A stretch of DNA of 50,780 nt from a virus, in IMG/VR virus record IMGVR_UViG_3300027763_000081, positions 1 to 50,780 of that record; one strand, 5' to 3'. Shown piece after piece: positions 1 through 50,780 of this stretch. The notes under the pieces are model-generated. The model was given only the letters and a program-made list of their open reading frames with translations, was not told where the DNA came from and did not search any database. The position numbers were made by a program, and so were the translations under genes. Every line of letters starts with the position of its first letter. Positions within the stretch are counted from its first letter, which is position 1.

Positions 1-136
1 TAGTACTTGTGGCACGCTCGGCAAAGTCAAGTGCCTTCTTGGCAGTGTCATTCATAGCAAACCTTTCTGCCCTGCGGTCAGCAGGAGCTGGTGGGGAGAG
101 ACGATGCGTGGCTCCGACGAGGAGGGCATGTCTCCC
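1..136. repeat. Terminal redundancy, left copy (pairs with 50644-50780)
   Basis: Bases 1-136 repeat the last 137 bases of the window. The only difference is one C present at 50654 and absent between bases 10 and 11 here. The repeat covers the start of a leftward 71-residue gene (complete at 50484-50699) and the end of the glycosylase gene. Because of the missing base, the fragment at 1-55 is a frameshifted, truncated copy of that small gene and should not be counted separately. This pattern is typical of an assembled circular or terminally redundant phage genome, with a base error near the contig edge. A true short direct terminal repeat cannot be excluded. Confidence 0.9.
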
Positions 137-747
137 TTGAGATGAGATCGGAGGATGGCCATGTGGTCTGAGACTGCATGGATCTTGTCTGGGTCGCGGA
201 GAACTGCGGATGGATGGAAGGTGGAGAACAGATTGAATTGGATTCCTTCGACGGTGAGCGAGAGGCCTTGAGTCTTGAAAGCATCTGATTGCTTGACTGC
301 CTTGCCTGTCACCCAGCGGGTCAGGTGAGCGAGCGGATCTGCGCCGGCGCAAAGCGCGGCGCGGAACCGCGCAGCCCCGTACTTCTTCATGATCGTGATG
401 AAGTCCTTGGTCCCGTGCTCCATCCAGCAGGCGCGGTACTGCCTGCCAGTGGGGGCTTTGCCGGTGGGGGTGTAGCAGCGAGCGATGTTGCCGAGCCAGA
501 TGTCAGCGTGCTCGTTGATGCGGGAGCCGTTGATGTATGACTCGGTCAGCACCTTGCCGGACTTGCCCTGCCAGCATGCGTTGGCAATGTCCTCTTGGAA
601 TCCGGGGTTCATGCCGAGGACAAGGAGCAATGAATCGTGCTGTCCGGCATGGAGGATTCGCCAAGGTACGCCTGGGTTCTTGATCCCACCTGCGTGGAGG
701 TCACAGCGTGTGCATGTGGGCTGGGGTCCGAGGACTGAGAGTTGCAT
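52..747 (-). CDS. Uracil-DNA glycosylase superfamily protein (family 4-like, 4-Cys)
   Basis: A 231-residue protein with the layout of iron-sulfur uracil-DNA glycosylases, which remove uracil from DNA to start base excision repair. Visible signs are CTRC near the N-terminus (C12, C15), a second Cys pair C91 and C107 spaced 15 apart, the GMNPGFQED stretch (45-53, where the family usually has a G-E-x-P-G water-activating loop), N87 before the third Cys, and FHPS (177-180), matching the usual H-P-S leucine-loop motif. The Glu of the usual GEAPG motif is Met-Asn here, so catalysis may differ. The start is fixed by a TGATG overlap with the upstream gene, and GGAGAAGG precedes it. Its stop TGA overlaps the ATG of the next leftward gene (ATGA), so the small genes are probably translated as a coupled series. 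Confidence 0.8.
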   Translation of the reverse strand: MQLSVLGPQPTCTRCDLHAGGIKNPGVPWRILHAGQHDSLLLVLGMNPGFQEDIANACWQGKSGKVLTESYINGSRINEHADIWLGNIARCYTPTGKAPTGRQYRACWMEHGTKDFITIMKKYGAARFRAALCAGADPLAHLTRWVTGKAVKQSDAFKTQGLSLTVEGIQFNLFSTFHPSAVLRDPDKIHAVSDHMAILRSHLKGDMPSSSEPRIVSPHQLLLTAGQKGLL

Positions 748-905
748 CAGCCTTCTCCTTTGTAGAGCTGGTGGGTGAGAATGCGCTGGAGTTCTTCGAT
801 TGCGTCAGGGATCTTGGGTGGTGGGGCTGGCCTGAACCATGACTTGATGGTGTTGATGGTGCGCTTGATGAGGGATCGCTTAGTGCTTGTCGCGTGGGTC
901 TGCAT
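747..905 (-). CDS. Small basic hypothetical protein (52 aa)
   Basis: A 52-codon frame starting at ATG 905. It fills the space between the glycosylase gene and the 109-residue gene, which otherwise would be an unusually long gap in this tightly packed arm. Its TGA stop overlaps the ATG of the glycosylase gene (TGATG), as at many other junctions here. It overlaps the 3' end of the upstream gene by 26 bases. The N-terminal half is rich in Lys, Arg and Thr, followed by a Pro-rich turn and a short helical-looking C-terminus. I do not recognise a family. Existence rests on position and overlap only. Confidence 0.45.
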   Translation of the reverse strand: MQTHATSTKRSLIKRTINTIKSWFRPAPPPKIPDAIEELQRILTHQLYKGEG

Positions 906-1209
906 CGTGGTTGCCTTCGTAGTGTGGGTCGTTGACGATCTCGCGCATCTTGTCCTCGATCATCTCGTTGATCTCGGCGTCGTGATCCTTGAGTGCGATC
1001 TTCATCTGGCGTGGCATGTCCTCGCCCGATCCGAACTCCCAGTCCATCTCCGAGTTGTCATCGTGGATGGAGACGGAGAGGAGTCCGGCTGTGAAGCGCG
1101 GGACGTAGCGGTCGACGGTCTTGGTCCGCCAGATCTGGAACTCGTACTTGAGAGTGATGGTTCCGAACTCGTCGGACTCAATCTCGAACTCGATGTCCTT
1201 GGTCTTCAT
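880..1209 (-). CDS. Hypothetical acidic protein (109 aa)
   Basis: A 109-residue protein rich in Asp and Glu with alternating hydrophobic residues in the first half (likely beta strands) and a helical, charged second half ending in His/Asp/Arg. No family recognised. The ATG at 1209 overlaps the TGA of the upstream DUF932-like gene in an ATGA junction, which supports both the start and the reality of the gene. It lies among DNA-metabolism genes in the leftward arm, but a role cannot be assigned. Confidence 0.7.
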   Translation of the reverse strand: MKTKDIEFEIESDEFGTITLKYEFQIWRTKTVDRYVPRFTAGLLSVSIHDDNSEMDWEFGSGEDMPRQMKIALKDHDAEINEMIEDKMREIVNDPHYEGNHDADPRDKH

Positions 1210-2012
1210 GCGATCTCCGCAGTGGTGTAATCGATCATGTCCATGAGCACACGGTGTGCAGTCGACATGCGGGTGGGGGTGGAAAGCGGGTTGAGCGAGA
1301 GCTTCTCAACTTCGGTGATGCCCTGCATCACGTCGCCGAAGGTAATGCCTCGTCCGTTGCGGGGGAACAGACCGCCCGGTCCGTCGATGCGGAGCACTTC
1401 GTTGCGTACCTTGCGGACATTCGACCAGGTGATTGCTTCTTCTTGGGCGAGTTGGCAGCACACGTGGTCGAGGATGATGCCTTCGTCGTTGCCGTACTGC
1501 TGGTCGAGGTAGTGCCGGTCGAGTGCGGCGGATTCCCTGAGGTACGAGTCGGCGGTACGGAGGAAGTTCATCATTGCCGAGGCGGTGATGGACGGGAGTT
1601 CACGGGCCAGGCCCGGTGTGTTCTTGCGCTTGAACTGGAAGGCATCGGTGCCAGCGAAGGCCTGGTTGTCACAGACCAGAGTCTTCTTGGACAGGATGCC
1701 ACCTGCGGGGAAGCGCTTGGTCCACGAGTTGCGGAAGCCGAGGCCGAGCGATGTGCCATCGGGGATGTCGAGCTTCTCGTGCTCGAACTCGATGAGCCCG
1801 AAGAACTCGTCGGCTCCGGTGTCTCCCTCCTTGATGCCGTAGTTCTCGGAGGTGATGGTTGCACCCATGAAGTGGAGCGTGTCGATGATGGAGGTGGCGA
1901 AGTCGTAGTGTGAGAGCGGGTGCCACGTGTCCGTGGGTGCAGGCGGTTCGATGACGGACAGGTCGGTGCGGGTTGCGGGGATTGCGCCAGCGTGGAGGTA
2001 GAGAGTTGACAT
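1206..2012 (-). CDS. DUF932-like phage/plasmid protein (268 aa)
   Basis: A 268-residue protein that resembles the DUF932 family found in phages and plasmids. The telling stretch is GFRNSWTKRFPAG (92-104) followed about ten residues later by VCDNQAF (113-119), which matches that family's pattern of F-x-x-R-N-S-x-x-x-R-x-P-x-G and V-C-x-N. The family has no established biochemical role; members often sit near replication or recombination genes, as here. The start ATG 2012 lies 8 bases after the stop of the upstream 115-residue gene. The C-terminal half is helical and has no motif I recognise. Confidence 0.65.
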   Translation of the reverse strand: MSTLYLHAGAIPATRTDLSVIEPPAPTDTWHPLSHYDFATSIIDTLHFMGATITSENYGIKEGDTGADEFFGLIEFEHEKLDIPDGTSLGLGFRNSWTKRFPAGGILSKKTLVCDNQAFAGTDAFQFKRKNTPGLARELPSITASAMMNFLRTADSYLRESAALDRHYLDQQYGNDEGIILDHVCCQLAQEEAITWSNVRKVRNEVLRIDGPGGLFPRNGRGITFGDVMQGITEVEKLSLNPLSTPTRMSTAHRVLMDMIDYTTAEIA

Positions 2013-2020
2013 GTGGTTCC

Positions 2021-2368
2021 TCAGAAGGGGATCTCTTCGACGATGTGACAGTCACCGATGTTGATGACACGGATGGGCGGGTTGGTGTCCGGGCCGTAGA
2101 TGTATTCGACCTGGTTGATGTGCGTGCGGCTGTCGATGCGGCACGAGACGTTGGAGCGCCGGACTTCCTCACGGAGTTGGGCAGCGAGCGAATCCCAGTG
2201 GCGGATCGCCTGCTCCTTTCCGTACTCGTCGTCCGGGTAGTGGAAGTGCTGCTCGGTCAGGCCTGCGTAGTCCGGCTCGATGAACTGCGAGCGGATCATG
2301 GTGAGCATGGTCGGCAGGAACAAGGCTTCGATGAGGGTGTTCTTTTGGCGACGGGTGATGATGAGCAT
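2021..2368 (-). CDS. Hypothetical protein (115 aa)
   Basis: A 115-residue protein with a hydrophobic, probably helical N-terminus and a C-terminal half with likely beta strands (RVINIGDCHIVEEIPF at the end). The ATG at 2368 follows the stop of the upstream gene by 2 bases, with AAGGAGT just before it. No motif or family recognised. The tight spacing on both sides makes it part of the same leftward transcription unit as the DUF932-like gene. Confidence 0.7.
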   Translation of the reverse strand: MLIITRRQKNTLIEALFLPTMLTMIRSQFIEPDYAGLTEQHFHYPDDEYGKEQAIRHWDSLAAQLREEVRRSNVSCRIDSRTHINQVEYIYGPDTNPPIRVINIGDCHIVEEIPF

Positions 2369-2370
2369 GG

Positions 2371-2985
2371 TTACTCCTTGATGGTGCTGCCGCAGTAGAC
2401 CCAGGTCTGGGTGGTCTCGTCGACCGTCACGCCACGAGAGTGGGTGATGATGCGGTCGATGCGGTATGCGCTGACGATGCGGGTGCGGACGGAGTCTGGG
2501 GTGGTGCGCCCGAAGCCATTGACGATGGCCTCGAGGATGGGTTGCGAGTCTGCGGCAGCGTCGACTGCGGTCTCAGGCTGGGGCTGCGCATGCTGTGGCT
2601 GGCGCAACTTGCCTGCTGACATGGACAAGCCCTCGGCACGGAGGATCATCTCCCATGCCTTGTGTTGGGCCATGCGGATCGTGTGCTCGTGCCAGTCGAC
2701 CTGACCTGCACGGTTGGTGGGGTAGAGAGGGCCACCGATGTGCTCGTCGAGCTGCTCGTAGATGGTGCGCATCTGGCGTCCGTCATCGGTGATCCCGTGT
2801 GCGTCGAGTTCCTGCGTGGAGTCGAAGTCGTCGATGGCCTTGCCGTCCTCGTCCTCTTTGCAGAGGTGGACGGACAGGGTCTCGGAGACGTCGGCCTCCC
2901 ATCGGTTCTGACGGACGAAGGAGGATGACATGGGCAGGTGCGCTGCCATGGTCTCGAGGAGGATGGTGTCGTGAATGTCGGTCAT
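2371..2985 (-). CDS. Hypothetical protein (204 aa)
   Basis: I chose ATG 2985 over an in-frame upstream ATG at 3015 because AGAAAGGACACA gives a well spaced ribosome-binding site for 2985. The 204-residue protein has an acidic N-terminal half, a Gln/Ala/Pro-rich linker around residues 130-145 and a C-terminal part with charged and beta-like segments ending in a short YCGST stretch. No family recognised. It is the first gene after the spacer that holds the 3035-3069 hairpin. Confidence 0.7.
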   Translation of the reverse strand: MTDIHDTILLETMAAHLPMSSSFVRQNRWEADVSETLSVHLCKEDEDGKAIDDFDSTQELDAHGITDDGRQMRTIYEQLDEHIGGPLYPTNRAGQVDWHEHTIRMAQHKAWEMILRAEGLSMSAGKLRQPQHAQPQPETAVDAAADSQPILEAIVNGFGRTTPDSVRTRIVSAYRIDRIITHSRGVTVDETTQTWVYCGSTIKE

Positions 2986-3034
2986 TGTGTCCTTTCTGCT
3001 TTCTGCTTCAGTCATGGGTGAGATACGCGCTCAG

Positions 3035-3069
3035 CAGGTGGGGCTGTCACTTCGGACTGGCCCCACCTG
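3035..3069 (-). terminator. Intercistronic hairpin after the 200-aa gene
   Basis: A perfect 10-base-pair inverted repeat, CAGGTGGGGC at 3035-3044 against GCCCCACCTG at 3060-3069, with a 15-base loop. It lies between the stop of the 200-residue gene (3090) and the start of the next leftward gene (2985). There is no strong T-tract on the leftward transcript, so it may be a weak terminator or an RNA-processing or stability element. Both arms contain the GGTGGGG core that is enriched across the genome. Confidence 0.5.
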
Positions 3070-3089
3070 TAGAGCGGATGGGTTGTTGG

Positions 3090-3692
3090 TTAGCGCTTGA
3101 CTGCGGTCAGGTTGCGCTTGGGCTGGCGCTCCTGTTCCGCGGACTCAGTGACGGGCTCGCGCACGTTGTCCAGGCTGATCGCCTGAGCAGCGTTGCCCTT
3201 CTCGTTGCGCAGGTTGAAGTACTGCTTGCCGTCCTTCTTCGAGGTGTTCCACTCGAAGTAGCCAGTGAAGTTGAGGCCAGCCAGCCCATCGGTCAGGTTG
3301 ACCAGGCTCGTGATGGCAGCGACGAACGCGTCGTCCTGAGCCGTGGTGAACGCAACCTTGGCTGCAGCCACCGTGCTCAGGAACTGCTTGCCCGAGTCAG
3401 GCTTCGCCGCGTTCAGCAGGCTGGCGATGGTCGCCACCGATGCGTAGTTGCGAGCGAAGTTGACGTTGTCGTCAGACATCTGGGGCTCACAGCGCACGGA
3501 CATCTGCTTGCTGATGCCGTTGTTGCCGTGCACGGTGTAGTTCACGTAGAGAGCCATGTCGTTCTCCTTGTCGGAGAAGACGACCTTGGTCACGGTGAAC
3601 CCGTACCGGCCGGTCGGCATGCGGTCCGAGTTGATGACGTTCTCGGCGTTGCGGAGGCGAGCGGCGGCGAGGTTGTTGAGAGCGATCTTCAT
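3090..3692 (-). CDS. Hypothetical protein, possible single-strand DNA-binding type (200 aa)
   Basis: A 200-residue protein with an N-terminal part rich in short beta-like segments (GRYGFTVTKVVFSD, MALYVNYTV), a helical middle with many Ala and Thr, and a basic, Arg/Lys-ending C-terminus. The layout recalls small phage single-strand DNA-binding or other abundant early DNA-binding proteins, and it shares general style with the 117-residue protein at 5072-5425 and the 175-residue protein at 39933-40460. I cannot name a family. ATG 3692 has AGAAGAAGGATT upstream. Flanked by hairpin-bearing spacers on both sides. Confidence 0.6.
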   Translation of the reverse strand: MKIALNNLAAARLRNAENVINSDRMPTGRYGFTVTKVVFSDKENDMALYVNYTVHGNNGISKQMSVRCEPQMSDDNVNFARNYASVATIASLLNAAKPDSGKQFLSTVAAAKVAFTTAQDDAFVAAITSLVNLTDGLAGLNFTGYFEWNTSKKDGKQYFNLRNEKGNAAQAISLDNVREPVTESAEQERQPKRNLTAVKR

Positions 3693-3758
3693 GAGGGTTC
3701 CAATCCTTCTTCTGCTTATTGCAGATTCGTAATGTGAAAGTAACTACGTCAGCAGCAC

Positions 3759-3786
3759 GCGCTGCGGACGCCCCGTCCCGCAGCGC
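3759..3786 (-). terminator. Intercistronic hairpin after the 68-aa gene
   Basis: GCGCTGCGG (3759-3767) pairs with CCGCAGCGC (3778-3786), 9 base pairs with a 10-base loop, just downstream of the leftward 68-residue gene. The leftward continuation passes through a mixed stretch (ACTTTCACATTACGAATCTG), so termination is plausible but not textbook. The 124-base spacer 3693-3816 holds nothing else that I can support. Confidence 0.4.
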
Positions 3787-3816
3787 AGTGCTGCGGTTGT
3801 GGTCTGTGTGGCCTGG

Positions 3817-4023
3817 TCAGGCCTTGGTGTTCATCTTGTCGAGGAACTTAAGCGCTGCGTTCAGGTGGTGCAATGAGTACCTGAGGTTTTCCTCAGCAAG
3901 CATCTTGCCTGAAGCGGTGTTGAAGTTGGTGTTCTTGATGATTGAACGGATGGTGAGCTCCAGCGCGTTGGTGCGCTGGGTGCACTGTGCAATCATCTCG
4001 AGGTTGGTGTCTGGGTCTGCCAT
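3817..4023 (-). CDS. Small helical hypothetical protein (68 aa)
   Basis: A 68-residue mostly helical protein. ATG 4023 is chosen because CCAAAGGAATGAC gives a good ribosome-binding site. A longer in-frame start at ATG 4101 exists, but its AAAGGAA runs directly into the ATG and the extra residues are low complexity. The heptad-like spacing of Leu, Ile and Met suggests a small coiled coil or helix bundle. No family recognised. Confidence 0.6.
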   Translation of the reverse strand: MADPDTNLEMIAQCTQRTNALELTIRSIIKNTNFNTASGKMLAEENLRYSLHHLNAALKFLDKMNTKA

Positions 4024-4120
4024 GTCATTCCTTTGGGATGAGGCGGGGAGTGCGAGGAGCCGCCCGAAGGACGGCGACGAGCACGACCGCCGATCAGTCA
4101 TTTCCTTTGTGAGTGTGATG

Positions 4121-4160
4121 GGCGCCGGCGGGGGCGCAACGCGCATCCCCCGCCGGCGCC
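4121..4160 (-). terminator. Very strong hairpin (14 bp stem)
   Basis: GGCGCCGGCGGGGG (4121-4134) is fully complementary to CCCCCGCCGGCGCC (4147-4160), with a 12-base loop. It sits in the 169-base spacer between a 16-residue peptide gene and the 68-residue gene. Its stability would stall or terminate RNA polymerase or block ribosome and nuclease passage on either strand. No U-tract follows on the leftward strand, so the exact role is open. Confidence 0.6.
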
Positions 4161-4192
4161 GTTCATGTCGAGTGCCACCGGATAGTTGGCAC

Positions 4193-4243
4193 TCAGCGAA
4201 TCTTCTCGCGCTTCTCTTCCATGATGTCGAGGATGTCGTACAT
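4193..4243 (-). CDS. Candidate 16-residue peptide
   Basis: ATG 4243 is preceded by AGAAAGGAGACACGCCC, one of the best ribosome-binding sites in the arm, and the frame encodes MYDILDIMEEKREKIR before a TGA. The strong site and the placement right after the 82-residue gene suggest real translation, as a tiny amphipathic peptide or a leader peptide ahead of the 4121-4160 hairpin. Nothing else supports it. Confidence 0.35.
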   Translation of the reverse strand: MYDILDIMEEKREKIR

Positions 4244-4259
4244 GGGCGTGTCTCCTTTC

Positions 4260-4508
4260 TCAGTCAGGGGTGCGGTCGGGTGCGTTCTCGTGGGCGAGTT
4301 CGTCGAGTGCGTCGAACGCGCTGTAGAGTTCATCGGCTGCCTCGAAGATGCCAGAGATGGCATTGGCGAGGTCATCCTGTTGGTCTTCGGGTGCTATCCT
4401 CTGGATGTCGGTTGCCAGGGTTCGCACGGCGTTAACCGTATTCATTGCTTTCTTGACTTCTTGAAGCAGTCCGATCAGTCCTTGGTAGTTTGCGTATGGC
4501 TTGGCCAT
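4260..4508 (-). CDS. Small acidic helical protein (82 aa)
   Basis: An 82-residue protein starting at ATG 4508 with CAAAGGAACGAA upstream. It has a tail of Asp/Glu-rich helices (for example SGIFEAADELYSAFDALDEL) that looks like a helical bundle. No family recognised. The upstream continuation of the frame is a shadow of the neighbouring gene and lacks a start signal. Confidence 0.6.
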   Translation of the reverse strand: MAKPYANYQGLIGLLQEVKKAMNTVNAVRTLATDIQRIAPEDQQDDLANAISGIFEAADELYSAFDALDELAHENAPDRTPD

Positions 4509-4564
4509 TTCGTTCCTTTGTGCCAGCGTCCGGCTGGTTCGGTTGTCCTGAGTGGACGAGAGCG

Positions 4565-4587
4565 CCCACCAGGTCGCATCTGGTGGG
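4565..4587 (-). terminator. Intercistronic hairpin carrying the CTGGTGGGG motif
   Basis: CCCACCAG (4565-4572) pairs with CTGGTGGG (4580-4587) around a 7-base loop, between the stop of the 124-residue gene and the start of the 82-residue gene. It overlaps one copy of the genome-wide CTGGTGGGG word. Role as terminator or processing site is inferred from position only. Confidence 0.4.
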
Positions 4588-4600
4588 GTGACTCGACGAC

Positions 4601-4975
4601 TCAGTCCTGCATGGCGTTGTAGTCCTCGTCGGGCATGGAGTCTTCCTCCTTCTGCCTGAGGCGCTCGAGTTCCTGTTCCTGCGTCACCGGACCCTTGGGC
4701 TTGGGGACGAAGGTGTCGCGGGAGCCGTGCGGCTCGTCGTCGACGGGGTTGCCCGCCTTGTCGAAGTCGGCCATCCTGCGTGCGATGGCCTTGAGTTCGG
4801 TCAGGGCGAGTGACGCCTTGCTGTAGTAGCTCTGTAATTCCAGGAGTTCCTTGGCGTTGATGTGTCCACCGATTGCCATTGATGCAATCTGATCTTCGAC
4901 TGTGCAGTCGGAGACGACCTTGGTGGCCTCGATGTGCAGGTACAAGCAGCGGAATTCCTTTGTTCTCTTGGTCAT
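4601..4975 (-). CDS. Hypothetical protein (124 aa)
   Basis: A 124-residue protein with a basic N-terminus, a helical middle and a highly charged Glu/Gln/Lys-rich C-terminus that looks like a short coiled coil. ATG 4975 with CAGAAGGACACTAC upstream. The middle contains a C-T-V-E-D-Q stretch but no complete metal site. No family recognised. It lies between two hairpin-bearing spacers. Confidence 0.65.
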   Translation of the reverse strand: MTKRTKEFRCLYLHIEATKVVSDCTVEDQIASMAIGGHINAKELLELQSYYSKASLALTELKAIARRMADFDKAGNPVDDEPHGSRDTFVPKPKGPVTQEQELERLRQKEEDSMPDEDYNAMQD

Positions 4976-5039
4976 GTAGTGTCCTTCTGCCCTGGTGGGC
5001 GTGGTGTGTCGTTCTCACGACGAGTGGGAACGGAATCCC

Positions 5040-5059
5040 CCTCCCCGGTGAAGGGGAGG
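5040..5059 (-). terminator. Intercistronic hairpin after the 117-aa gene
   Basis: CCTCCCC (5040-5046) pairs with GGGGAGG (5053-5059) around GGTGAA. A second, imperfect inverted repeat (CGTTCTCAC against GTGGGAACG, about 5010-5032) lies just leftward of it. Both are in the 96-base spacer between the stops and starts of neighbouring leftward genes. Confidence 0.45.
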
Positions 5060-5071
5060 AGTGATCCGCGC

Positions 5072-5425
5072 TCACGCGCAGTCGTAGCCCCAGTCGCGGC
5101 GGCCGTAGCGCTCGATCTCGATGAACTTCATGGTGCAGGTGACCGACTTGCCGGCCTCGAGGGCCTTGGTCACCGCGTTGCGGACTGCAACCGTGAAGTA
5201 CAGACGCTTGAACGAGCAGTCGTACGACTTGTCCTCAACCTTGAAGTGGACGCGCAGGTACTCGTGCTTCACGCCATTGGCGAGGTACACGTCCTGCGTC
5301 AGTCCCGTGAGCGTGGCCTCGAACGTCCCAGTGGGCATGTCGAACCCAGCGGTGTTCGTCTTCACGCCACCCTTCTTGGAGGAGAGGAGCGAGTTGAGGC
5401 TGACGGAATTGTTGCTGTTGGCCAT
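5072..5425 (-). CDS. Hypothetical small beta-rich protein (117 aa)
   Basis: A 117-residue protein from ATG 5425 (AGAAAGGTTGGTCCACA upstream). After a Ser/Asn-rich start it has a run of likely beta strands (GTFEATLTGL, YLRVHFKVED, RLYFTVAV) and a C-terminal strand ending in RRDWGYDCA. The pattern would fit a small OB-fold or similar nucleic-acid-binding barrel, but no diagnostic residue shows this. It is the first leftward gene after the 472-base non-coding region and so probably an early, highly expressed gene. Confidence 0.6.
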   Translation of the reverse strand: MANSNNSVSLNSLLSSKKGGVKTNTAGFDMPTGTFEATLTGLTQDVYLANGVKHEYLRVHFKVEDKSYDCSFKRLYFTVAVRNAVTKALEAGKSVTCTMKFIEIERYGRRDWGYDCA

Positions 5426-5897
5426 TGTGGACCAACCTTTCTGCCCAGTACGGGCGTTGTTGCCACTGTGATGTGCACGCACTAGCACGCGCTAGATGTC
5501 GTACACAGCATCGAGGCAGGACGTGGCAAGTCTCGCCTCGTGCGTGTGAGCGGGAGATGCTCACTTACATAGACGTAAGTGAGTGATCCCAATCACAGGC
5601 GAGAGACTTCTCGCTACTGCGTGACTGATAACGTCGCGCATTCCCCGTCGCGCACAAGTCCAACGGACCCTACCCCCGGTAGGCCCCCTGTCAGGGGGTT
5701 GATAAAGCAGGGGAAAGATGCTCCCCCTCTCAAATTTTCATTTTTCCCTACCGGGTCTTCCGGCCATTTCCCTTTTCTTATATATATTTCTCTCTACGTA
5801 GAGAAAGGAAAGGTTGGTATCCTCGGTACGGCACCGGTCCCCAAGACGAACAACCCCCCTGGGGTTTTTCGGACACCCAGGGGGGCAGGATTGGAGC
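5426..5897. promoter_or_regulatory. Largest clear non-coding region; candidate origin/regulatory region
   Basis: No convincing gene lies in these 472 bases. They contain an AT-rich stretch (5731-5815, including TATATATA) that stands out in this GC-rich genome. They also hold several inverted repeats: CTCACTTAC/GTAAGTGAG at 5560-5583, CCCCCTGTCAGGGGG at 5685-5699, TCTCTACGTAGAGA at 5791-5804, and a 10-pair stem at 5854-5885. The region follows the helicase gene and precedes the first small leftward gene. AT-rich DNA plus clustered palindromes next to a helicase gene fits an origin or an early promoter block, but no defined -35/-10 pair or iteron array is evident. Confidence 0.45.
5854..5885 (-). 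terminator. Hairpin directly after the helicase gene
   Basis: CCCCCCTGGG (5854-5863) pairs with CCCAGGGGGG (5876-5885), a perfect 10-base-pair stem with a 12-base loop. It starts 13 bases beyond the stop codon of the leftward helicase gene, the normal position of a terminator. The following leftward bases (TTGTTCGTCTTGG) are only moderately T-rich. Confidence 0.6.
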
Positions 5898-7298
5898 TCA
5901 GTGTTCGTCGTTCTGCGTCCTGCTCAGACTCAGCCCGACGATTCCCCGTTCGTGGCCTTGACTTTCAGGAAGCCGGGTCTGCCTCAGTCCCCAACTGGAC
6001 TCCTGACAGATCCTCACAAACAGCATGTTAGCCGGGACGTGCAGCCGGATTCTATTGGATTCCAGCCAGTCTTCCCACTGCTCCCTCAGGACTTCATTGG
6101 CCACGAACCCATCCTTCCTCTGCACAAACCGCGCATGGAGGAACGAGTCGAACGGGTTGTTCTGCAGGTGGTACAGCCGGACCGCATCTTGAGCTGCAGC
6201 CGGGATGGGCCACCGCTCGTTGATCTCCGACCCAAGCAGCCGCTGCGCACCACGTGCGGCCCACATGGCAATCCCCTGCATCTCGGCCTCCAACTTGTCC
6301 TCGAGGTACAGATCCTCCTTGCCCTCAAAGCTGACCTCAAAGGGCAGTACCAGCATCTTGCCGCTCAGGCCCCTACCCTTATTGGGCAGCACGGGGATCT
6401 CGTTGCTCTGCAACATGGGGGCCGCATTCACAATGACGTTCCGCTGCTGCCGCTGGTGCTTCACATTCACCGTCAGCGGATCCTGGCCTACGATGTTCTT
6501 GAGCACTCGGCAGACCCGTTCACCCGCTTTGGAGTCCACCTCATTAACCTCGTTGATGGCCAGCACCTTGCTGCGCTCCAGGCCATCCATTCCGAACTCA
6601 CCGCTCAGGTCCTCGAGGCTGCTGCTCATAAACGCCGCCCGCCCGATCAGCTTCCGCATAATCGTGGTGATCGTGCCCTTGCCGCCACGGATCTTGCCGT
6701 ACATCAACATCCACCGGGCGTACCGGCGGGTCCCCAGCAGGCAGTACCCCATCCACCTGGACAGCAACTCTGCCCACACCGGATCCCCGTCACCCCACTC
6801 CTTGACGGCCTGCTCCCAACGGGGGCACGCAAACTCCTCCGAGAAGTTGACCGGCAGCACCGCCGGATCGAACCAGTTCTTTGGGCGCTGCATGGTCTTC
6901 CCGGTCTCCGCGTTGAACAGCATGTCCGCAAACGCAATCGTGGTGTGCGGCGAGAAGTCACCCAGCGGCTTGCCAATCCAGCACGGCACGACCTCCGCGT
7001 CAATGCGGACCAGCGCCTCAAGCGCACGGGCAACTCCGTCAATCTTCTGCTTGTCCGGGCTATAACGCTCCAGGGCCACACCATTTCTGGTGGGCTTCTC
7101 CCAGACGGCATCCTCTAGGCAGACCCAGATCAGGTCCTTCAGGCGCTCATCGTCAAGCACGGCCCAGCGCTGTTCGCGCCAGACCCACCAGTCGTTCCGC
7201 CAACGGTACACCCCAGAATCCCGGAACTTCTCTTGCATCACGCGACGTGCAACCTTCGTCGGCTCAACCGAGTTGAGCGGGTCTTGTCTCCAATCCAT
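5898..7298 (-). CDS. SF3-type helicase, phage/plasmid P4 primase-helicase family (466 aa)
   Basis: A 466-residue replicative helicase of the P4/D5 type. The N-terminal 180 residues look like the D5_N helical region; the ATPase part has a Walker A variant GKIRGGKGT (201-209), a Walker B-like KVLAINEVNEVD (244-255) and a downstream NAAPMLQSNEIP ... GRGLSGKMLVLPF stretch (291-320) typical of this family, with an Arg finger-like R309. No archaeo-eukaryotic-type or TOPRIM primase domain is visible, so priming must come from elsewhere. The unwinding helicase would work with the family A polymerase at 46811-48691. ATG 7298 has GAGGAGACAAC upstream. It is the first gene of the leftward arm, behind the promoter at 7339-7367. 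Confidence 0.85.
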   Translation of the reverse strand: MDWRQDPLNSVEPTKVARRVMQEKFRDSGVYRWRNDWWVWREQRWAVLDDERLKDLIWVCLEDAVWEKPTRNGVALERYSPDKQKIDGVARALEALVRIDAEVVPCWIGKPLGDFSPHTTIAFADMLFNAETGKTMQRPKNWFDPAVLPVNFSEEFACPRWEQAVKEWGDGDPVWAELLSRWMGYCLLGTRRYARWMLMYGKIRGGKGTITTIMRKLIGRAAFMSSSLEDLSGEFGMDGLERSKVLAINEVNEVDSKAGERVCRVLKNIVGQDPLTVNVKHQRQQRNVIVNAAPMLQSNEIPVLPNKGRGLSGKMLVLPFEVSFEGKEDLYLEDKLEAEMQGIAMWAARGAQRLLGSEINERWPIPAAAQDAVRLYHLQNNPFDSFLHARFVQRKDGFVANEVLREQWEDWLESNRIRLHVPANMLFVRICQESSWGLRQTRLPESQGHERGIVGLSLSRTQNDEH

Positions 7299-7338
7299 GT
7301 TGTCTCCTCTGAGAAATGAGCTCGAAGCCCAGCCCTAC

Positions 7339-7367
7339 ATTGTACCATGATCCACGACACCCTACAA
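7339..7367 (-). promoter_or_regulatory. Leftward sigma70-like promoter for the helicase arm
   Basis: On the leftward strand TTGTAG (7367-7362) and TACAAT (7344-7339) are separated by exactly 17 bases, and TGG directly before TACAAT gives an extended -10 element. Transcription would start near 7332 and reach the helicase ATG about 34 bases on. It overlaps the ribosome-binding site of the divergent gene at 7377. The short divergent gap means both arms may be controlled together. Confidence 0.6.
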
Positions 7368-7376
7368 GGAGATCGC

Positions 7377-8432
7377 ATGGGAAACGACCCAAATCAATGG
7401 CTTCGTGATCGCGGACTCGGACAGTTCATCCCGCCGCAAGTCTCATCCATGTCGCAGGCTGGAAACGCAGGCATGAACGCCAAGCGTGCCGGTTACTACG
7501 CCAACACTCCGTCCAAGCGATACATCCCCGACAACCTCAAGCAGGACATCGACAAGCCTGGCTTTGACGCGCACGCCAAGAACCCCGCTGGAATGACGCC
7601 CGAGCAGAAGTCAGCATGGATGGCGCAGCACGGCGACTCCGCAATGCCGAGTTCCACATACACCGGCAAGCCCGCAAAGAAGCAGGCAGCCGCTGTTGTT
7701 CCTCCTCCCGGTGTCACTCTGGCACAGCACCTCGACGGCATCAAGCCAGCACCAGTTGCAAAGCCCACGGTTACCGTTGGGTCGCCAGTTCTTGGTGGCA
7801 AGACACCTCCCGGCGTTTCTGCAATTCTTGGAGCCGCTACCGGAGCTACCGGATCGGCTCCTAAGTTCCCGACGGCACCTTCATATCAGGGTCCAACCGA
7901 AAAAGACATTCAGGCTGGCCGCAAGGCAGCACAAGATCGCATCGCTGGTTACGAACGACTAGCAAAGGACTGGACGGATGCTTCTCCTGAAGAACGGGAA
8001 GCAATTACCAGAGGCATGTCCTTCAATGAAACTGCAGATTTTGCCGAGGCAATTAAGGATGAAAGCCGACGTCGTTACGGCGAAGCCGTAGACAAGGCTC
8101 ACTCGCAACGCGATGCTGCTGATGTGGTGATGCGGGCAACGCAAGAAGCTCGTTCACAGCGTGACCGCGAGTTCAGAAAGCGCATGATTGAGCGTGATGC
8201 CGAAATTACAAGGCTTTCCGGTGAAGCCCGCGCCGCATATCGAAACTCAGAACAAAACACTCGCGACCGCCAGTTTGAATCAGACAAGAGGTTTAGTGAA
8301 GCAATGGCCGAATCGCCGCTGTCTAAGGTGTTCAGCCGTAAGAACCCGTTTGGTGCTGGCGTCAGCAAACTTGGCCGCTGGTTCTCATCGCGTCCTGGTA
8401 TGCAGGACATCCTCCCGTACACGACCGAATGA
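7377..8432 (+). CDS. Hypothetical late protein, Pro/Ala-rich with charged C-terminal half (351 aa)
   Basis: First gene of the rightward arm. ATG 7377 is chosen over ATG 7347 because AAGGAG lies 5-6 bases before it. The 351-residue protein has a flexible Pro/Ala/Gly/Lys-rich first half (about 70-180) and a strongly charged helical second half (about 190-300, rich in Arg, Glu, Asp), likely coiled coil. No family recognised. It overlaps the next gene by ATGA. Position at the head of the virion operon, and style shared with the 993-, 462- and 295-residue proteins, suggest a structural or virion-internal role, but this is inference. Confidence 0.65.
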   Translation: MGNDPNQWLRDRGLGQFIPPQVSSMSQAGNAGMNAKRAGYYANTPSKRYIPDNLKQDIDKPGFDAHAKNPAGMTPEQKSAWMAQHGDSAMPSSTYTGKPAKKQAAAVVPPPGVTLAQHLDGIKPAPVAKPTVTVGSPVLGGKTPPGVSAILGAATGATGSAPKFPTAPSYQGPTEKDIQAGRKAAQDRIAGYERLAKDWTDASPEEREAITRGMSFNETADFAEAIKDESRRRYGEAVDKAHSQRDAADVVMRATQEARSQRDREFRKRMIERDAEITRLSGEARAAYRNSEQNTRDRQFESDKRFSEAMAESPLSKVFSRKNPFGAGVSKLGRWFSSRPGMQDILPYTTE

Positions 8433-8956
8433 AGCGCCCGCGCCCGTCCTACATCTCGCTTGGTGGGGGCCTTCGTCTCCTTGACGAGGACTACTACCTC
8501 GAGAACCTGAAGGGGTTCATCCGGACCCGCCGTGGGTTCCGCGGGCTTTGCCGCGCCATCCAATGCCCGTTGATCCTGGCCGATGGCGGCAAGGTCTATG
8601 TGGACCCCGTCACGTTCCAGATCTGCATGAAGGCCATCACCCGAGCGGGCGGGCGAGACTTTCTCATGCCTGGCGCAAAGAACAAGAACGGCAAGCGCAC
8701 CAACTACCCGCACGCCAGGGCGTCGATCCCACCAGAGGAACTTCGCACCCACTGGCGCTGGCTGGTGGGGGAACTGTGCGCCGGCAAGCGGCTCGCCAAG
8801 ATCGGCACCCCGATGCAGGTCAAACGCGCAATGCTGGACCTGACAACCCGTCTTGCGGAACTCTCGTACTCCACGCTTCCCAGGTTGACTGAAGAGGGGT
8901 ACTCTCAAGCAATACAGCCAGCAAGACTTCCAGAGGATCCAGACAATGGCAAATGA
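8429..8956 (+). CDS. Hypothetical protein (175 aa)
   Basis: A 175-residue basic protein, ATG 8429 in an ATGA junction with the gene before. It begins with a Pro/Arg-rich stretch, has an RTRRGFRGLC basic segment (about 32-41) and two helical regions (about 58-75 and 105-150). The basic patches would suit nucleic-acid or protein binding. No motif or family is recognisable. It overlaps the next gene by 11 bases. Confidence 0.65.
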   Translation: MKRPRPSYISLGGGLRLLDEDYYLENLKGFIRTRRGFRGLCRAIQCPLILADGGKVYVDPVTFQICMKAITRAGGRDFLMPGAKNKNGKRTNYPHARASIPPEELRTHWRWLVGELCAGKRLAKIGTPMQVKRAMLDLTTRLAELSYSTLPRLTEEGYSQAIQPARLPEDPDNGK

Positions 8957-11927
8957 ACGCGTTCGTGGAGCAGGCAGGATTCTGAATTTGGGCAGGGGCA
9001 AGGTGGTCGCGGAAAGGCCGAACCTTCCTGAGCCACCCAAGGTTTATAGCCCCGCTGTTGAATCGCGTGTTGGAAAGATCAACGCAGCGCGCGCATCCGA
9101 AATCGGCCTGAGTGCTGCTGCTGAGCGTGGTCGCATTGGCGATCCAGGCAGCGCATCCAATGCCCAGGTCCTTGCTCGTGCCGTGACTAAGGCTGGCTTT
9201 GGCGAAAACTTTGTCGAGAGGTTCAAGAAGCTTGCACGCAAGAACCTGATTGCCAGCGAGACCACTCGCGTTGGTGGGGACAAGAGATACGTCCCTGATG
9301 ACGCTGATGTCACCGCGCTTGCTCACGAGATGGCTCGTCGCAAGGCCGACAGACATCCGGAACCGCAGATGCGTTCCGTTCTGCGCGACCTTGCAGACAC
9401 CGGGTTCAACTACCAGGCAAGCGGAAATCTTGTCAAGGGAATCCAGAAGGTCGAACCGGAAAAGGTCCGCAAGGGCCTGCTCGGAAACCAGGTTGTCGAA
9501 ACTCCTACGCAAGAGGGCGAACGCAAGAAGGCAGCGTTCATTGCCCAAGAGAGGCGTCCTGCCCGCATTGCGGAAGAGGGCGTTGGCGATGTTGCGATGC
9601 GCAAGAACATTGCCGAGATGGACAGGCTTGAGGCAGAAGCCGAGCACGCCATTGAACTTGGCGACATCCAGCTTGCAGAAGAACTGAAGCAGAAGCGGAT
9701 GACTCTGGTCACCGACTTTGAGTCACGCATGGCCGAAGAGGGCATTCAGTCTGGCGATTACTCTCCGGCAGCTACCGAGCGTACCGCAACCAACAAGACT
9801 GGCGAGAATGCCGAAGAGCGCATTCGTGGTGCAAAGGGCAAGCGTTACAGCGAAACTAGAATTGATACCGCAGACAAGGGTTCTGAAAACGAAGGCTTGA
9901 AGAACATCCCGGGCACCATTGCAACCGAGCCATCGGAAACTTCAGACCGCGGCTTTGCAGTCATTGCATCTGATCCGAAGCTCTACAACAAGTACCTTGA
10001 GAAATTCAACGACGCTGACGTAGAGGCAATCGAAAAGGCTTGGTCTAAGTTTGCAGGTGTCCAGCGCACCGACAAGGATGGCAACAAGATCCCCGGCCGC
10101 GACTACTCGCCCATTGAGCAGATGCAACGTGGCGAGATCCTTGCAAAGTTTGCCAAGAGCCTTGGAATTGAAGCACTTGACAAAAGCAACCAGATTGCAA
10201 AGGCGGGCGGAAGGAATGTTGTTCGTGGTCCAGTAGAAGAGGCGATTGCCAACGAGCAAGCTGCAGGCGTTCGCTCTTCCATGAAGTTGATTGACGAAAT
10301 CATTTCTGGAAAGCGTTCTTACTCTGGACTCAACAGGTACGAAACGCTAAGGGAAACTGGATCTGATATCCGCGCAATTGTTGACTCCCTGAAGGACACC
10401 ACTGGAAACAAGCAGCGGCGCGCAAGGTCCGAATCAAACACAAAGAAGATTGTTGCAAAGGCAATTAATTCTGCTGCCGCAGGAAATCCGTACGAACTTG
10501 CAGGCCTTCGAGAGCAGATGGCAATGATTGTTGAGCGCGGCCAGTTGCCAGAGCAACAGATTGCCAGCGCTGTTGGTTCTGCACCGCAGGTTGGTGCAAT
10601 TGTTGGCGATGTTGGCACGCGCATCCGCGGAGGTGCAAGCACCATTGCCATGCGTCCCTTTGAGGACGTGACCACGGGAGAGCGTCGCAAGGGTGTTGGC
10701 CCAGCAAAGATTCCTCTTGGCGTCGAACCGGTTCGTACCGGCGGCGTCGAAGGAAACGCCATGCGCGAGTCGGTTTCAAGCGGTGCTGTTCTTGGGGAGC
10801 CCACCAGTCGTGGCCGTCGCGCTCCGACTGGAACTCCTGCACGCGCACGTGGTGTTTCCCTGCGCGCCGAAGCCAAGCGCATCCGGGCTGCCGATCAGCC
10901 AAAGGAAACGGAAGCGCCTGCTCCGCAGCAGTTCAAGGATCTTCCCAAGGCGGCAACGCTGCATGACGCGGTGCTTGAGTTCAAGAAGAGTCTTGATACC
11001 GCAGACGTCAATTACGGCGAAGGAGGAACCAGGTCTAATCTTCAGATGACCCGCATTGATCGCCTGACCCGTGATTACGTCAAGGAGATGCGGAAGAACA
11101 AGCCGAATCGAGTGCCGCGCCAGATCAGCAACGCGCGTGAACTCTCGCGCGCGCAAGCTGAACTCAACAAGCTGAAGGCAGAAGTTGCCCTGAACAACAA
11201 GAAGCTTGATGAAGTCCGCCGGATTACTTCTGACTTCAAGAGCAGTTTCAAGCAGACCGGAGAAGGCGGCGAAGCCCGTAGGCCGCTTCTGTTTGGACCT
11301 GGCAGCGGTGCTGAATCTGGCGAGGGTTACTCGACTAGCGTTCCTGAAACATTTGGGATGTACATGGATGCCCTTCAGGGTCGCATCAAGGTTCTTCAGG
11401 GCAGCGTGACTGAATACGAGAAGGTGCTTGAGAAGGCGTACAGCACTGGCAAGTTGAAGCCGCGCGTCACCGGCGCTGCACTTCGTGAAGGCGAACGTGC
11501 GGAGATGTCGCCGCGCATGATGGACATTGACCGCCTGAAGAGGCGTCTTGATGACCGCAACCTTGCCCCCAAGGAACGCGCTCGAATCGAAAAGATCCTG
11601 AGCAGGATCCGCGTGGAGGAAGGTGGTTTCCAGAACCCGCCTGAGAAGAAGTCTGGCCCCATCAAGCCTGGCGCGGCTCCGATATCCACCGCATATGTTC
11701 CGCGCCGGTTTGATCCGATTACCGACGAACGCGAGATTGTTCCCGGCCAGAAGCCGGTTGGCAACGTTGTTCCGCCCAAGGGCCGTCGCAAGTCTGATGA
11801 CCGCAAGCGTGCTGCTCGAAACAGAAAGTTCCCCCCGAAGCAGTACGGCACCCGCTCCAGCGACATTGCAACCCTGAGGGGTGCGCCCGATGCGGTCCAG
11901 CGCCTGCTTGAAGGACTTCCCCGTTGA
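8946..11927 (+). CDS. Very large charged, coiled-coil protein upstream of terminase (993 aa)
   Basis: A 993-residue protein, highly charged and Ala/Arg/Glu/Lys-rich, with long predicted-helical stretches (for example about 205-270, 680-770 and 840-890), little hydrophobic core and Pro/Lys-rich linkers near the C-terminus. No catalytic motif is visible. It sits between two small genes and the terminase region, a place where large proteins are uncommon. Its composition resembles internal virion or ejection proteins, or a scaffold-like assembly factor. The ATG at 8946 lies inside the tail of the previous gene; AGGATCCAGACA precedes it. Its TGA overlaps the TTG start of the next frame (TTGA). Confidence 0.75.
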   Translation: MANERVRGAGRILNLGRGKVVAERPNLPEPPKVYSPAVESRVGKINAARASEIGLSAAAERGRIGDPGSASNAQVLARAVTKAGFGENFVERFKKLARKNLIASETTRVGGDKRYVPDDADVTALAHEMARRKADRHPEPQMRSVLRDLADTGFNYQASGNLVKGIQKVEPEKVRKGLLGNQVVETPTQEGERKKAAFIAQERRPARIAEEGVGDVAMRKNIAEMDRLEAEAEHAIELGDIQLAEELKQKRMTLVTDFESRMAEEGIQSGDYSPAATERTATNKTGENAEERIRGAKGKRYSETRIDTADKGSENEGLKNIPGTIATEPSETSDRGFAVIASDPKLYNKYLEKFNDADVEAIEKAWSKFAGVQRTDKDGNKIPGRDYSPIEQMQRGEILAKFAKSLGIEALDKSNQIAKAGGRNVVRGPVEEAIANEQAAGVRSSMKLIDEIISGKRSYSGLNRYETLRETGSDIRAIVDSLKDTTGNKQRRARSESNTKKIVAKAINSAAAGNPYELAGLREQMAMIVERGQLPEQQIASAVGSAPQVGAIVGDVGTRIRGGASTIAMRPFEDVTTGERRKGVGPAKIPLGVEPVRTGGVEGNAMRESVSSGAVLGEPTSRGRRAPTGTPARARGVSLRAEAKRIRAADQPKETEAPAPQQFKDLPKAATLHDAVLEFKKSLDTADVNYGEGGTRSNLQMTRIDRLTRDYVKEMRKNKPNRVPRQISNARELSRAQAELNKLKAEVALNNKKLDEVRRITSDFKSSFKQTGEGGEARRPLLFGPGSGAESGEGYSTSVPETFGMYMDALQGRIKVLQGSVTEYEKVLEKAYSTGKLKPRVTGAALREGERAEMSPRMMDIDRLKRRLDDRNLAPKERARIEKILSRIRVEEGGFQNPPEKKSGPIKPGAAPISTAYVPRRFDPITDEREIVPGQKPVGNVVPPKGRRKSDDRKRAARNRKFPPKQYGTRSSDIATLRGAPDAVQRLLEGLPR

Positions 11928-12343
11928 CACCCCGCAGCCTCAAGGAGACCAAGCAGGCAGACCCAGGAGATGAGATGATCATGTCCTTCTTCTGCCCTTC
12001 GCGGGTGGGGACGGCCATTCGGGCAACCGAGTGGGACGTCTCGGAGGAGATGGAGCGCCTGGTTGACATTGCCCGGACGGGCAGCGGCAAGACGTCCATC
12101 GACGCCATGAAGCGGATTCGCGAGATCGTGCGCGAGGTGGCTGAACTCAACGGGATGATCACAACGGCGACTGCAACACAAACAGTTACGGAACAACAGA
12201 GCGATGGCAAGACAATTACCCAATCAGCGAGTAGACTCGTCTCAAGCCTCAGGAGGGCCCCAAGTGCAATCTCAGAAGACACAACCGGAACTATCGCCGC
12301 CGTCTACCTGCCATCTCGCGGACATGGATCCGAGGATCGGTAA
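11924..12343 (+). CDS. Possible terminase small subunit candidate (up to 139 aa)
   Basis: An open frame of 139 codons from TTG 11924 (TTGA overlap with the previous stop). ATG 11975 with AGGAG five bases upstream is an equally good start and would give 122 residues. Helical segments such as EEMERLVDIART and IDAMKRIREIVREVAELNG resemble the helical core of small terminase subunits, and the gene lies two genes before the large terminase. The C-terminal 27 codons overlap the next gene in another frame. Family membership is a guess from position and helicity. Confidence 0.5.
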   Translation: MTPRSLKETKQADPGDEMIMSFFCPSRVGTAIRATEWDVSEEMERLVDIARTGSGKTSIDAMKRIREIVREVAELNGMITTATATQTVTEQQSDGKTITQSASRLVSSLRRAPSAISEDTTGTIAAVYLPSRGHGSEDR

Positions 12344-12656
12344 GGCGTTCGCTCGCATTGCTGCAATGGATGGATTGCAGGCCGCACGTGGCGGCGCGCC
12401 AATCCTGTTCTCGATGGGCATCAATGATCCAGCTACCTGGTGGGGCGAACTCTCGGAACTTGGCAACGCAATCATCGAGCGCATCAAGACGAACAACCAC
12501 GTCTTCCACAAGCGCTGGGTTGATGCGGCTACCGAGATTGTTGCGGTTGCACCGGCTGCCGATGAGCCCGCGTTTCTTGCTGCTTGCATCCTTCGCATGG
12601 CCGCTGTCGAGCTGGTTGCGATCAAGGGGATGCAGCGCAAGATGGTGGGTCTGTGA
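12264..12656 (+). CDS. Small protein directly before large terminase (130 aa); alternative small terminase candidate
   Basis: GTG 12264 is chosen because a perfect AGGAGG lies 7 bases upstream; an upstream ATG at 12204 has no such site. The 130-residue protein is mostly helical and ends in a GTGA overlap with the large terminase gene, so the two should be translationally coupled. Coupling to the large subunit makes it a candidate small terminase subunit, competing with the preceding frame. No DNA-binding motif is evident by eye. Confidence 0.6.
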   Translation: MQSQKTQPELSPPSTCHLADMDPRIGKAFARIAAMDGLQAARGGAPILFSMGINDPATWWGELSELGNAIIERIKTNNHVFHKRWVDAATEIVAVAPAADEPAFLAACILRMAAVELVAIKGMQRKMVGL

Positions 12657-14620
12657 ACCCGGTTGCAATCCCAATGCCGGAAGAGGGCAACGCCATGTGG
12701 CCGTTGCCTGCCGACTACCTCACGCTTACGCCTGAGGGTCAGCGGCTTGCTCGCGTCAACGCGTGCTCGCAGTGGCTTGTCCCCACCAACGACTTGCGGG
12801 TGAAGGCAACGCGGTTTGCAGGCAGCGTCAATTTCTTTGACCAGTGGTATCTCCATCCCGACTGGGAGGAGGACTTCAACCCGTACTTCTACGACGATGA
12901 TCCAGTTGATCCGCCAGCAGGACACTTTGCTATCTATCGGATGTGGGCCATGTCCCCCCGATCTATTGCCATTGCACCGCGTGGATACGCCAAGAGCAAT
13001 TGCTTCAGAAAGACTGCGCTCCTCCAGATGCTTACGCGTCCGGCTTTCTCCTTTATCTACGCTACGAGCAGCGTTGACAATGCTGAGCAGACGAGCCAGA
13101 TCCTGAAGACGCAGTTCATCGGCAACAAGCGGATCTTTGACGACATTGCGCCTGAGTTCCCCGATGGACGCATCACGCCAAAGCGCGGCGAAGCATCCTT
13201 CGGAGTCGAGCTCATGTACCTGAACAACGGTTCGTGGTTCCGTGCCATGAGTGCCGAGAGCCGCCAGCGTGGTGGTCGCCCGCGCGTGTACGCGCTTGAT
13301 GACCCCGAGTATGACCCCAAGGCTTCGACCAGCATGTCCATCCTTCGGTCGTACATGGAACGGCTGCTGTTCAAGGTCGTGATGCCGATGGTGACACGGC
13401 GTGATACCAGTGTGCGGTGGCTGGCGACGTTCGTGAGTCGGCGGCACTACGCGTGGCACGCGATGATGACGGAGTTGCTGGCGGATGGCAGCAAGGTGGC
13501 AAAGGATCCCCGCTTTGACCAGTGGTCCCGGTTAATCCTGCGGTCCGAGTACACGGACGAAGATGGAACGCAGCAAAGCGCGTGGCCGTCCATGTGGCCC
13601 ATCAACCGGAAGGTTCGGGATGCCAAGGAGAGTCTGAAGGGCCTCATTACCCTTGAAGACATCAAGGAGATGATCGGCACCCACAACTACAACGCCGAAT
13701 ACCTGGCGCAACCCGGTGAGTCGGAAGAGGTCTACTTCGGCAACATCACCCAGGAGCGCCACGGCTGGTGGCTTGAGAACCCGGATGCCGAGAGCGATAC
13801 GGATCCACATCTCTCGAAGTCAACCTTCTGCTGGAAGAACAAGACGGGCGACACCGAGCGGATGCTGTTGCCTGAGTTCCTGTCGGGCCGGGTCAAGTTG
13901 TTTGCAACCGTAGACACCTCGTACACCTCAACCACGGATTCTGACTTCAAGGTCTGCACGGTCATGGCTTACGACCCGGTGGACGCGGTCCTGTTTGTGC
14001 TGGACACGTGGGGCGGTCAGGTCCGCGAGCCGGTTCTTATTGAGCACGCTTTCCGTCTGGCCATGAAGTGGCACGTGCCAGCCATCCACGTCGAGGTAGT
14101 CCGGCAGTCGTTCAGCCTGTACGCGGCCATGGAGTCGATGGTCAGGCAGCGGGCAGACCAGATCACGGGCATGACGCCGCCCAAGGTCATGAAGCTGAAC
14201 CCCGGCGTCATGGACAAGACTTCCAAGATCAGCGCCCTGAACTACCGGTTTGAGCACGGGCTCATCAAGCTCCCCACCTGGCGGCGAGGCTTGAACCCTT
14301 GGCGGATGCTGTTTGAGCAGATCGAGCAGTTCAACCCCGACGCTGAGAACGGCGGTCTGGCCCACGACGACTTCATCGACACGGTGGCCATGAGCATGTT
14401 TGTGGTCCGTGGACGTATGGAACGGGCTGTTGCGGTGGCAGACGAGGACAGCCGGTTGGTCATTGAAAACCCCCTTGAGGAGATCGGGGAGGGCAACTAT
14501 GTCGACAAGAAGTACGGGTTGAACATTGCGGACGCCATGAATTTCAATAACATCTCGGTTGAGGATGCCCTTCGTATCATGAAGGAACCACCCACCAAGA
14601 GCGGAGGATCGCGTGTCTGA
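12653..14620 (+). CDS. terL: Terminase large subunit (packaging ATPase/nuclease, 655 aa)
   Basis: The DNA-packaging motor protein. I start it at GTG 12653, in the GTGA overlap. The ATPase part shows a Walker A variant PRGYAKS (109-115), a nearby ATSS coupling stretch, and a Walker B-like RVYALDDPEYDP where LDD is followed by the catalytic Glu. The nuclease part shows FATVDTSY (first acidic residue of an RNase H-like fold) and HDDFIDTVAMSMF near the C-terminus with the final acidic cluster. Length of 655 residues is slightly above the usual range. It binds the portal, cuts genome ends and drives DNA into the head. Followed, with 8 bases of overlap, by an 87-residue gene and then the portal gene. 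Confidence 0.92.
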   Translation: MNPVAIPMPEEGNAMWPLPADYLTLTPEGQRLARVNACSQWLVPTNDLRVKATRFAGSVNFFDQWYLHPDWEEDFNPYFYDDDPVDPPAGHFAIYRMWAMSPRSIAIAPRGYAKSNCFRKTALLQMLTRPAFSFIYATSSVDNAEQTSQILKTQFIGNKRIFDDIAPEFPDGRITPKRGEASFGVELMYLNNGSWFRAMSAESRQRGGRPRVYALDDPEYDPKASTSMSILRSYMERLLFKVVMPMVTRRDTSVRWLATFVSRRHYAWHAMMTELLADGSKVAKDPRFDQWSRLILRSEYTDEDGTQQSAWPSMWPINRKVRDAKESLKGLITLEDIKEMIGTHNYNAEYLAQPGESEEVYFGNITQERHGWWLENPDAESDTDPHLSKSTFCWKNKTGDTERMLLPEFLSGRVKLFATVDTSYTSTTDSDFKVCTVMAYDPVDAVLFVLDTWGGQVREPVLIEHAFRLAMKWHVPAIHVEVVRQSFSLYAAMESMVRQRADQITGMTPPKVMKLNPGVMDKTSKISALNYRFEHGLIKLPTWRRGLNPWRMLFEQIEQFNPDAENGGLAHDDFIDTVAMSMFVVRGRMERAVAVADEDSRLVIENPLEEIGEGNYVDKKYGLNIADAMNFNNISVEDALRIMKEPPTKSGGSRV

Positions 14621-14876
14621 CCATATCCAATACGAAGCACCCCGCCCAACTCCCGGCCAGTTGACCGTCACGATTCCCCTGTCGTACTTCAACATGCTGG
14701 TCGAGTCGTATTACACGGGACGGCGCGAACCCCAGCAGGTGGTTCAGCAACCGCTCGAGCGCCCGCAGACCGACGAACAATTCATCAACAGCAATTTCAA
14801 CGGCATCGACCTCATGGAAGACATGCCTCCTGGTTGGGCCCGTGTGAAGAAGAAGGCAGACACCAATGGCAAGTGA
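14613..14876 (+). CDS. Small hypothetical protein between terminase and portal (87 aa)
   Basis: An 87-residue protein from GTG 14613, with GGAGG 7 bases upstream. It overlaps the terminase 3' end by 8 bases and the portal start by 11. It has a Tyr/Phe-containing central helix (LSYFNMLVESYYTG) and Pro/Gln-rich linkers. Small genes here are common in phages and may be head-assembly accessory factors. No family recognised. Confidence 0.65.
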   Translation: MSDHIQYEAPRPTPGQLTVTIPLSYFNMLVESYYTGRREPQQVVQQPLERPQTDEQFINSNFNGIDLMEDMPPGWARVKKKADTNGK

Positions 14877-16863
14877 TGGCGTAAACCTTCCGAAGAACTC
14901 CGTTCAGCTCGGCCGCATCATCGACGCGCACGTGTCGCGTGAGATGCTGAAGCTGACGTATCGCCGCACCCTGTGGCTGCTGGCGTGGTACTACCTAAAC
15001 GGATTCCGCCGGTTCGACATCTTCGACCCGCGCACGGGACGCATCACCCCGCACTATCTGGACGAAGAAGGAAACTTCGAATTCCAATCGACGGAGCTGC
15101 TCTCCATCGTTGACAAGACGACTGCCCGCCTGAACACTATGGACCTTCGCCCTCGTGCGTTGAGGCAGGGATTCAGTCTTGCAGGACTTCGTGAACGTTC
15201 CGTTGCCCAGCTGGTTGCCGACGCTGTGGTCTCTGACCAGCAGCTGGTGGGGGTCCAACGTGACTTCAACTATCTCTTCGCCCTGCTTGGCTCTTGCGGC
15301 ATCACTGGTCACATGGTTGATAGCCCGACGGTTGGACTCACCGCTGACCTCGAAGTCATCCACCCCAAGGAACTGATTCCGTTCCCGAGCCTGGGACACG
15401 ATCACACCAAGGTCCGCGGCATGATCCGCCAGCGCCTTGTGCCGCTTAACTTCCTCAAGGACAAGTACGGCAACCGAAAGATCGACCAGAACATCGAGGA
15501 GATGAACGTCTGGCGTTGGCAGTACGGCCACCAGATGGAAGAGTCGCAGGACGCGCCGTGGAACGGCACCGGTTACTTTGTGTCGACTCTGGCGCAGGGT
15601 GGTGTGCGCGGCAATGTCGAAGATGACGACACGCAGCAGGTTGCCAAAATCCGCGAGACGTGGATCCATGGACCTCGCGGAACCGTCAGCCGTTACATTG
15701 TGTCCAGCGGTGATGTGGTGATTGACGACCAGGACCTGTCGAAGGTCGAGGCGTACTGTCCCATTGGGTTTGCGCGGTTCATGGAAAACGGCACGTTCCA
15801 CGGAGCAGGCCTGTTTGACCTGATGTTTGGCATTGTGCGCGAGATGGAACGGCTCCTGAAGAGCCTGTTCAACAACATCCGCACGATGGACCGTTACGGC
15901 GTGGTACTGATTCCGCAGGGCACAATCAACGAGCGCGCATCCATGCGCGAGGTTGGTCAGGGTCTGCGTTATCTGTCGTACTCGAAGGACTCGCTTATGG
16001 GCGATGACTTCAAGCCGCTGGTCATTCAGCCGTTCAATGCTGGTGATGTGCCGGGCAAGGTTGCACAGTTTGCGAAGTCGGTGATTGATGGCCTGTCGCC
16101 GGTGCAGGATCTGATTGCGGAGAAGGGTCGCGTGGACAGCGCAAGCGGTCTGCAGTTCCTTGACGAGCAGATCAGCAAGGCAATGACTAACCCCACCAGC
16201 GGTGTGCAGGTGGCATTTGGCACGATGTATCGGGCAGTTGTTGCAAAGGCTGCCGGCCAGATGCTCGTGAGTCGCCGGTCGCTGCCGGTGAACAAGTTGA
16301 CGACCGAACTTGCTGGTGCAGTCATCAATCCCGACAACGGAACCGTCTCGTTTGAGCAGAATCCGCTGCCCAACTTCTCGCAGATTGCGTTTACGGTGCG
16401 CGATACTTCGCCGAAGAGCGAGGTTGTTCGCAAGCAGGAAGTCATGGGAATGCTGCAGGCTGGCCTGACAGACCCCGATGGCGTCAAGCTCTTTGCCATG
16501 AAGGAAGGCCTTGACATGGCCCTTTGGATGGAAGAGGAGAAGAGCGCATACGAGAGCATCGTGCGCAACATCCTCCTGTTGTTTGGAGACGGGCAGCAGA
16601 CCCAGCAGATTGTTCTTACTCCGCACACGACGAGGCCGGACATCCAGCTCCGCGTGCTGAGTGCATTCATGGCAAACCCGATCATGGCCGTGGCAAGCCC
16701 AGCGGTTCAGGACGCTTTCAAGGCGTATCGTGAAGCGTTGATCGGATTCATGGGACAGACCTTGCCTGCTATGGTCCCAAACCCGGATGACATGGCCAAT
16801 GTGGCTGGTCAGCCTGGACAACAACAGCAGGCGCAACCTCAGGGAATGATGGCAAATGGCTGA
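14866..16863 (+). CDS. Portal protein (665 aa)
   Basis: A 665-residue protein directly after terminase and directly before an acidic scaffold-like protein and the major capsid protein, the classic portal position. Size and composition fit portals of podovirus-like phages: an N-terminal helical part, a central part with WIHGPRG and strand-rich stretches (crown/wing region), a long helix around VREMERLLKSLFNNIRTMDR, and a Gln-rich flexible tail at the C-terminus. Portals form the dodecameric ring through which DNA enters and leaves. The call rests on position, size and general pattern more than on one motif. Confidence 0.8.
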   Translation: MASDGVNLPKNSVQLGRIIDAHVSREMLKLTYRRTLWLLAWYYLNGFRRFDIFDPRTGRITPHYLDEEGNFEFQSTELLSIVDKTTARLNTMDLRPRALRQGFSLAGLRERSVAQLVADAVVSDQQLVGVQRDFNYLFALLGSCGITGHMVDSPTVGLTADLEVIHPKELIPFPSLGHDHTKVRGMIRQRLVPLNFLKDKYGNRKIDQNIEEMNVWRWQYGHQMEESQDAPWNGTGYFVSTLAQGGVRGNVEDDDTQQVAKIRETWIHGPRGTVSRYIVSSGDVVIDDQDLSKVEAYCPIGFARFMENGTFHGAGLFDLMFGIVREMERLLKSLFNNIRTMDRYGVVLIPQGTINERASMREVGQGLRYLSYSKDSLMGDDFKPLVIQPFNAGDVPGKVAQFAKSVIDGLSPVQDLIAEKGRVDSASGLQFLDEQISKAMTNPTSGVQVAFGTMYRAVVAKAAGQMLVSRRSLPVNKLTTELAGAVINPDNGTVSFEQNPLPNFSQIAFTVRDTSPKSEVVRKQEVMGMLQAGLTDPDGVKLFAMKEGLDMALWMEEEKSAYESIVRNILLLFGDGQQTQQIVLTPHTTRPDIQLRVLSAFMANPIMAVASPAVQDAFKAYREALIGFMGQTLPAMVPNPDDMANVAGQPGQQQQAQPQGMMANG

Positions 16864-17758
16864 TGAAATCGAAGGAAACGGTGCGGATTCCGTAATCCGC
16901 AACATGGATGCGGTGATTGACATTGACGGCGAACGGTTTACCGTTGCCGAACTGGTCGACACTATCCGCAAGGCTGGCAATGTTGTCAGCGAAATTGACG
17001 ATCTCCGTGCGTTCCAGGATGCAACCAACCGGTTCATCCGCCGTGACGGCGAGCAGCACGAGATTGCCGATGCGGCCTCAAAGATGCTTGCTGGCGTTGG
17101 TTACAGCGATCAGGAAATCAAGGAGTACGTCCGGGATTGGACCCGGTCGCAGACTGAAACTCAGGACGATGGCGAGGAAACGGCTGAAGAAGCCGAGGAA
17201 GACACTCAGGAGGAACCCGAAATGGCACAGCAGAATGACCCCCGTTACGAGCGGCTCGAGCGTGAAACCAAGCAGATGCGCCTGCGCATGATGCAAGAAG
17301 AAATGAAGAAAGGCGTCGTTTCCGCTATTGACGAGAACGGGGAAATTGCCAAGATGTTGATGGGTCTGGATAAGTCCCGCGGGCGTGAACACGCCACGGG
17401 CGCCTACCAGGCCATTCAGGACCAGGTTCGCAAGGCCACCCTCGACCGGCTCTATGACCGGCGTGACAAGAGCGGTGGAAACTTCAGCGAAGACTGGATC
17501 CAAGAAGAGGCGGCGAAGGCTGCTTCAGAGGTGGCGCGTTCGTACGCGACGGTCATCGGTGATCTCGACTCTTTGGGTCGGACGCCGGAAACAGTGAGCG
17601 AGATGGACACGATTGCCTCAAAGCCACCGGTTCCTGCCCCTGAATTCAAGAAGGGCATGGATCGGAGCACTGTTGATACGGCGGTCCGTGAGTTCAACAC
17701 GGATGCGCTCTCCCGAATTGCCCTCGATATCTCCGCAGGTGGGGAGACGAAGGCTTAA
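16856..17758 (+). CDS. Capsid scaffolding protein (300 aa)
   Basis: A 300-residue protein overlapping the portal gene by 8 bases and followed 35 bases later by the major capsid gene. It has a highly acidic Glu/Asp/Thr-rich stretch around residues 95-122, then a long charged helical region (about 123-160) and a mixed C-terminal helical part. Such an acidic, helical protein between portal and capsid genes is the usual scaffold, which shapes the procapsid and leaves before or during packaging. No protease active site is visible. Confidence 0.75.
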   Translation: MADEIEGNGADSVIRNMDAVIDIDGERFTVAELVDTIRKAGNVVSEIDDLRAFQDATNRFIRRDGEQHEIADAASKMLAGVGYSDQEIKEYVRDWTRSQTETQDDGEETAEEAEEDTQEEPEMAQQNDPRYERLERETKQMRLRMMQEEMKKGVVSAIDENGEIAKMLMGLDKSRGREHATGAYQAIQDQVRKATLDRLYDRRDKSGGNFSEDWIQEEAAKAASEVARSYATVIGDLDSLGRTPETVSEMDTIASKPPVPAPEFKKGMDRSTVDTAVREFNTDALSRIALDISAGGETKA

Positions 17759-17793
17759 ACCAACCACTCATCCGCCAAGGAGGCGGCACTTAG

Positions 17794-19455
17794 ATGTCTG
17801 TTAACTCACCCTTTTACGCAACTGCGGGTTCTCTGTTTGATAAGCAGAGCGACCGCATCCAGGAGGTCCTGAACAAGAACATTGAGATGTTCTTGCCGGC
17901 CCTCGATCCCGCCTGGCGTGACACCTTTGTCACCAGCCAGGGTGTTGGTCCTGCTTCGCTCATCGGTCGTGACCTCAAGATCCTCAAGATCTACATGGGT
18001 TCGATGGCCGGTGTGCTTGACATGGCCGACACTCGTGACAACTTCGTGCTGTACGGCGACAAGACCGTGACGGACATTGGTGCAAAGCTGCAGCAGCAGA
18101 CGAACACCAACACCTGGCCGGACGCCACCGATGGCGCGATGGCTCGTCCGTACCGTCTCGGCGTCGGCATGAAGGCCATGGTTTCCAACCTGTACATGTC
18201 GCTTGGCGAGATGACTGCGGAAGCCACCCCGGCCTTCATCGGCGAAGTGATCGGTCCGAAGCTTGAGGGTCATGCGCGCCTGATGGCGCACACCCTCTGC
18301 AACTACTGGTACCTCGCGGAGAACAACAGCTACCAGCTCGGTAGCTGGACGAACGCCAACAGCGCGGACTACCAGTACTCGACCGACTTCTTTACCACCT
18401 CGACCGTTCCCACGTGGACCAACGCCGGTACCGCTGTGACCAACAACACGGTTCGTGCGCTGAAGGTTCTGGTGGCCGAGAAGAGCATTGACCGTTTTGC
18501 AGTGGGCATGCGCGTCGATATCTTCGACAACAGCTCGCCGCAGATCCGTCTCAATGACTCTCAGTCCGCTGCCGCTTCCCAGACTTCCGCAACGCGAGTC
18601 GCGGCTTGGGTTGCTGCGGTTGACGAAGTCAAGGGTCAGGTCACCATTGCCTTTGGCGCTGGTCTGAACCTGGGCGCAACCACCACCTACTACGTCTACT
18701 TTGCGAATGCTCGCAAGCTGAATAGTGGTGCGGCTGCTTCTGCCAACGGTTACGGCTTTGCCGGTATCAACAGCTGGCTCCGTTCCGGTGCTGCTGGTGC
18801 TTCCGACGGTAGCCAGTACCTGCTTGGTGGCGACCGTGACACGTCGAACCAGATCGACGTGAACGTGCACCCCGAGTTCCGTTCCTACTTCAAGACCTCG
18901 GTCGGTACCCTGACTGAGCACAAGCTCCGTCAGTACCTCCGCGGCTTCCACCGTGCGAAGGAGAAGTACGGCCAGTACATCGACTGCCTCATTGCGAGCG
19001 ACGGTGTGTGGCTGAACTACGAAGCCCAGAAGATCGGCCAGTACATGCTGGACCGCACCAACCGCCTGTCGAGCCTCACCAACGAGGGTTCGCAGGAGGG
19101 CTTCAAGTTTTCCTTCGACGGACGCACGTACAGCGGCTACACCTCGAATTACATCGAGGACGGCACGGTGTACGGCATCCGCAAGGGTGGCGCCAACTGG
19201 AAGAAGTACGTTCCGCCGTCCCCCAAGGGGACCCAGAAGTTCGACAAGGCGGAAGGCTTCATCCCCTTCGAGTTCGTCGGCCCGTCGCTGGGCTACGCGG
19301 ACGTCAAGGTGCCGATCCAGCGCGTGTCTGGCAACAGCACGTTGGTGACGGAAGGCATGCAGATGCCGGGCATGCTGCGTATGCAGCTCGTCCCGGATCA
19401 GCCGGCCGGTCTGAAGCTCACCGGTGTTACCACCGACCGCCAGTACGGCGAGTAA
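17794..19455 (+). CDS. Major capsid protein (553 aa)
   Basis: A 553-residue protein with the position (after portal and scaffold) and the isolated, well terminated gene structure of a major capsid protein. AAGGAGGCGG lies upstream of ATG 17794, and a strong terminator follows the stop. The first 180 residues and the last 200 look conserved and globular. A Ser/Ala/Thr-rich, beta-like segment (about 185-330) may be an insertion domain projecting from the shell, since it lies between two globular regions and the protein is larger than a minimal HK97-fold protein. The N-terminus shows no obvious cleavage site. Confidence 0.85.
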   Translation: MSVNSPFYATAGSLFDKQSDRIQEVLNKNIEMFLPALDPAWRDTFVTSQGVGPASLIGRDLKILKIYMGSMAGVLDMADTRDNFVLYGDKTVTDIGAKLQQQTNTNTWPDATDGAMARPYRLGVGMKAMVSNLYMSLGEMTAEATPAFIGEVIGPKLEGHARLMAHTLCNYWYLAENNSYQLGSWTNANSADYQYSTDFFTTSTVPTWTNAGTAVTNNTVRALKVLVAEKSIDRFAVGMRVDIFDNSSPQIRLNDSQSAAASQTSATRVAAWVAAVDEVKGQVTIAFGAGLNLGATTTYYVYFANARKLNSGAAASANGYGFAGINSWLRSGAAGASDGSQYLLGGDRDTSNQIDVNVHPEFRSYFKTSVGTLTEHKLRQYLRGFHRAKEKYGQYIDCLIASDGVWLNYEAQKIGQYMLDRTNRLSSLTNEGSQEGFKFSFDGRTYSGYTSNYIEDGTVYGIRKGGANWKKYVPPSPKGTQKFDKAEGFIPFEFVGPSLGYADVKVPIQRVSGNSTLVTEGMQMPGMLRMQLVPDQPAGLKLTGVTTDRQYGE

Positions 19456-19494
19456 AGTCCTCCCTGAGGCCCCGTCTAAGGACGGGAACCACGC

Positions 19495-19535
19495 CATCCC
19501 CCTGCATCTTCGGGTGCAGGGGGATGTGTATTTTG
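19495..19535 (+). terminator. Strong rho-independent terminator after the capsid gene
   Basis: CATCCCCCTGCA (19495-19506) pairs perfectly with TGCAGGGGGATG (19515-19526) around an 8-base loop, followed by TGTATTTTGG. This is the best terminator in the rightward arm and the only one seen inside it. It may cap the abundant capsid message while letting some transcripts read on into the tail genes. A weaker promoter-like TATCAT lies at 19546-19551 beyond it. Confidence 0.85.
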
Positions 19536-19557
19536 GAGATGTCCGTATCATGTAAGC

Positions 19558-20001
19558 ATGGCCGACAAAGAAAACCCGTTGTTCAACGCCCCGAAGACTG
19601 AAGGTGCCAAGCCTGCGCCCCAGATGCCGCCGTCAGCCGGTGGTCGCAAGTGCGGTTGCGTTGAGAAGTTGATGAGCGCCCAGCAAGCGCTTCGTCTCCA
19701 GCATTGGATGACCAAGTCGCACGCCGAGCACAAGGCTCTTGGCAAGATCTACGAGGGCTTGGACGAACTCGTTGATAGTTTTGTGGAGACGCTGATCGGA
19801 GCCAAGGGACGCGAAGTCCTTTCCGGCATCTCCTCGCTTTCCGTTGGTGGGGATGTGCAGAAGATCCTGTCGGACTTTGAGAGCACGCTGCGCAATGAGA
19901 TCCCGAAGGACGTTGGTGACAAGGAAACTGCGCTCCTAAACATCCGCGATGAGATGCTTGCGCTTCTCCAGCGCACCAAGTACCTCCTGACCCAGAGCTG
20001 A
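19558..20001 (+). CDS. Dps/ferritin-like protein (147 aa)
   Basis: A 147-residue helical protein whose middle matches the Dps/ferritin-like pattern: H49-W50, then H55 and H58, Y65, D69, D73 and E77 in LQHW...SHAEHKALGKIYEGLDELVDSFVE. In Dps proteins the HW, Asp and Glu residues form the iron-oxidising site and the protein shell binds or protects DNA. The N-terminal 30 residues are Pro/Lys-rich and flexible, followed by a CGC pair (32-34). A third and fourth helix follow after residue 100. It is the first gene beyond the capsid terminator and heads a run of tiny basic proteins. The ribosome-binding site is weak. Dps-like fold is likely; an iron or DNA role in the virion is inference. Confidence 0.65.
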   Translation: MADKENPLFNAPKTEGAKPAPQMPPSAGGRKCGCVEKLMSAQQALRLQHWMTKSHAEHKALGKIYEGLDELVDSFVETLIGAKGREVLSGISSLSVGGDVQKILSDFESTLRNEIPKDVGDKETALLNIRDEMLALLQRTKYLLTQS

Positions 20002-20003
20002 CC

Positions 20004-20252
20004 ATGGCAAAGAAGTCTTTCCAGTTCAAGGCAAAGCACAAGAACCCGCTCGGTGGCTTGAGCGAATTGGGCCGCAAGGCTTACAATCGCGCCACTGGCG
20101 GACATCTTCAGCGCCCGCAGCCTGAAGGTGGTTCCCGCAAGAAGTCGTTCTGCGCCCGTATGCGCGGGATGAAAAAGAAGCTGACTAGCAGCAAGACGGC
20201 GAACGATCCCAACTCGCGCATCAACAAGAGCCTGCGCGCCTGGAAGTGCTGA
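20004..20252 (+). CDS. Small basic conserved phage protein, DUF6321-like (82 aa)
   Basis: An 82-residue, Lys/Arg-rich protein. Its features GGLSELGRKAYNRATGG (17-33), a Ser-rich RKKSFCARMRGMK (45-57), KTANDPNSRINKSL (64-77) and a final W-K-C are, from memory, those of a widespread small phage family (DUF6321) of unknown function, usually coded near head or neck genes. The high positive charge suggests DNA or RNA contact. It begins 3 bases after the Dps-like gene and overlaps the next ATG by one base (TGATG). Confidence 0.75.
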   Translation: MAKKSFQFKAKHKNPLGGLSELGRKAYNRATGGHLQRPQPEGGSRKKSFCARMRGMKKKLTSSKTANDPNSRINKSLRAWKC

Positions 20253-20386
20253 TGAAACGCAATCCGCTCAACTCGCTGGTAGGGAACATCAACAAGCGTC
20301 GCAAGCTTGGGATCTCGCGCCCCAAGTCCAAGTCAACCGTCAGCGCGAAGTCTTACGCTGCCATGAAGAGCGGCTGGAAGAAGTGA
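20252..20386 (+). CDS. Tiny basic protein A, first paralogue (44 aa)
   Basis: A 44-residue frame, from ATG 20252 in a TGATG overlap. It is very rich in Lys/Arg and carries the core SLVGNINKR, KLGISRPKSKSTV and a C-terminal aromatic-basic W-K-K. A second gene at 20974-21096 encodes nearly the same core, with many synonymous base differences, which shows selection on the protein. Could bind packaged DNA like a protamine or be a small head or tail accessory part. Confidence 0.7.
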   Translation: MKRNPLNSLVGNINKRRKLGISRPKSKSTVSAKSYAAMKSGWKK

Positions 20387-20388
20387 CC

Positions 20389-20457
20389 ATGAAGAAGATG
20401 ATGAAGAAGGAGTCCTACAAGTCTCCTATGGCCGCGCGGAAGCGATGGGGGTGCTGA
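20389..20457 (+). CDS. Candidate 22-residue basic peptide
   Basis: ATG 20389, two bases after the previous stop; 22 residues, 9 of them Lys or Arg, ending in RKRWGC before TGA. The frame fits exactly between its neighbours and shares the basic, aromatic-basic style of the cassette. It has no strong ribosome-binding site of its own and would rely on coupling. Confidence 0.4.
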   Translation: MKKMMKKESYKSPMAARKRWGC

Positions 20458-20458
20458 C

Positions 20459-20971
20459 GTGGATTCGATGAAGGGAATCATCGCCGCGATAAGGAACGAG
20501 TCCGGTCGCCAATGGATGGACATTGCCAAGGGCGTGAATCCTGCTCCTCGCGATTCATCTGTCGAGCAATCGTTTGGATTTAAAGTTCGCAAGGAAAACG
20601 ATAAAGAGCGTCAATTCTTCAATGGCAGACCGGACGTAGCCGGATACGCTGCTGAAGACAATTCGATTGTTGTCAATCCGTACAACGAACATATGCGGGA
20701 TCCAAACAAACGGCGTGGGCTTATCAACATTGAGGGCGCACGTTTGTACATTCGGTCGCGAAACTACAAGGCGGCAGACCTCCCTGATTTGACGAAGGAT
20801 CAGCGCAAGTTCCTAATGGAACTTCCTTCGCCATCCGGTAAAGACAAGGGATACTCAACCGATGAACTTGATCTTCGCGCAACTGCGCTATCTCGTTACA
20901 TCGGCGGCGACACAAGTTTCCCGAAGTGGAGCAACGAGCAGATCGCGTTCGCAAAATCTCTCATAGAGTGA
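20459..20971 (+). CDS. Hypothetical protein inserted between duplicated tiny genes (170 aa)
   Basis: A 170-residue protein from GTG 20459 (ATG 20468 is a possible start). It is not basic like its neighbours and uses more A/T at third positions than the flanking genes. It contains VAGYAAEDNSIVVNPYNEHM, a Lys/Tyr-rich middle and a helical C-terminus. No catalytic motif recognised. It lies exactly between the two copies of the tiny basic gene A, which suggests later insertion. A DNA-packaging or lysis role cannot be supported from sequence. Confidence 0.65.
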   Translation: MDSMKGIIAAIRNESGRQWMDIAKGVNPAPRDSSVEQSFGFKVRKENDKERQFFNGRPDVAGYAAEDNSIVVNPYNEHMRDPNKRRGLINIEGARLYIRSRNYKAADLPDLTKDQRKFLMELPSPSGKDKGYSTDELDLRATALSRYIGGDTSFPKWSNEQIAFAKSLIE

Positions 20972-20973
20972 AC

Positions 20974-21096
20974 ATGGCGAAGAACTCGCTGGTTGGGAAC
21001 ATCAACAAGCGCAAAAAGCTTGGGATCAGCAGACCAAAGTCAAAGTCCACTGTGGACGCGAAGCAGTACGCAAAAATGAAACGAGGTTGGAAATGA
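20974..21096 (+). CDS. Tiny basic protein A, second paralogue (40 aa)
   Basis: ATG 20974, two bases after the previous stop. 40 residues with the same SLVGNINKR and KLGISRPKSKSTV core as 20252-20386, differing mainly at residues 13-14 and near the C-terminus. About 80 percent of aligned residues are identical by eye. Its stop overlaps the next ATG (ATGA at 21093). Confidence 0.7.
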   Translation: MAKNSLVGNINKRKKLGISRPKSKSTVDAKQYAKMKRGWK

Positions 21097-21257
21097 AGAT
21101 GTCTAAGGACCCCATCAAGTCAGTCAAAGACAAGATTTACAAGGCCGAAAAGGGCAAGGGCTTTGGCGGCGGCATGGGCAAGAAGTGCTCGTGCGGCAAG
21201 GCCGGATGCAACTGCGGCAAGAAGATGAGTGGCCTCTTTGGCAAGAAGGCGTACTGA
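21093..21257 (+). CDS. Tiny basic Cys-cluster protein (54 aa)
   Basis: 54 residues from ATG 21093 (a second in-frame ATG lies at 21099). It contains KKCSCGKAGCNCGKK, a CxC-x4-CxC cluster between Lys/Gly-rich stretches, giving a compact four-Cys site that could bind zinc or form disulfides, and ends in GLFGKKAY. Together with the CGC pair of the Dps-like protein and the two Cys of the next gene, it makes cysteine a recurring feature of this cassette. No family recognised. Confidence 0.65.
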   Translation: MKMSKDPIKSVKDKIYKAEKGKGFGGGMGKKCSCGKAGCNCGKKMSGLFGKKAY

Positions 21258-21258
21258 C

Positions 21259-21417
21259 GTGGCGAAGGGATGGATCGGCAAGGTCGTGAAGGACATCAAG
21301 CGGCGTGGCACCGAAGGTGTGTGCACCGGCGCAAAGATGGGTGGCCCCACCTGCCCGCCTGGTAGCAAGCGGTACAACCTGGCCAAGACGTTCAAGAAAA
21401 TGGGCAAGAACCGATGA
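21259..21417 (+). CDS. Tiny basic protein with two Cys (52 aa)
   Basis: GTG 21259, one base after the previous stop, gives 52 residues; an upstream in-frame GTG at 21229 would run through the preceding gene. The sequence is basic, with a VCTGAKMGGPTCPPGS centre (two Cys 10 residues apart) and a Lys-rich C-terminal helix (YNLAKTFKKMGKNR). The GGPTCPPGSKRYNLAKTF stretch looks like that of a small conserved phage family, but I cannot name it. Its stop overlaps the next ATG (ATGA). Confidence 0.65.
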   Translation: MAKGWIGKVVKDIKRRGTEGVCTGAKMGGPTCPPGSKRYNLAKTFKKMGKNR

Positions 21418-21944
21418 CCGAGATTGAGATCACGTTTGACCCGAAGTACGAAGCCGCGTGCGCTGGTCTTGCCATGTATGGCGACCACGAGATCATGCCG
21501 GACGGCGACTGGATCCGTTTTGCGCGCCGCGTCACCGGCATCCCGGAGCTGTTTCTGTATTTCCATCGACGCACTGGCAACTTTGTGCTGGCCAAGTGGC
21601 TGTTCAAGCCGGACGTGTGCCTTGAGCTTGAGACGTTTCCTGTTGCTCCGGACCGTGGTGGCTGGATGTCTGCCGATGAATTGAAGGCCCGTTGCAAGCC
21701 GGTAGACGACACCGTGCGCGCTGTGAAGGACAAGATGCGTCAGGCCAGCAGCGAACGCAAGTCCGCCATGGATGACGACGCTACCCAGCGCGCCGAGGCC
21801 GTGAAGATGCTGCGCCGCAAGGGCAACGAACGTGAGGCTTACAAGATCGAGAACGGCATGACGCCGTGGGTTGGCGCCCGCAAGGGTGGCGAATCGTACG
21901 CTCGCACGTGCGAGACTCTGCGCCAGATGGCAAAGGCAAACTGA
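21414..21944 (+). CDS. Hypothetical protein between head cassette and tail adaptor (176 aa)
   Basis: A 176-residue protein. The first half alternates aromatic and charged residues (likely alpha/beta: GDWIRFARRVTGIPELFLYFHRR), and the second half is a charged helix with several Arg/Glu/Lys. The ATG lies in an ATGA overlap. Its place between the basic cassette and the tube-like protein suggests a neck or head-completion function, which remains inference. Confidence 0.65.
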   Translation: MTEIEITFDPKYEAACAGLAMYGDHEIMPDGDWIRFARRVTGIPELFLYFHRRTGNFVLAKWLFKPDVCLELETFPVAPDRGGWMSADELKARCKPVDDTVRAVKDKMRQASSERKSAMDDDATQRAEAVKMLRRKGNEREAYKIENGMTPWVGARKGGESYARTCETLRQMAKAN

Positions 21945-21945
21945 C

Positions 21946-23103
21946 ATGGACGAAACAGGTGGATTCATCCAGACCGTCATCGACCGTACGCGTGCGTACC
22001 TGGACGATCCATCGCTTGATGCGAAGTACGACGACAACTTCCTTGTGAAGCATGTCATCAGCCCCATGTTTGCGTCAATTGCATCGCGCATCAACAACTC
22101 GACGAGCAACCCGATAAGCGTCTGGATTCCGTTTCCGCTGACCCAGGGCACGCAGTACTACTCACTGCCTCCGTGTGTCGGCGAGGTGTGGCGTCTTGCC
22201 ATCCGCAATGACGACAACTACGTCAGCCGCGAGGCAATGCCGCGCACAGAGTGGCACTACCGCGGACCCAATTGGAAGGTCGAAGGCAACATGATTGTGT
22301 TCAGCCCAACGCCCGATCAGGATTACGATGACATCGAGCTGCAGTTCATGCACAGCGGCGAAGTGATGCCGTTCCGCATTGGTGCTACTTTGATTGGCCC
22401 CCCAACTGTTACTGGTATTACGGGTACTGCCGGCCAGTTTTCCTGCACTACAACTACTTCACTGCTTGTTGGTCAGGCAATCACCATTACTGGAACGTAT
22501 GGTGGCAGCGGATCCATTTCCAACTACACCAGTGGAAAGACGTACTACATCATTGCAACCAACGGTACGACTACGTTCACGTTGTCTGAAACCGAAGGAG
22601 GCACTGCAATCACAACTACGGTAGGAACCCCCACTGGCTTGACGTACACGGTTGCTGCGGACACCCTGGTGTTTTCAATAACTAACACGCCTCAGGTTGG
22701 CGTGATTGACCGCCGGGACAACGCATATCTAGGCAGCATGGTTCGCATCCTGACCAGCACCGGCATTGTTGAGGAACGGATCATCTCCAAGTGGACGAAG
22801 AACAGCACGCTCTTCCAGACGAAGGTGCGCTTGCCGTTTACTTACGCCGCGGCTGGCTCCGTGACCGTTGAGTACGCGCCGTTCGGTCTTGAATCGCTCT
22901 ACGAGGCGGTTGCTGTTGGTGGGGCCATCAAGCTCGGGACGTACAAGAAGATCACCGCGTCGCAGTTCCAGATGCTGCAGATGCAGTACAAGGATGCAAT
23001 GAAGACCTGCATGGATCACTTCAGCAGCCAGCAGATGCGCACTGGCAAGTACTTCGAGCGCAACACGGCAGACAACAAACTCAACGACTGGCGGAACATC
23101 TAA
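21946..23103 (+). CDS. Tail tube/adaptor-like protein with inserted Ig-like domain (385 aa)
   Basis: Start ATG 21946 follows the previous stop by one base. The N-terminal 145 and C-terminal 140 residues read like a head-tail adaptor or tail tubular protein A of podoviruses: a helical start, YYSLPPCVGEVWRLAIRN, WHYRGPNWKVEGNMIVFSP and a helical C-terminus with CMDHFSSQQMRTGKYF. Between about 152 and 236 lies a Thr/Gly-rich beta domain of the TGTAGQFSCTTTTSLLVGQ ... GTPTGLTYTV type, a repeat domain often found inserted in virion proteins of environmental phages. The protein would join the portal to the tail. The tail A call is from pattern and position. Confidence 0.65.
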   Translation: MDETGGFIQTVIDRTRAYLDDPSLDAKYDDNFLVKHVISPMFASIASRINNSTSNPISVWIPFPLTQGTQYYSLPPCVGEVWRLAIRNDDNYVSREAMPRTEWHYRGPNWKVEGNMIVFSPTPDQDYDDIELQFMHSGEVMPFRIGATLIGPPTVTGITGTAGQFSCTTTTSLLVGQAITITGTYGGSGSISNYTSGKTYYIIATNGTTTFTLSETEGGTAITTTVGTPTGLTYTVAADTLVFSITNTPQVGVIDRRDNAYLGSMVRILTSTGIVEERIISKWTKNSTLFQTKVRLPFTYAAAGSVTVEYAPFGLESLYEAVAVGGAIKLGTYKKITASQFQMLQMQYKDAMKTCMDHFSSQQMRTGKYFERNTADNKLNDWRNI

Positions 23104-24125
23104 TGGCAATTCCTGGACAGGAAGACCAGGAGGGTGGCGAACAGTGGGACGCGCTAAGCGCGATGAACCAGTTCCCAAACCCAAACAAGTTCCTGCTGCG
23201 GAACATCTTTGGCACGCAGAACCTTGGTTGGTCGTCTGGGCTTGGTGCCGCACCGTTCTCGTACAACTTCAGCACGGCAACGGTTCCTGCCACCAACTTT
23301 GGTATCCCTTGGGTTCCCGGTCCGCAGATGGGTTGGAGCCCTACCAATATTTCGATTATCAACTCTGGTGGCGGTTTTGGTGACAACCCAATCAACGGCA
23401 CAAATGGCACCAACGGGACCAATGGGTCTGGCGGTGCAGTGTCTGTCCGGTACTACACCGGAAGCGGTGACGTGACCGTCAACCCATGTAACGAGATCTA
23501 CTTTGATTTTCCTGCTACGTATGTCTTTGACGATGGCAACGGCACGGTCACCGTGCAGTCGCCCAGCGGTTCTGTTGGAACTCTGACTGCTACTGCTCCG
23601 CTGACGGGCGGCGGAAACATGGCGTCAAACCGGACTGTTGGCCTGAGCTACGACAGCACGGATTCGTTCCAGTTGTCTGCTGGAACCACGCTGCAGCTGA
23701 AGACGATTACGGTGACTGCGCCGTCGGATGCCGGTGCAGTGACCGCAATTACGACCGACAACTTTGGCCGAGTCACGTCATACACCAGGCAGTTCCACGG
23801 GGTCTACAAGATCACAAGTTCGACATTTGTGAGTCCGGGGCACTGGGAATACGCCATGATTGAGCAGTCCACACTTGGTGGAACGTGGCCGTTCTTCCAG
23901 AGTGGCAGCAACACGATCACGGCGTACAACCTGCTTGAGACCGCCAACACCTCATCAACCGCCTACGGGCTTCCTGCGGTTGGCACGGCGGCTCCGATTG
24001 AGCTGACAAGCCAGGAAGACTACAAGGTGTACCCGGTCCCCACCAACATGATGGTGGAAGTGTGGAAGTGGGGCAGCAGGTACTTCTTCTCGGCACCCAA
24101 CAAGATTGACGGCGTCTGCCCATGA
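23103..24125 (+). CDS. Tail fibre or tip-like protein (340 aa)
   Basis: TAATG overlap with the previous gene. The 340 residues have an N-terminal part with aromatic residues, three repeats of N-G-T (around 99-107) forming a collagen-like or flexible turn, and a Thr/Ser/Gly-rich beta section with TLTATAPLTGGGNMASNRTVGLSY, a segment typical of phage fibre shafts. The C-terminal part (after 230) is a compact, aromatic-rich region that could be a receptor-binding tip. This suggests a host-contact function, not proven. Confidence 0.6.
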   Translation: MAIPGQEDQEGGEQWDALSAMNQFPNPNKFLLRNIFGTQNLGWSSGLGAAPFSYNFSTATVPATNFGIPWVPGPQMGWSPTNISIINSGGGFGDNPINGTNGTNGTNGSGGAVSVRYYTGSGDVTVNPCNEIYFDFPATYVFDDGNGTVTVQSPSGSVGTLTATAPLTGGGNMASNRTVGLSYDSTDSFQLSAGTTLQLKTITVTAPSDAGAVTAITTDNFGRVTSYTRQFHGVYKITSSTFVSPGHWEYAMIEQSTLGGTWPFFQSGSNTITAYNLLETANTSSTAYGLPAVGTAAPIELTSQEDYKVYPVPTNMMVEVWKWGSRYFFSAPNKIDGVCP

Positions 24126-25507
24126 TGAACCTGCTTGTCCGGAGGAAGTGCTGCTGCACCGGTGCGCCAGTCAAGCAGTGGACTGCTTCTGTGTGTACGC
24201 CTTCTGGTTCTTGCGTCCGCACGTGCGCTGGATCTATTGCAACGTGCATTCTGACAATTACGTTCTGTGATTCGTACCGCCAGACGATTGGTCTGCCTGA
24301 TGCGCTGGATCCGACGAAGTGCTACATCATGGTTCTTGGTGGTTGCTTGTACGTGGTGAACGACTTCACCTATGTCTCTACGTGCGACTCAACGCCAACA
24401 TCCACACGGAACATCGGCACGCTTTACGGAATCTATGACAAACCGGTGGGGCTGGGTTGTGACACGCTGTGTGCATCGCTTCAGTCAACTCACACGTATG
24501 GCCCGGAAGTCTGGATTGGCGGCATTGCGTGCGGCACGGATATTGTGTTGACGTACCCGTGGACGAACGCTAGATGCAGCAATGTTGGTGGGGAAGAGTG
24601 CAGTGCAACGCCATTCGACCCTTGTCCAAAAAAGGTTGGAACCATTGCAACCACGCACAACCTTGGCAGTTTTCCTGTTGGATTTGCCTGGCCCCCAACC
24701 CAGTGCTCTCCGGAAATTGCAAATTGCGTTGACTGCATCTATCAGAATTCAAATCCACAATCTAATGCTTGGTATTTCAACGAACAGATTTCAAGCAATT
24801 ATTGTGGATCATCAAATCCATTTGGTATTTGCGTAACACCATCTTGTTCTGTAAGTGAATATTTTCAATGTGCAATCAACCAAACAGATTCTTCTTTGTG
24901 GACGTACTCGTTTGGATTTTCAATCACGCGTAGTTGCGTTTACCCGTTTGGTGATGGCACTGGATGGGTAGCTGGTGGTCCAGGGACAAACTACATCAGC
25001 ATTGACAACTGCTTGTTTGGATTGAATACTGGTTGTCGGTCATTGGTTCTTGCTAACAAAATCAATAATGTTCTTAGCCAGGCATCGCAGGTTGGATCAA
25101 CTACGTTTACTGCAACCGGAACCAACGCATGGATTGGCCAGGCTTGCAACGCTATTCCCGGTGCTGAATGTGATTCTTGTGTGTCTGGAATTTATGAATG
25201 GGATGGCCCGTACTACACCAACAGTGGTAGAACTGCTACTTGGTATGCGGCTCCAGTCGCAACTTACATTTTTAATTCAACTCTAAGTACAAGAAATTAC
25301 TCTTATAACTATCCTGGAGGATGCGGTTGCACCGGAAGTGACTTTGGTGGAATTATTGGTTATTACGTTTCTACCAATCAGGCCAGCGGAATTATTTCCG
25401 GTCCAGTGATTGAGTATGGATCGTCGTTGACTGGTGGGTCATTTGCAATGACTGATGATCCCGGTGCTTCCAACCCTCCTTGCTGCCCAGCGCCCACCAT
25501 GTCATGA
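24122..25507 (+). CDS. Extremely cysteine-rich virion-region protein (461 aa)
   Basis: 461 residues with about 34 cysteines by hand count, including KCCC at the start and PCC at the end, spread over the whole chain and mixed with Thr, Ser, Tyr and Gly. The rest is polar and beta-like, with no long helices and no catalytic motif. It lies between a fibre-like gene and the large tail protein, so a structural, perhaps surface-exposed fibre or appendage role is likely. Tail proteins this rich in Cys are unusual, since assembly happens in the reducing cytoplasm. The second half of the gene (about 24700-25450) is clearly more A/T-rich than its neighbours, hinting at transfer. ATGA overlap at both ends. 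Confidence 0.7.
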   Translation: MMNLLVRRKCCCTGAPVKQWTASVCTPSGSCVRTCAGSIATCILTITFCDSYRQTIGLPDALDPTKCYIMVLGGCLYVVNDFTYVSTCDSTPTSTRNIGTLYGIYDKPVGLGCDTLCASLQSTHTYGPEVWIGGIACGTDIVLTYPWTNARCSNVGGEECSATPFDPCPKKVGTIATTHNLGSFPVGFAWPPTQCSPEIANCVDCIYQNSNPQSNAWYFNEQISSNYCGSSNPFGICVTPSCSVSEYFQCAINQTDSSLWTYSFGFSITRSCVYPFGDGTGWVAGGPGTNYISIDNCLFGLNTGCRSLVLANKINNVLSQASQVGSTTFTATGTNAWIGQACNAIPGAECDSCVSGIYEWDGPYYTNSGRTATWYAAPVATYIFNSTLSTRNYSYNYPGGCGCTGSDFGGIIGYYVSTNQASGIISGPVIEYGSSLTGGSFAMTDDPGASNPPCCPAPTMS

Positions 25508-25908
25508 GAATCAGCATCAACGGCAAGATCATTGAGAGCGTGGACTGCCAGTCGTGGTCTCTGGACGTCGACCATCCGTTCTGCCACAGGGGGTTGGACG
25601 TAGCTGGGTGCGGTACGTGCTCTGTGCGGGTCGAGCGGACGAAGGCCCCACCTGCCAAGATGCTGCAGAAGGCGGCGTCGTGGGTCAAGGCCGAGGTCAG
25701 CCGGTACACGCAGGAGCTGGCAGAGGGGCAGTACGAGGCGCGTCTGGCGACCTGCCGGGCGTGCGAGTTCCTGAATCCCCGAGAGGATCCGCAGGTGGGG
25801 TTCTGCAAGGCATGCGGTTGCGGGGAGAGCGCCAGGGCAGAACTAACAATCAAAGGAAAGATGCCGGCCGCCACTTGTCCGAAGGGGAAATGGCCGGTTG
25901 TACCGTAG
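25504..25908 (+). CDS. Small protein with ten Cys, two metal/Fe-S-like clusters (134 aa)
   Basis: From ATG 25504 in an ATGA overlap with the Cys-rich gene. Cysteines lie at 15, 27, 36, 39, 84, 87, 101, 104, 106 and 125. The N-terminal part ends in C27-x8-CGTC-SVRV, resembling the CxxC end of plant-type [2Fe-2S] ferredoxins but with a longer loop. The C-terminal part CRAC ... FCKACGCG ... TCPKGKW looks like a zinc-ribbon-type motif seen in small phage proteins. It may be a metal-binding accessory factor of the virion. Whether it helps the Cys-rich neighbour fold is speculation. Confidence 0.6.
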   Translation: MRISINGKIIESVDCQSWSLDVDHPFCHRGLDVAGCGTCSVRVERTKAPPAKMLQKAASWVKAEVSRYTQELAEGQYEARLATCRACEFLNPREDPQVGFCKACGCGESARAELTIKGKMPAATCPKGKWPVVP

Positions 25909-25918
25909 AATGTGACCG

Positions 25919-28627
25919 ATGCAGGACATCACCTGGCCCCTCCCCCTCAGTGCTGCCTCCCAGAGCAAAGACGTCTGGAAGGGCGGCGCTGTCACCAGCC
26001 CCATCTGGGAGTTAGTGGGGGTCGACGGCACAAACCAGGGCGCGTCCGTCCCGTATCCGGGGTTCCGCGAGGCGTGGGTGTTTCGGTACGAGAACCTTGC
26101 TGGCTCCGACTTCCCCGGCAACAGCAACACCAACCCGTATGCCACGAATCCGCATCAGGCAATCGTGCTGGATTTCTGGACGTTCACGGCGCGCATCGGC
26201 TCAAGCAAGTACTGCTACGGCGTGGTGTACTTGGCTCAGCGGCCAGGATCAACGACGCGCGACCTCATCATTGAGGGCTACCGCACCGATACGTCCGCGT
26301 ACTTCCAGCGCGTACTCGTTGAGAACAGCGCTTTGTTGGGTGTGTCAACCGGCGACTACGCAATCAATGTGGCGCCAACCTCTCGTGTTGTGTACGTCTT
26401 TGTTCGCGGCATGTCGCCCAAGGCAATCAGCTGGACTGACAGCGTCACCGCGCTGAACATCGTGTCCGCAGGCCCCGGCTCCAAACCCCTTGGTTCGTGG
26501 GTTTCCGCAAACACCACTGGCTCATACCAGCCTACTACAACGCTTCTTCCGGATCCTTCTGGTGGGACTGTTGGATCGTTTGTTGTGTACGGCAGCACCA
26601 CAAACCCGTACATCGCAAACTACTGGTCGGACACGTCTGCCCGGTGGACAACGGCAACGTCTCAGAAGGCTGGCGATTACTCGTTTGCCGTGCAGTTTGA
26701 GGACTCGAATACGGGTCGCCGTTCGCAGTTGAGCGACAACGTGGCCGTGACGTTTACTGGCGTCAACCGCACGTTCACTGTTGTTGGCATTGTCGACACG
26801 GCCAAGTACGACACGGTCAAGATCTGGCGCAGCGTTCGTACGACGAATGCGGCGGGCATCTTCACGACCGGCATCCTGCAGCTCGAGGCCACGTTCCTTG
26901 CATCGGCGTATGAGATTACAACGACTGGACCCACCTGGAGTCCTGCGCTTGCGGCTACCGTGAAGAAGTGGGCGTATGCGGTTCAGAAGGACGACCGTCA
27001 GTTGGTAATGCAGGACACGTTTCAGGACAAGCCTGCGTTCCTTGACAGCGTTCCGTATGGCGGTGCGGCCGCTGCGTTCCAGAGCCAGTTGTATGTGTCG
27101 AACATCCAGGGGCAGGCTGCTGGCACCGACGACCAGATGAAGTCGGTGGGTGAGATCCGTTGGTCAAGCGCGGCGGATGGGTCGTACGAGTTGTTTGCCC
27201 CAAAGGGTCGATGGACGCCGGATCTGTTTGGCGACACGCCGATTGCGTTCCAGCAGGCCGGCCAGATGTTGGCCGGGTTCTCGGGGAACCAGGTCTACTT
27301 CATCATGCGCGACGGCGCGTTTGTGCGCGTGATGGCGGCTCACTCTGGATACGGCGTTGTTGGTCCATATGCGGCGTCGAGCATTGGCCCGATGATCTAC
27401 TACGTGACCCACCAGGGAGTGCGCGTCCTGTATCCGGACGGGCGGCTGGATGAAGTCGGCGCGATGGACTGGCTGATTTCGCAGGACTGGGCGGATGACC
27501 TTGAGCGGATGTCTCTGGCGTTTGATCCGCGCACCACGGCCCTGTACTTCCTGAACCCCGTGAAGGGCAAGGCTGCGTGCCTGTGGTTTGCCAGCGGCAC
27601 CGTCAGCGAGCTGCACCAGTTGCCGTTTACCAAGTGCGCCCGCGCGCTTTATCCTCGCTCGGTTGGTGGGGCCCTTGAGGACACGGCCCTGTTTCTCCTG
27701 TCGCCAACGGACATTGAGCACAGTGCCAGTACTACTGGCTTCCGCGCACGTTTGATGCTCCCCGCCAAGACGGGCCTTGACCGGGCCCGTACGCCCAGCG
27801 GAAGCAACTTGTTTGAAGGTGTTCACTACGGTCTCATTGACGGGAACTGTGACCGGTGTGTTTCTGCCACGCTTACTGACAACACAGGATCAATTCCAAA
27901 GTCCGTAGTTGTTTCATGGAATGCACGTACGTACGGCTGGACCCCCGATTGGACAATTATTGGCGCGTATCTGAAGATTGTTGGTGATACGGTCTCCCGG
28001 TCAACTTCTTACGCAGATGCCCTGTACTACCAGTACACGTTCAAGATCATTTCCTTGGCAACTGCTTCTGGTGGCAAGGTAAGAGTTGTTGCCGTCTTGG
28101 CTGCCGATGAGGTGACTCCAGACATAGATTCTGGGAGCGAGCTATTCCCGACTCCAATTGATGTGCTTGTAGCCATCAATCCGGTGGTGATGAAGGTCCA
28201 GACGGCTATCCTTCCTGGTGGGCAGGATGCAACCGGGTTCATGCTGTCCCGCCAGGTGTCGTCCATGGGTGCCATGTTCAGTGGGTACGAGTACTCCAAC
28301 GCCGTGGATTCGGCTACTGGGTACAACCAGTTCTCGAGGTGGTTTGCAAACCTGTACAAGGGGGAGGGTGACACGGCGTACCTGAAGGGGTACTCGTACA
28401 ACCCATCGACCAATGACACGTACAAGACCATCGTTGATGGGCAGACGCCGGTCCACGCGGCGTGGAACCAGACGAAGACGACTGGAACCGCGTCGTCGAT
28501 GGCAATAGGTCCGCAGTGGAGCGTTGAATTTGTGGCGTTTGTGGTTGGCCAGACGTTTAGGCTCCTTGCTTTGAACGTGAAGGGCCGTATCCTTGACAGC
28601 GAGAGGAGCAAGAATTCTTATGCCTAA
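25919..28627 (+). CDS. Very large tail protein, nozzle/tubular B-like (902 aa)
   Basis: A 902-residue, strand-rich protein with many Gly, Ser, Thr, Val and Tyr, following the adaptor and fibre-like genes. Internal stretches (GGAAAAFQSQLYVSN, DGSYELFAPKGRW, FSGNQVYFIMRDG, GVRVLYPDGRLDEVG) suggest beta-propeller-like repeats. Size and position match tail nozzle (tubular B, gp12-like) proteins of short-tailed phages, which close the tail and open on ejection. I see no lysozyme or depolymerase motif. ATG 25919 lies 10 bases beyond the previous stop without a clear ribosome-binding site. Confidence 0.65.
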   Translation: MQDITWPLPLSAASQSKDVWKGGAVTSPIWELVGVDGTNQGASVPYPGFREAWVFRYENLAGSDFPGNSNTNPYATNPHQAIVLDFWTFTARIGSSKYCYGVVYLAQRPGSTTRDLIIEGYRTDTSAYFQRVLVENSALLGVSTGDYAINVAPTSRVVYVFVRGMSPKAISWTDSVTALNIVSAGPGSKPLGSWVSANTTGSYQPTTTLLPDPSGGTVGSFVVYGSTTNPYIANYWSDTSARWTTATSQKAGDYSFAVQFEDSNTGRRSQLSDNVAVTFTGVNRTFTVVGIVDTAKYDTVKIWRSVRTTNAAGIFTTGILQLEATFLASAYEITTTGPTWSPALAATVKKWAYAVQKDDRQLVMQDTFQDKPAFLDSVPYGGAAAAFQSQLYVSNIQGQAAGTDDQMKSVGEIRWSSAADGSYELFAPKGRWTPDLFGDTPIAFQQAGQMLAGFSGNQVYFIMRDGAFVRVMAAHSGYGVVGPYAASSIGPMIYYVTHQGVRVLYPDGRLDEVGAMDWLISQDWADDLERMSLAFDPRTTALYFLNPVKGKAACLWFASGTVSELHQLPFTKCARALYPRSVGGALEDTALFLLSPTDIEHSASTTGFRARLMLPAKTGLDRARTPSGSNLFEGVHYGLIDGNCDRCVSATLTDNTGSIPKSVVVSWNARTYGWTPDWTIIGAYLKIVGDTVSRSTSYADALYYQYTFKIISLATASGGKVRVVAVLAADEVTPDIDSGSELFPTPIDVLVAINPVVMKVQTAILPGGQDATGFMLSRQVSSMGAMFSGYEYSNAVDSATGYNQFSRWFANLYKGEGDTAYLKGYSYNPSTNDTYKTIVDGQTPVHAAWNQTKTTGTASSMAIGPQWSVEFVAFVVGQTFRLLALNVKGRILDSERSKNSYA

Positions 28628-30008
28628 CACCGGTCCTAACAACCCAAACGGATTTGATGCAAGATTTGGCAAGGGATCTACGCCCAGCTGGTTCCGTCCG
28701 AATACCACCAATCGGATGCCGAACAACCAGTTTGCTCCATCTTCCATGTATGCGCGTCCTGTGCAGCCCCCACCGGCTGGCAATCAGTACGACCGCTCTG
28801 TTGCGCGTCTTGGCGGCAATGCTCCGGTGTCGCAGAACTTTGGTCAGGGATTCCGCGCTGGCGATCAGCAGTATGGCAATCAGTCTGGGCAACAGGGTGC
28901 TATGCAGCCCCGTAACCCGATGAGCCGTCCGTCATCCGTGTTTGGTGCAGGGCGGGCTCCCGAGCGCGGCGTGATCTCGGGCGATCTTGTTTCAGAAGCG
29001 CACATGCGCGACTACGAGAACCTTGCCCGCGCCCGCGAAGAGCAGCGCCAGACCATGGAAAACTACATGCAGGGTTTGCGTGGCATGGACACGCTTGGCA
29101 CAATGAGCATGGGACAGGCGCAGCTTGGTGCGCAGCAGGCAAACCAAATGGGCCAGCAGGGTCTTGATGCGCTTGTCAACCAGGGCAAGGATGCGGACAA
29201 GGTCTATAAGCAGACGCGCGCTGATGCCAGCCGTTCGGTGAGACTTGCAAAGGGTGAGATGCAGAAGGGCATCGACACCATGCAGGGCGCCATCAAGGAC
29301 CACGACTTCTTCCGCAAGGACACCGTCTCTGGTGGGGTCAATGCCATTCAAGGCCAGTTCCAGTCGGCTCGTGAGCAGATCAACTCCAACCCCAACCTGA
29401 GCCCCGAGGACAAGCAGGCCGAACTTCGAAACCTCGACAACACGATGCGCCAGCAGACATCGGCGTATGCGTCGCAGGCTGATTCACAGGCTGCTGACTC
29501 GCTGCTGCAGGCAAAGAACGCACTGAGCGGAATGCAGTTGAACATGGGCTCCACGCTTGGTGGGCTCTCCATGCAGGGTGCTGGTCTGTCGTCAAGCGCA
29601 GGAATGCAGGCTGCCGGCATGAACCAGCAGTCGCTGCAGGCTGGATACCAGTTGGCTTCCGCGCAGAGCCAGTACGCCAACAGTCTGATCCAGAGTTCGA
29701 TTGCGCAGGCAATGGATGCCCGGCTTAAGGGCAACATGGCTGGTGCTCAGTTGGCGCAGATGCGTCCGCTTGGTGCGCCAAACCTTGTTGACAGCATTGT
29801 TGGATCCATGCTTGCGCAGGGCATGAAGCCCGGAGACCGCGTGACCGGCCAGTTTGCTGGCCGTACCGGCGAGGTCATGGGTGCAAACAGATTCCGCGGA
29901 TTTGAAGACCAGCGACAAGTGGCATCCAACCGCACTGGCAATCGTCCGTTCAGCGGTTTCTTGAGCGGTCAGGCAGTCAGCAGTTTCCGCGGTCCCGCAT
30001 TCGGATAA
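28620..30008 (+). CDS. Gln/Met/Ala-rich coiled-coil protein, probable internal virion protein (462 aa)
   Basis: From ATG 28620 (8-base overlap with the large tail gene, AGAGGAGC upstream). 462 residues with a disordered Asn/Pro/Gly/Arg-rich N-terminus and long helical segments rich in Gln, Ala and Met. The C-terminal 60 residues are Arg/Gly-rich. Such low-complexity helical proteins after the tail nozzle gene fit ejection proteins (as in T7 gp14-16 and P22 gp7/16/20), which leave the capsid with the DNA. Direct family match not recognised. Confidence 0.6.
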   Translation: MPNTGPNNPNGFDARFGKGSTPSWFRPNTTNRMPNNQFAPSSMYARPVQPPPAGNQYDRSVARLGGNAPVSQNFGQGFRAGDQQYGNQSGQQGAMQPRNPMSRPSSVFGAGRAPERGVISGDLVSEAHMRDYENLARAREEQRQTMENYMQGLRGMDTLGTMSMGQAQLGAQQANQMGQQGLDALVNQGKDADKVYKQTRADASRSVRLAKGEMQKGIDTMQGAIKDHDFFRKDTVSGGVNAIQGQFQSAREQINSNPNLSPEDKQAELRNLDNTMRQQTSAYASQADSQAADSLLQAKNALSGMQLNMGSTLGGLSMQGAGLSSSAGMQAAGMNQQSLQAGYQLASAQSQYANSLIQSSIAQAMDARLKGNMAGAQLAQMRPLGAPNLVDSIVGSMLAQGMKPGDRVTGQFAGRTGEVMGANRFRGFEDQRQVASNRTGNRPFSGFLSGQAVSSFRGPAFG

Positions 30009-30017
30009 GGAACAACC

Positions 30018-31676
30018 ATGGCAGACGGATACGAACCCACCAGTGCAGTAACGCAGCAGGGCGCAGCGCTTTCTGCGCAGTACGGCAACCCGAATGGCCA
30101 GGGAATCAATTGGGCCCAGATGCAGCAGCAGGGCGAACTTGCTCGCCGTGGTCAACAGATTGACCGCGAACATATGCAGCAGCAGGCCAACCAGTTCCAG
30201 CAGGGAACCCAGCTGCAGCGCGAAGGCATTCAGTTTGAGCGCGAGAAGCTTGCCAAGTTGACCAAGGCACAGGCTGATGCACAGGAACACGACATTCGCC
30301 TGGAGGATGTGAAACAGCAGCATCAAATGGAGAACACCAACCGGCGTCTCCAAATTGAAACCGAATTGCAGGCTGCCGAGTTGGAGATGGCAAAGGCTCA
30401 CGGTGCTGATCGCGAGGCAAAGGCCGCTCGCGTTGCATCACTGCGCGAACAGCGCAATGACATCACCGGCAAGGCTGCTGTTTACGACGCGTACTCGCGG
30501 CTTGGACGCGAAGGTCTTTTGGAAGCAAGCAAGCGAGTCAAGGACACGCACAATGCTCTTAAAGAACAAAAGAAGGCCTCTGCTGAACTTGGCAAGTCTG
30601 CTGCCGGCATTGCCTCTCGTGGAATCCATGAGGACATGTACGCAGCAAATACTTCTGAACGAGACACGCTTAAAAACATCCTTGGTCGCAATGGTTATGA
30701 CGTTGCTCGCTTTGAAGGCGATTTTGGCTATAACTTTGTCAGCCCAACTGATCTTGGTTTGAATGGCATAAATGCTCAAGGCGGAACTGATGAGCTTGAT
30801 GACATTCTTGGTTCAGCTCAACTCCTTGCTCGACATGCTGGTTCGCTTGTTGGCTTTGGCGATGTTGGTGCTGACCGACTAATAAAGATTGACGATGCCA
30901 AGATCAATCAGTTTGCAAGCAGCGTGCTTTCAAAGCGTGTGGCCGATGGAATTGCGCAGGCAACCGGAGGCAAGATTGCGGTTGATGATCTGAGGCAGGC
31001 AATTGAAGGGTTTGTAAAGACTCCCGGATCGACTGATCCAAACAAGGATCTTGTTGGTCCGCAAGGTCCAAACGATCCTATGGATGCCATGCAGAAGTTG
31101 ACTTCTCTTGGCGTCCCACCCGATGTTGCAAAGTCTGCGCTCATGGAAGTGGCAAACAATCTGTCTGGCGCAAATTCCGAATTTGCGTTTCACAAGCAAA
31201 GCCTTCTTAAGAGTCTTGAAGGCGTTCCCATGGATTCACCGCGTGTTGTTGCAACGCAGGCTGCAATCAAGGCACTTGAACGCGTTCAAGAAGAAGCGCG
31301 AACCCTTGGAACCCACATTCAGGGCCTTGATGTTGATGGCCTGCAGAGCACGCTGTCTTACCTTGACAGGGTTTCAAGCGGCATTGAAGGCTATGACCCG
31401 AACGTCATTGCAGGAACCATCCCTGATGTTCCCGGCTCTGAACTTGACGATCAGCTTCGCTCCCTTGTCCGCGACCGCCGCCTGACGGATCTGAGCCAGT
31501 TTGGTCCTGATGCGTTCCGCAAGCTCGATGATCTCCTTGTGCCGCTGAAGCGCCGGGGTCTTGATCTTGACAATCAGTTGCAGCGCGAAGCCGCACTTGC
31601 AGAACAGCCGGCGCAAGGCACGTATGATGACCTGCTCAGGATCCTCAACAAGAGCTACCAGAAGATCCGCCAGTGA
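30018..31676 (+). CDS. Large coiled-coil protein, probable internal virion protein (552 aa)
   Basis: 552 residues; the first 200 are Gln/Glu/Lys-rich and almost entirely helical (coiled coil), the middle has mixed helices with Gly-rich linkers, and the C-terminus is charged. AAGGAACAACC precedes ATG 30018. The interval 30500-31350 is more A/T-rich at third positions than surrounding genes. It is next to the 462- and 1238-residue proteins and most likely forms part of the ejection apparatus. Its stop overlaps the GTG of the next gene (GTGA). Confidence 0.6.
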   Translation: MADGYEPTSAVTQQGAALSAQYGNPNGQGINWAQMQQQGELARRGQQIDREHMQQQANQFQQGTQLQREGIQFEREKLAKLTKAQADAQEHDIRLEDVKQQHQMENTNRRLQIETELQAAELEMAKAHGADREAKAARVASLREQRNDITGKAAVYDAYSRLGREGLLEASKRVKDTHNALKEQKKASAELGKSAAGIASRGIHEDMYAANTSERDTLKNILGRNGYDVARFEGDFGYNFVSPTDLGLNGINAQGGTDELDDILGSAQLLARHAGSLVGFGDVGADRLIKIDDAKINQFASSVLSKRVADGIAQATGGKIAVDDLRQAIEGFVKTPGSTDPNKDLVGPQGPNDPMDAMQKLTSLGVPPDVAKSALMEVANNLSGANSEFAFHKQSLLKSLEGVPMDSPRVVATQAAIKALERVQEEARTLGTHIQGLDVDGLQSTLSYLDRVSSGIEGYDPNVIAGTIPDVPGSELDDQLRSLVRDRRLTDLSQFGPDAFRKLDDLLVPLKRRGLDLDNQLQREAALAEQPAQGTYDDLLRILNKSYQKIRQ

Positions 31677-32020
31677 ATCTTTGGAAGGAAGCCGTCCGCG
31701 TTGCGTTTGACAGCATCCAGGTTGCTGGGCTGGCAATTGTGACTCCGCAGGCTGAAGATGCCCTTGAGTTTGCAGCCGAAGAGGGTCTCCTGTTCTACGA
31801 CTGCGGGACCCCCACCCGCCGGTGGGTTGCCGCGGATCCCCCTCAGAAAGCCGTCCGTGGCTGGCTGTGGGGATTGAGGCATGATCCGGTGTGGGCCAAG
31901 CGCGACCCGGCGTTCATGATTGTGAAGGACGGAAACACCTGGAACTGCACGGTCGGGGTACTTGTGCCGTCTGAAATGTCGTCTATCCTGAACCCATCTG
32001 ACACCGTGGAGTTTCACTAA
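31673..32020 (+). CDS. Hypothetical protein (115 aa)
   Basis: 115 residues from GTG 31673 in a GTGA overlap. A globular alpha/beta-like composition with many aromatic residues: YDCGTPTRRWVAADPP, GWLWGLRHDPVW, FMIVKDGNTWNCTVGVLVP. No known motif. It overlaps the next ATG by one base (TAATG). It may be a chaperone or small virion component. Confidence 0.6.
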   Translation: MNLWKEAVRVAFDSIQVAGLAIVTPQAEDALEFAAEEGLLFYDCGTPTRRWVAADPPQKAVRGWLWGLRHDPVWAKRDPAFMIVKDGNTWNCTVGVLVPSEMSSILNPSDTVEFH

Positions 32021-32616
32021 TGGCTGAACTAAACCCATATCCCGACATGACGTCGACCTACGACTCGACCGCCGAAGCGATGCGCAAGGTGCGCAAGGCT
32101 GCTGCTGGTGGGGCTGTTGAGAAAGTTGCCAAGAAGGGTGTCAAGAAGGTTGCAGAAAAAGCGGCAAGCAAAGCAGCGCAGGAAGCGGCTGGCGGAATTG
32201 GCGGCATGCTTGGCGGGATTCCCGGATGGCTTGCCGGTACTGTTGGTGCCGGCCTGATCTTTGAACTTCTGCCTCTTCTGACTCACGGTTCTACCGAAGA
32301 CCAGATGCGCGAGCAGATGCACATCCAGCAAAAGCTCGAAGCAGAACAGATGGGTGGCGCTGGTGTTGGCGGTGGCGCAATGGGCGGATACGCCGCGCAG
32401 GAACCGTCAATGTATGAGATGCAGCGTGGCCTGAAGGACAGCCAAACCGCACTTGAAATGGGAATTCTTGGTAGCAACGTGGAGCGCAATGCTCGACGCA
32501 GTCGCCATTCACCCGAACTAGAAGGCCTAATTGCGCAGGACATGGACCGCATCAGCGGAATCGGCGGACGCCGCGAGCTGACTCCTTACGAACTGCAGAA
32601 CATCCTCAATGGCTAA
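32020..32616 (+). CDS. Basic protein with one hydrophobic segment (198 aa)
   Basis: 198 residues. Lys/Ala/Val-rich amphipathic helix (about 20-55), then a Gly-rich hydrophobic stretch (about 58-88, GGIGGMLGGIPGWLAGTVGAGLIFELLPLL) that could cross or enter a membrane, then a Gln/Met-rich helix. The GxxG/GGIGG pattern resembles membrane-inserting internal virion proteins or a fusion-like segment. With its neighbours this fits an ejection-channel role, but a holin-like role is also possible. Confidence 0.55.
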   Translation: MAELNPYPDMTSTYDSTAEAMRKVRKAAAGGAVEKVAKKGVKKVAEKAASKAAQEAAGGIGGMLGGIPGWLAGTVGAGLIFELLPLLTHGSTEDQMREQMHIQQKLEAEQMGGAGVGGGAMGGYAAQEPSMYEMQRGLKDSQTALEMGILGSNVERNARRSRHSPELEGLIAQDMDRISGIGGRRELTPYELQNILNG

Positions 32617-33496
32617 AGCATCACCAGAACTCAGGGCAAGGATTCTGCAGGCACTCCTTGAGAGCCAGGCTGCTCGTCAAGGCAGTCGCGCAGATACTTC
32701 ACTTGGAGTTCCCCAATCTGGTGTTGCTGGTCCCCAGTATGACTTGAGGGCTCGGGCCAACATGCAGTTGATGGGTCTTGATCCGCGTACTGGCCGGCCG
32801 CCGGTTGTGGATTCAATGGATCTCAATCCGCAGAACGTGTCCAATCTTGGCCAGGAATCTGCGCGTGATGCTCGGCGCAAGCCCCGCCTTGTTAGTCTTG
32901 GCGTAAATCCGGAGACTGGCGAACGAAAGTACGTTGAACTGCCCGAGGACTATGCGGCTCGCAAGCGGTTCCGCAAGTTGCAACAGGAAGAACTTGCTCG
33001 TCCTAACAAGGAAAGGAAGTTGGCTGCTGGCCGCAAGGCCAATCGGGCCAAAAGCCTGGCCAACCTGCGGAACCCGCTCAAGGCTTTCAAGTACAGCCGA
33101 CGCCTGATGCCCGGCCAGTCCGAGACCCCGTTCATGACGGGTACCAAGAACGTTGGCAAGGGACTTGGTGCGGTTGCTGCCGGTGCTCTTATTGGCGGAT
33201 TGATGAAGATGGCGGGGGAGCGTCGCGATGCGCAGCAGCGCAGCGACGATGAACTTTCGCAAATGGCTCGGCGCGATGCCCTTGGCCTGATGGCCCAGCG
33301 AGACGTCAAGATGAGCATGCAGAAGGCTATCGACAACAACCTTTCCCAGTTGCAAATGCAAGCCCCTGACCTGTACATGCGGGTTGCGGCTGGACGGCTG
33401 CTGCCCCAGGGCGCGGTTGTAATTGGCGGAACACCTCGCCAAGATTTGTTGCAGCAGCTTGGAATGTCGATGTCAAACGGCGACTTTAACCAGTAA
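32609..33496 (+). CDS. Basic helical protein with membrane-like segment (295 aa)
   Basis: 295 residues starting inside the previous gene (8-base overlap). N-terminal disordered Arg/Gln/Pro-rich part, a strongly basic middle (about 100-165, many Arg/Lys), a short hydrophobic stretch (GLGAVAAGALIGGLMKMA) followed by a charged, Gln/Arg/Asp-rich tail. The pattern resembles the 198-residue protein: basic patch plus a Gly/Ala-rich hydrophobic segment. Probably a virion-internal protein. No family recognised. Confidence 0.6.
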   Translation: MAKASPELRARILQALLESQAARQGSRADTSLGVPQSGVAGPQYDLRARANMQLMGLDPRTGRPPVVDSMDLNPQNVSNLGQESARDARRKPRLVSLGVNPETGERKYVELPEDYAARKRFRKLQQEELARPNKERKLAAGRKANRAKSLANLRNPLKAFKYSRRLMPGQSETPFMTGTKNVGKGLGAVAAGALIGGLMKMAGERRDAQQRSDDELSQMARRDALGLMAQRDVKMSMQKAIDNNLSQLQMQAPDLYMRVAAGRLLPQGAVVIGGTPRQDLLQQLGMSMSNGDFNQ

Positions 33497-33521
33497 TATA
33501 AACACCCATTAGGAGACACCC

Positions 33522-33941
33522 ATGCCTGGCGAAAACGTTCTTCCCGCACAGTACTACCCCGACGACTTTCAGATTGTTTCGCACGTTGTTCACGATGCGT
33601 CCCTTGCTGATCTTGCGCTTGTCTATGCAGACCGCAACCTGATTCTTGATTCGGTTGTGCTTTGCTGCAGCGGCACTGCTGTTGGTGGCACTGCAACCAT
33701 TGAAATTGTCAAGGTTGCTTCTGGAACCATCCCGACCTCCACAAACATCCAGGCCGGAACTTCGATCAGTTCCACCCTGTCGATTGCCGCAAACTCTGCT
33801 GCAACCACCGGCACCATTATCAACACCACAAACTTCGTTGACATTGGCTCGTGGATCTGCATCAAGACCACCGCTGGTAGCGGCACCCTCAGCAACTTCC
33901 GCGGCACGGTCAACCTGCGTCTCCGCAGCCGTCCCAAGTAA
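33522..33941 (+). CDS. Beta-rich small virion protein, decoration-like paralogue 1 (139 aa)
   Basis: 139 residues, Thr/Ser/Ala/Ile-rich, strand-like, with CCSGTAVGGTATIEI in the first half. AGGAGA lies 7 bases before ATG 33522. It is similar in composition and in the C-S-G-T-x-x-G-G-T-A-T signature to the next gene, suggesting a duplicated beta-sandwich. Head decoration or tail spike base proteins have this style. No known family recognised. Confidence 0.6.
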   Translation: MPGENVLPAQYYPDDFQIVSHVVHDASLADLALVYADRNLILDSVVLCCSGTAVGGTATIEIVKVASGTIPTSTNIQAGTSISSTLSIAANSAATTGTIINTTNFVDIGSWICIKTTAGSGTLSNFRGTVNLRLRSRPK

Positions 33942-33977
33942 TCCCTTCTCCCTACACTTCTTCTCGAGGACACTCAC

Positions 33978-34427
33978 ATGGCACTCATTGCAAACACTGA
34001 CTTCCGTTCTACCGACATTACGACTTACATCCCGCTCAGCCCGCTGGCAGCTGGCATCACCATTCTTGCTGGCGCAACCAGTGGCATTCGCGTCTTCCAG
34101 GCGTCTGCTCCTTGCAAGATTCTTGCAATGAAGATTGTTTGCGGCAGCGGAACCGTTGGTGGTACTGCAACGTACACCGCCGCATACGACCCGCGTCCGA
34201 TTGATGGCACTGTTGTCCCGACCACGGTTCTCAACACCGTGCTTGCAACGACTTCTTCAGCACTGCCCGTTCTTAGCACGACTGTTGCTGTGCCGATTGA
34301 TGTTGCAACCACCGACAACCTGCCCCCGACGATTCCGGCTGGCTCATACGTTGGTTTCAACAACAACAGCGTTGCAACCAACCACAGCACGGTTTGCGGA
34401 GTGCTCCTCACCTACCGGTACATCTAA
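33978..34427 (+). CDS. Beta-rich small virion protein, decoration-like paralogue 2 (149 aa)
   Basis: 149 residues, ATG 33978 with CGAGGACACTCAC upstream. It shares the CGSGTVGGTATYT signature with the previous protein and is likewise Thr/Val/Ala-rich. The gene pair in tandem, with separate ribosome-binding sites and intergenic spacers of 24-36 bases, suggests high and independently tuned expression, as for decoration proteins. Confidence 0.6.
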   Translation: MALIANTDFRSTDITTYIPLSPLAAGITILAGATSGIRVFQASAPCKILAMKIVCGSGTVGGTATYTAAYDPRPIDGTVVPTTVLNTVLATTSSALPVLSTTVAVPIDVATTDNLPPTIPAGSYVGFNNNSVATNHSTVCGVLLTYRYI

Positions 34428-34443
34428 TGAAGTGAGGTAACTG

Positions 34444-37400
34444 GTGTTTGATCCGATTCGGATCTACGACAAGCCAGCCGTCATCCTGACCCAACTTGGG
34501 AACGGGATCGCGACAACCGACAGCGTCCGCAGGACTCTTTTTGATCCTGCGGCGCTGTCGCCTCGTGAACGCGATACATACACTTCGGAATTGAAGAAGG
34601 CGTCCGGCGACAATCCCATTGTCAACACGGCGCTGGATGTGCTTGGCAACCCGCTGACCTGGCTTGCCTTTATTGCCGGTGGGGCCATGGCGTCCAAGCA
34701 CTTTGCCAAGAGTGGGCGGTTCTTCCTTGGCGGCATTGAAGCTGGTGGGTACGGTCAGTGGGCGCGTGGCAAGTGGCCGTTCCTGCGGAGCATTCGTGCG
34801 CTGAGTGCGGCGCAGGAGCTTCACGGCACTCCGCTCAACGCGTTGATGGAATCCATCCCTGGCGAGATGAAGGCGTACCACAACGAGTTTGGCAAGGAAG
34901 TGAGTGCTGGTGTCCGCAAGGTGCTGAACATCCTGAGCGAGAAGCACGGCACCAAGATCACAAGTCTTGACCCGGAGATGGCGCCAAGCGCTGCGGCCGA
35001 AGAAGATCTAAAGATCATCCGCATGGCCCTGAACGGTCGCCTTGCGGGGTTTGACAGGTCTGTTGATTACAAGGAAGTTGCTGGTGTTGTTCCGCTTCGG
35101 CACGAAGTCCTGACCAGGTGGAAAGACTCGGCTGGCAAGGAACACAAGGAATGGATCAGTGTCGGCAAGGAGCAGTTCGACAAGTTCGAGAAAGCTCATG
35201 CCGAAGACATGAACAATATCAAGATGACCATTGACGAGAATGGTGAACTTGGTTGGTCCGGCGATTTCATGACTCGTTCAACCGTTGAGTCCCAGAGCAT
35301 GGAAGCGCAGCGTGACGGTACGTTCCGCAGTTTCCAGCTTGTCGATCCCACCACCCGAGTGCGTGGTGACTCTGCGCTCCATTCTGGAATTGACATTGAG
35401 ATTGCTTCTCACACCCGCGGTGAAATGATTGGTGACATCGCACAGTTGAATCGCGACATCCGCGAGTTTGGCCTGGAGGATCTCATCAAGGGCGCAGATA
35501 AGATGCGCACCAAGATCAAGGTCAAGGTGTACGGCAACGAGGAGCACTACAACAGGACTGGCGAGTTCATCAAGGATGACAACAAGATCCTGCGAATCTC
35601 GCGCGGCGTCATCAATGATGCAGAGAAGCAGGGCCTGATCGGCAAAGACGGACGCTTGAACTACGATGAGGCAAACGTAGTCAACGAGATCCTTGGCGAA
35701 AACATTGCTGGCATGATTGTGGAGTACGGCAACAAGAACCCGGGTCGCGGCATGACTGCCAAGGACCTCGAGAAGCTGCTGGTCGATGCGCATGAGATCA
35801 TGCTGAACGACCCGTATTACCTGCCAAGAAACACCTCTGCGGTCTTCAACGACACCGGCACTTCACGCGTTGAAGTTGAGCCAAGTCCGTTCTCGCGGCC
35901 AGGCTCCTTTGTTGAAGGTCTTGGCCGAAAGATTGAACCGTCCAGCCGTACCAAGTTCCGTACGCGAAACCTGATTCCGCTGGATCCGCATGACCTTGAG
36001 TTCATGGCCGAGCGTTACGGACGGACCGAAGAGCTGAACAGCGCCATCACGTTCTCGAAGAAGAGCGTTGCCCGCCAGAAGAAGATGGACGTGCGCGGCA
36101 ACTACAAGGTTCACCGGATTGCGCCCGACATTGCGCTGCAGAAGTACATTGTTTCGAGCGCGCGCGATGCGGTGATGTTTGCCGACGACCCGCTTGCAAA
36201 CAAAAGCATCATTGCTGCGTTGAAGGACTTCAGCATCGGTCGCACCAACGTGCGGTACCCGGCCCCCACCGGTGAGAAGAAAGGTGCTGGTGCGTGGCGC
36301 AGCATCTGGGCTGCAGGCGAGGGCGAACGTCCCGCTGGTGGGTTCTCGCTGCATGACATTGTCGAGACGCAGATGAAGTCGCTCGAGGACCAGATGGGTG
36401 CGGATGCGTACCTTCCTAGTTCCCTGCGCCAGCACGTTCTGCCGGCGGTGTTTGGGTATCGGCCAGTCGAAGATGGAGCTTCGCGCGGAATGGCAATGTG
36501 GCTCAAGGGCCACACGCTTTCCCTGGCCAACAGCGATTTCTTCAAGGCAGTCGAGGCGCACGGCGGTGTGGCCGAGCGGTTTGTTCGCGGCATGCGTCGG
36601 TACGGAACATCTGCGCCCGGCAGTTCTACCGATCTTGGCGGAAGCGTTGCGTCGATGTTCTACGGTTCGACCATTGGCCTGAACCTCAACACCGCGCTGA
36701 CCAACTTGCTGCAGCCGCTGCATAACCTGCACCAACTGGGGTTCAAGAACACGGTCAAGGCGTATGCGCAGACCATTGAGCAGATGTACAAGTACGGGCA
36801 AGAGCGCGCGCGCCTAGGTCGCAATGCCAGCCCGGAACAGATTGAAGCGGCAATGGACGCAACCATGTCCCGCAAGCTTGCCGGTGGGGTCGACGTCAAG
36901 ATGCGCGAGATTGCAGATATCTCGAGCGCATGGGATGCAGTTGAGAAGCCTGGCTTTGGTGCGCAGTTGACGTCCAGCCGCGGTGGTGTGTTTGAGGCCG
37001 TAATGAAGCCATTCCAAATCACCGAAATGGTGAACCGCCTGGCAACCGGCAACGCGGTGCTCAACGCGGCGGAAGAAGGCTGGGCCATGGGTGGTCGCCA
37101 GAACATCTACGACCCGTTCCGTGCGCAGCAGGAAGCGCGCGCTGCAGTCGAGGGAATGCAGTTCGGCAGCAGTCCGTTGAACCGTCCGATCATGTTCTAC
37201 AAGGGGTTCCTGTCAAATCCTGCAATCAGGCAGTTCATGCAGTTCCCTGTGCGGTCGGCAGTCAACATCCTCACGATGCCGGATATTGTCGGTGGATCGC
37301 GCACGGTGCTTGGCCAGGAAATCACCCGCAAGGGTTGGCTTGGCACCAAGGGCATTGACACCATGCGCATGCTTGGCGTGTCCGCAATTGCCTATGAGGT

Positions 37401-38160
37401 CGGCAAGAACATGCTGGGCGCAGACCTGAGCCGCGGACTTGCGGTTGGGTTTGTTCCGGACGTTGACGTTGACAAGGACAAGGAGCTGATGGTTCCCGTT
37501 CCGCCGTTTGCGGATGCCATGTACTCCGGCGTCCGCTCTTTTATGGCTGGTGGGGACAAGGAAATCCTGAGCGACGTTGTGCCGATGATTATTCCTGGCG
37601 GCGTGTCGATCAGCCGTGCGCTTGGTGGAATGCCCAAGAGCGAAACGCTTCAGGCTCTTGGTTTGCAGAAGCGGTATGCGGGTTGGGACCAGCAAGATGC
37701 AGAAGGCAATGTGCCGGTGTTTGACAACAACGGCCGCATGCTTGGCATGTACTCTGGATCTGACATTGTGCTGCGGTCGCTTGGCACGGACATGGGTCGG
37801 TTCCAGAACCAGGGCGAGGTAACCCAGTTCCTCCTGAAGAACCGCGACCAGATGCGTGACCAGCGTCGCGAATGGATTGCTTCGGTGCTTGGCAACAACA
37901 TAAGCCAGGCACAGAAGATTAAGGCCAACTACGAACGCCAGTTTGGGATGCCTCTGACCGTGACGCAGCAACAGATGCGGGAAGCAACTCGAGTGCGCGA
38001 GGAGAGCGTTGCGGCCCGTACGCTGAAGTCCATGGACAAGGATCTCCAGCAGCAGTATCAGGATGTGCTGCAGGGATCTGTGCCGCAGGCGATGCTCAAC
38101 GCGCAGATGCCGTTGGAGCAGGGTGCCATGTACGTCTGGTCCAACCTACCGAAGAGATAG
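34444..38160 (+). CDS. Very large internal virion-type protein (1238 aa)
   Basis: 1238 residues from GTG 34444 (GTGAGGTAACTG upstream). Early Gly/Ala-rich hydrophobic segment (ALDVLGNPLTWLAFIAGGAMAS, about 63-84), long mixed helical core and C-terminal charged coiled coil (REEWIA-like, Gln/Met rich). Sections such as MFYGSTIGLNLNTALTNLLQPLHNL and RPIMFYKGFLSNPAIRQFMQF resemble large polyvalent or internal virion proteins in environmental phages. I see no lysozyme, polymerase or nuclease motif. The position after decoration-like genes and its size are consistent with the main ejection protein. Confidence 0.7.
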   Translation: MFDPIRIYDKPAVILTQLGNGIATTDSVRRTLFDPAALSPRERDTYTSELKKASGDNPIVNTALDVLGNPLTWLAFIAGGAMASKHFAKSGRFFLGGIEAGGYGQWARGKWPFLRSIRALSAAQELHGTPLNALMESIPGEMKAYHNEFGKEVSAGVRKVLNILSEKHGTKITSLDPEMAPSAAAEEDLKIIRMALNGRLAGFDRSVDYKEVAGVVPLRHEVLTRWKDSAGKEHKEWISVGKEQFDKFEKAHAEDMNNIKMTIDENGELGWSGDFMTRSTVESQSMEAQRDGTFRSFQLVDPTTRVRGDSALHSGIDIEIASHTRGEMIGDIAQLNRDIREFGLEDLIKGADKMRTKIKVKVYGNEEHYNRTGEFIKDDNKILRISRGVINDAEKQGLIGKDGRLNYDEANVVNEILGENIAGMIVEYGNKNPGRGMTAKDLEKLLVDAHEIMLNDPYYLPRNTSAVFNDTGTSRVEVEPSPFSRPGSFVEGLGRKIEPSSRTKFRTRNLIPLDPHDLEFMAERYGRTEELNSAITFSKKSVARQKKMDVRGNYKVHRIAPDIALQKYIVSSARDAVMFADDPLANKSIIAALKDFSIGRTNVRYPAPTGEKKGAGAWRSIWAAGEGERPAGGFSLHDIVETQMKSLEDQMGADAYLPSSLRQHVLPAVFGYRPVEDGASRGMAMWLKGHTLSLANSDFFKAVEAHGGVAERFVRGMRRYGTSAPGSSTDLGGSVASMFYGSTIGLNLNTALTNLLQPLHNLHQLGFKNTVKAYAQTIEQMYKYGQERARLGRNASPEQIEAAMDATMSRKLAGGVDVKMREIADISSAWDAVEKPGFGAQLTSSRGGVFEAVMKPFQITEMVNRLATGNAVLNAAEEGWAMGGRQNIYDPFRAQQEARAAVEGMQFGSSPLNRPIMFYKGFLSNPAIRQFMQFPVRSAVNILTMPDIVGGSRTVLGQEITRKGWLGTKGIDTMRMLGVSAIAYEVGKNMLGADLSRGLAVGFVPDVDVDKDKELMVPVPPFADAMYSGVRSFMAGGDKEILSDVVPMIIPGGVSISRALGGMPKSETLQALGLQKRYAGWDQQDAEGNVPVFDNNGRMLGMYSGSDIVLRSLGTDMGRFQNQGEVTQFLLKNRDQMRDQRREWIASVLGNNISQAQKIKANYERQFGMPLTVTQQQMREATRVREESVAARTLKSMDKDLQQQYQDVLQGSVPQAMLNAQMPLEQGAMYVWSNLPKR

Positions 38161-38162
38161 CC

Positions 38163-38855
38163 ATGGACACACCTTCAAAAAAGTTTGCGCAATCAAGGCT
38201 GTCAACTACTACGACTCCATCTGAAATCTATGACTTGGCATATGGTGATCTTGCGCCTGAAATCTTGAAGAAAGCACGCAAGTATCAATCAGAAAATCCA
38301 TTGCACGATTACATGCGTACTCCGGATTACTCTGATAAATCCATGGAATCACCTATTGAGGTGAAGCCAATGGAACACAACTTTGCTCGCGCTATGGTCA
38401 ATCGCAATGACCTTCCGACAATTCATCTTCGGAACGATCTATATGGATCTGGCAATGATCCCATAAAGAAAAACTTGTCGTTGATCATGCACGAAGTCCA
38501 GCACTCTATTGGAAGTGGAGACACTCCTGGAACTAAAAAGATTGAGAGACAGCCAGTAGATACTCTTGGCAACAAAGAGTTTCTTGGTGATGATTCTCAT
38601 GCGATTTCTTCAGCTGAACTTCCTGCATACATTGCTCAATTGAAACTGCAAAGATTTCAGGACAGCAAGAAGTATCCATCAGCAGAAAATCCACAAGAGT
38701 TGATTGAACATCTGAAGCAACTTGAGAACAAATACCCACAGGGCGATTACTTGAATGACGTAATACGGTTCCTTCAAGAATCACCTGAAACGGGAATCAT
38801 GTTTTGGAATTCGGTTGCACGCCGAAACAATCAACTCAGCGGGTTACTGGCTTAG
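38163..38855 (+). CDS. HExxH putative metalloprotease (230 aa)
   Basis: 230 residues, ATG 38163 two bases after the previous stop. IMHEVQHSIG (108-117) is an HExxH zinc-binding motif inside a helix, and E152 in SSAELPAYIA could be the third ligand, as in gluzincins. A/T-rich codon use, unlike its neighbours, and weak similarity to other genes suggest acquisition. It lies last in the rightward arm and overlaps convergently with the leftward 165-residue gene by 12 bases. Peptidase, toxin or virion-processing functions are possible; none is proven. Confidence 0.6.
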   Translation: MDTPSKKFAQSRLSTTTTPSEIYDLAYGDLAPEILKKARKYQSENPLHDYMRTPDYSDKSMESPIEVKPMEHNFARAMVNRNDLPTIHLRNDLYGSGNDPIKKNLSLIMHEVQHSIGSGDTPGTKKIERQPVDTLGNKEFLGDDSHAISSAELPAYIAQLKLQRFQDSKKYPSAENPQELIEHLKQLENKYPQGDYLNDVIRFLQESPETGIMFWNSVARRNNQLSGLLA

Positions 38856-39341
38856 TGGCATCCAGAACTCCACGATCCCCGGGACATTATGCCAACGCAC
38901 CGCACCCAGGATTGCCCGGTCCACGAACCTCGATCCGACCCAGAGGGGGTTCAGGCCGGGGCACGCCTCGGCGACCTGGGAGACGGTCCGGCGGTTGAGG
39001 GTGGTGGACATGTGTATGTCTTCCCCGGTAGCCCAAGTGCGGGTATAGGTGTTAGCTGCGTGGCGAACGACGAAGGGATCTGTCTCGTGTGGCCCCACCA
39101 GCTCCTCGGGTGGGGGTCGATCCGATGCAAGTGTGTACCGGCAAAGGACCCACCAACGGCGGGGGTGGGTGGGGAACTCGCAGGTCAGGAGGTAGGAGGT
39201 TCCCCGTTTGCGGTGGCGGGATGGCATCCAGAGGCGGGGGATCGTGGTGTTGAGGTAGAGACGGGGTGTCTCCATCCGGCCGCCCCTGGAGGCAGCCCAG
39301 CCCGTTTCAAGGGTAAGCCTCTGTGTTCTTTCCTGGTTCAT
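38844..39341 (-). CDS. Hypothetical Arg/Trp-rich protein (165 aa), last leftward gene
   Basis: 165 residues from ATG 39341, with 35-base overlap on the previous gene. Many Arg, Trp and Pro; beta-like stretches (LYLNTTIPRLWMPS, YLLTCEFPTHPRRWWVLCRYTLAS). No motif or family. It ends 38844, overlapping the stop of the convergent rightward gene. The overlap leaves no room for a separate terminator between the arms. Confidence 0.55.
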   Translation of the reverse strand: MNQERTQRLTLETGWAASRGGRMETPRLYLNTTIPRLWMPSRHRKRGTSYLLTCEFPTHPRRWWVLCRYTLASDRPPPEELVGPHETDPFVVRHAANTYTRTWATGEDIHMSTTLNRRTVSQVAEACPGLNPLWVGSRFVDRAILGAVRWHNVPGIVEFWMPLSQ

Positions 39342-39789
39342 AGGGCGCCTCCCGCACCTTCTGAAGGGTACCGAGGATCATCAGGCTATCCTTGCGGACG
39401 TCGTTCATCCAGTCGATCATGCCGGTGGTGGTGACGCCCTTGCTGCTCAGGTCGATCAGGTGCTGGACCATGCCAATACCGATCATGCCGGACTGGGTCT
39501 TGTTGACCATGTCCTCGAAGAACTTGGGCTGTGTGATCCGGTGGACCCGCTCGATGGCACACTCTGGGAACCGCTGATTCCAGCTGAAATTCATGCGGTC
39601 AAGGATGGCAGGTGAGGGGTGCGTGTAGTAAATGAAGCCCCACGAGGAGTTGGTTTCGCTCGTGACGCAGATGGACCAGCGGTCTGGCTCGAGGCCATGC
39701 AGGCTGGTGGTGGCTGAGATGTGTTCCTTGATGTCCTGATACGAACCTTGGTCAGGAATCGAGACGACAATCGTGGATTCGTAAGGCAT
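39307..39789 (-). CDS. Hypothetical protein (160 aa)
   Basis: 160 residues, from ATG 39789 with CTTTAGGATGAGGGT upstream. Early alpha/beta pattern (STIVVSIPDQGSYQDIKEHI) and a helical C-terminal half. No diagnostic motif. It is the first gene beyond the two hairpins that follow the SSB-like gene, so it may have its own promoter, which I could not define. Confidence 0.6.
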   Translation of the reverse strand: MPYESTIVVSIPDQGSYQDIKEHISATTSLHGLEPDRWSICVTSETNSSWGFIYYTHPSPAILDRMNFSWNQRFPECAIERVHRITQPKFFEDMVNKTQSGMIGIGMVQHLIDLSSKGVTTTGMIDWMNDVRKDSLMILGTLQKVREAPYEPGKNTEAYP

Positions 39790-39817
39790 ACCCTCATCCT
39801 AAAGGTAAGTAGTGAAA

Positions 39818-39849
39818 GGGCCCCGTGGATTTTCATCAACACGGGGCCC
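39818..39849 (-). terminator. Strong hairpin downstream of the SSB-like gene
   Basis: GGGCCCCGTG (39818-39827) pairs perfectly with CACGGGGCCC (39840-39849) around 12 bases. The leftward transcript continues with TTTCACTACTTACC after the stem, giving a partial T-tract, so termination of the recombination operon here is plausible. Confidence 0.65.
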
Positions 39850-39877
39850 CTATCCGGGGGTTCGTACCCACCAATGA

Positions 39878-39912
39878 GGGGAGGGGGCTCCTTGTGGGAA
39901 CTCCCCCTCCCC
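39878..39912 (-). terminator. Second strong hairpin downstream of the SSB-like gene
   Basis: GGGGAGGGGG (39878-39887) pairs with CCCCCTCCCC (39903-39912), 10 perfect pairs, with a small internal TCC/GGA pairing in the 15-base loop. It sits 20 bases beyond the SSB-like stop and 28 bases before the other hairpin, making a tandem terminator or processing block. Confidence 0.6.
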
Positions 39913-39932
39913 GGCTGGTGGGGCTTGTTGGG

Positions 39933-40460
39933 TCAGGCGGACAGCGTCTTCTGCAGGAACTCCTTGCGGTACTGCCGTCCGTCCTTGGCCGTATCGTACT
40001 GGCACTTGACGACAACCGCAATCACGGCGTCGGTAGTTTCCAGACGGTGCGACAGGTCGGCAAGGGCGGTTCCGATATCCTGCGGTTCACGGCGCAGGCA
40101 GGTGGTGAGGTGGCCCTTGAGGCGGCGCAGCTCGATCTCGGCCCGGGTCTTGGCACCCTGGTCGGTCAGGGCGTTCATGTCGGCCGGCAGGCGGATGGGG
40201 GCACCCACCCAGCGGCGCGGCTCGTCCTGACCCGGATCATTGATGAGCTGGTAGGAGAACTGGATCTCGTAACCGGGGAACGACTGGCCATCCTTCTGCT
40301 TGAAGGTGCTGTCCTGCATGTTCACGTCGGTGACGAGGCAATCGTGGTTGCCCTCTTCCGGCCACCAGCCGAGCGAGCCGAGGCCCGAGTCAGCCTGAAC
40401 GGCCTGGAAGTTGTTGTTGAGGGCGGCGAAAACGGTCTTGACCTTGTTGTCAATAGGCAT
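39933..40460 (-). CDS. SSB-like or recombination-associated protein (175 aa)
   Basis: 175 residues from ATG 40460. Strand-like, with HDCLVTDVNMQDSTFKQKDGQSFPGYEIQFSYQLINDP (an OB-like beta segment in the middle), a helical section with many Arg and Leu, and a charged C-terminus. It follows the Sak4-like ATPase gene, as single-strand-binding proteins often follow such recombinases in phages. I identify it as SSB-like from position and pattern rather than from a diagnostic motif. Confidence 0.55.
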   Translation of the reverse strand: MPIDNKVKTVFAALNNNFQAVQADSGLGSLGWWPEEGNHDCLVTDVNMQDSTFKQKDGQSFPGYEIQFSYQLINDPGQDEPRRWVGAPIRLPADMNALTDQGAKTRAEIELRRLKGHLTTCLRREPQDIGTALADLSHRLETTDAVIAVVVKCQYDTAKDGRQYRKEFLQKTLSA

Positions 40461-40518
40461 AACAGACTCCGATAAGAGTGGTGAGAAGAGAAACAGAAAC
40501 AGTAGGAGAGAGGCGACA

Positions 40519-40544
40519 CGCGCCCCCCGCGTCAGCGGGGCGCG
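40519..40544 (-). terminator. Hairpin around the Sak4-like stop codon
   Basis: CGCGCCCC (40519-40526) pairs with GGGGCGCG (40537-40544), and the TGA stop of the Sak4-like gene (40532-40534) lies in the loop. It may pause or terminate leftward transcription between the Sak4-like and SSB-like genes, 59 bases before the next start. Confidence 0.4.
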
Positions 40545-41431
40545 TTCGCCGCGTCATACGCAGACTGAAGTGCAGCCCATGCTGCTTCCGGCGGAAGCTT
40601 CAGGGTTTCCATGGGTTGCATGGTGCGCACCTTGGCAATGCCCTCGAGCTTGGGGTTCGAGAACGTGGCAAAGTGCTGGCGCACCTTCTTGCTGCTGACG
40701 TTGGTCTTCTTGATGATGCGGTCGCCGACCTTCACCTCGACCTCGCGGGATTCCTCGATGACATCCCAGGTGGTGGTAATGGGGACAACCAGATCGAACA
40801 TTGGGAACATGCGTGCGTACAGGCCGTCCGAGATGAGGATCTTGTACTCCTCGACGTGCTGGTTCTCGGAGAGCGGGATGTGCTTGCGGGACAGGTGCGC
40901 GATGTAGAAGACACCGTAACCGTGGCGGCGCAGCGATGCACCAAACTCGATCAGGGTATCGAACAGGCGCTCCCAGCCCAGTCGGCCATCGACGTCGGTG
41001 AACTTCTCGCGACCGTACAGGCTGGCGATGTGCGGACGCAGCAGTCGGATGGCAGCACCGAGCGTGTCAATGACCACGGTCTCGGGGCGCGGCTGATTGC
41101 GGACGGCAAGGTCAATCAGCTGCTTGTGCTTCTCCTCAACCAACTTCCACGACAGGACCATGGGGTTGCCCCGCTCGTCCTGCGCCCGGCCATCGGCACC
41201 GGGTGTGGGCCACATCACTGCCTCGCTCGTCGAGCAAACAGCAGGCGTCTCGTCGAGGTTGATGATGAAGGCATTGGGATTGGACTGAAGGAGGAACGAT
41301 TTGCCAGAGCCTGCTTCGCCAACAACCAAGCCGAGCATGCGCCCAAGAGGGACGCGGCCAGTGACCACCGAAGCGCCGAGGGAAGGGTATTTGGAAGCAA
41401 GGGTCTTACCAGTAGCAAGGGCGTGAGTCAT
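40532..41431 (-). CDS. Sak4-like AAA/RecA-type ATPase (299 aa)
   Basis: 299 residues. Walker A GEAGSGKS (38-45), Walker B TVVIDT (118-123) and a downstream HGYGVFYIAHLS segment mark the RecA-like core of phage Sak4/AAA_24 recombinases, which anneal or exchange single strands in replication and repair. The length fits. It is followed by an SSB-like gene and preceded by a 134-residue gene and a PD-(D/E)XK nuclease, so the four genes form a probable recombination module. Confidence 0.8.
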   Translation of the reverse strand: MTHALATGKTLASKYPSLGASVVTGRVPLGRMLGLVVGEAGSGKSFLLQSNPNAFIINLDETPAVCSTSEAVMWPTPGADGRAQDERGNPMVLSWKLVEEKHKQLIDLAVRNQPRPETVVIDTLGAAIRLLRPHIASLYGREKFTDVDGRLGWERLFDTLIEFGASLRRHGYGVFYIAHLSRKHIPLSENQHVEEYKILISDGLYARMFPMFDLVVPITTTWDVIEESREVEVKVGDRIIKKTNVSSKKVRQHFATFSNPKLEGIAKVRTMQPMETLKLPPEAAWAALQSAYDAANAPR

Positions 41432-41440
41432 GATGTCGCC

Positions 41441-41845
41441 TTAATCGAGGAAGGAGGGGGCTTTCATTCCACCGGGGAGGACCATCCTCTCGCCTCCCAT
41501 GTAGACCGCCGGTGCTTCCGGCATTTGATTTGGTTCATCGAACTGCGAGAATACCGCCTCGTCCGCAGACTCCTGGCTGACCGGCTGCACCTCACGGGCT
41601 GCAGGTCGGTAGCCAGGGATGTTGACGACCATCTTCTTCTCGAACGTGATCCCGATATCTTCGCACCACTCGGCAAACACGCACATGGAGATGTTGCACT
41701 TGTGCTCGTTGTTGAAGATGTTGAGGAGACTAGAGCGGGACGCAATGTCGTCATGCTCCGCAACGATCTTTGCGATCTTCGGCTGGATCACCTGCTCGAG
41801 GATCTCCTGCTGGAAGTAGGTGAACGGGTTAACTCTGCTGCTCAT
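41441..41845 (-). CDS. Hypothetical protein in recombination module (134 aa)
   Basis: 134 residues, ATG 41845 in an ATGA overlap with the nuclease gene. A helical N-terminal half contains IAEHDDIASRSSLLNIFN and HKCNISMCVFAEWCEDIGIT, which could be a helix-turn-helix, and the C-terminal 50 residues are Pro/Glu/Gln-rich and probably flexible. No family recognised. Linked tightly to the nuclease and Sak4-like genes. Confidence 0.6.
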   Translation of the reverse strand: MSSRVNPFTYFQQEILEQVIQPKIAKIVAEHDDIASRSSLLNIFNNEHKCNISMCVFAEWCEDIGITFEKKMVVNIPGYRPAAREVQPVSQESADEAVFSQFDEPNQMPEAPAVYMGGERMVLPGGMKAPSFLD

Positions 41846-43065
41846 GCCATGTCTCCTTCGGGGACTGCGTCGTCTCGGTCACGCTGCACAAAGTTCTCCT
41901 GACGCACGATGTCCGGCCACACAACAGGGTCGGTCATCATGAACGGCAGGTACACGCTCGGCATGCCAGTGCCTTGGATCGGGTCGCCCATTTCGAAGTT
42001 GTCCGGATAGGGTTCGCGGTTCGCATATGAACGGCAAAACTTGAGTCGCTCATGGTACTGCGTGATCAGCTTCTCATCAAGCAAATGTGTCGCGGAAGTG
42101 TAAGAAATGTTGATGCACGGATTGGTGAGTCGCTCGGGCTCCATATGTAGATACTCACCCGTGCCCGTATACCACTCGTAGCATCGCTGCTCGTAGATGG
42201 CGGGATCCGGTTCACCAACAAACACCTTCTCATTGCGCGGTTCACCCTTGCGCGGACCAGACTTGAGCGGACTGGTGTCAAGCGTGAACGGGCGGTCCTT
42301 CATGCCGAACTCGATGGTCGGCTTCTGTACCGCAATGTGGATCACGCCACCCAGGCGCTCTGCGTTGTACTCTGCAAGATCCAGCTTGTTCATCACGTGG
42401 AAGTAGTGCTGGGTCTGGAACTCGATGGGGCACGCCTGCAGTCGCTCGGTTGCGCTGCTGCTTGTGGTCTTGAAGTCAACGATCCACAAGTCCTTGGGCT
42501 TGTTCGGGAACTTGATGAGCGCATCGGGCTGGATGACGCAGTCTTGGAAGCGGAGCATCGGCTCCTGCGCCACGATGTCCACGAAGTCAACCCAACCACC
42601 CAGCCTGCCGGTGGGGCCTTCGCCGTCGAGCTTGAACTGGACGGTCATAGAGGCAGAGAACCAGGCCCACGCAGTGCGGGCGTCCTTCTCCTCGCGCTCC
42701 TGGATCTCGCGGATGAGTTCGGCGGACTGGCCGGCAGTGCGACCGTAGGCACGGAGTTCCTGCAGGCGCAGGTCCATGACGCTCTCGTACATCTCGAGGG
42801 CGGCTTCCTTGTTCTTGCGCAGCGAGTAGGCGGCGAAGGCAAGGTGGGCCCACGATCCACGGGACAGGGCCGCGCTGTAGCGGGAGGCCTTGACCAGCCC
42901 GAGGCGGCGGCTCAGGTACCACGAGAACGGGCACGAGCGGAGCGAGCGGTAGTCGGACGAGCGGATGCCCACGTTGCGGGGTGCAATGCCGTGGTAGGAA
43001 AGCCATTCACGGGCATCCTGTCCACCGCTGGTGGGGACCTTGGGGGTTTCGGTTTCTGGTGGCAT
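41842..43065 (-). CDS. RecB-like PD-(D/E)XK exonuclease (407 aa)
   Basis: 407 residues. The N-terminal SLRSCPFSWYLSRRLGL (41-57) and the GSWAHLAFAAY (70-80, with H74) segments are those seen in RecB/Cas4-like exonucleases; D181 in QPDALIKF, DFKT (197-200) and QTQHYFHVM (217-225) give the metal-binding D...D-x-K core and the later Q/Y. Such nucleases resect DNA ends for the annealing ATPase encoded two genes downstream. Start ATG 43065 has CAGGAAAAACAC upstream. A strong hairpin lies 22 bases before this start. Confidence 0.8.
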   Translation of the reverse strand: MPPETETPKVPTSGGQDAREWLSYHGIAPRNVGIRSSDYRSLRSCPFSWYLSRRLGLVKASRYSAALSRGSWAHLAFAAYSLRKNKEAALEMYESVMDLRLQELRAYGRTAGQSAELIREIQEREEKDARTAWAWFSASMTVQFKLDGEGPTGRLGGWVDFVDIVAQEPMLRFQDCVIQPDALIKFPNKPKDLWIVDFKTTSSSATERLQACPIEFQTQHYFHVMNKLDLAEYNAERLGGVIHIAVQKPTIEFGMKDRPFTLDTSPLKSGPRKGEPRNEKVFVGEPDPAIYEQRCYEWYTGTGEYLHMEPERLTNPCINISYTSATHLLDEKLITQYHERLKFCRSYANREPYPDNFEMGDPIQGTGMPSVYLPFMMTDPVVWPDIVRQENFVQRDRDDAVPEGDMA

Positions 43066-43087
43066 GTGTTTTTCCTGAGGTTATTAA

Positions 43088-43123
43088 GCGAACGCGGGGC
43101 GCACCGCGACCCCCCGCGTTCGC
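43088..43123 (-). terminator. Strong hairpin just upstream of the exonuclease gene
   Basis: GCGAACGCGGGG (43088-43099) pairs perfectly with CCCCGCGTTCGC (43112-43123), 12 pairs. It lies between the HExxH gene and the exonuclease gene, about 22 bases before the exonuclease ATG. TTAATAACC follows on the leftward strand. It could terminate transcription from the preceding unit or regulate the exonuclease message. Confidence 0.55.
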
Positions 43124-43147
43124 GAATCTACGGGAGGAGGGTGTAGT

Positions 43148-43234
43148 ATGTGCTTCACCCATGCTGATGATCTAATCTCTCGCCCAGGATGGGCAAAGAA
43201 CAAGATGCCGTGGGTTTACCGGCAATGCGGGTAA
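43148..43234 (+). CDS. Candidate 28-residue antisense peptide
   Basis: A rightward ATG at 43148 is preceded 7 bases upstream by GGAGGAGG, a near-perfect ribosome-binding site, and reads 28 codons (starts MCFTHADDLI) to TAA at 43234. The surrounding genes run leftward. The spacer 43066-43362 has no leftward gene. The good ribosome-binding site is the only support. Confidence 0.25.
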   Translation: MCFTHADDLISRPGWAKNKMPWVYRQCG

Positions 43235-43309
43235 TGGGAATCCCGCTCAGCAAATGGGATGTACACGTTATTTGGACTTGTTGATTCGGCGTACACAGAA
43301 AGAAAAACT

Positions 43310-43373
43310 GGTAAGTCTTTCTTACCGTTTTCCGGAACCGGAAAGTTCAAGAAAGTGGAACTTTAAGTTCCAC
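43310..43373 (-). repeat. Three consecutive small inverted repeats
   Basis: In 64 bases there are GGTAAG/CTTACC (43310-43326), TTTCCGG/CCGGAAA (43329-43344) and GTGGAACTT/AAGTTCCAC (43355-43373). The last one contains the TAA stop of the HExxH gene. The cluster could be a multi-hairpin 3' end of the leftward transcript or a set of protein-binding sites. Confidence 0.5.
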
Positions 43374-43629
43374 CCTGACGGTAGCCCAGACGCCAAAGCA
43401 GTCTGGCAATGTCCGTGGCAGTGTCTGCTACTGCCTGCTCGTCGAGCTCGGGGCGGATGCAGTGCAGGGCTTCGTGGATAATGGTGTCCATTCTGTCCTT
43501 CTCAGACGGCCAGGTTCCGATGCGGATGATGCGACCATCAACGTGGCCTGGGTCTTGCATGTCACCGTAGTCCCGCATGTTGGGGACAAAGCGCAGGGTC
43601 CAGTACTTGCCGCCGAGTCGGACACGCAT
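43363..43629 (-). CDS. Small HExxH metalloprotein (88 aa)
   Basis: 88 residues. TIIHEALHCIRPELDEQAVAD (49-69) shows an HExxH zinc motif (HEALH 52-56) in a helix and further acidic residues E61 and E64, like SprT or minimal zincin proteins. ATG 43629 follows the metallophosphoesterase stop by 12 bases; that spacer holds the GCTGGTGGGG word. A function as peptidase or as zinc-binding factor is possible. Confidence 0.6.
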   Translation of the reverse strand: MRVRLGGKYWTLRFVPNMRDYGDMQDPGHVDGRIIRIGTWPSEKDRMDTIIHEALHCIRPELDEQAVADTATDIARLLWRLGYRQGGT

Positions 43630-43641
43630 AGCTGGTGGGGC

Positions 43642-44556
43642 CTAGTGGGCGAGGTGGAATTCGGGCGTCAATTGGTAGTACGTGTTGACCTTGTTGCCGG
43701 TCGAACGGCCAGCCTTCTTGGCAAGGTAAAGACGCATCCAGACTGCACCCTGCACTTCGGGACCACGGCCCTGCTCGATGTGCCAGCCGCTGTGGCCGTC
43801 ACCGAATTCGTCCTTGTAAGTGCCGGTACGGACGTGGTACTGGATGTCGCTGACGATGCGAGAACCGTGTTTGTCGCAGACCAGGCGCTCGCGGGACAGC
43901 GGCATGAACCACTGCTTGTGCACGTGTCCCTGCACGATGACGTCTGCGTCCGGCATGATGGCTGCGTTGCGCCGAACCTTCAGGGTGTCGAAGGACATGA
44001 GTGCTGCACCGCCAGAGCCGTGGAAGTACTTGAGGCTTAGCGAGTACCGCTCGTTGTTGATCTCAACGTTGAACTTAATCCAGCCACCGTATCCACCGGC
44101 GTGCACCTTGTGGCCAGACTGCTGGCTCATGCGCTCGCAGGTGCGCTCGGTGATGTCTGTCTCGCAGTTCTTCAGGATCGCGGACTCATGGTTGCCACGA
44201 CCGATCACTACGAAGTTCTCGGAGTACGGAGCGTAGAAGTCGGAAGCATGCCGGACTAGGGAATCGAGGTAGTCCGCAGCCAATGCATGCTCTTCTCGAA
44301 TGCCCGCCTTGTTGCGGCGAGGATCAAACTTGCCTTCCATGGCGCAGTGCAGATCGCCGACATCAATGATGCCAGCCTTCCTTTCACGCGCTTCATTGAG
44401 GTGCTTGAGTTCGAGGTCATGGTCGGCGTGGGGGTTGTCGTGGTGACGGTCCCCGGACAGCAGGAACCACCACTCATTCGTTCGCGAGGTGCAATCAAGA
44501 TCAACAAGGTGGATGTTCCTTGTTGCTGCCCTCACCTGGAACGGGACGTTTGCCAT
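43642..44556 (-). CDS. Calcineurin-like metallophosphoesterase (304 aa)
   Basis: 304 residues from ATG 44556, chosen because it overlaps the stop of the 38-residue membrane gene (TGATG). The five metal-binding stretches are visible: GDRHHD (35-40), VGDLH (66-70), GRGNHE (119-124), FHGSGG and QGHVHK. This is the full set for the dimetal phosphoesterase fold. Substrates range from nucleotides to DNA ends (Mre11/SbcD-like); the phage substrate is unknown. It is placed between lysis-like genes and the HExxH gene. Confidence 0.85.
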   Translation of the reverse strand: MANVPFQVRAATRNIHLVDLDCTSRTNEWWFLLSGDRHHDNPHADHDLELKHLNEARERKAGIIDVGDLHCAMEGKFDPRRNKAGIREEHALAADYLDSLVRHASDFYAPYSENFVVIGRGNHESAILKNCETDITERTCERMSQQSGHKVHAGGYGGWIKFNVEINNERYSLSLKYFHGSGGAALMSFDTLKVRRNAAIMPDADVIVQGHVHKQWFMPLSRERLVCDKHGSRIVSDIQYHVRTGTYKDEFGDGHSGWHIEQGRGPEVQGAVWMRLYLAKKAGRSTGNKVNTYYQLTPEFHLAH

Positions 44557-44672
44557 CAGATCTTGGAGCCATGCTTCTTGCAGAGGTACCAGCCGGCAAC
44601 GAAGCCGATGACACCGAGCAGGCCCGCGAACCAAAGGTTACCGAGGAAATCAGAGAAGTCAGCAAGGATCAT
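44556..44672 (-). CDS. Small one-pass membrane protein (38 aa)
   Basis: 38 residues from ATG 44672 (ATGA overlap with the lipoprotein gene, GAAAGGTTCACA upstream). After a short acidic start it has one hydrophobic segment of about 18 residues (LWFAGLLGVIGFVAGWYL, 13-30) and a Lys/His-rich end (CKKHGSKI). The size and layout fit a holin, pinholin or spanin-like lysis protein. The TGATG overlap with the metallophosphoesterase gene supports its reality. Confidence 0.6.
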   Translation of the reverse strand: MILADFSDFLGNLWFAGLLGVIGFVAGWYLCKKHGSKI

Positions 44673-45163
44673 TGTGAACCTTTCTTTTGGACACGTCGCC
44701 ACGCAGCGTCGAACTCAGGGTCTGAGGCCCGCCGCGCAGCGACATACTCGCGGGCATTCTCAGGGTTGTTGGGATCAAGCATGCCAGCCGCAAGGTCGGC
44801 GTCCCGGACTTTGGCACGGGGGAGCCAGCCGATGGCAACCCGGACGGCGGTGCCGAGGCCCGTCTGCCAGAGCAGCACGACCACACCCACGACCACCACG
44901 GCGAGCGCCGCCATCCATAGAGTAGAGAGCCAGGCGGGCACCTTGTCCTCCAGACCAGATAGCTGACTATGAGTATCAGCAGCCAGATTGTTGATGCGCT
45001 GGGCACGGGTCACTACCTCCCGGTCACCCGTTGCTTGGCCATGGTCGATGAGGACCTGGGCCTCCTCGCGGATGGCGTTGGTGTTGCTGCTCACCTTGGC
45101 GAGCGGGCTGCACCCCACCAGCCAGAAGTCAGCGAGAAGAATGAGAAGCAGGAGTCGCGTCAA
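44669..45163 (-). CDS. Lipoprotein with one transmembrane segment, u-spanin-like (164 aa)
   Basis: 164 residues, from TTG 45163. Residues 1-18 form a lipoprotein signal (LLLLILLADFWLVGC, lipobox L-V-G-C with Cys18), then a charged periplasmic-like helix (25-75), a transmembrane segment (about 77-99, WLSTLWMAALAVVVVGVVVLLW) and a cytoplasmic tail. One chain holding an outer-membrane lipid anchor and an inner-membrane segment is the layout of unimolecular spanins, which join the envelope membranes in the last lysis step. The neighbours are other small membrane proteins. The start codon is uncertain (TTG). Confidence 0.5.
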   Translation of the reverse strand: MTRLLLLILLADFWLVGCSPLAKVSSNTNAIREEAQVLIDHGQATGDREVVTRAQRINNLAADTHSQLSGLEDKVPAWLSTLWMAALAVVVVGVVVLLWQTGLGTAVRVAIGWLPRAKVRDADLAAGMLDPNNPENAREYVAARRASDPEFDAAWRRVQKKGSQ

Positions 45164-45347
45164 GCTTGTCTTCGATCTTGTCCAACCGGCGGTTGATCGA
45201 CTCCTGTTGGGTCACGAGTTGCATGAGCAGTCGGTCGTGCGTGAGGTACGCACTGCCGAGGATGGTGAGCAGGGTTACTGCAACGCCGATGATGCCGGCC
45301 CAATCGCGTGCGGAAAGACGAACCACGTTGTTGTGCTCGAGAGTCAT
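45129..45347 (-). CDS. Holin-like small membrane protein (72 aa)
   Basis: 72 residues. A short polar N-terminus, one hydrophobic helix (about 16-35, WAGIIGVAVTLLTILGSAYL) and a charged coiled-coil C-terminus (LLMQLVTQQESINRRLDKIEDKLD). This layout is common for one-pass holin or antiholin proteins. ATG 45347 follows the previous stop by 3 bases; its 3' end overlaps the lipoprotein gene by 35 bases. Together with the lipoprotein and 38-residue gene it forms the most likely lysis block. Confidence 0.55.
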   Translation of the reverse strand: MTLEHNNVVRLSARDWAGIIGVAVTLLTILGSAYLTHDRLLMQLVTQQESINRRLDKIEDKLDATPASHSSR

Positions 45348-45350
45348 GTG

Positions 45351-45821
45351 TTACTCAATTGTGATGGTAAATATCTTGATGGCGTTTTGTGCACCAAAAT
45401 TATTTGACACAGCCACAAGGATGTCTACGACTGGGTCGTTCCCTGAAAATGCAAGAAACGCGTAGTAGTTGTTTGGTCTCACAGAAACATAAGTGGTTGA
45501 TACGTCGAAAGCGTCGACGTTAATTGGAGTCTCGTCGACATAACCAGTAAAGTCTTGGGTTGAAGATTCAACAAATGCAAACGAACCACCAGCAGGACCT
45601 GTCAATCCACTGTTTGGCTCCACCGAAATTACAAGCGTTGCGGTGTTGGTGAAACCAGTGAGTCTTTGCCATGTAGTAATAACTTCTTCCCCAATTGGTC
45701 CATTCATATTCAACCAATTGGCTGAGTTAATCTGCTGATCGCCAGTGGGCTTGATCCGACTCCGCTGCCTGCGGAAGATCGGGTTGGCATACATGAATTG
45801 AGTGCGGCTATGACGCTGCAT
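45351..45821 (-). CDS. Beta-rich structural-like protein (156 aa)
   Basis: 156 residues from ATG 45821 in a TGATG overlap. Basic N-terminus, then beta-rich, Thr/Val/Asn-rich body (TATLVISVEPNSGLTG, NYYAFLAFSGNDPVVDILVAVSNNF). The gene is clearly more A/T-rich than its surroundings. Composition resembles virion decoration or receptor-contact proteins. It is unusual to find such a protein in the leftward replication arm. No family recognised. Confidence 0.6.
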   Translation of the reverse strand: MQRHSRTQFMYANPIFRRQRSRIKPTGDQQINSANWLNMNGPIGEEVITTWQRLTGFTNTATLVISVEPNSGLTGPAGGSFAFVESSTQDFTGYVDETPINVDAFDVSTTYVSVRPNNYYAFLAFSGNDPVVDILVAVSNNFGAQNAIKIFTITIE

Positions 45822-46318
45822 CAGACCCCCGCGTAGAGGACGGTGATGGTGGGCTGACCGCTGCTGGCATACGAGAACACCTCGATATACTCGCAGCCCA
45901 GCGTGTCAACAAGGATGAAGCCGCCCGGAGTCGTAACGCTTGCGCCGTTGTAAAGCTTGGCATCACCCTGCGAAAGCGTCCACGAGGTCATCTCGTACGC
46001 GCTTCCAATTCCGGGGAGGCTGGTCTGCTGCGTGGTTGAGACGGTTCCAACAACGTAGGCAAGAAGCTGCGGAACATACGAGTTGCTTTCCAGCACGTAG
46101 TTCCAACCGTAGACGTAGAAGTTCTGGCTAGCCGTGTTCGCGCTGCTGTAGATCTTCAGCTTCAGGTAGTTCAGGCTTGCGCCGAACACCGTGCTGCCCG
46201 TTGCCGAGACCGGCTTGGTTGCAGTCAGCTTCTTGTCGGGAGCCGTTCCTGCCGTGCCCGCCGTGAAGGATGCCAGGTGGAAGTTCTTCGCGTCGGTCGT
46301 GAGTGTGACGTATGACAT
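45821..46318 (-). CDS. Beta-rich structural-like protein (165 aa)
   Basis: 165 residues from ATG 46318, with CAGGAACACC upstream. Thr/Ser/Tyr/Val-rich throughout, strand-like, ending in TITVLYAGV. It reads like a small capsid decoration, fibre or host-contact protein. The gene lies directly after the ERCC4-type nuclease gene, whose frame runs on for 191 bases into it. With the 156-residue gene it forms a structural-looking pair in the replication arm. Confidence 0.65.
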   Translation of the reverse strand: MSYVTLTTDAKNFHLASFTAGTAGTAPDKKLTATKPVSATGSTVFGASLNYLKLKIYSSANTASQNFYVYGWNYVLESNSYVPQLLAYVVGTVSTTQQTSLPGIGSAYEMTSWTLSQGDAKLYNGASVTTPGGFILVDTLGCEYIEVFSYASSGQPTITVLYAGV

Positions 46319-46811
46319 GGTGTTCCTGAGTGATGAGCCACCTGGCTGCCCACTCACCCGCTGCCCTGCGCTGGCCTGCTGTGCTGGTGGGGAGGACGAT
46401 CAGACCGATGGCGAACTCCTGCAGGATACGCATAAGGGAGTCAATCGCAAGACCCGGGTGCGGCTTTCCCGGCTTGATTATGGGTGTCCCCACCAGCCCT
46501 TCAAGGAGGAGCAGCGGGCGAGCGGTCTCGTCCCGGAGGCGGCGGCAGCACTCGGCGAACCGGCGTCGGCCGTCAGGGGTGAGGAGATTCTGGGTGATCT
46601 CGTCAAGAGAACCCTTGCGCTCGACAACCGCTGCTCCCCCATCAAGGGCGTAGTCGCCCGTCTTCATCGTACGCTTCTGGGTACGAAGGCGTACCGTAAT
46701 ACCCGACTGATGGCACGGATCCTTGTTGGGGTCAAGGCAGACGATGTACTCGGGGAATGTGAACGGCTTCTTCTCCCGCTCGTCAACAAGGATGGTGTAC
46801 TCCCGCTTCAC
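46128..46811 (-). CDS. ERCC4-type nuclease (227 aa)
   Basis: 227 residues from GTG 46811, one base overlap with the polymerase stop. The N-terminal part carries the ERCC4 nuclease motif: VDERE (9-13), GDY (52-54) and VERKGSLDE (63-71, the ERKx3D core). The domain seems complete by about residue 160. The last 64 codons (46128-46318) overlap the 165-residue structural gene in a different frame and read as Gly/His/Arg-rich, so the real C-terminus may be earlier and the extra part may be a long overlap or a sequence error. The enzyme cuts branched or flap DNA and fits the replication and recombination genes around it. Confidence 0.75.
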   Translation of the reverse strand: MKREYTILVDEREKKPFTFPEYIVCLDPNKDPCHQSGITVRLRTQKRTMKTGDYALDGGAAVVERKGSLDEITQNLLTPDGRRRFAECCRRLRDETARPLLLLEGLVGTPIIKPGKPHPGLAIDSLMRILQEFAIGLIVLPTSTAGQRRAAGEWAARWLITQEHHVIRHTHDRREELPPGILHGGHGRNGSRQEADCNQAGLGNGQHGVRRKPELPEAEDLQQREHG

Positions 46812-48691
46812 TAGCCAGGAGTATATGGGTCAACCGGATCCGACAACTTGAAGGTGAACGGAATGTCCCGACCGAACATCTCTTGGCAGGTGTCGAAGAT
46901 GCACCGCTGGATGGTGTGGTGCGTATCGTCGTAGGTATTGGACGTCTGGAATACCAGCTCGTCGTGCAGCTGCAGGGACATCTGGCAACTGTCCAGAAGC
47001 AGGGACATGTTGGTCTGGAGCATGGACATGAACACGGCGGCGTGACCCTGGACCATGAACGACGTGGTGTCGTGCATAGTTTTGGCGGCGCTGTGCATAT
47101 ATGCAATGCCGGCATGGTCCAGATACAGATTGCCGTTCGTACCTGCCTGGTGCCACATGGTCCTCGTGTTCCTGTAGTCAGTCCACTGAGTGAAGACCGG
47201 GAGTTCCGCGATCTCGTCCTTCGTGATGAGGTTGGCGGACGTGGCGATGGCTGTGCGCCATGCCTTGTCGACACCGCCGCCGTTGACCCCCACCAGCAGG
47301 GCGATCTTGGAGATGCTGCGGTTGCTGCCGAGGCTGGAGTACGGGTCGGGCGAGAAGGCGAAGTCGTACATCCGGCGGTCACGGGACAGGGCTGCTGCGA
47401 TGCGGAGCTCGAAGGCAGTCATGTCCATGTGGTACAGGCTGTCGCTGGTGGGGACCATGAGACTGCGCAGTTCCTTGGTCCAAGTCTGTGCGGCTGGTCG
47501 GCGGGCGGACAGGCGGGCGGACTGGGTGCCGCCGTCGTCCGTGGGTGCGCCGTACCACGAGGGGTAGCAGATCCGCTTGTTGCCCACGGTGACACAGCCG
47601 GAGTTGACGGTGATGCCTTGGCCGCGGCTGATCTTGTCGGCCAGGATCTTGCGGCACTCCTGCTCCATGGATTCGTACTTCGAGCAAGCATTCAACTTTA
47701 TCATCAGGTGTACGTTCATGTCGTACTCGAAGTCGTACTTGATGATTGCCGACAGGACGTTCCGATTCTCCCGGTTGTTGCGCACGCTGCGCTTCTTGTC
47801 GGAGTACTCAAGTAGTCCAGCATCATGCAGGTTGTACATGATGCGGTCGGCTTGGGTCACCGCGTCGTCGATGAGCTTGCCCTGCGTAGTGCCGCTGCCC
47901 TCGCCGGACAGGATGACGCCCATGGTAAGGAGGTCTGCCTCGTGCTTCTCGTAAGCGAGACGGCAGTCGTCCGCGTAGTCGAGTAGCTTGTCCTTCTGGA
48001 ATGCCTGGCCGGTGAGCGACAGGTTCTCGATGTTCCAGAGGCGGTCGGAGTGGAACATGATGGAGGATGGCGTGAGCTTCTGGCCACGCTCGTCGGCAAT
48101 GCGCTGGCACAGGGCGCGTGCTGCGAGCACGGCGTTGTGTGTGTCCTCCGCGTTGTACTTGATGGCGTCGGCGCACATCGGGAACTTGAACTTCCCGTCC
48201 TTGAGTGTGCGCTCGTAGGCGAACGCGCCAAGGGCTGGGCCAAGCGCTTTGAGCGAGCGCTCCTTGCGTGCACCGGAGTGGATCCACGAGAGGATCACGG
48301 TGTCCACAAGGGTGGGCTTTGGGTTACTGCTGAGGATGTAGTCCAGCGACTTGAACTGCCGCAGGTACATGAGGTCGTACACGATGTTCGAGCCGACGAT
48401 GGTGTCGGCCTTGCGCAGCATGTCCTCGACGACCATGATGTCGTTGCTGCACATGTCGATGACCGCTGATTCCCCAGGCTCCCAGCTGGTGGGGTCCGAC
48501 GGTTCGCCTTCGACGATGGTGATTGCGCATTGGGGAACCATGCGGCAGGGCAGGATGGTGCCGAGGTCAACCTTCGTGGAGAGTCCGGGATGGAAGACAG
48601 TCTGGTCGGGGCATGGTGCGCCCTTGTTCTCGAAGAACTCGAACGCGCCGTAGGTTTCGATGTCGAGCGAGATGATGAGTGGCTTGCTCAT
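46811..48691 (-). CDS. DNA polymerase, family A with 3'-5' exonuclease domain (626 aa)
   Basis: 626 residues, start ATG 48691 in an ATGA overlap with the upstream gene. Proofreading exonuclease: D10-I-E12, D106 (SNIVYDL) and Y179-x3-D183. Polymerase: motif A DMTAFELR (423-430), motif B R458-SIS-K462-IALL-VGVN-G471, motif C LHDE (575-578). In motif B, E. coli Pol I Phe762 is Leu466 here and Tyr766 is Asn470, both unusual and affecting sugar choice and fidelity in the family. The thumb and palm appear otherwise complete. With the SF3 helicase and SSB-like proteins it should form the replisome. It is coupled upstream to a chain of small genes and downstream to the ERCC4 nuclease. Confidence 0.9.
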   Translation of the reverse strand: MSKPLIISLDIETYGAFEFFENKGAPCPDQTVFHPGLSTKVDLGTILPCRMVPQCAITIVEGEPSDPTSWEPGESAVIDMCSNDIMVVEDMLRKADTIVGSNIVYDLMYLRQFKSLDYILSSNPKPTLVDTVILSWIHSGARKERSLKALGPALGAFAYERTLKDGKFKFPMCADAIKYNAEDTHNAVLAARALCQRIADERGQKLTPSSIMFHSDRLWNIENLSLTGQAFQKDKLLDYADDCRLAYEKHEADLLTMGVILSGEGSGTTQGKLIDDAVTQADRIMYNLHDAGLLEYSDKKRSVRNNRENRNVLSAIIKYDFEYDMNVHLMIKLNACSKYESMEQECRKILADKISRGQGITVNSGCVTVGNKRICYPSWYGAPTDDGGTQSARLSARRPAAQTWTKELRSLMVPTSDSLYHMDMTAFELRIAAALSRDRRMYDFAFSPDPYSSLGSNRSISKIALLVGVNGGGVDKAWRTAIATSANLITKDEIAELPVFTQWTDYRNTRTMWHQAGTNGNLYLDHAGIAYMHSAAKTMHDTTSFMVQGHAAVFMSMLQTNMSLLLDSCQMSLQLHDELVFQTSNTYDDTHHTIQRCIFDTCQEMFGRDIPFTFKLSDPVDPYTPG

Positions 48692-48900
48692 TGGTTCTTC
48701 CTGATGTCGAAGGTCATGTTCTGGTGGATGCGCAACTGGGCTGTGGTGTAGTGACGGAGATGTCCGCCGTTGCAGAGAGCGATGCACCACACGTCGTTCT
48801 CGAACGTGCCGCCGTCACGGACGTATATGGCGTAGCCATCCTGTCCATCGCACGTGATGACAGGAATGGGCGTGTCGAATTGGTGGACGCTATTGCTCAC
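48688..48900 (-). CDS. Small hypothetical protein (70 aa)
   Basis: 70 residues from GTG 48900, overlapping the previous gene by 11 bases, and overlapping the polymerase ATG in ATGA. Mixed strands (IPVITCDGQDGYAIYVRDGG, DVWCIALCNGGHLRHYT) and a basic C-terminus. Three Cys, but no clear metal motif. No family recognised. Its position directly ahead of the polymerase gene suggests coupling. Confidence 0.6.
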   Translation of the reverse strand: MSNSVHQFDTPIPVITCDGQDGYAIYVRDGGTFENDVWCIALCNGGHLRHYTTAQLRIHQNMTFDIRKNQ

Positions 48901-49081
48901 GGGCCTCGTACTCCTGGATCTTGGAGAGGTACATGGTGTTGCGAGCCTTGGCTTCCTTCAGTTCTTGCCGCAGCGTGGCGATGAGTTCGTTCTGCCGTTC
49001 GATCTGATTGGCAGCAGCAATCATGATCGAGGGAGCGAGGCACTCGCTGTTGGTGCGGAGTTTGTTGATGATGTCACTCAC
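48890..49081 (-). CDS. Small coiled-coil protein (63 aa)
   Basis: 63 residues from GTG 49081 (GTGA overlap), the upstream part of the frame being out of keeping. Nearly all helix, with heptad-like leucines and many Gln, Glu and Lys (NQIERQNELIATLRQELKEAKAR). Likely a dimeric coiled coil. No family recognised. Confidence 0.6.
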   Translation of the reverse strand: MSDIINKLRTNSECLAPSIMIAAANQIERQNELIATLRQELKEAKARNTMYLSKIQEYEAREQ

Positions 49082-49278
49082 TTGTCTTCCTTCTTGTAGC
49101 AGTCCCATCCACGGTCGGCGGCAATGTCTTCTGGTGCGCTGTATACGGTGAGGCAGTCGGCCATAGTGCTGCAGTACATGCGCCTTGCTTGGTCGCGTTC
49201 TTCGGTGAGGGTTGCGATCTGCTTGCGCAGAGACATGATGAGAAATGCCATGCCTGTAATTGGATGATTGCTCATCAC
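49078..49278 (-). CDS. Small helical protein (66 aa)
   Basis: 66 residues from GTG 49278 (ATG 49275 is in frame). An N-terminal helix (AFLIMSLRKQIATLTEERDQARRMY) and a Cys/Trp-containing charged tail (DRGWDCYKKEDK). The start lies in a GTGA junction. No family recognised. Part of a run of four very small genes before the polymerase gene. Confidence 0.6.
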   Translation of the reverse strand: MMSNHPITGMAFLIMSLRKQIATLTEERDQARRMYCSTMADCLTVYSAPEDIAADRGWDCYKKEDK

Positions 49279-49487
49279 TTGTCCTTCCAGATGTAGAGGT
49301 GGCCGGGGCCGTTGCCCTCGGGGTCACGCATGAACAGGCACTCGTACTTGGTGCCCTTCTTCTCGATGACTATTCCGTAGCAGGTCTCGTCGTTCTCATC
49401 GCTGTTGTCGACGATGACTTGGGTGATGATGCCGCCTACCAGGGGCAGGAGATGTTCGACTTCGGGGTCTGTGTTCTTCTTTGGCAT
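49275..49487 (-). CDS. Small beta-rich protein (70 aa)
   Basis: 70 residues from ATG 49487 with CCGAGGAACCC upstream; a longer frame exists upstream but runs through the hairpin region. Alternating beta strands (GIITQVIVDN, CYGIVIEKKGTKYECLFMRD) and a final LYIWKDK. It could be a small SH3- or OB-like barrel. It is the first gene after the 49488-49878 spacer and the 49510-49546 hairpin. Confidence 0.6.
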   Translation of the reverse strand: MPKKNTDPEVEHLLPLVGGIITQVIVDNSDENDETCYGIVIEKKGTKYECLFMRDPEGNGPGHLYIWKDK

Positions 49488-49509
49488 GGGTTCCTCGGAT
49501 GTAAACCAT

Positions 49510-49546
49510 GCGAGGGGTCGGCTCCGTCGTTGGGCCGACCCCTCGC
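49510..49546 (-). terminator. Strong hairpin upstream of the small-gene run
   Basis: GCGAGGGGTCGGC (49510-49522) pairs perfectly with GCCGACCCCTCGC (49534-49546), 13 pairs around 11 bases. On the leftward strand ATGGTTTACATCC follows the stem. It lies 23 bases before the ATG of the 70-residue gene. Terminator for transcription arriving from the right is likely; an attenuator or stability role is possible. Confidence 0.6.
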
Positions 49547-49709
49547 TGGGCAGAAAGGATCGTGAAGATACTCCACCAGCCAGAGCCTTATCGTGGTGAC
49601 CGCGAGTGGCGTGCAAAGAACTGTGCGCGGATATCACGGCAGGGAGTATGCAGAGGCTTGGGTGCTCAGAGGAGGGCGGGTGGCTGGGGAGTACCGCTCC
49701 ATGCGTACG

Positions 49710-49872
49710 GTCCGTCGACCGCTCCCTGGTAAACCAGGACGCATGGTGTTCATGGGATTTAGCGATCGTTTGCAATCGATGCTAGATGTCCCATGGTTTG
49801 GTGGGGGCAGGTCATGGCGCTATGGACTGGCACAAGCCAGGGCATCCACGTCAGAGATCCATGCCTGCCCCC
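49710..49872. ncRNA. Stack of inverted repeats; candidate structured non-coding RNA (strand unknown)
   Basis: In 163 bases without a convincing gene there are four stems: GGTC/GACC (49710-49720), CCTGGT/ACCAGG (49725-49738), a two-level stem (49751-49795: CATGGGA/TCCCATG outside, TAGC/GCTA and ATCG/CGAT inside with one bulge), and a long one (49803-49872). The last pairs GGGGGCAGG with CCTGCCCCC and, past one bulged T, CATGG with CCATG. Inside it are TGGA/TCCA and CTGGC/GCCAG closing an ACAA loop. The long element begins 7 bases past the stop of the 202-residue leftward gene. No U-tract follows it, so simple termination does not explain the layered structure. I do not recognise an RNA family. 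Confidence 0.4.
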
Positions 49873-49878
49873 GTGTGA

Positions 49879-50487
49879 TTAGGACCACGAGGGTCGTGGA
49901 ATGTACGCGTCGCGAACAACCAGTTCGCCGGTGAATGCACAGATGGGACCGCGCATGTACTCGCCCGTGTTGAGGGCAGGCGGTTCACGCTGGGCCAGTT
50001 GCTTGGCCAGCGGGAAGTCGAGGTCCATCGGGTGCAGGCAGTCGATGTACTCCGCGCACTCGAGACCGGGCGGCATCATGCGGCACGGTTCGTCAAGGAT
50101 GCGGTAGTACAGGCGGGCGTACAGGTGGGAGTCATCGAGGTGGTCCGTGTTGATGAGGTAGATACCTCCCTTGGACAGGGCCTCGATGATGGTCCACAAC
50201 TCGTCGTGCAGTTCCTTGTTGAGCGTCAGCTCGTGGGGAGGGACGGGGACGATGCCGAACTCAAGCAGTTGGGCGCGGCCGGTGGTGGGCGGCGAGTGCT
50301 CAAGGTCGTAGACCATGGACCAGTACTGCTTGTCCTGGTCCTTCGGGTTGTTCTTGAGCAGGTCGTTGATGCACTCGGTGCGCTGCTTGAGGAAGTCCTT
50401 CTTGCGCTTGACTGCATCCTTCTGCAGTTCCTTGACGGGGTGCGGGCTGGTGAACGGACGGGTGCGGGATGCAAAGGTGGTGGTCAC
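49879..50487 (-). CDS. Hypothetical protein (202 aa)
   Basis: 202 residues, ATG 50487 overlapping the 71-residue gene by 4 bases (ATGA). A basic N-terminal helix (KELQKDAVKRKKDFLKQRTECIND), then alpha/beta segments (QLLEFGIVPVPPHEL, GGIYLINTDHLDDSHLYARLYYRI). Single Cys at about 37, 136, 146 and others do not form a motif. No family recognised. It directly precedes the structured element. Confidence 0.65.
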   Translation of the reverse strand: MTTTFASRTRPFTSPHPVKELQKDAVKRKKDFLKQRTECINDLLKNNPKDQDKQYWSMVYDLEHSPPTTGRAQLLEFGIVPVPPHELTLNKELHDELWTIIEALSKGGIYLINTDHLDDSHLYARLYYRILDEPCRMMPPGLECAEYIDCLHPMDLDFPLAKQLAQREPPALNTGEYMRGPICAFTGELVVRDAYIPRPSWS

Positions 50488-50699
50488 TGGGAATCCTTGC
50501 TGTTGATCTGCTCTTCGAGGGACTTGATCTCGGACGTGAGCTTGTTGATGTGATCGATGGCCTCGATCAAACGCAGGCGTGCGTCGAGACCGGACTTGGC
50601 CAGGTCAGTCAGCGTCTGGTTGTTGAAGTTGTAGCAGTTGACGTAGTACTTGTCGGCACGCTCGGCAAAGTCAAGTGCCTTCTTGGCAGTGTCATTCAT
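50484..50699 (-). CDS. Small helical protein (71 aa), complete copy across the repeat
   Basis: 71 residues from ATG 50699 with GCAGAAAGGTTTGCT upstream (start in the terminal repeat). Two helical halves; the C-terminal one is a Leu/Ile/Glu/Lys heptad-like coiled coil (LRLIEAIDHINKLTSEIKSLEEQIN). On the circle its start overlaps the stop of the uracil-DNA glycosylase gene (ATGA), which continues the coupled leftward series. The copy at the window start lacks one base and is broken. Confidence 0.7.
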   Translation of the reverse strand: MNDTAKKALDFAERADKYYVNCYNFNNQTLTDLAKSGLDARLRLIEAIDHINKLTSEIKSLEEQINSKDSQ

Positions 50700-50780
50700 A
50701 GCAAACCTTTCTGCCCTGCGGTCAGCAGGAGCTGGTGGGGAGAGACGATGCGTGGCTCCGACGAGGAGGGCATGTCTCCC
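50644..50780. repeat. Terminal redundancy, right copy (pairs with 1-136)
   Basis: This 137-base copy keeps the small leftward gene intact (C at 50654), so I regard it as the correct version. Joining position 50780 to base 137 gives one continuous leftward gene series across the ends. Confidence 0.9.

Follow-up and report, generated by a model that had tools for sequence, protein, structure and literature searches.

Between its candidate major capsid gene and a gene of the probable connector region, the virus carries a tightly packed run of small genes that encodes a Dps-like protein of the DUF5856 family and several strongly basic proteins, and members of the same few families recur together beside head genes in other phages. 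We tentatively interpret this run as a late, head-linked modular cassette that combines a mini-ferritin-like protein with exchangeable basic proteins, which are probably virion-associated. A preliminary description of the region had proposed a DNA-condensing set made of a Dps-like shell protein and protamine-like peptides. Its observation is partly confirmed by the results presented below, and its interpretation is partly supported. The window, meaning the whole stretch of DNA that was analysed, is an entire IMG/VR virus record of 50,780 bases.

Gene layout and borders of the cassette

The terminase large subunit gene (12584-14620) lies 5' of portal-like, acidic scaffold-like and capsid-like genes, which are named from their position and size. 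The scaffold-like protein has 300 aa and a pI of 4.5. No match to the 553-aa capsid candidate was found in Pfam and PHROG searches, and its homologues (49-83% identity) occupy the equivalent place in relatives. The terminator reported earlier behind the capsid gene is indeed a strong hairpin, and an identical one is present in relative L002. Eight frames come after it, with junctions that range from -4 to +2 bases, and the last of these frames overlaps the start of the P176 gene at 21414, and every frame previously reported between 19558 and 21417 was found. The features are as follows.

17794 to 19455, plus strand: candidate major capsid protein, 553 aa, upstream border of the slot, after the terminase, portal-like and acidic scaffold-like genes
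19495 to 19526, plus strand: terminator-like hairpin 3' of the capsid gene, 14 pairs, 9 of them G-C, with the tail TGTATTTT
19558 to 20001, plus strand: DUF5856 / RI.-1 family, Dps-like predicted four-helix protein, 147 aa (PF19174, phrog_858, AF2 model, Foldseek, PDB profile search)
20004 to 20252, plus strand: DUF6321 protein, 82 aa, pI 11.4, two conserved Cys (PF19846, dN/dS, 54-row alignment)
20252 to 20386, plus strand: phrog_25774 peptide copy a, 44 aa, in the left cassette fragment (PHROG match; 97% identity with the copy in L266 across 38 aa)
20389 to 20457, plus strand: 22-aa frame, read as a recombination scar where two cassettes are joined at ATGGC (DNA comparison with L266 and L267)
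20459 to 20971, plus strand: 170-aa gene, in the right cassette fragment (homologues in L266 and L267, 82-87% identical, with the same neighbours)
20974 to 21096, plus strand: phrog_25774 peptide copy b, 40 aa (PHROG match; 97% identical to L001)
21093 to 21257, plus strand: 54-aa basic protein with a CSCGKAGCNC cluster (dN/dS; seen in close relatives only)
21259 to 21417, plus strand: 52-aa basic protein with a Cys pair (dN/dS; at least 440 relatives among 599 IMG/VR stretches)
21414 to 21944, plus strand: P176, downstream border gene, probable connector region by position (follows the slot in relatives)

Elsewhere in the window, a 461-aa frame 3' of the tail-region genes (24122-25507) is unusually Cys-rich for a protein of a phage structural block. 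The minus strand carries genes for a member of the Uracil-DNA glycosylase superfamily (52-747), a PD-(D/E)XK nuclease (41842-43065) and a divergent family A DNA polymerase (46811-48790).

A recombination junction within the cassette

Comparison of the window (20389-20457) with two further virus contigs, L266 (2644-2754) and L267 (455-688), identifies the 22-aa frame as a recombination junction of two cassette fragments. Both contigs have the gene order DUF6321 variant, 170-aa gene and phrog_25774, and in L266 a 37-aa gene with the start MKKMMKESYKSPMA comes next. The left part of the frame matches the start of this 37-aa gene as far as ATGGC, with the exception of one codon. From the same ATGGC onward, the right part matches L267, where these bases are the last nine codons of the DUF6321 variant. 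We therefore reject the frame as a gene, since it consists of the ends of two unrelated small genes fused in frame. The fragments were brought together either when two cassettes crossed over or when a cassette was duplicated in tandem and part of it was then deleted, and the frame records, at the level of single bases, how cassettes are shuffled between phages.

One phrog_25774 copy comes from each side of the junction. Thus, the duplicated tiny gene of the preliminary description does exist as two similar genes of 40 and 44 aa, but it is better read as two cassette fragments that have been joined. Its count of six small basic genes needs a similar adjustment: the frames exist, but the 22-aa one is the junction, and the 170-aa gene had been overlooked. 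Pfam and PHROG searches assigned the 170-aa gene to no family.

Recurrence beside head genes

The slot between homologous capsid and P176 genes holds DUF6321 in 20 contigs, including the window. Most of these were retrieved by using DUF6321, DUF5856 or the 52-aa protein as the seed, and so it is the companions of a seed, and not its own presence, that serve as evidence. The usual company consists of some of the following: phrog_25774, a 124-aa Cys protein, basic peptides of 25 and 57 aa, and the 52-aa Cys-pair protein. The order of the genes varies among the 20 contigs, and DUF5856 is present in 11 of them. The search for the same neighbourhood in other phages that had been suggested earlier thus gives a positive result for co-occurrence of the modules. 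Small frames in the slot are also strongly biased in charge, with 113 of 125 having a pI of at least 9.5 versus 14 of 71 control genes, where the 125 frames come from a mechanical tiling, are not independent and include a few doubtful ones, and the controls are annotated small genes located elsewhere in phages, taken from three other phages. A P-value for this contrast should accordingly not be read at face value.

Other lineages carry related arrangements. In L196 (3864-6983) and L199 (5010-7140), which probably belong to a crAss-like lineage, the structural block contains a run of small genes for basic proteins together with the 52-aa protein, DUF6321, a gene for a structural protein, and DUF5856, and in L199 a head-protein gene lies upstream of the run. 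In T7-like marine phages, DUF6321, phrog_25774 or the 124-aa family adjoins the capsid gene, and in cyanomyoviruses DUF6321 is located between the terminase subunits or near them. Recurrence within the main clade owes partly to shared ancestry, and the other lineages represent more independent cases.

Two neighbouring observations concern individual genes. In phage P-SCSP1u (L088 4234-4410), a 58-aa gene 3' of DUF6321 matches phrog_11180 and phrog_28131 in their N-terminal part, and DUF6321 makes up the C-terminal part of both; hence genes that are neighbours in P-SCSP1u appear to be fused in other phages. In relative L008, a slot gene of 254 aa (6978-7742) carries an FHAS...GRGFYAF pattern that by eye faintly resembles ADP-ribosyltransferases, and Pfam and PADLOC searches with this gene gave no match.

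Such variability would also be expected of a tolerant accessory slot beside head genes that gathers small mobile genes, whose products act separately, if at all. Order and contents differ between close relatives, and cassette fragments have been joined through recombination. Furthermore, 71 of 80 DUF5856 loci lack small-gene neighbours of this kind, and DUF6321 and the 52-aa family are often found without DUF5856. However, a merely permissive site does not readily explain the strong bias toward small basic genes, or the repeated presence of the same few families, several of which show strong purifying selection. We consider this explanation rather unlikely.

The Dps-like protein

The 147-aa protein matches PF19174 (DUF5856) at 67.2 bits (cut-off 34.6), and phrog_858 with an E-value of 1e-18, a PHROG that is labelled 'starvation-inducible transcriptional regulator'. 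Its AF2 model, a monomer built on 62 sequences with two rows from annotated phage records excluded, predicts a four-helix bundle (helices 33-51, 55-83, 100-119 and 124-145) with a core pLDDT above 90. Among the top 50 Foldseek hits in the PDB, nearly all are Dps and bacterioferritin structures (probability up to 0.98, TM about 0.5), at weak E-values of 0.16 upward, and there was no match at E ≤ 0.001. Among predicted viral structures, Foldseek recovered other phage and giant-virus proteins, some of which are deposited as 'DpsA' or 'DNA-binding protein'. When the DUF5856 family profile was compared with PDB sequences, HP-NAP ranked first (E 0.001) and other Dps proteins came next.

In the HP-NAP profile alignment, H49, H58, D73 and E77 line up with the ferroxidase ligands of Dps, and these four residues are invariant across 64 sequences; their assignment as ligands comes from this alignment and the monomer model. 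The H/H/Y/D/E pattern on which the preliminary description had based its Dps/ferritin-like assignment is thus real and conserved in alignments, and the assignment is now backed by the predicted fold and the remote profile match as well. Because of the fold searches, the HP-NAP match and the aligned invariant residues, we call the protein Dps-like. We stop short of classing it as a Dps, since the Pfam Ferritin profile gave no match (at E ≤ 1 only DUF5856 and a chance FliD_N appeared) and the spacing from the first to the second His is three residues shorter in DUF5856 than in Dps. A PADLOC search that also covered the small proteins returned only one weak partial HamA match, for this protein.

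The protein itself is not basic (pI 6.3). Its N-terminal tail (residues 1-31) has a net charge of about +2 and is not conserved, since L008 lacks it and L005 has an acidic one. No conserved Lys-rich DNA-binding tail was found in a comparison of relatives that included these two, and such a tail is a feature of some Dps only. These features lend no support to the idea that the Dps-like protein binds DNA.

T4 RI.-1 is a true member of the DUF5856 family (PF19174 E 5e-33, phrog_858 E 9e-55, own profile E 1e-25), which raises the prospect that the window's protein acts on host physiology or lysis timing, in the way that RI.-1 serves as an accessory factor in lysis inhibition, and that the small proteins are unrelated to it. 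According to PMC6832632, Golec et al. 2010 found that over-expression of rI.-1 slightly delays the collapse of lysis inhibition. This effect fits such a role, but it is slight and comes from over-expression, and it neither supports nor excludes a function in iron handling at the head. Phage RaK2 carries the gene without the T holin or RI (PMC3622015). Moreover, T4 rI.-1 is encoded with rI and tk outside the head block and has no basic mini-proteins adjoining it in the annotated region, whereas the window's gene sits directly behind the capsid gene. A role in lysis timing for the protein studied here thus seems quite improbable, and the T4 location also means that the general role of the family need not be linked to the head.

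The small basic proteins

Short frames by themselves prove nothing, since 124 ORFs of at least 20 aa overlap a 7.5-kb stretch. Family searches with the small cassette proteins gave only DUF6321 and phrog_25774: the 82-aa protein matches PF19846 (DUF6321) at 74.6 bits (cut-off 28.5), and both phrog_25774 copies match over the full short proteins (E 6e-20 and 8e-17). The dN/dS values are 0.04-0.08 for DUF6321, 0.14-0.18 for the phrog_25774 peptides (0.18 for copy b versus L001), 0.16-0.21 for the 54-aa protein with the CxC cluster and 0.25-0.37 for the 52-aa protein with the Cys pair. Given this purifying selection (0.04-0.37 overall) and the recurrent co-location in other viruses, the small genes are real beyond chance, and the tiny genes that have homologues are real coding genes. 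The Cys clusters noted earlier are likewise real. The CxC family is found in close relatives only. The Cys-pair family is very common among environmental virus contigs (L177-L256; 67-83% identity in the best 80, contigs of up to 203 kb), and no convincing match to it was found among 50,697 phage records.

DUF6321 is the most conserved of the small proteins and exceeds even the capsid protein; between L097 and the window, identity is 85% for DUF6321 and 55% for the capsid protein. Recent horizontal transfer is ruled out as the source of this high identity by four-fold degenerate sites that are near saturation at 68-85% protein identity, and so the conservation reflects constraint. A 54-row alignment contains invariant Cys, Trp, Gly and Arg residues. 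The DUF6321 model is helical and moderately confident (pLDDT 81, pTM 0.50). No match was found by Foldseek with this model, or by PDB sequence searches with DUF6321 and with the 52-aa protein.

Evidence from virions is available for one distant DUF6321-domain protein. In cyanophage S-CREM2, gp137 is encoded between the terminase genes and its C-terminal end is a DUF6321 domain (E 3e-12; phrog_10346). Table 3 of PMC10665884 lists gp137 in the virion proteome, on the basis of 4 unique peptides that cover 4.1% of it, although these peptides need not fall in the DUF6321 domain and contamination is possible. For the packaging suggested in the preliminary description, this detection is a single, indirect piece of evidence. 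In the cryo-EM paper on P-SCSP1u, the corresponding small genes go unmentioned and no protein is assigned to them, which means that the small proteins there are absent, disordered or not symmetric. We found no link to the crAss001 cargo proteins, and the crAss001 paper contains no mention of Dps or ferritin.

A protamine-like class was judged by Arg-dominated, low-complexity, disordered sequence. The cassette proteins do not belong to it: they contain 25-36% K/R, far below protamines, DUF6321 has strictly conserved Cys, Trp and Gly, and its predicted ordered, helical structure does not fit protamine-like disorder. A DNA-condensing set, in which a Dps shell protein and protamine-like peptides compact the genome, could draw on the strongly basic nature of the small proteins (pI 9.9-12.0), on the ability of bacterial Dps to condense DNA and on the virion detection of one DUF6321 protein, but it is very unlikely given the Dps-like protein with its pI of 6.3 and its unconserved tail, the low K/R content, invariant residues and a predicted fold that point to specific contacts, and a constraint on DUF6321 that goes beyond what charge neutralisation needs.

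Proposed function of the cassette

In the head-linked cassette that we tentatively favour, the genes would be expressed late. The DUF5856 protein would most likely form a Dps-type oligomer that binds and oxidises Fe(II) at the predicted H49, H58, D73 and E77 sites, as judged from alignment and modelling. Oxidation or sequestration of iron might then lessen iron-driven (Fenton) damage to phage DNA during head filling. The small basic proteins, made beside the capsid protein, would probably reach the inside or the surface of the head through charge attraction, with the acidic scaffold, DNA or the capsid interior as possible partners, and would serve there as small structured adaptors and not as protamines. 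Modules would be exchanged between phages by recombination, so that each phage has its own set. That the parts function jointly is a guess from their co-location and charge.

A bolder version is a long shot: a protein of the mini-ferritin type, along with structured mini-proteins that are basic and bind metal, might be loaded into the head as a kit and delivered with the genome. If true, this kit would control iron and protect or organise the incoming DNA, and its modules would be swapped between phage lineages.

Comparison with known systems

The 147-aa protein shares with Dps and mini-ferritins (HP-NAP, Dlp-1, MrgA and E. coli Dps) a predicted four-helix bundle with aligned ferroxidase residues, and the spacings from the second His to the Asp (15) and from the Asp to the Glu (4) are equal. 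Unlike Dps, DUF5856 has a core of about 115 aa, a distance of 9 instead of 12 residues between the first and second His, two acidic positions, D131 and E132, that are conserved in its last helix, and no conserved basic tail.

Dps-type genes of phages are known. The available text of PMC8008677 describes DPS and Mn-catalase genes in 'Gratiaviridae' and other gut phages, with a proposed role against iron or oxidants, and so the single components seen here are not new. Compared by description, these DPS proteins are Dps-type and phage-borne like the 147-aa protein, but a basic mini-protein cassette is not described in that text. Our literature search found no papers naming DUF5856 or DUF6321, and no description of the modular head-linked combination.

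Cyanophage DUF6321 proteins (T4-GC119; S-CREM2 gp137) contain the same domain, 45-76% identical, usually as the C-terminal domain of a larger protein, whereas that of the window is a stand-alone protein of 82 aa. The internal head proteins of T4 are small and basic, are loaded into the head and are injected with the DNA; for the cassette peptides they offer a working analogy only. Several uncharacterised mini-protein families that are common in environmental phages are parts of one exchangeable module beside head genes. Because DUF6321 is conserved above the capsid protein and one DUF6321 protein is reported in a virion proteome, the cassette genes merit experiments and not just the label 'hypothetical'.

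T4 RI.-1 (MobD.6; L091 320-706) is 30% identical to the 147-aa protein, with HF where the window has HW. Known only for its slight effect on lysis inhibition, RI.-1 keeps all four of the Dps-type ferroxidase residues (H, H, D and E). The present analysis therefore offers a structural hypothesis for RI.-1 and hundreds of phage homologues, namely a Dps-like fold with an intact set of putative ferroxidase ligands.
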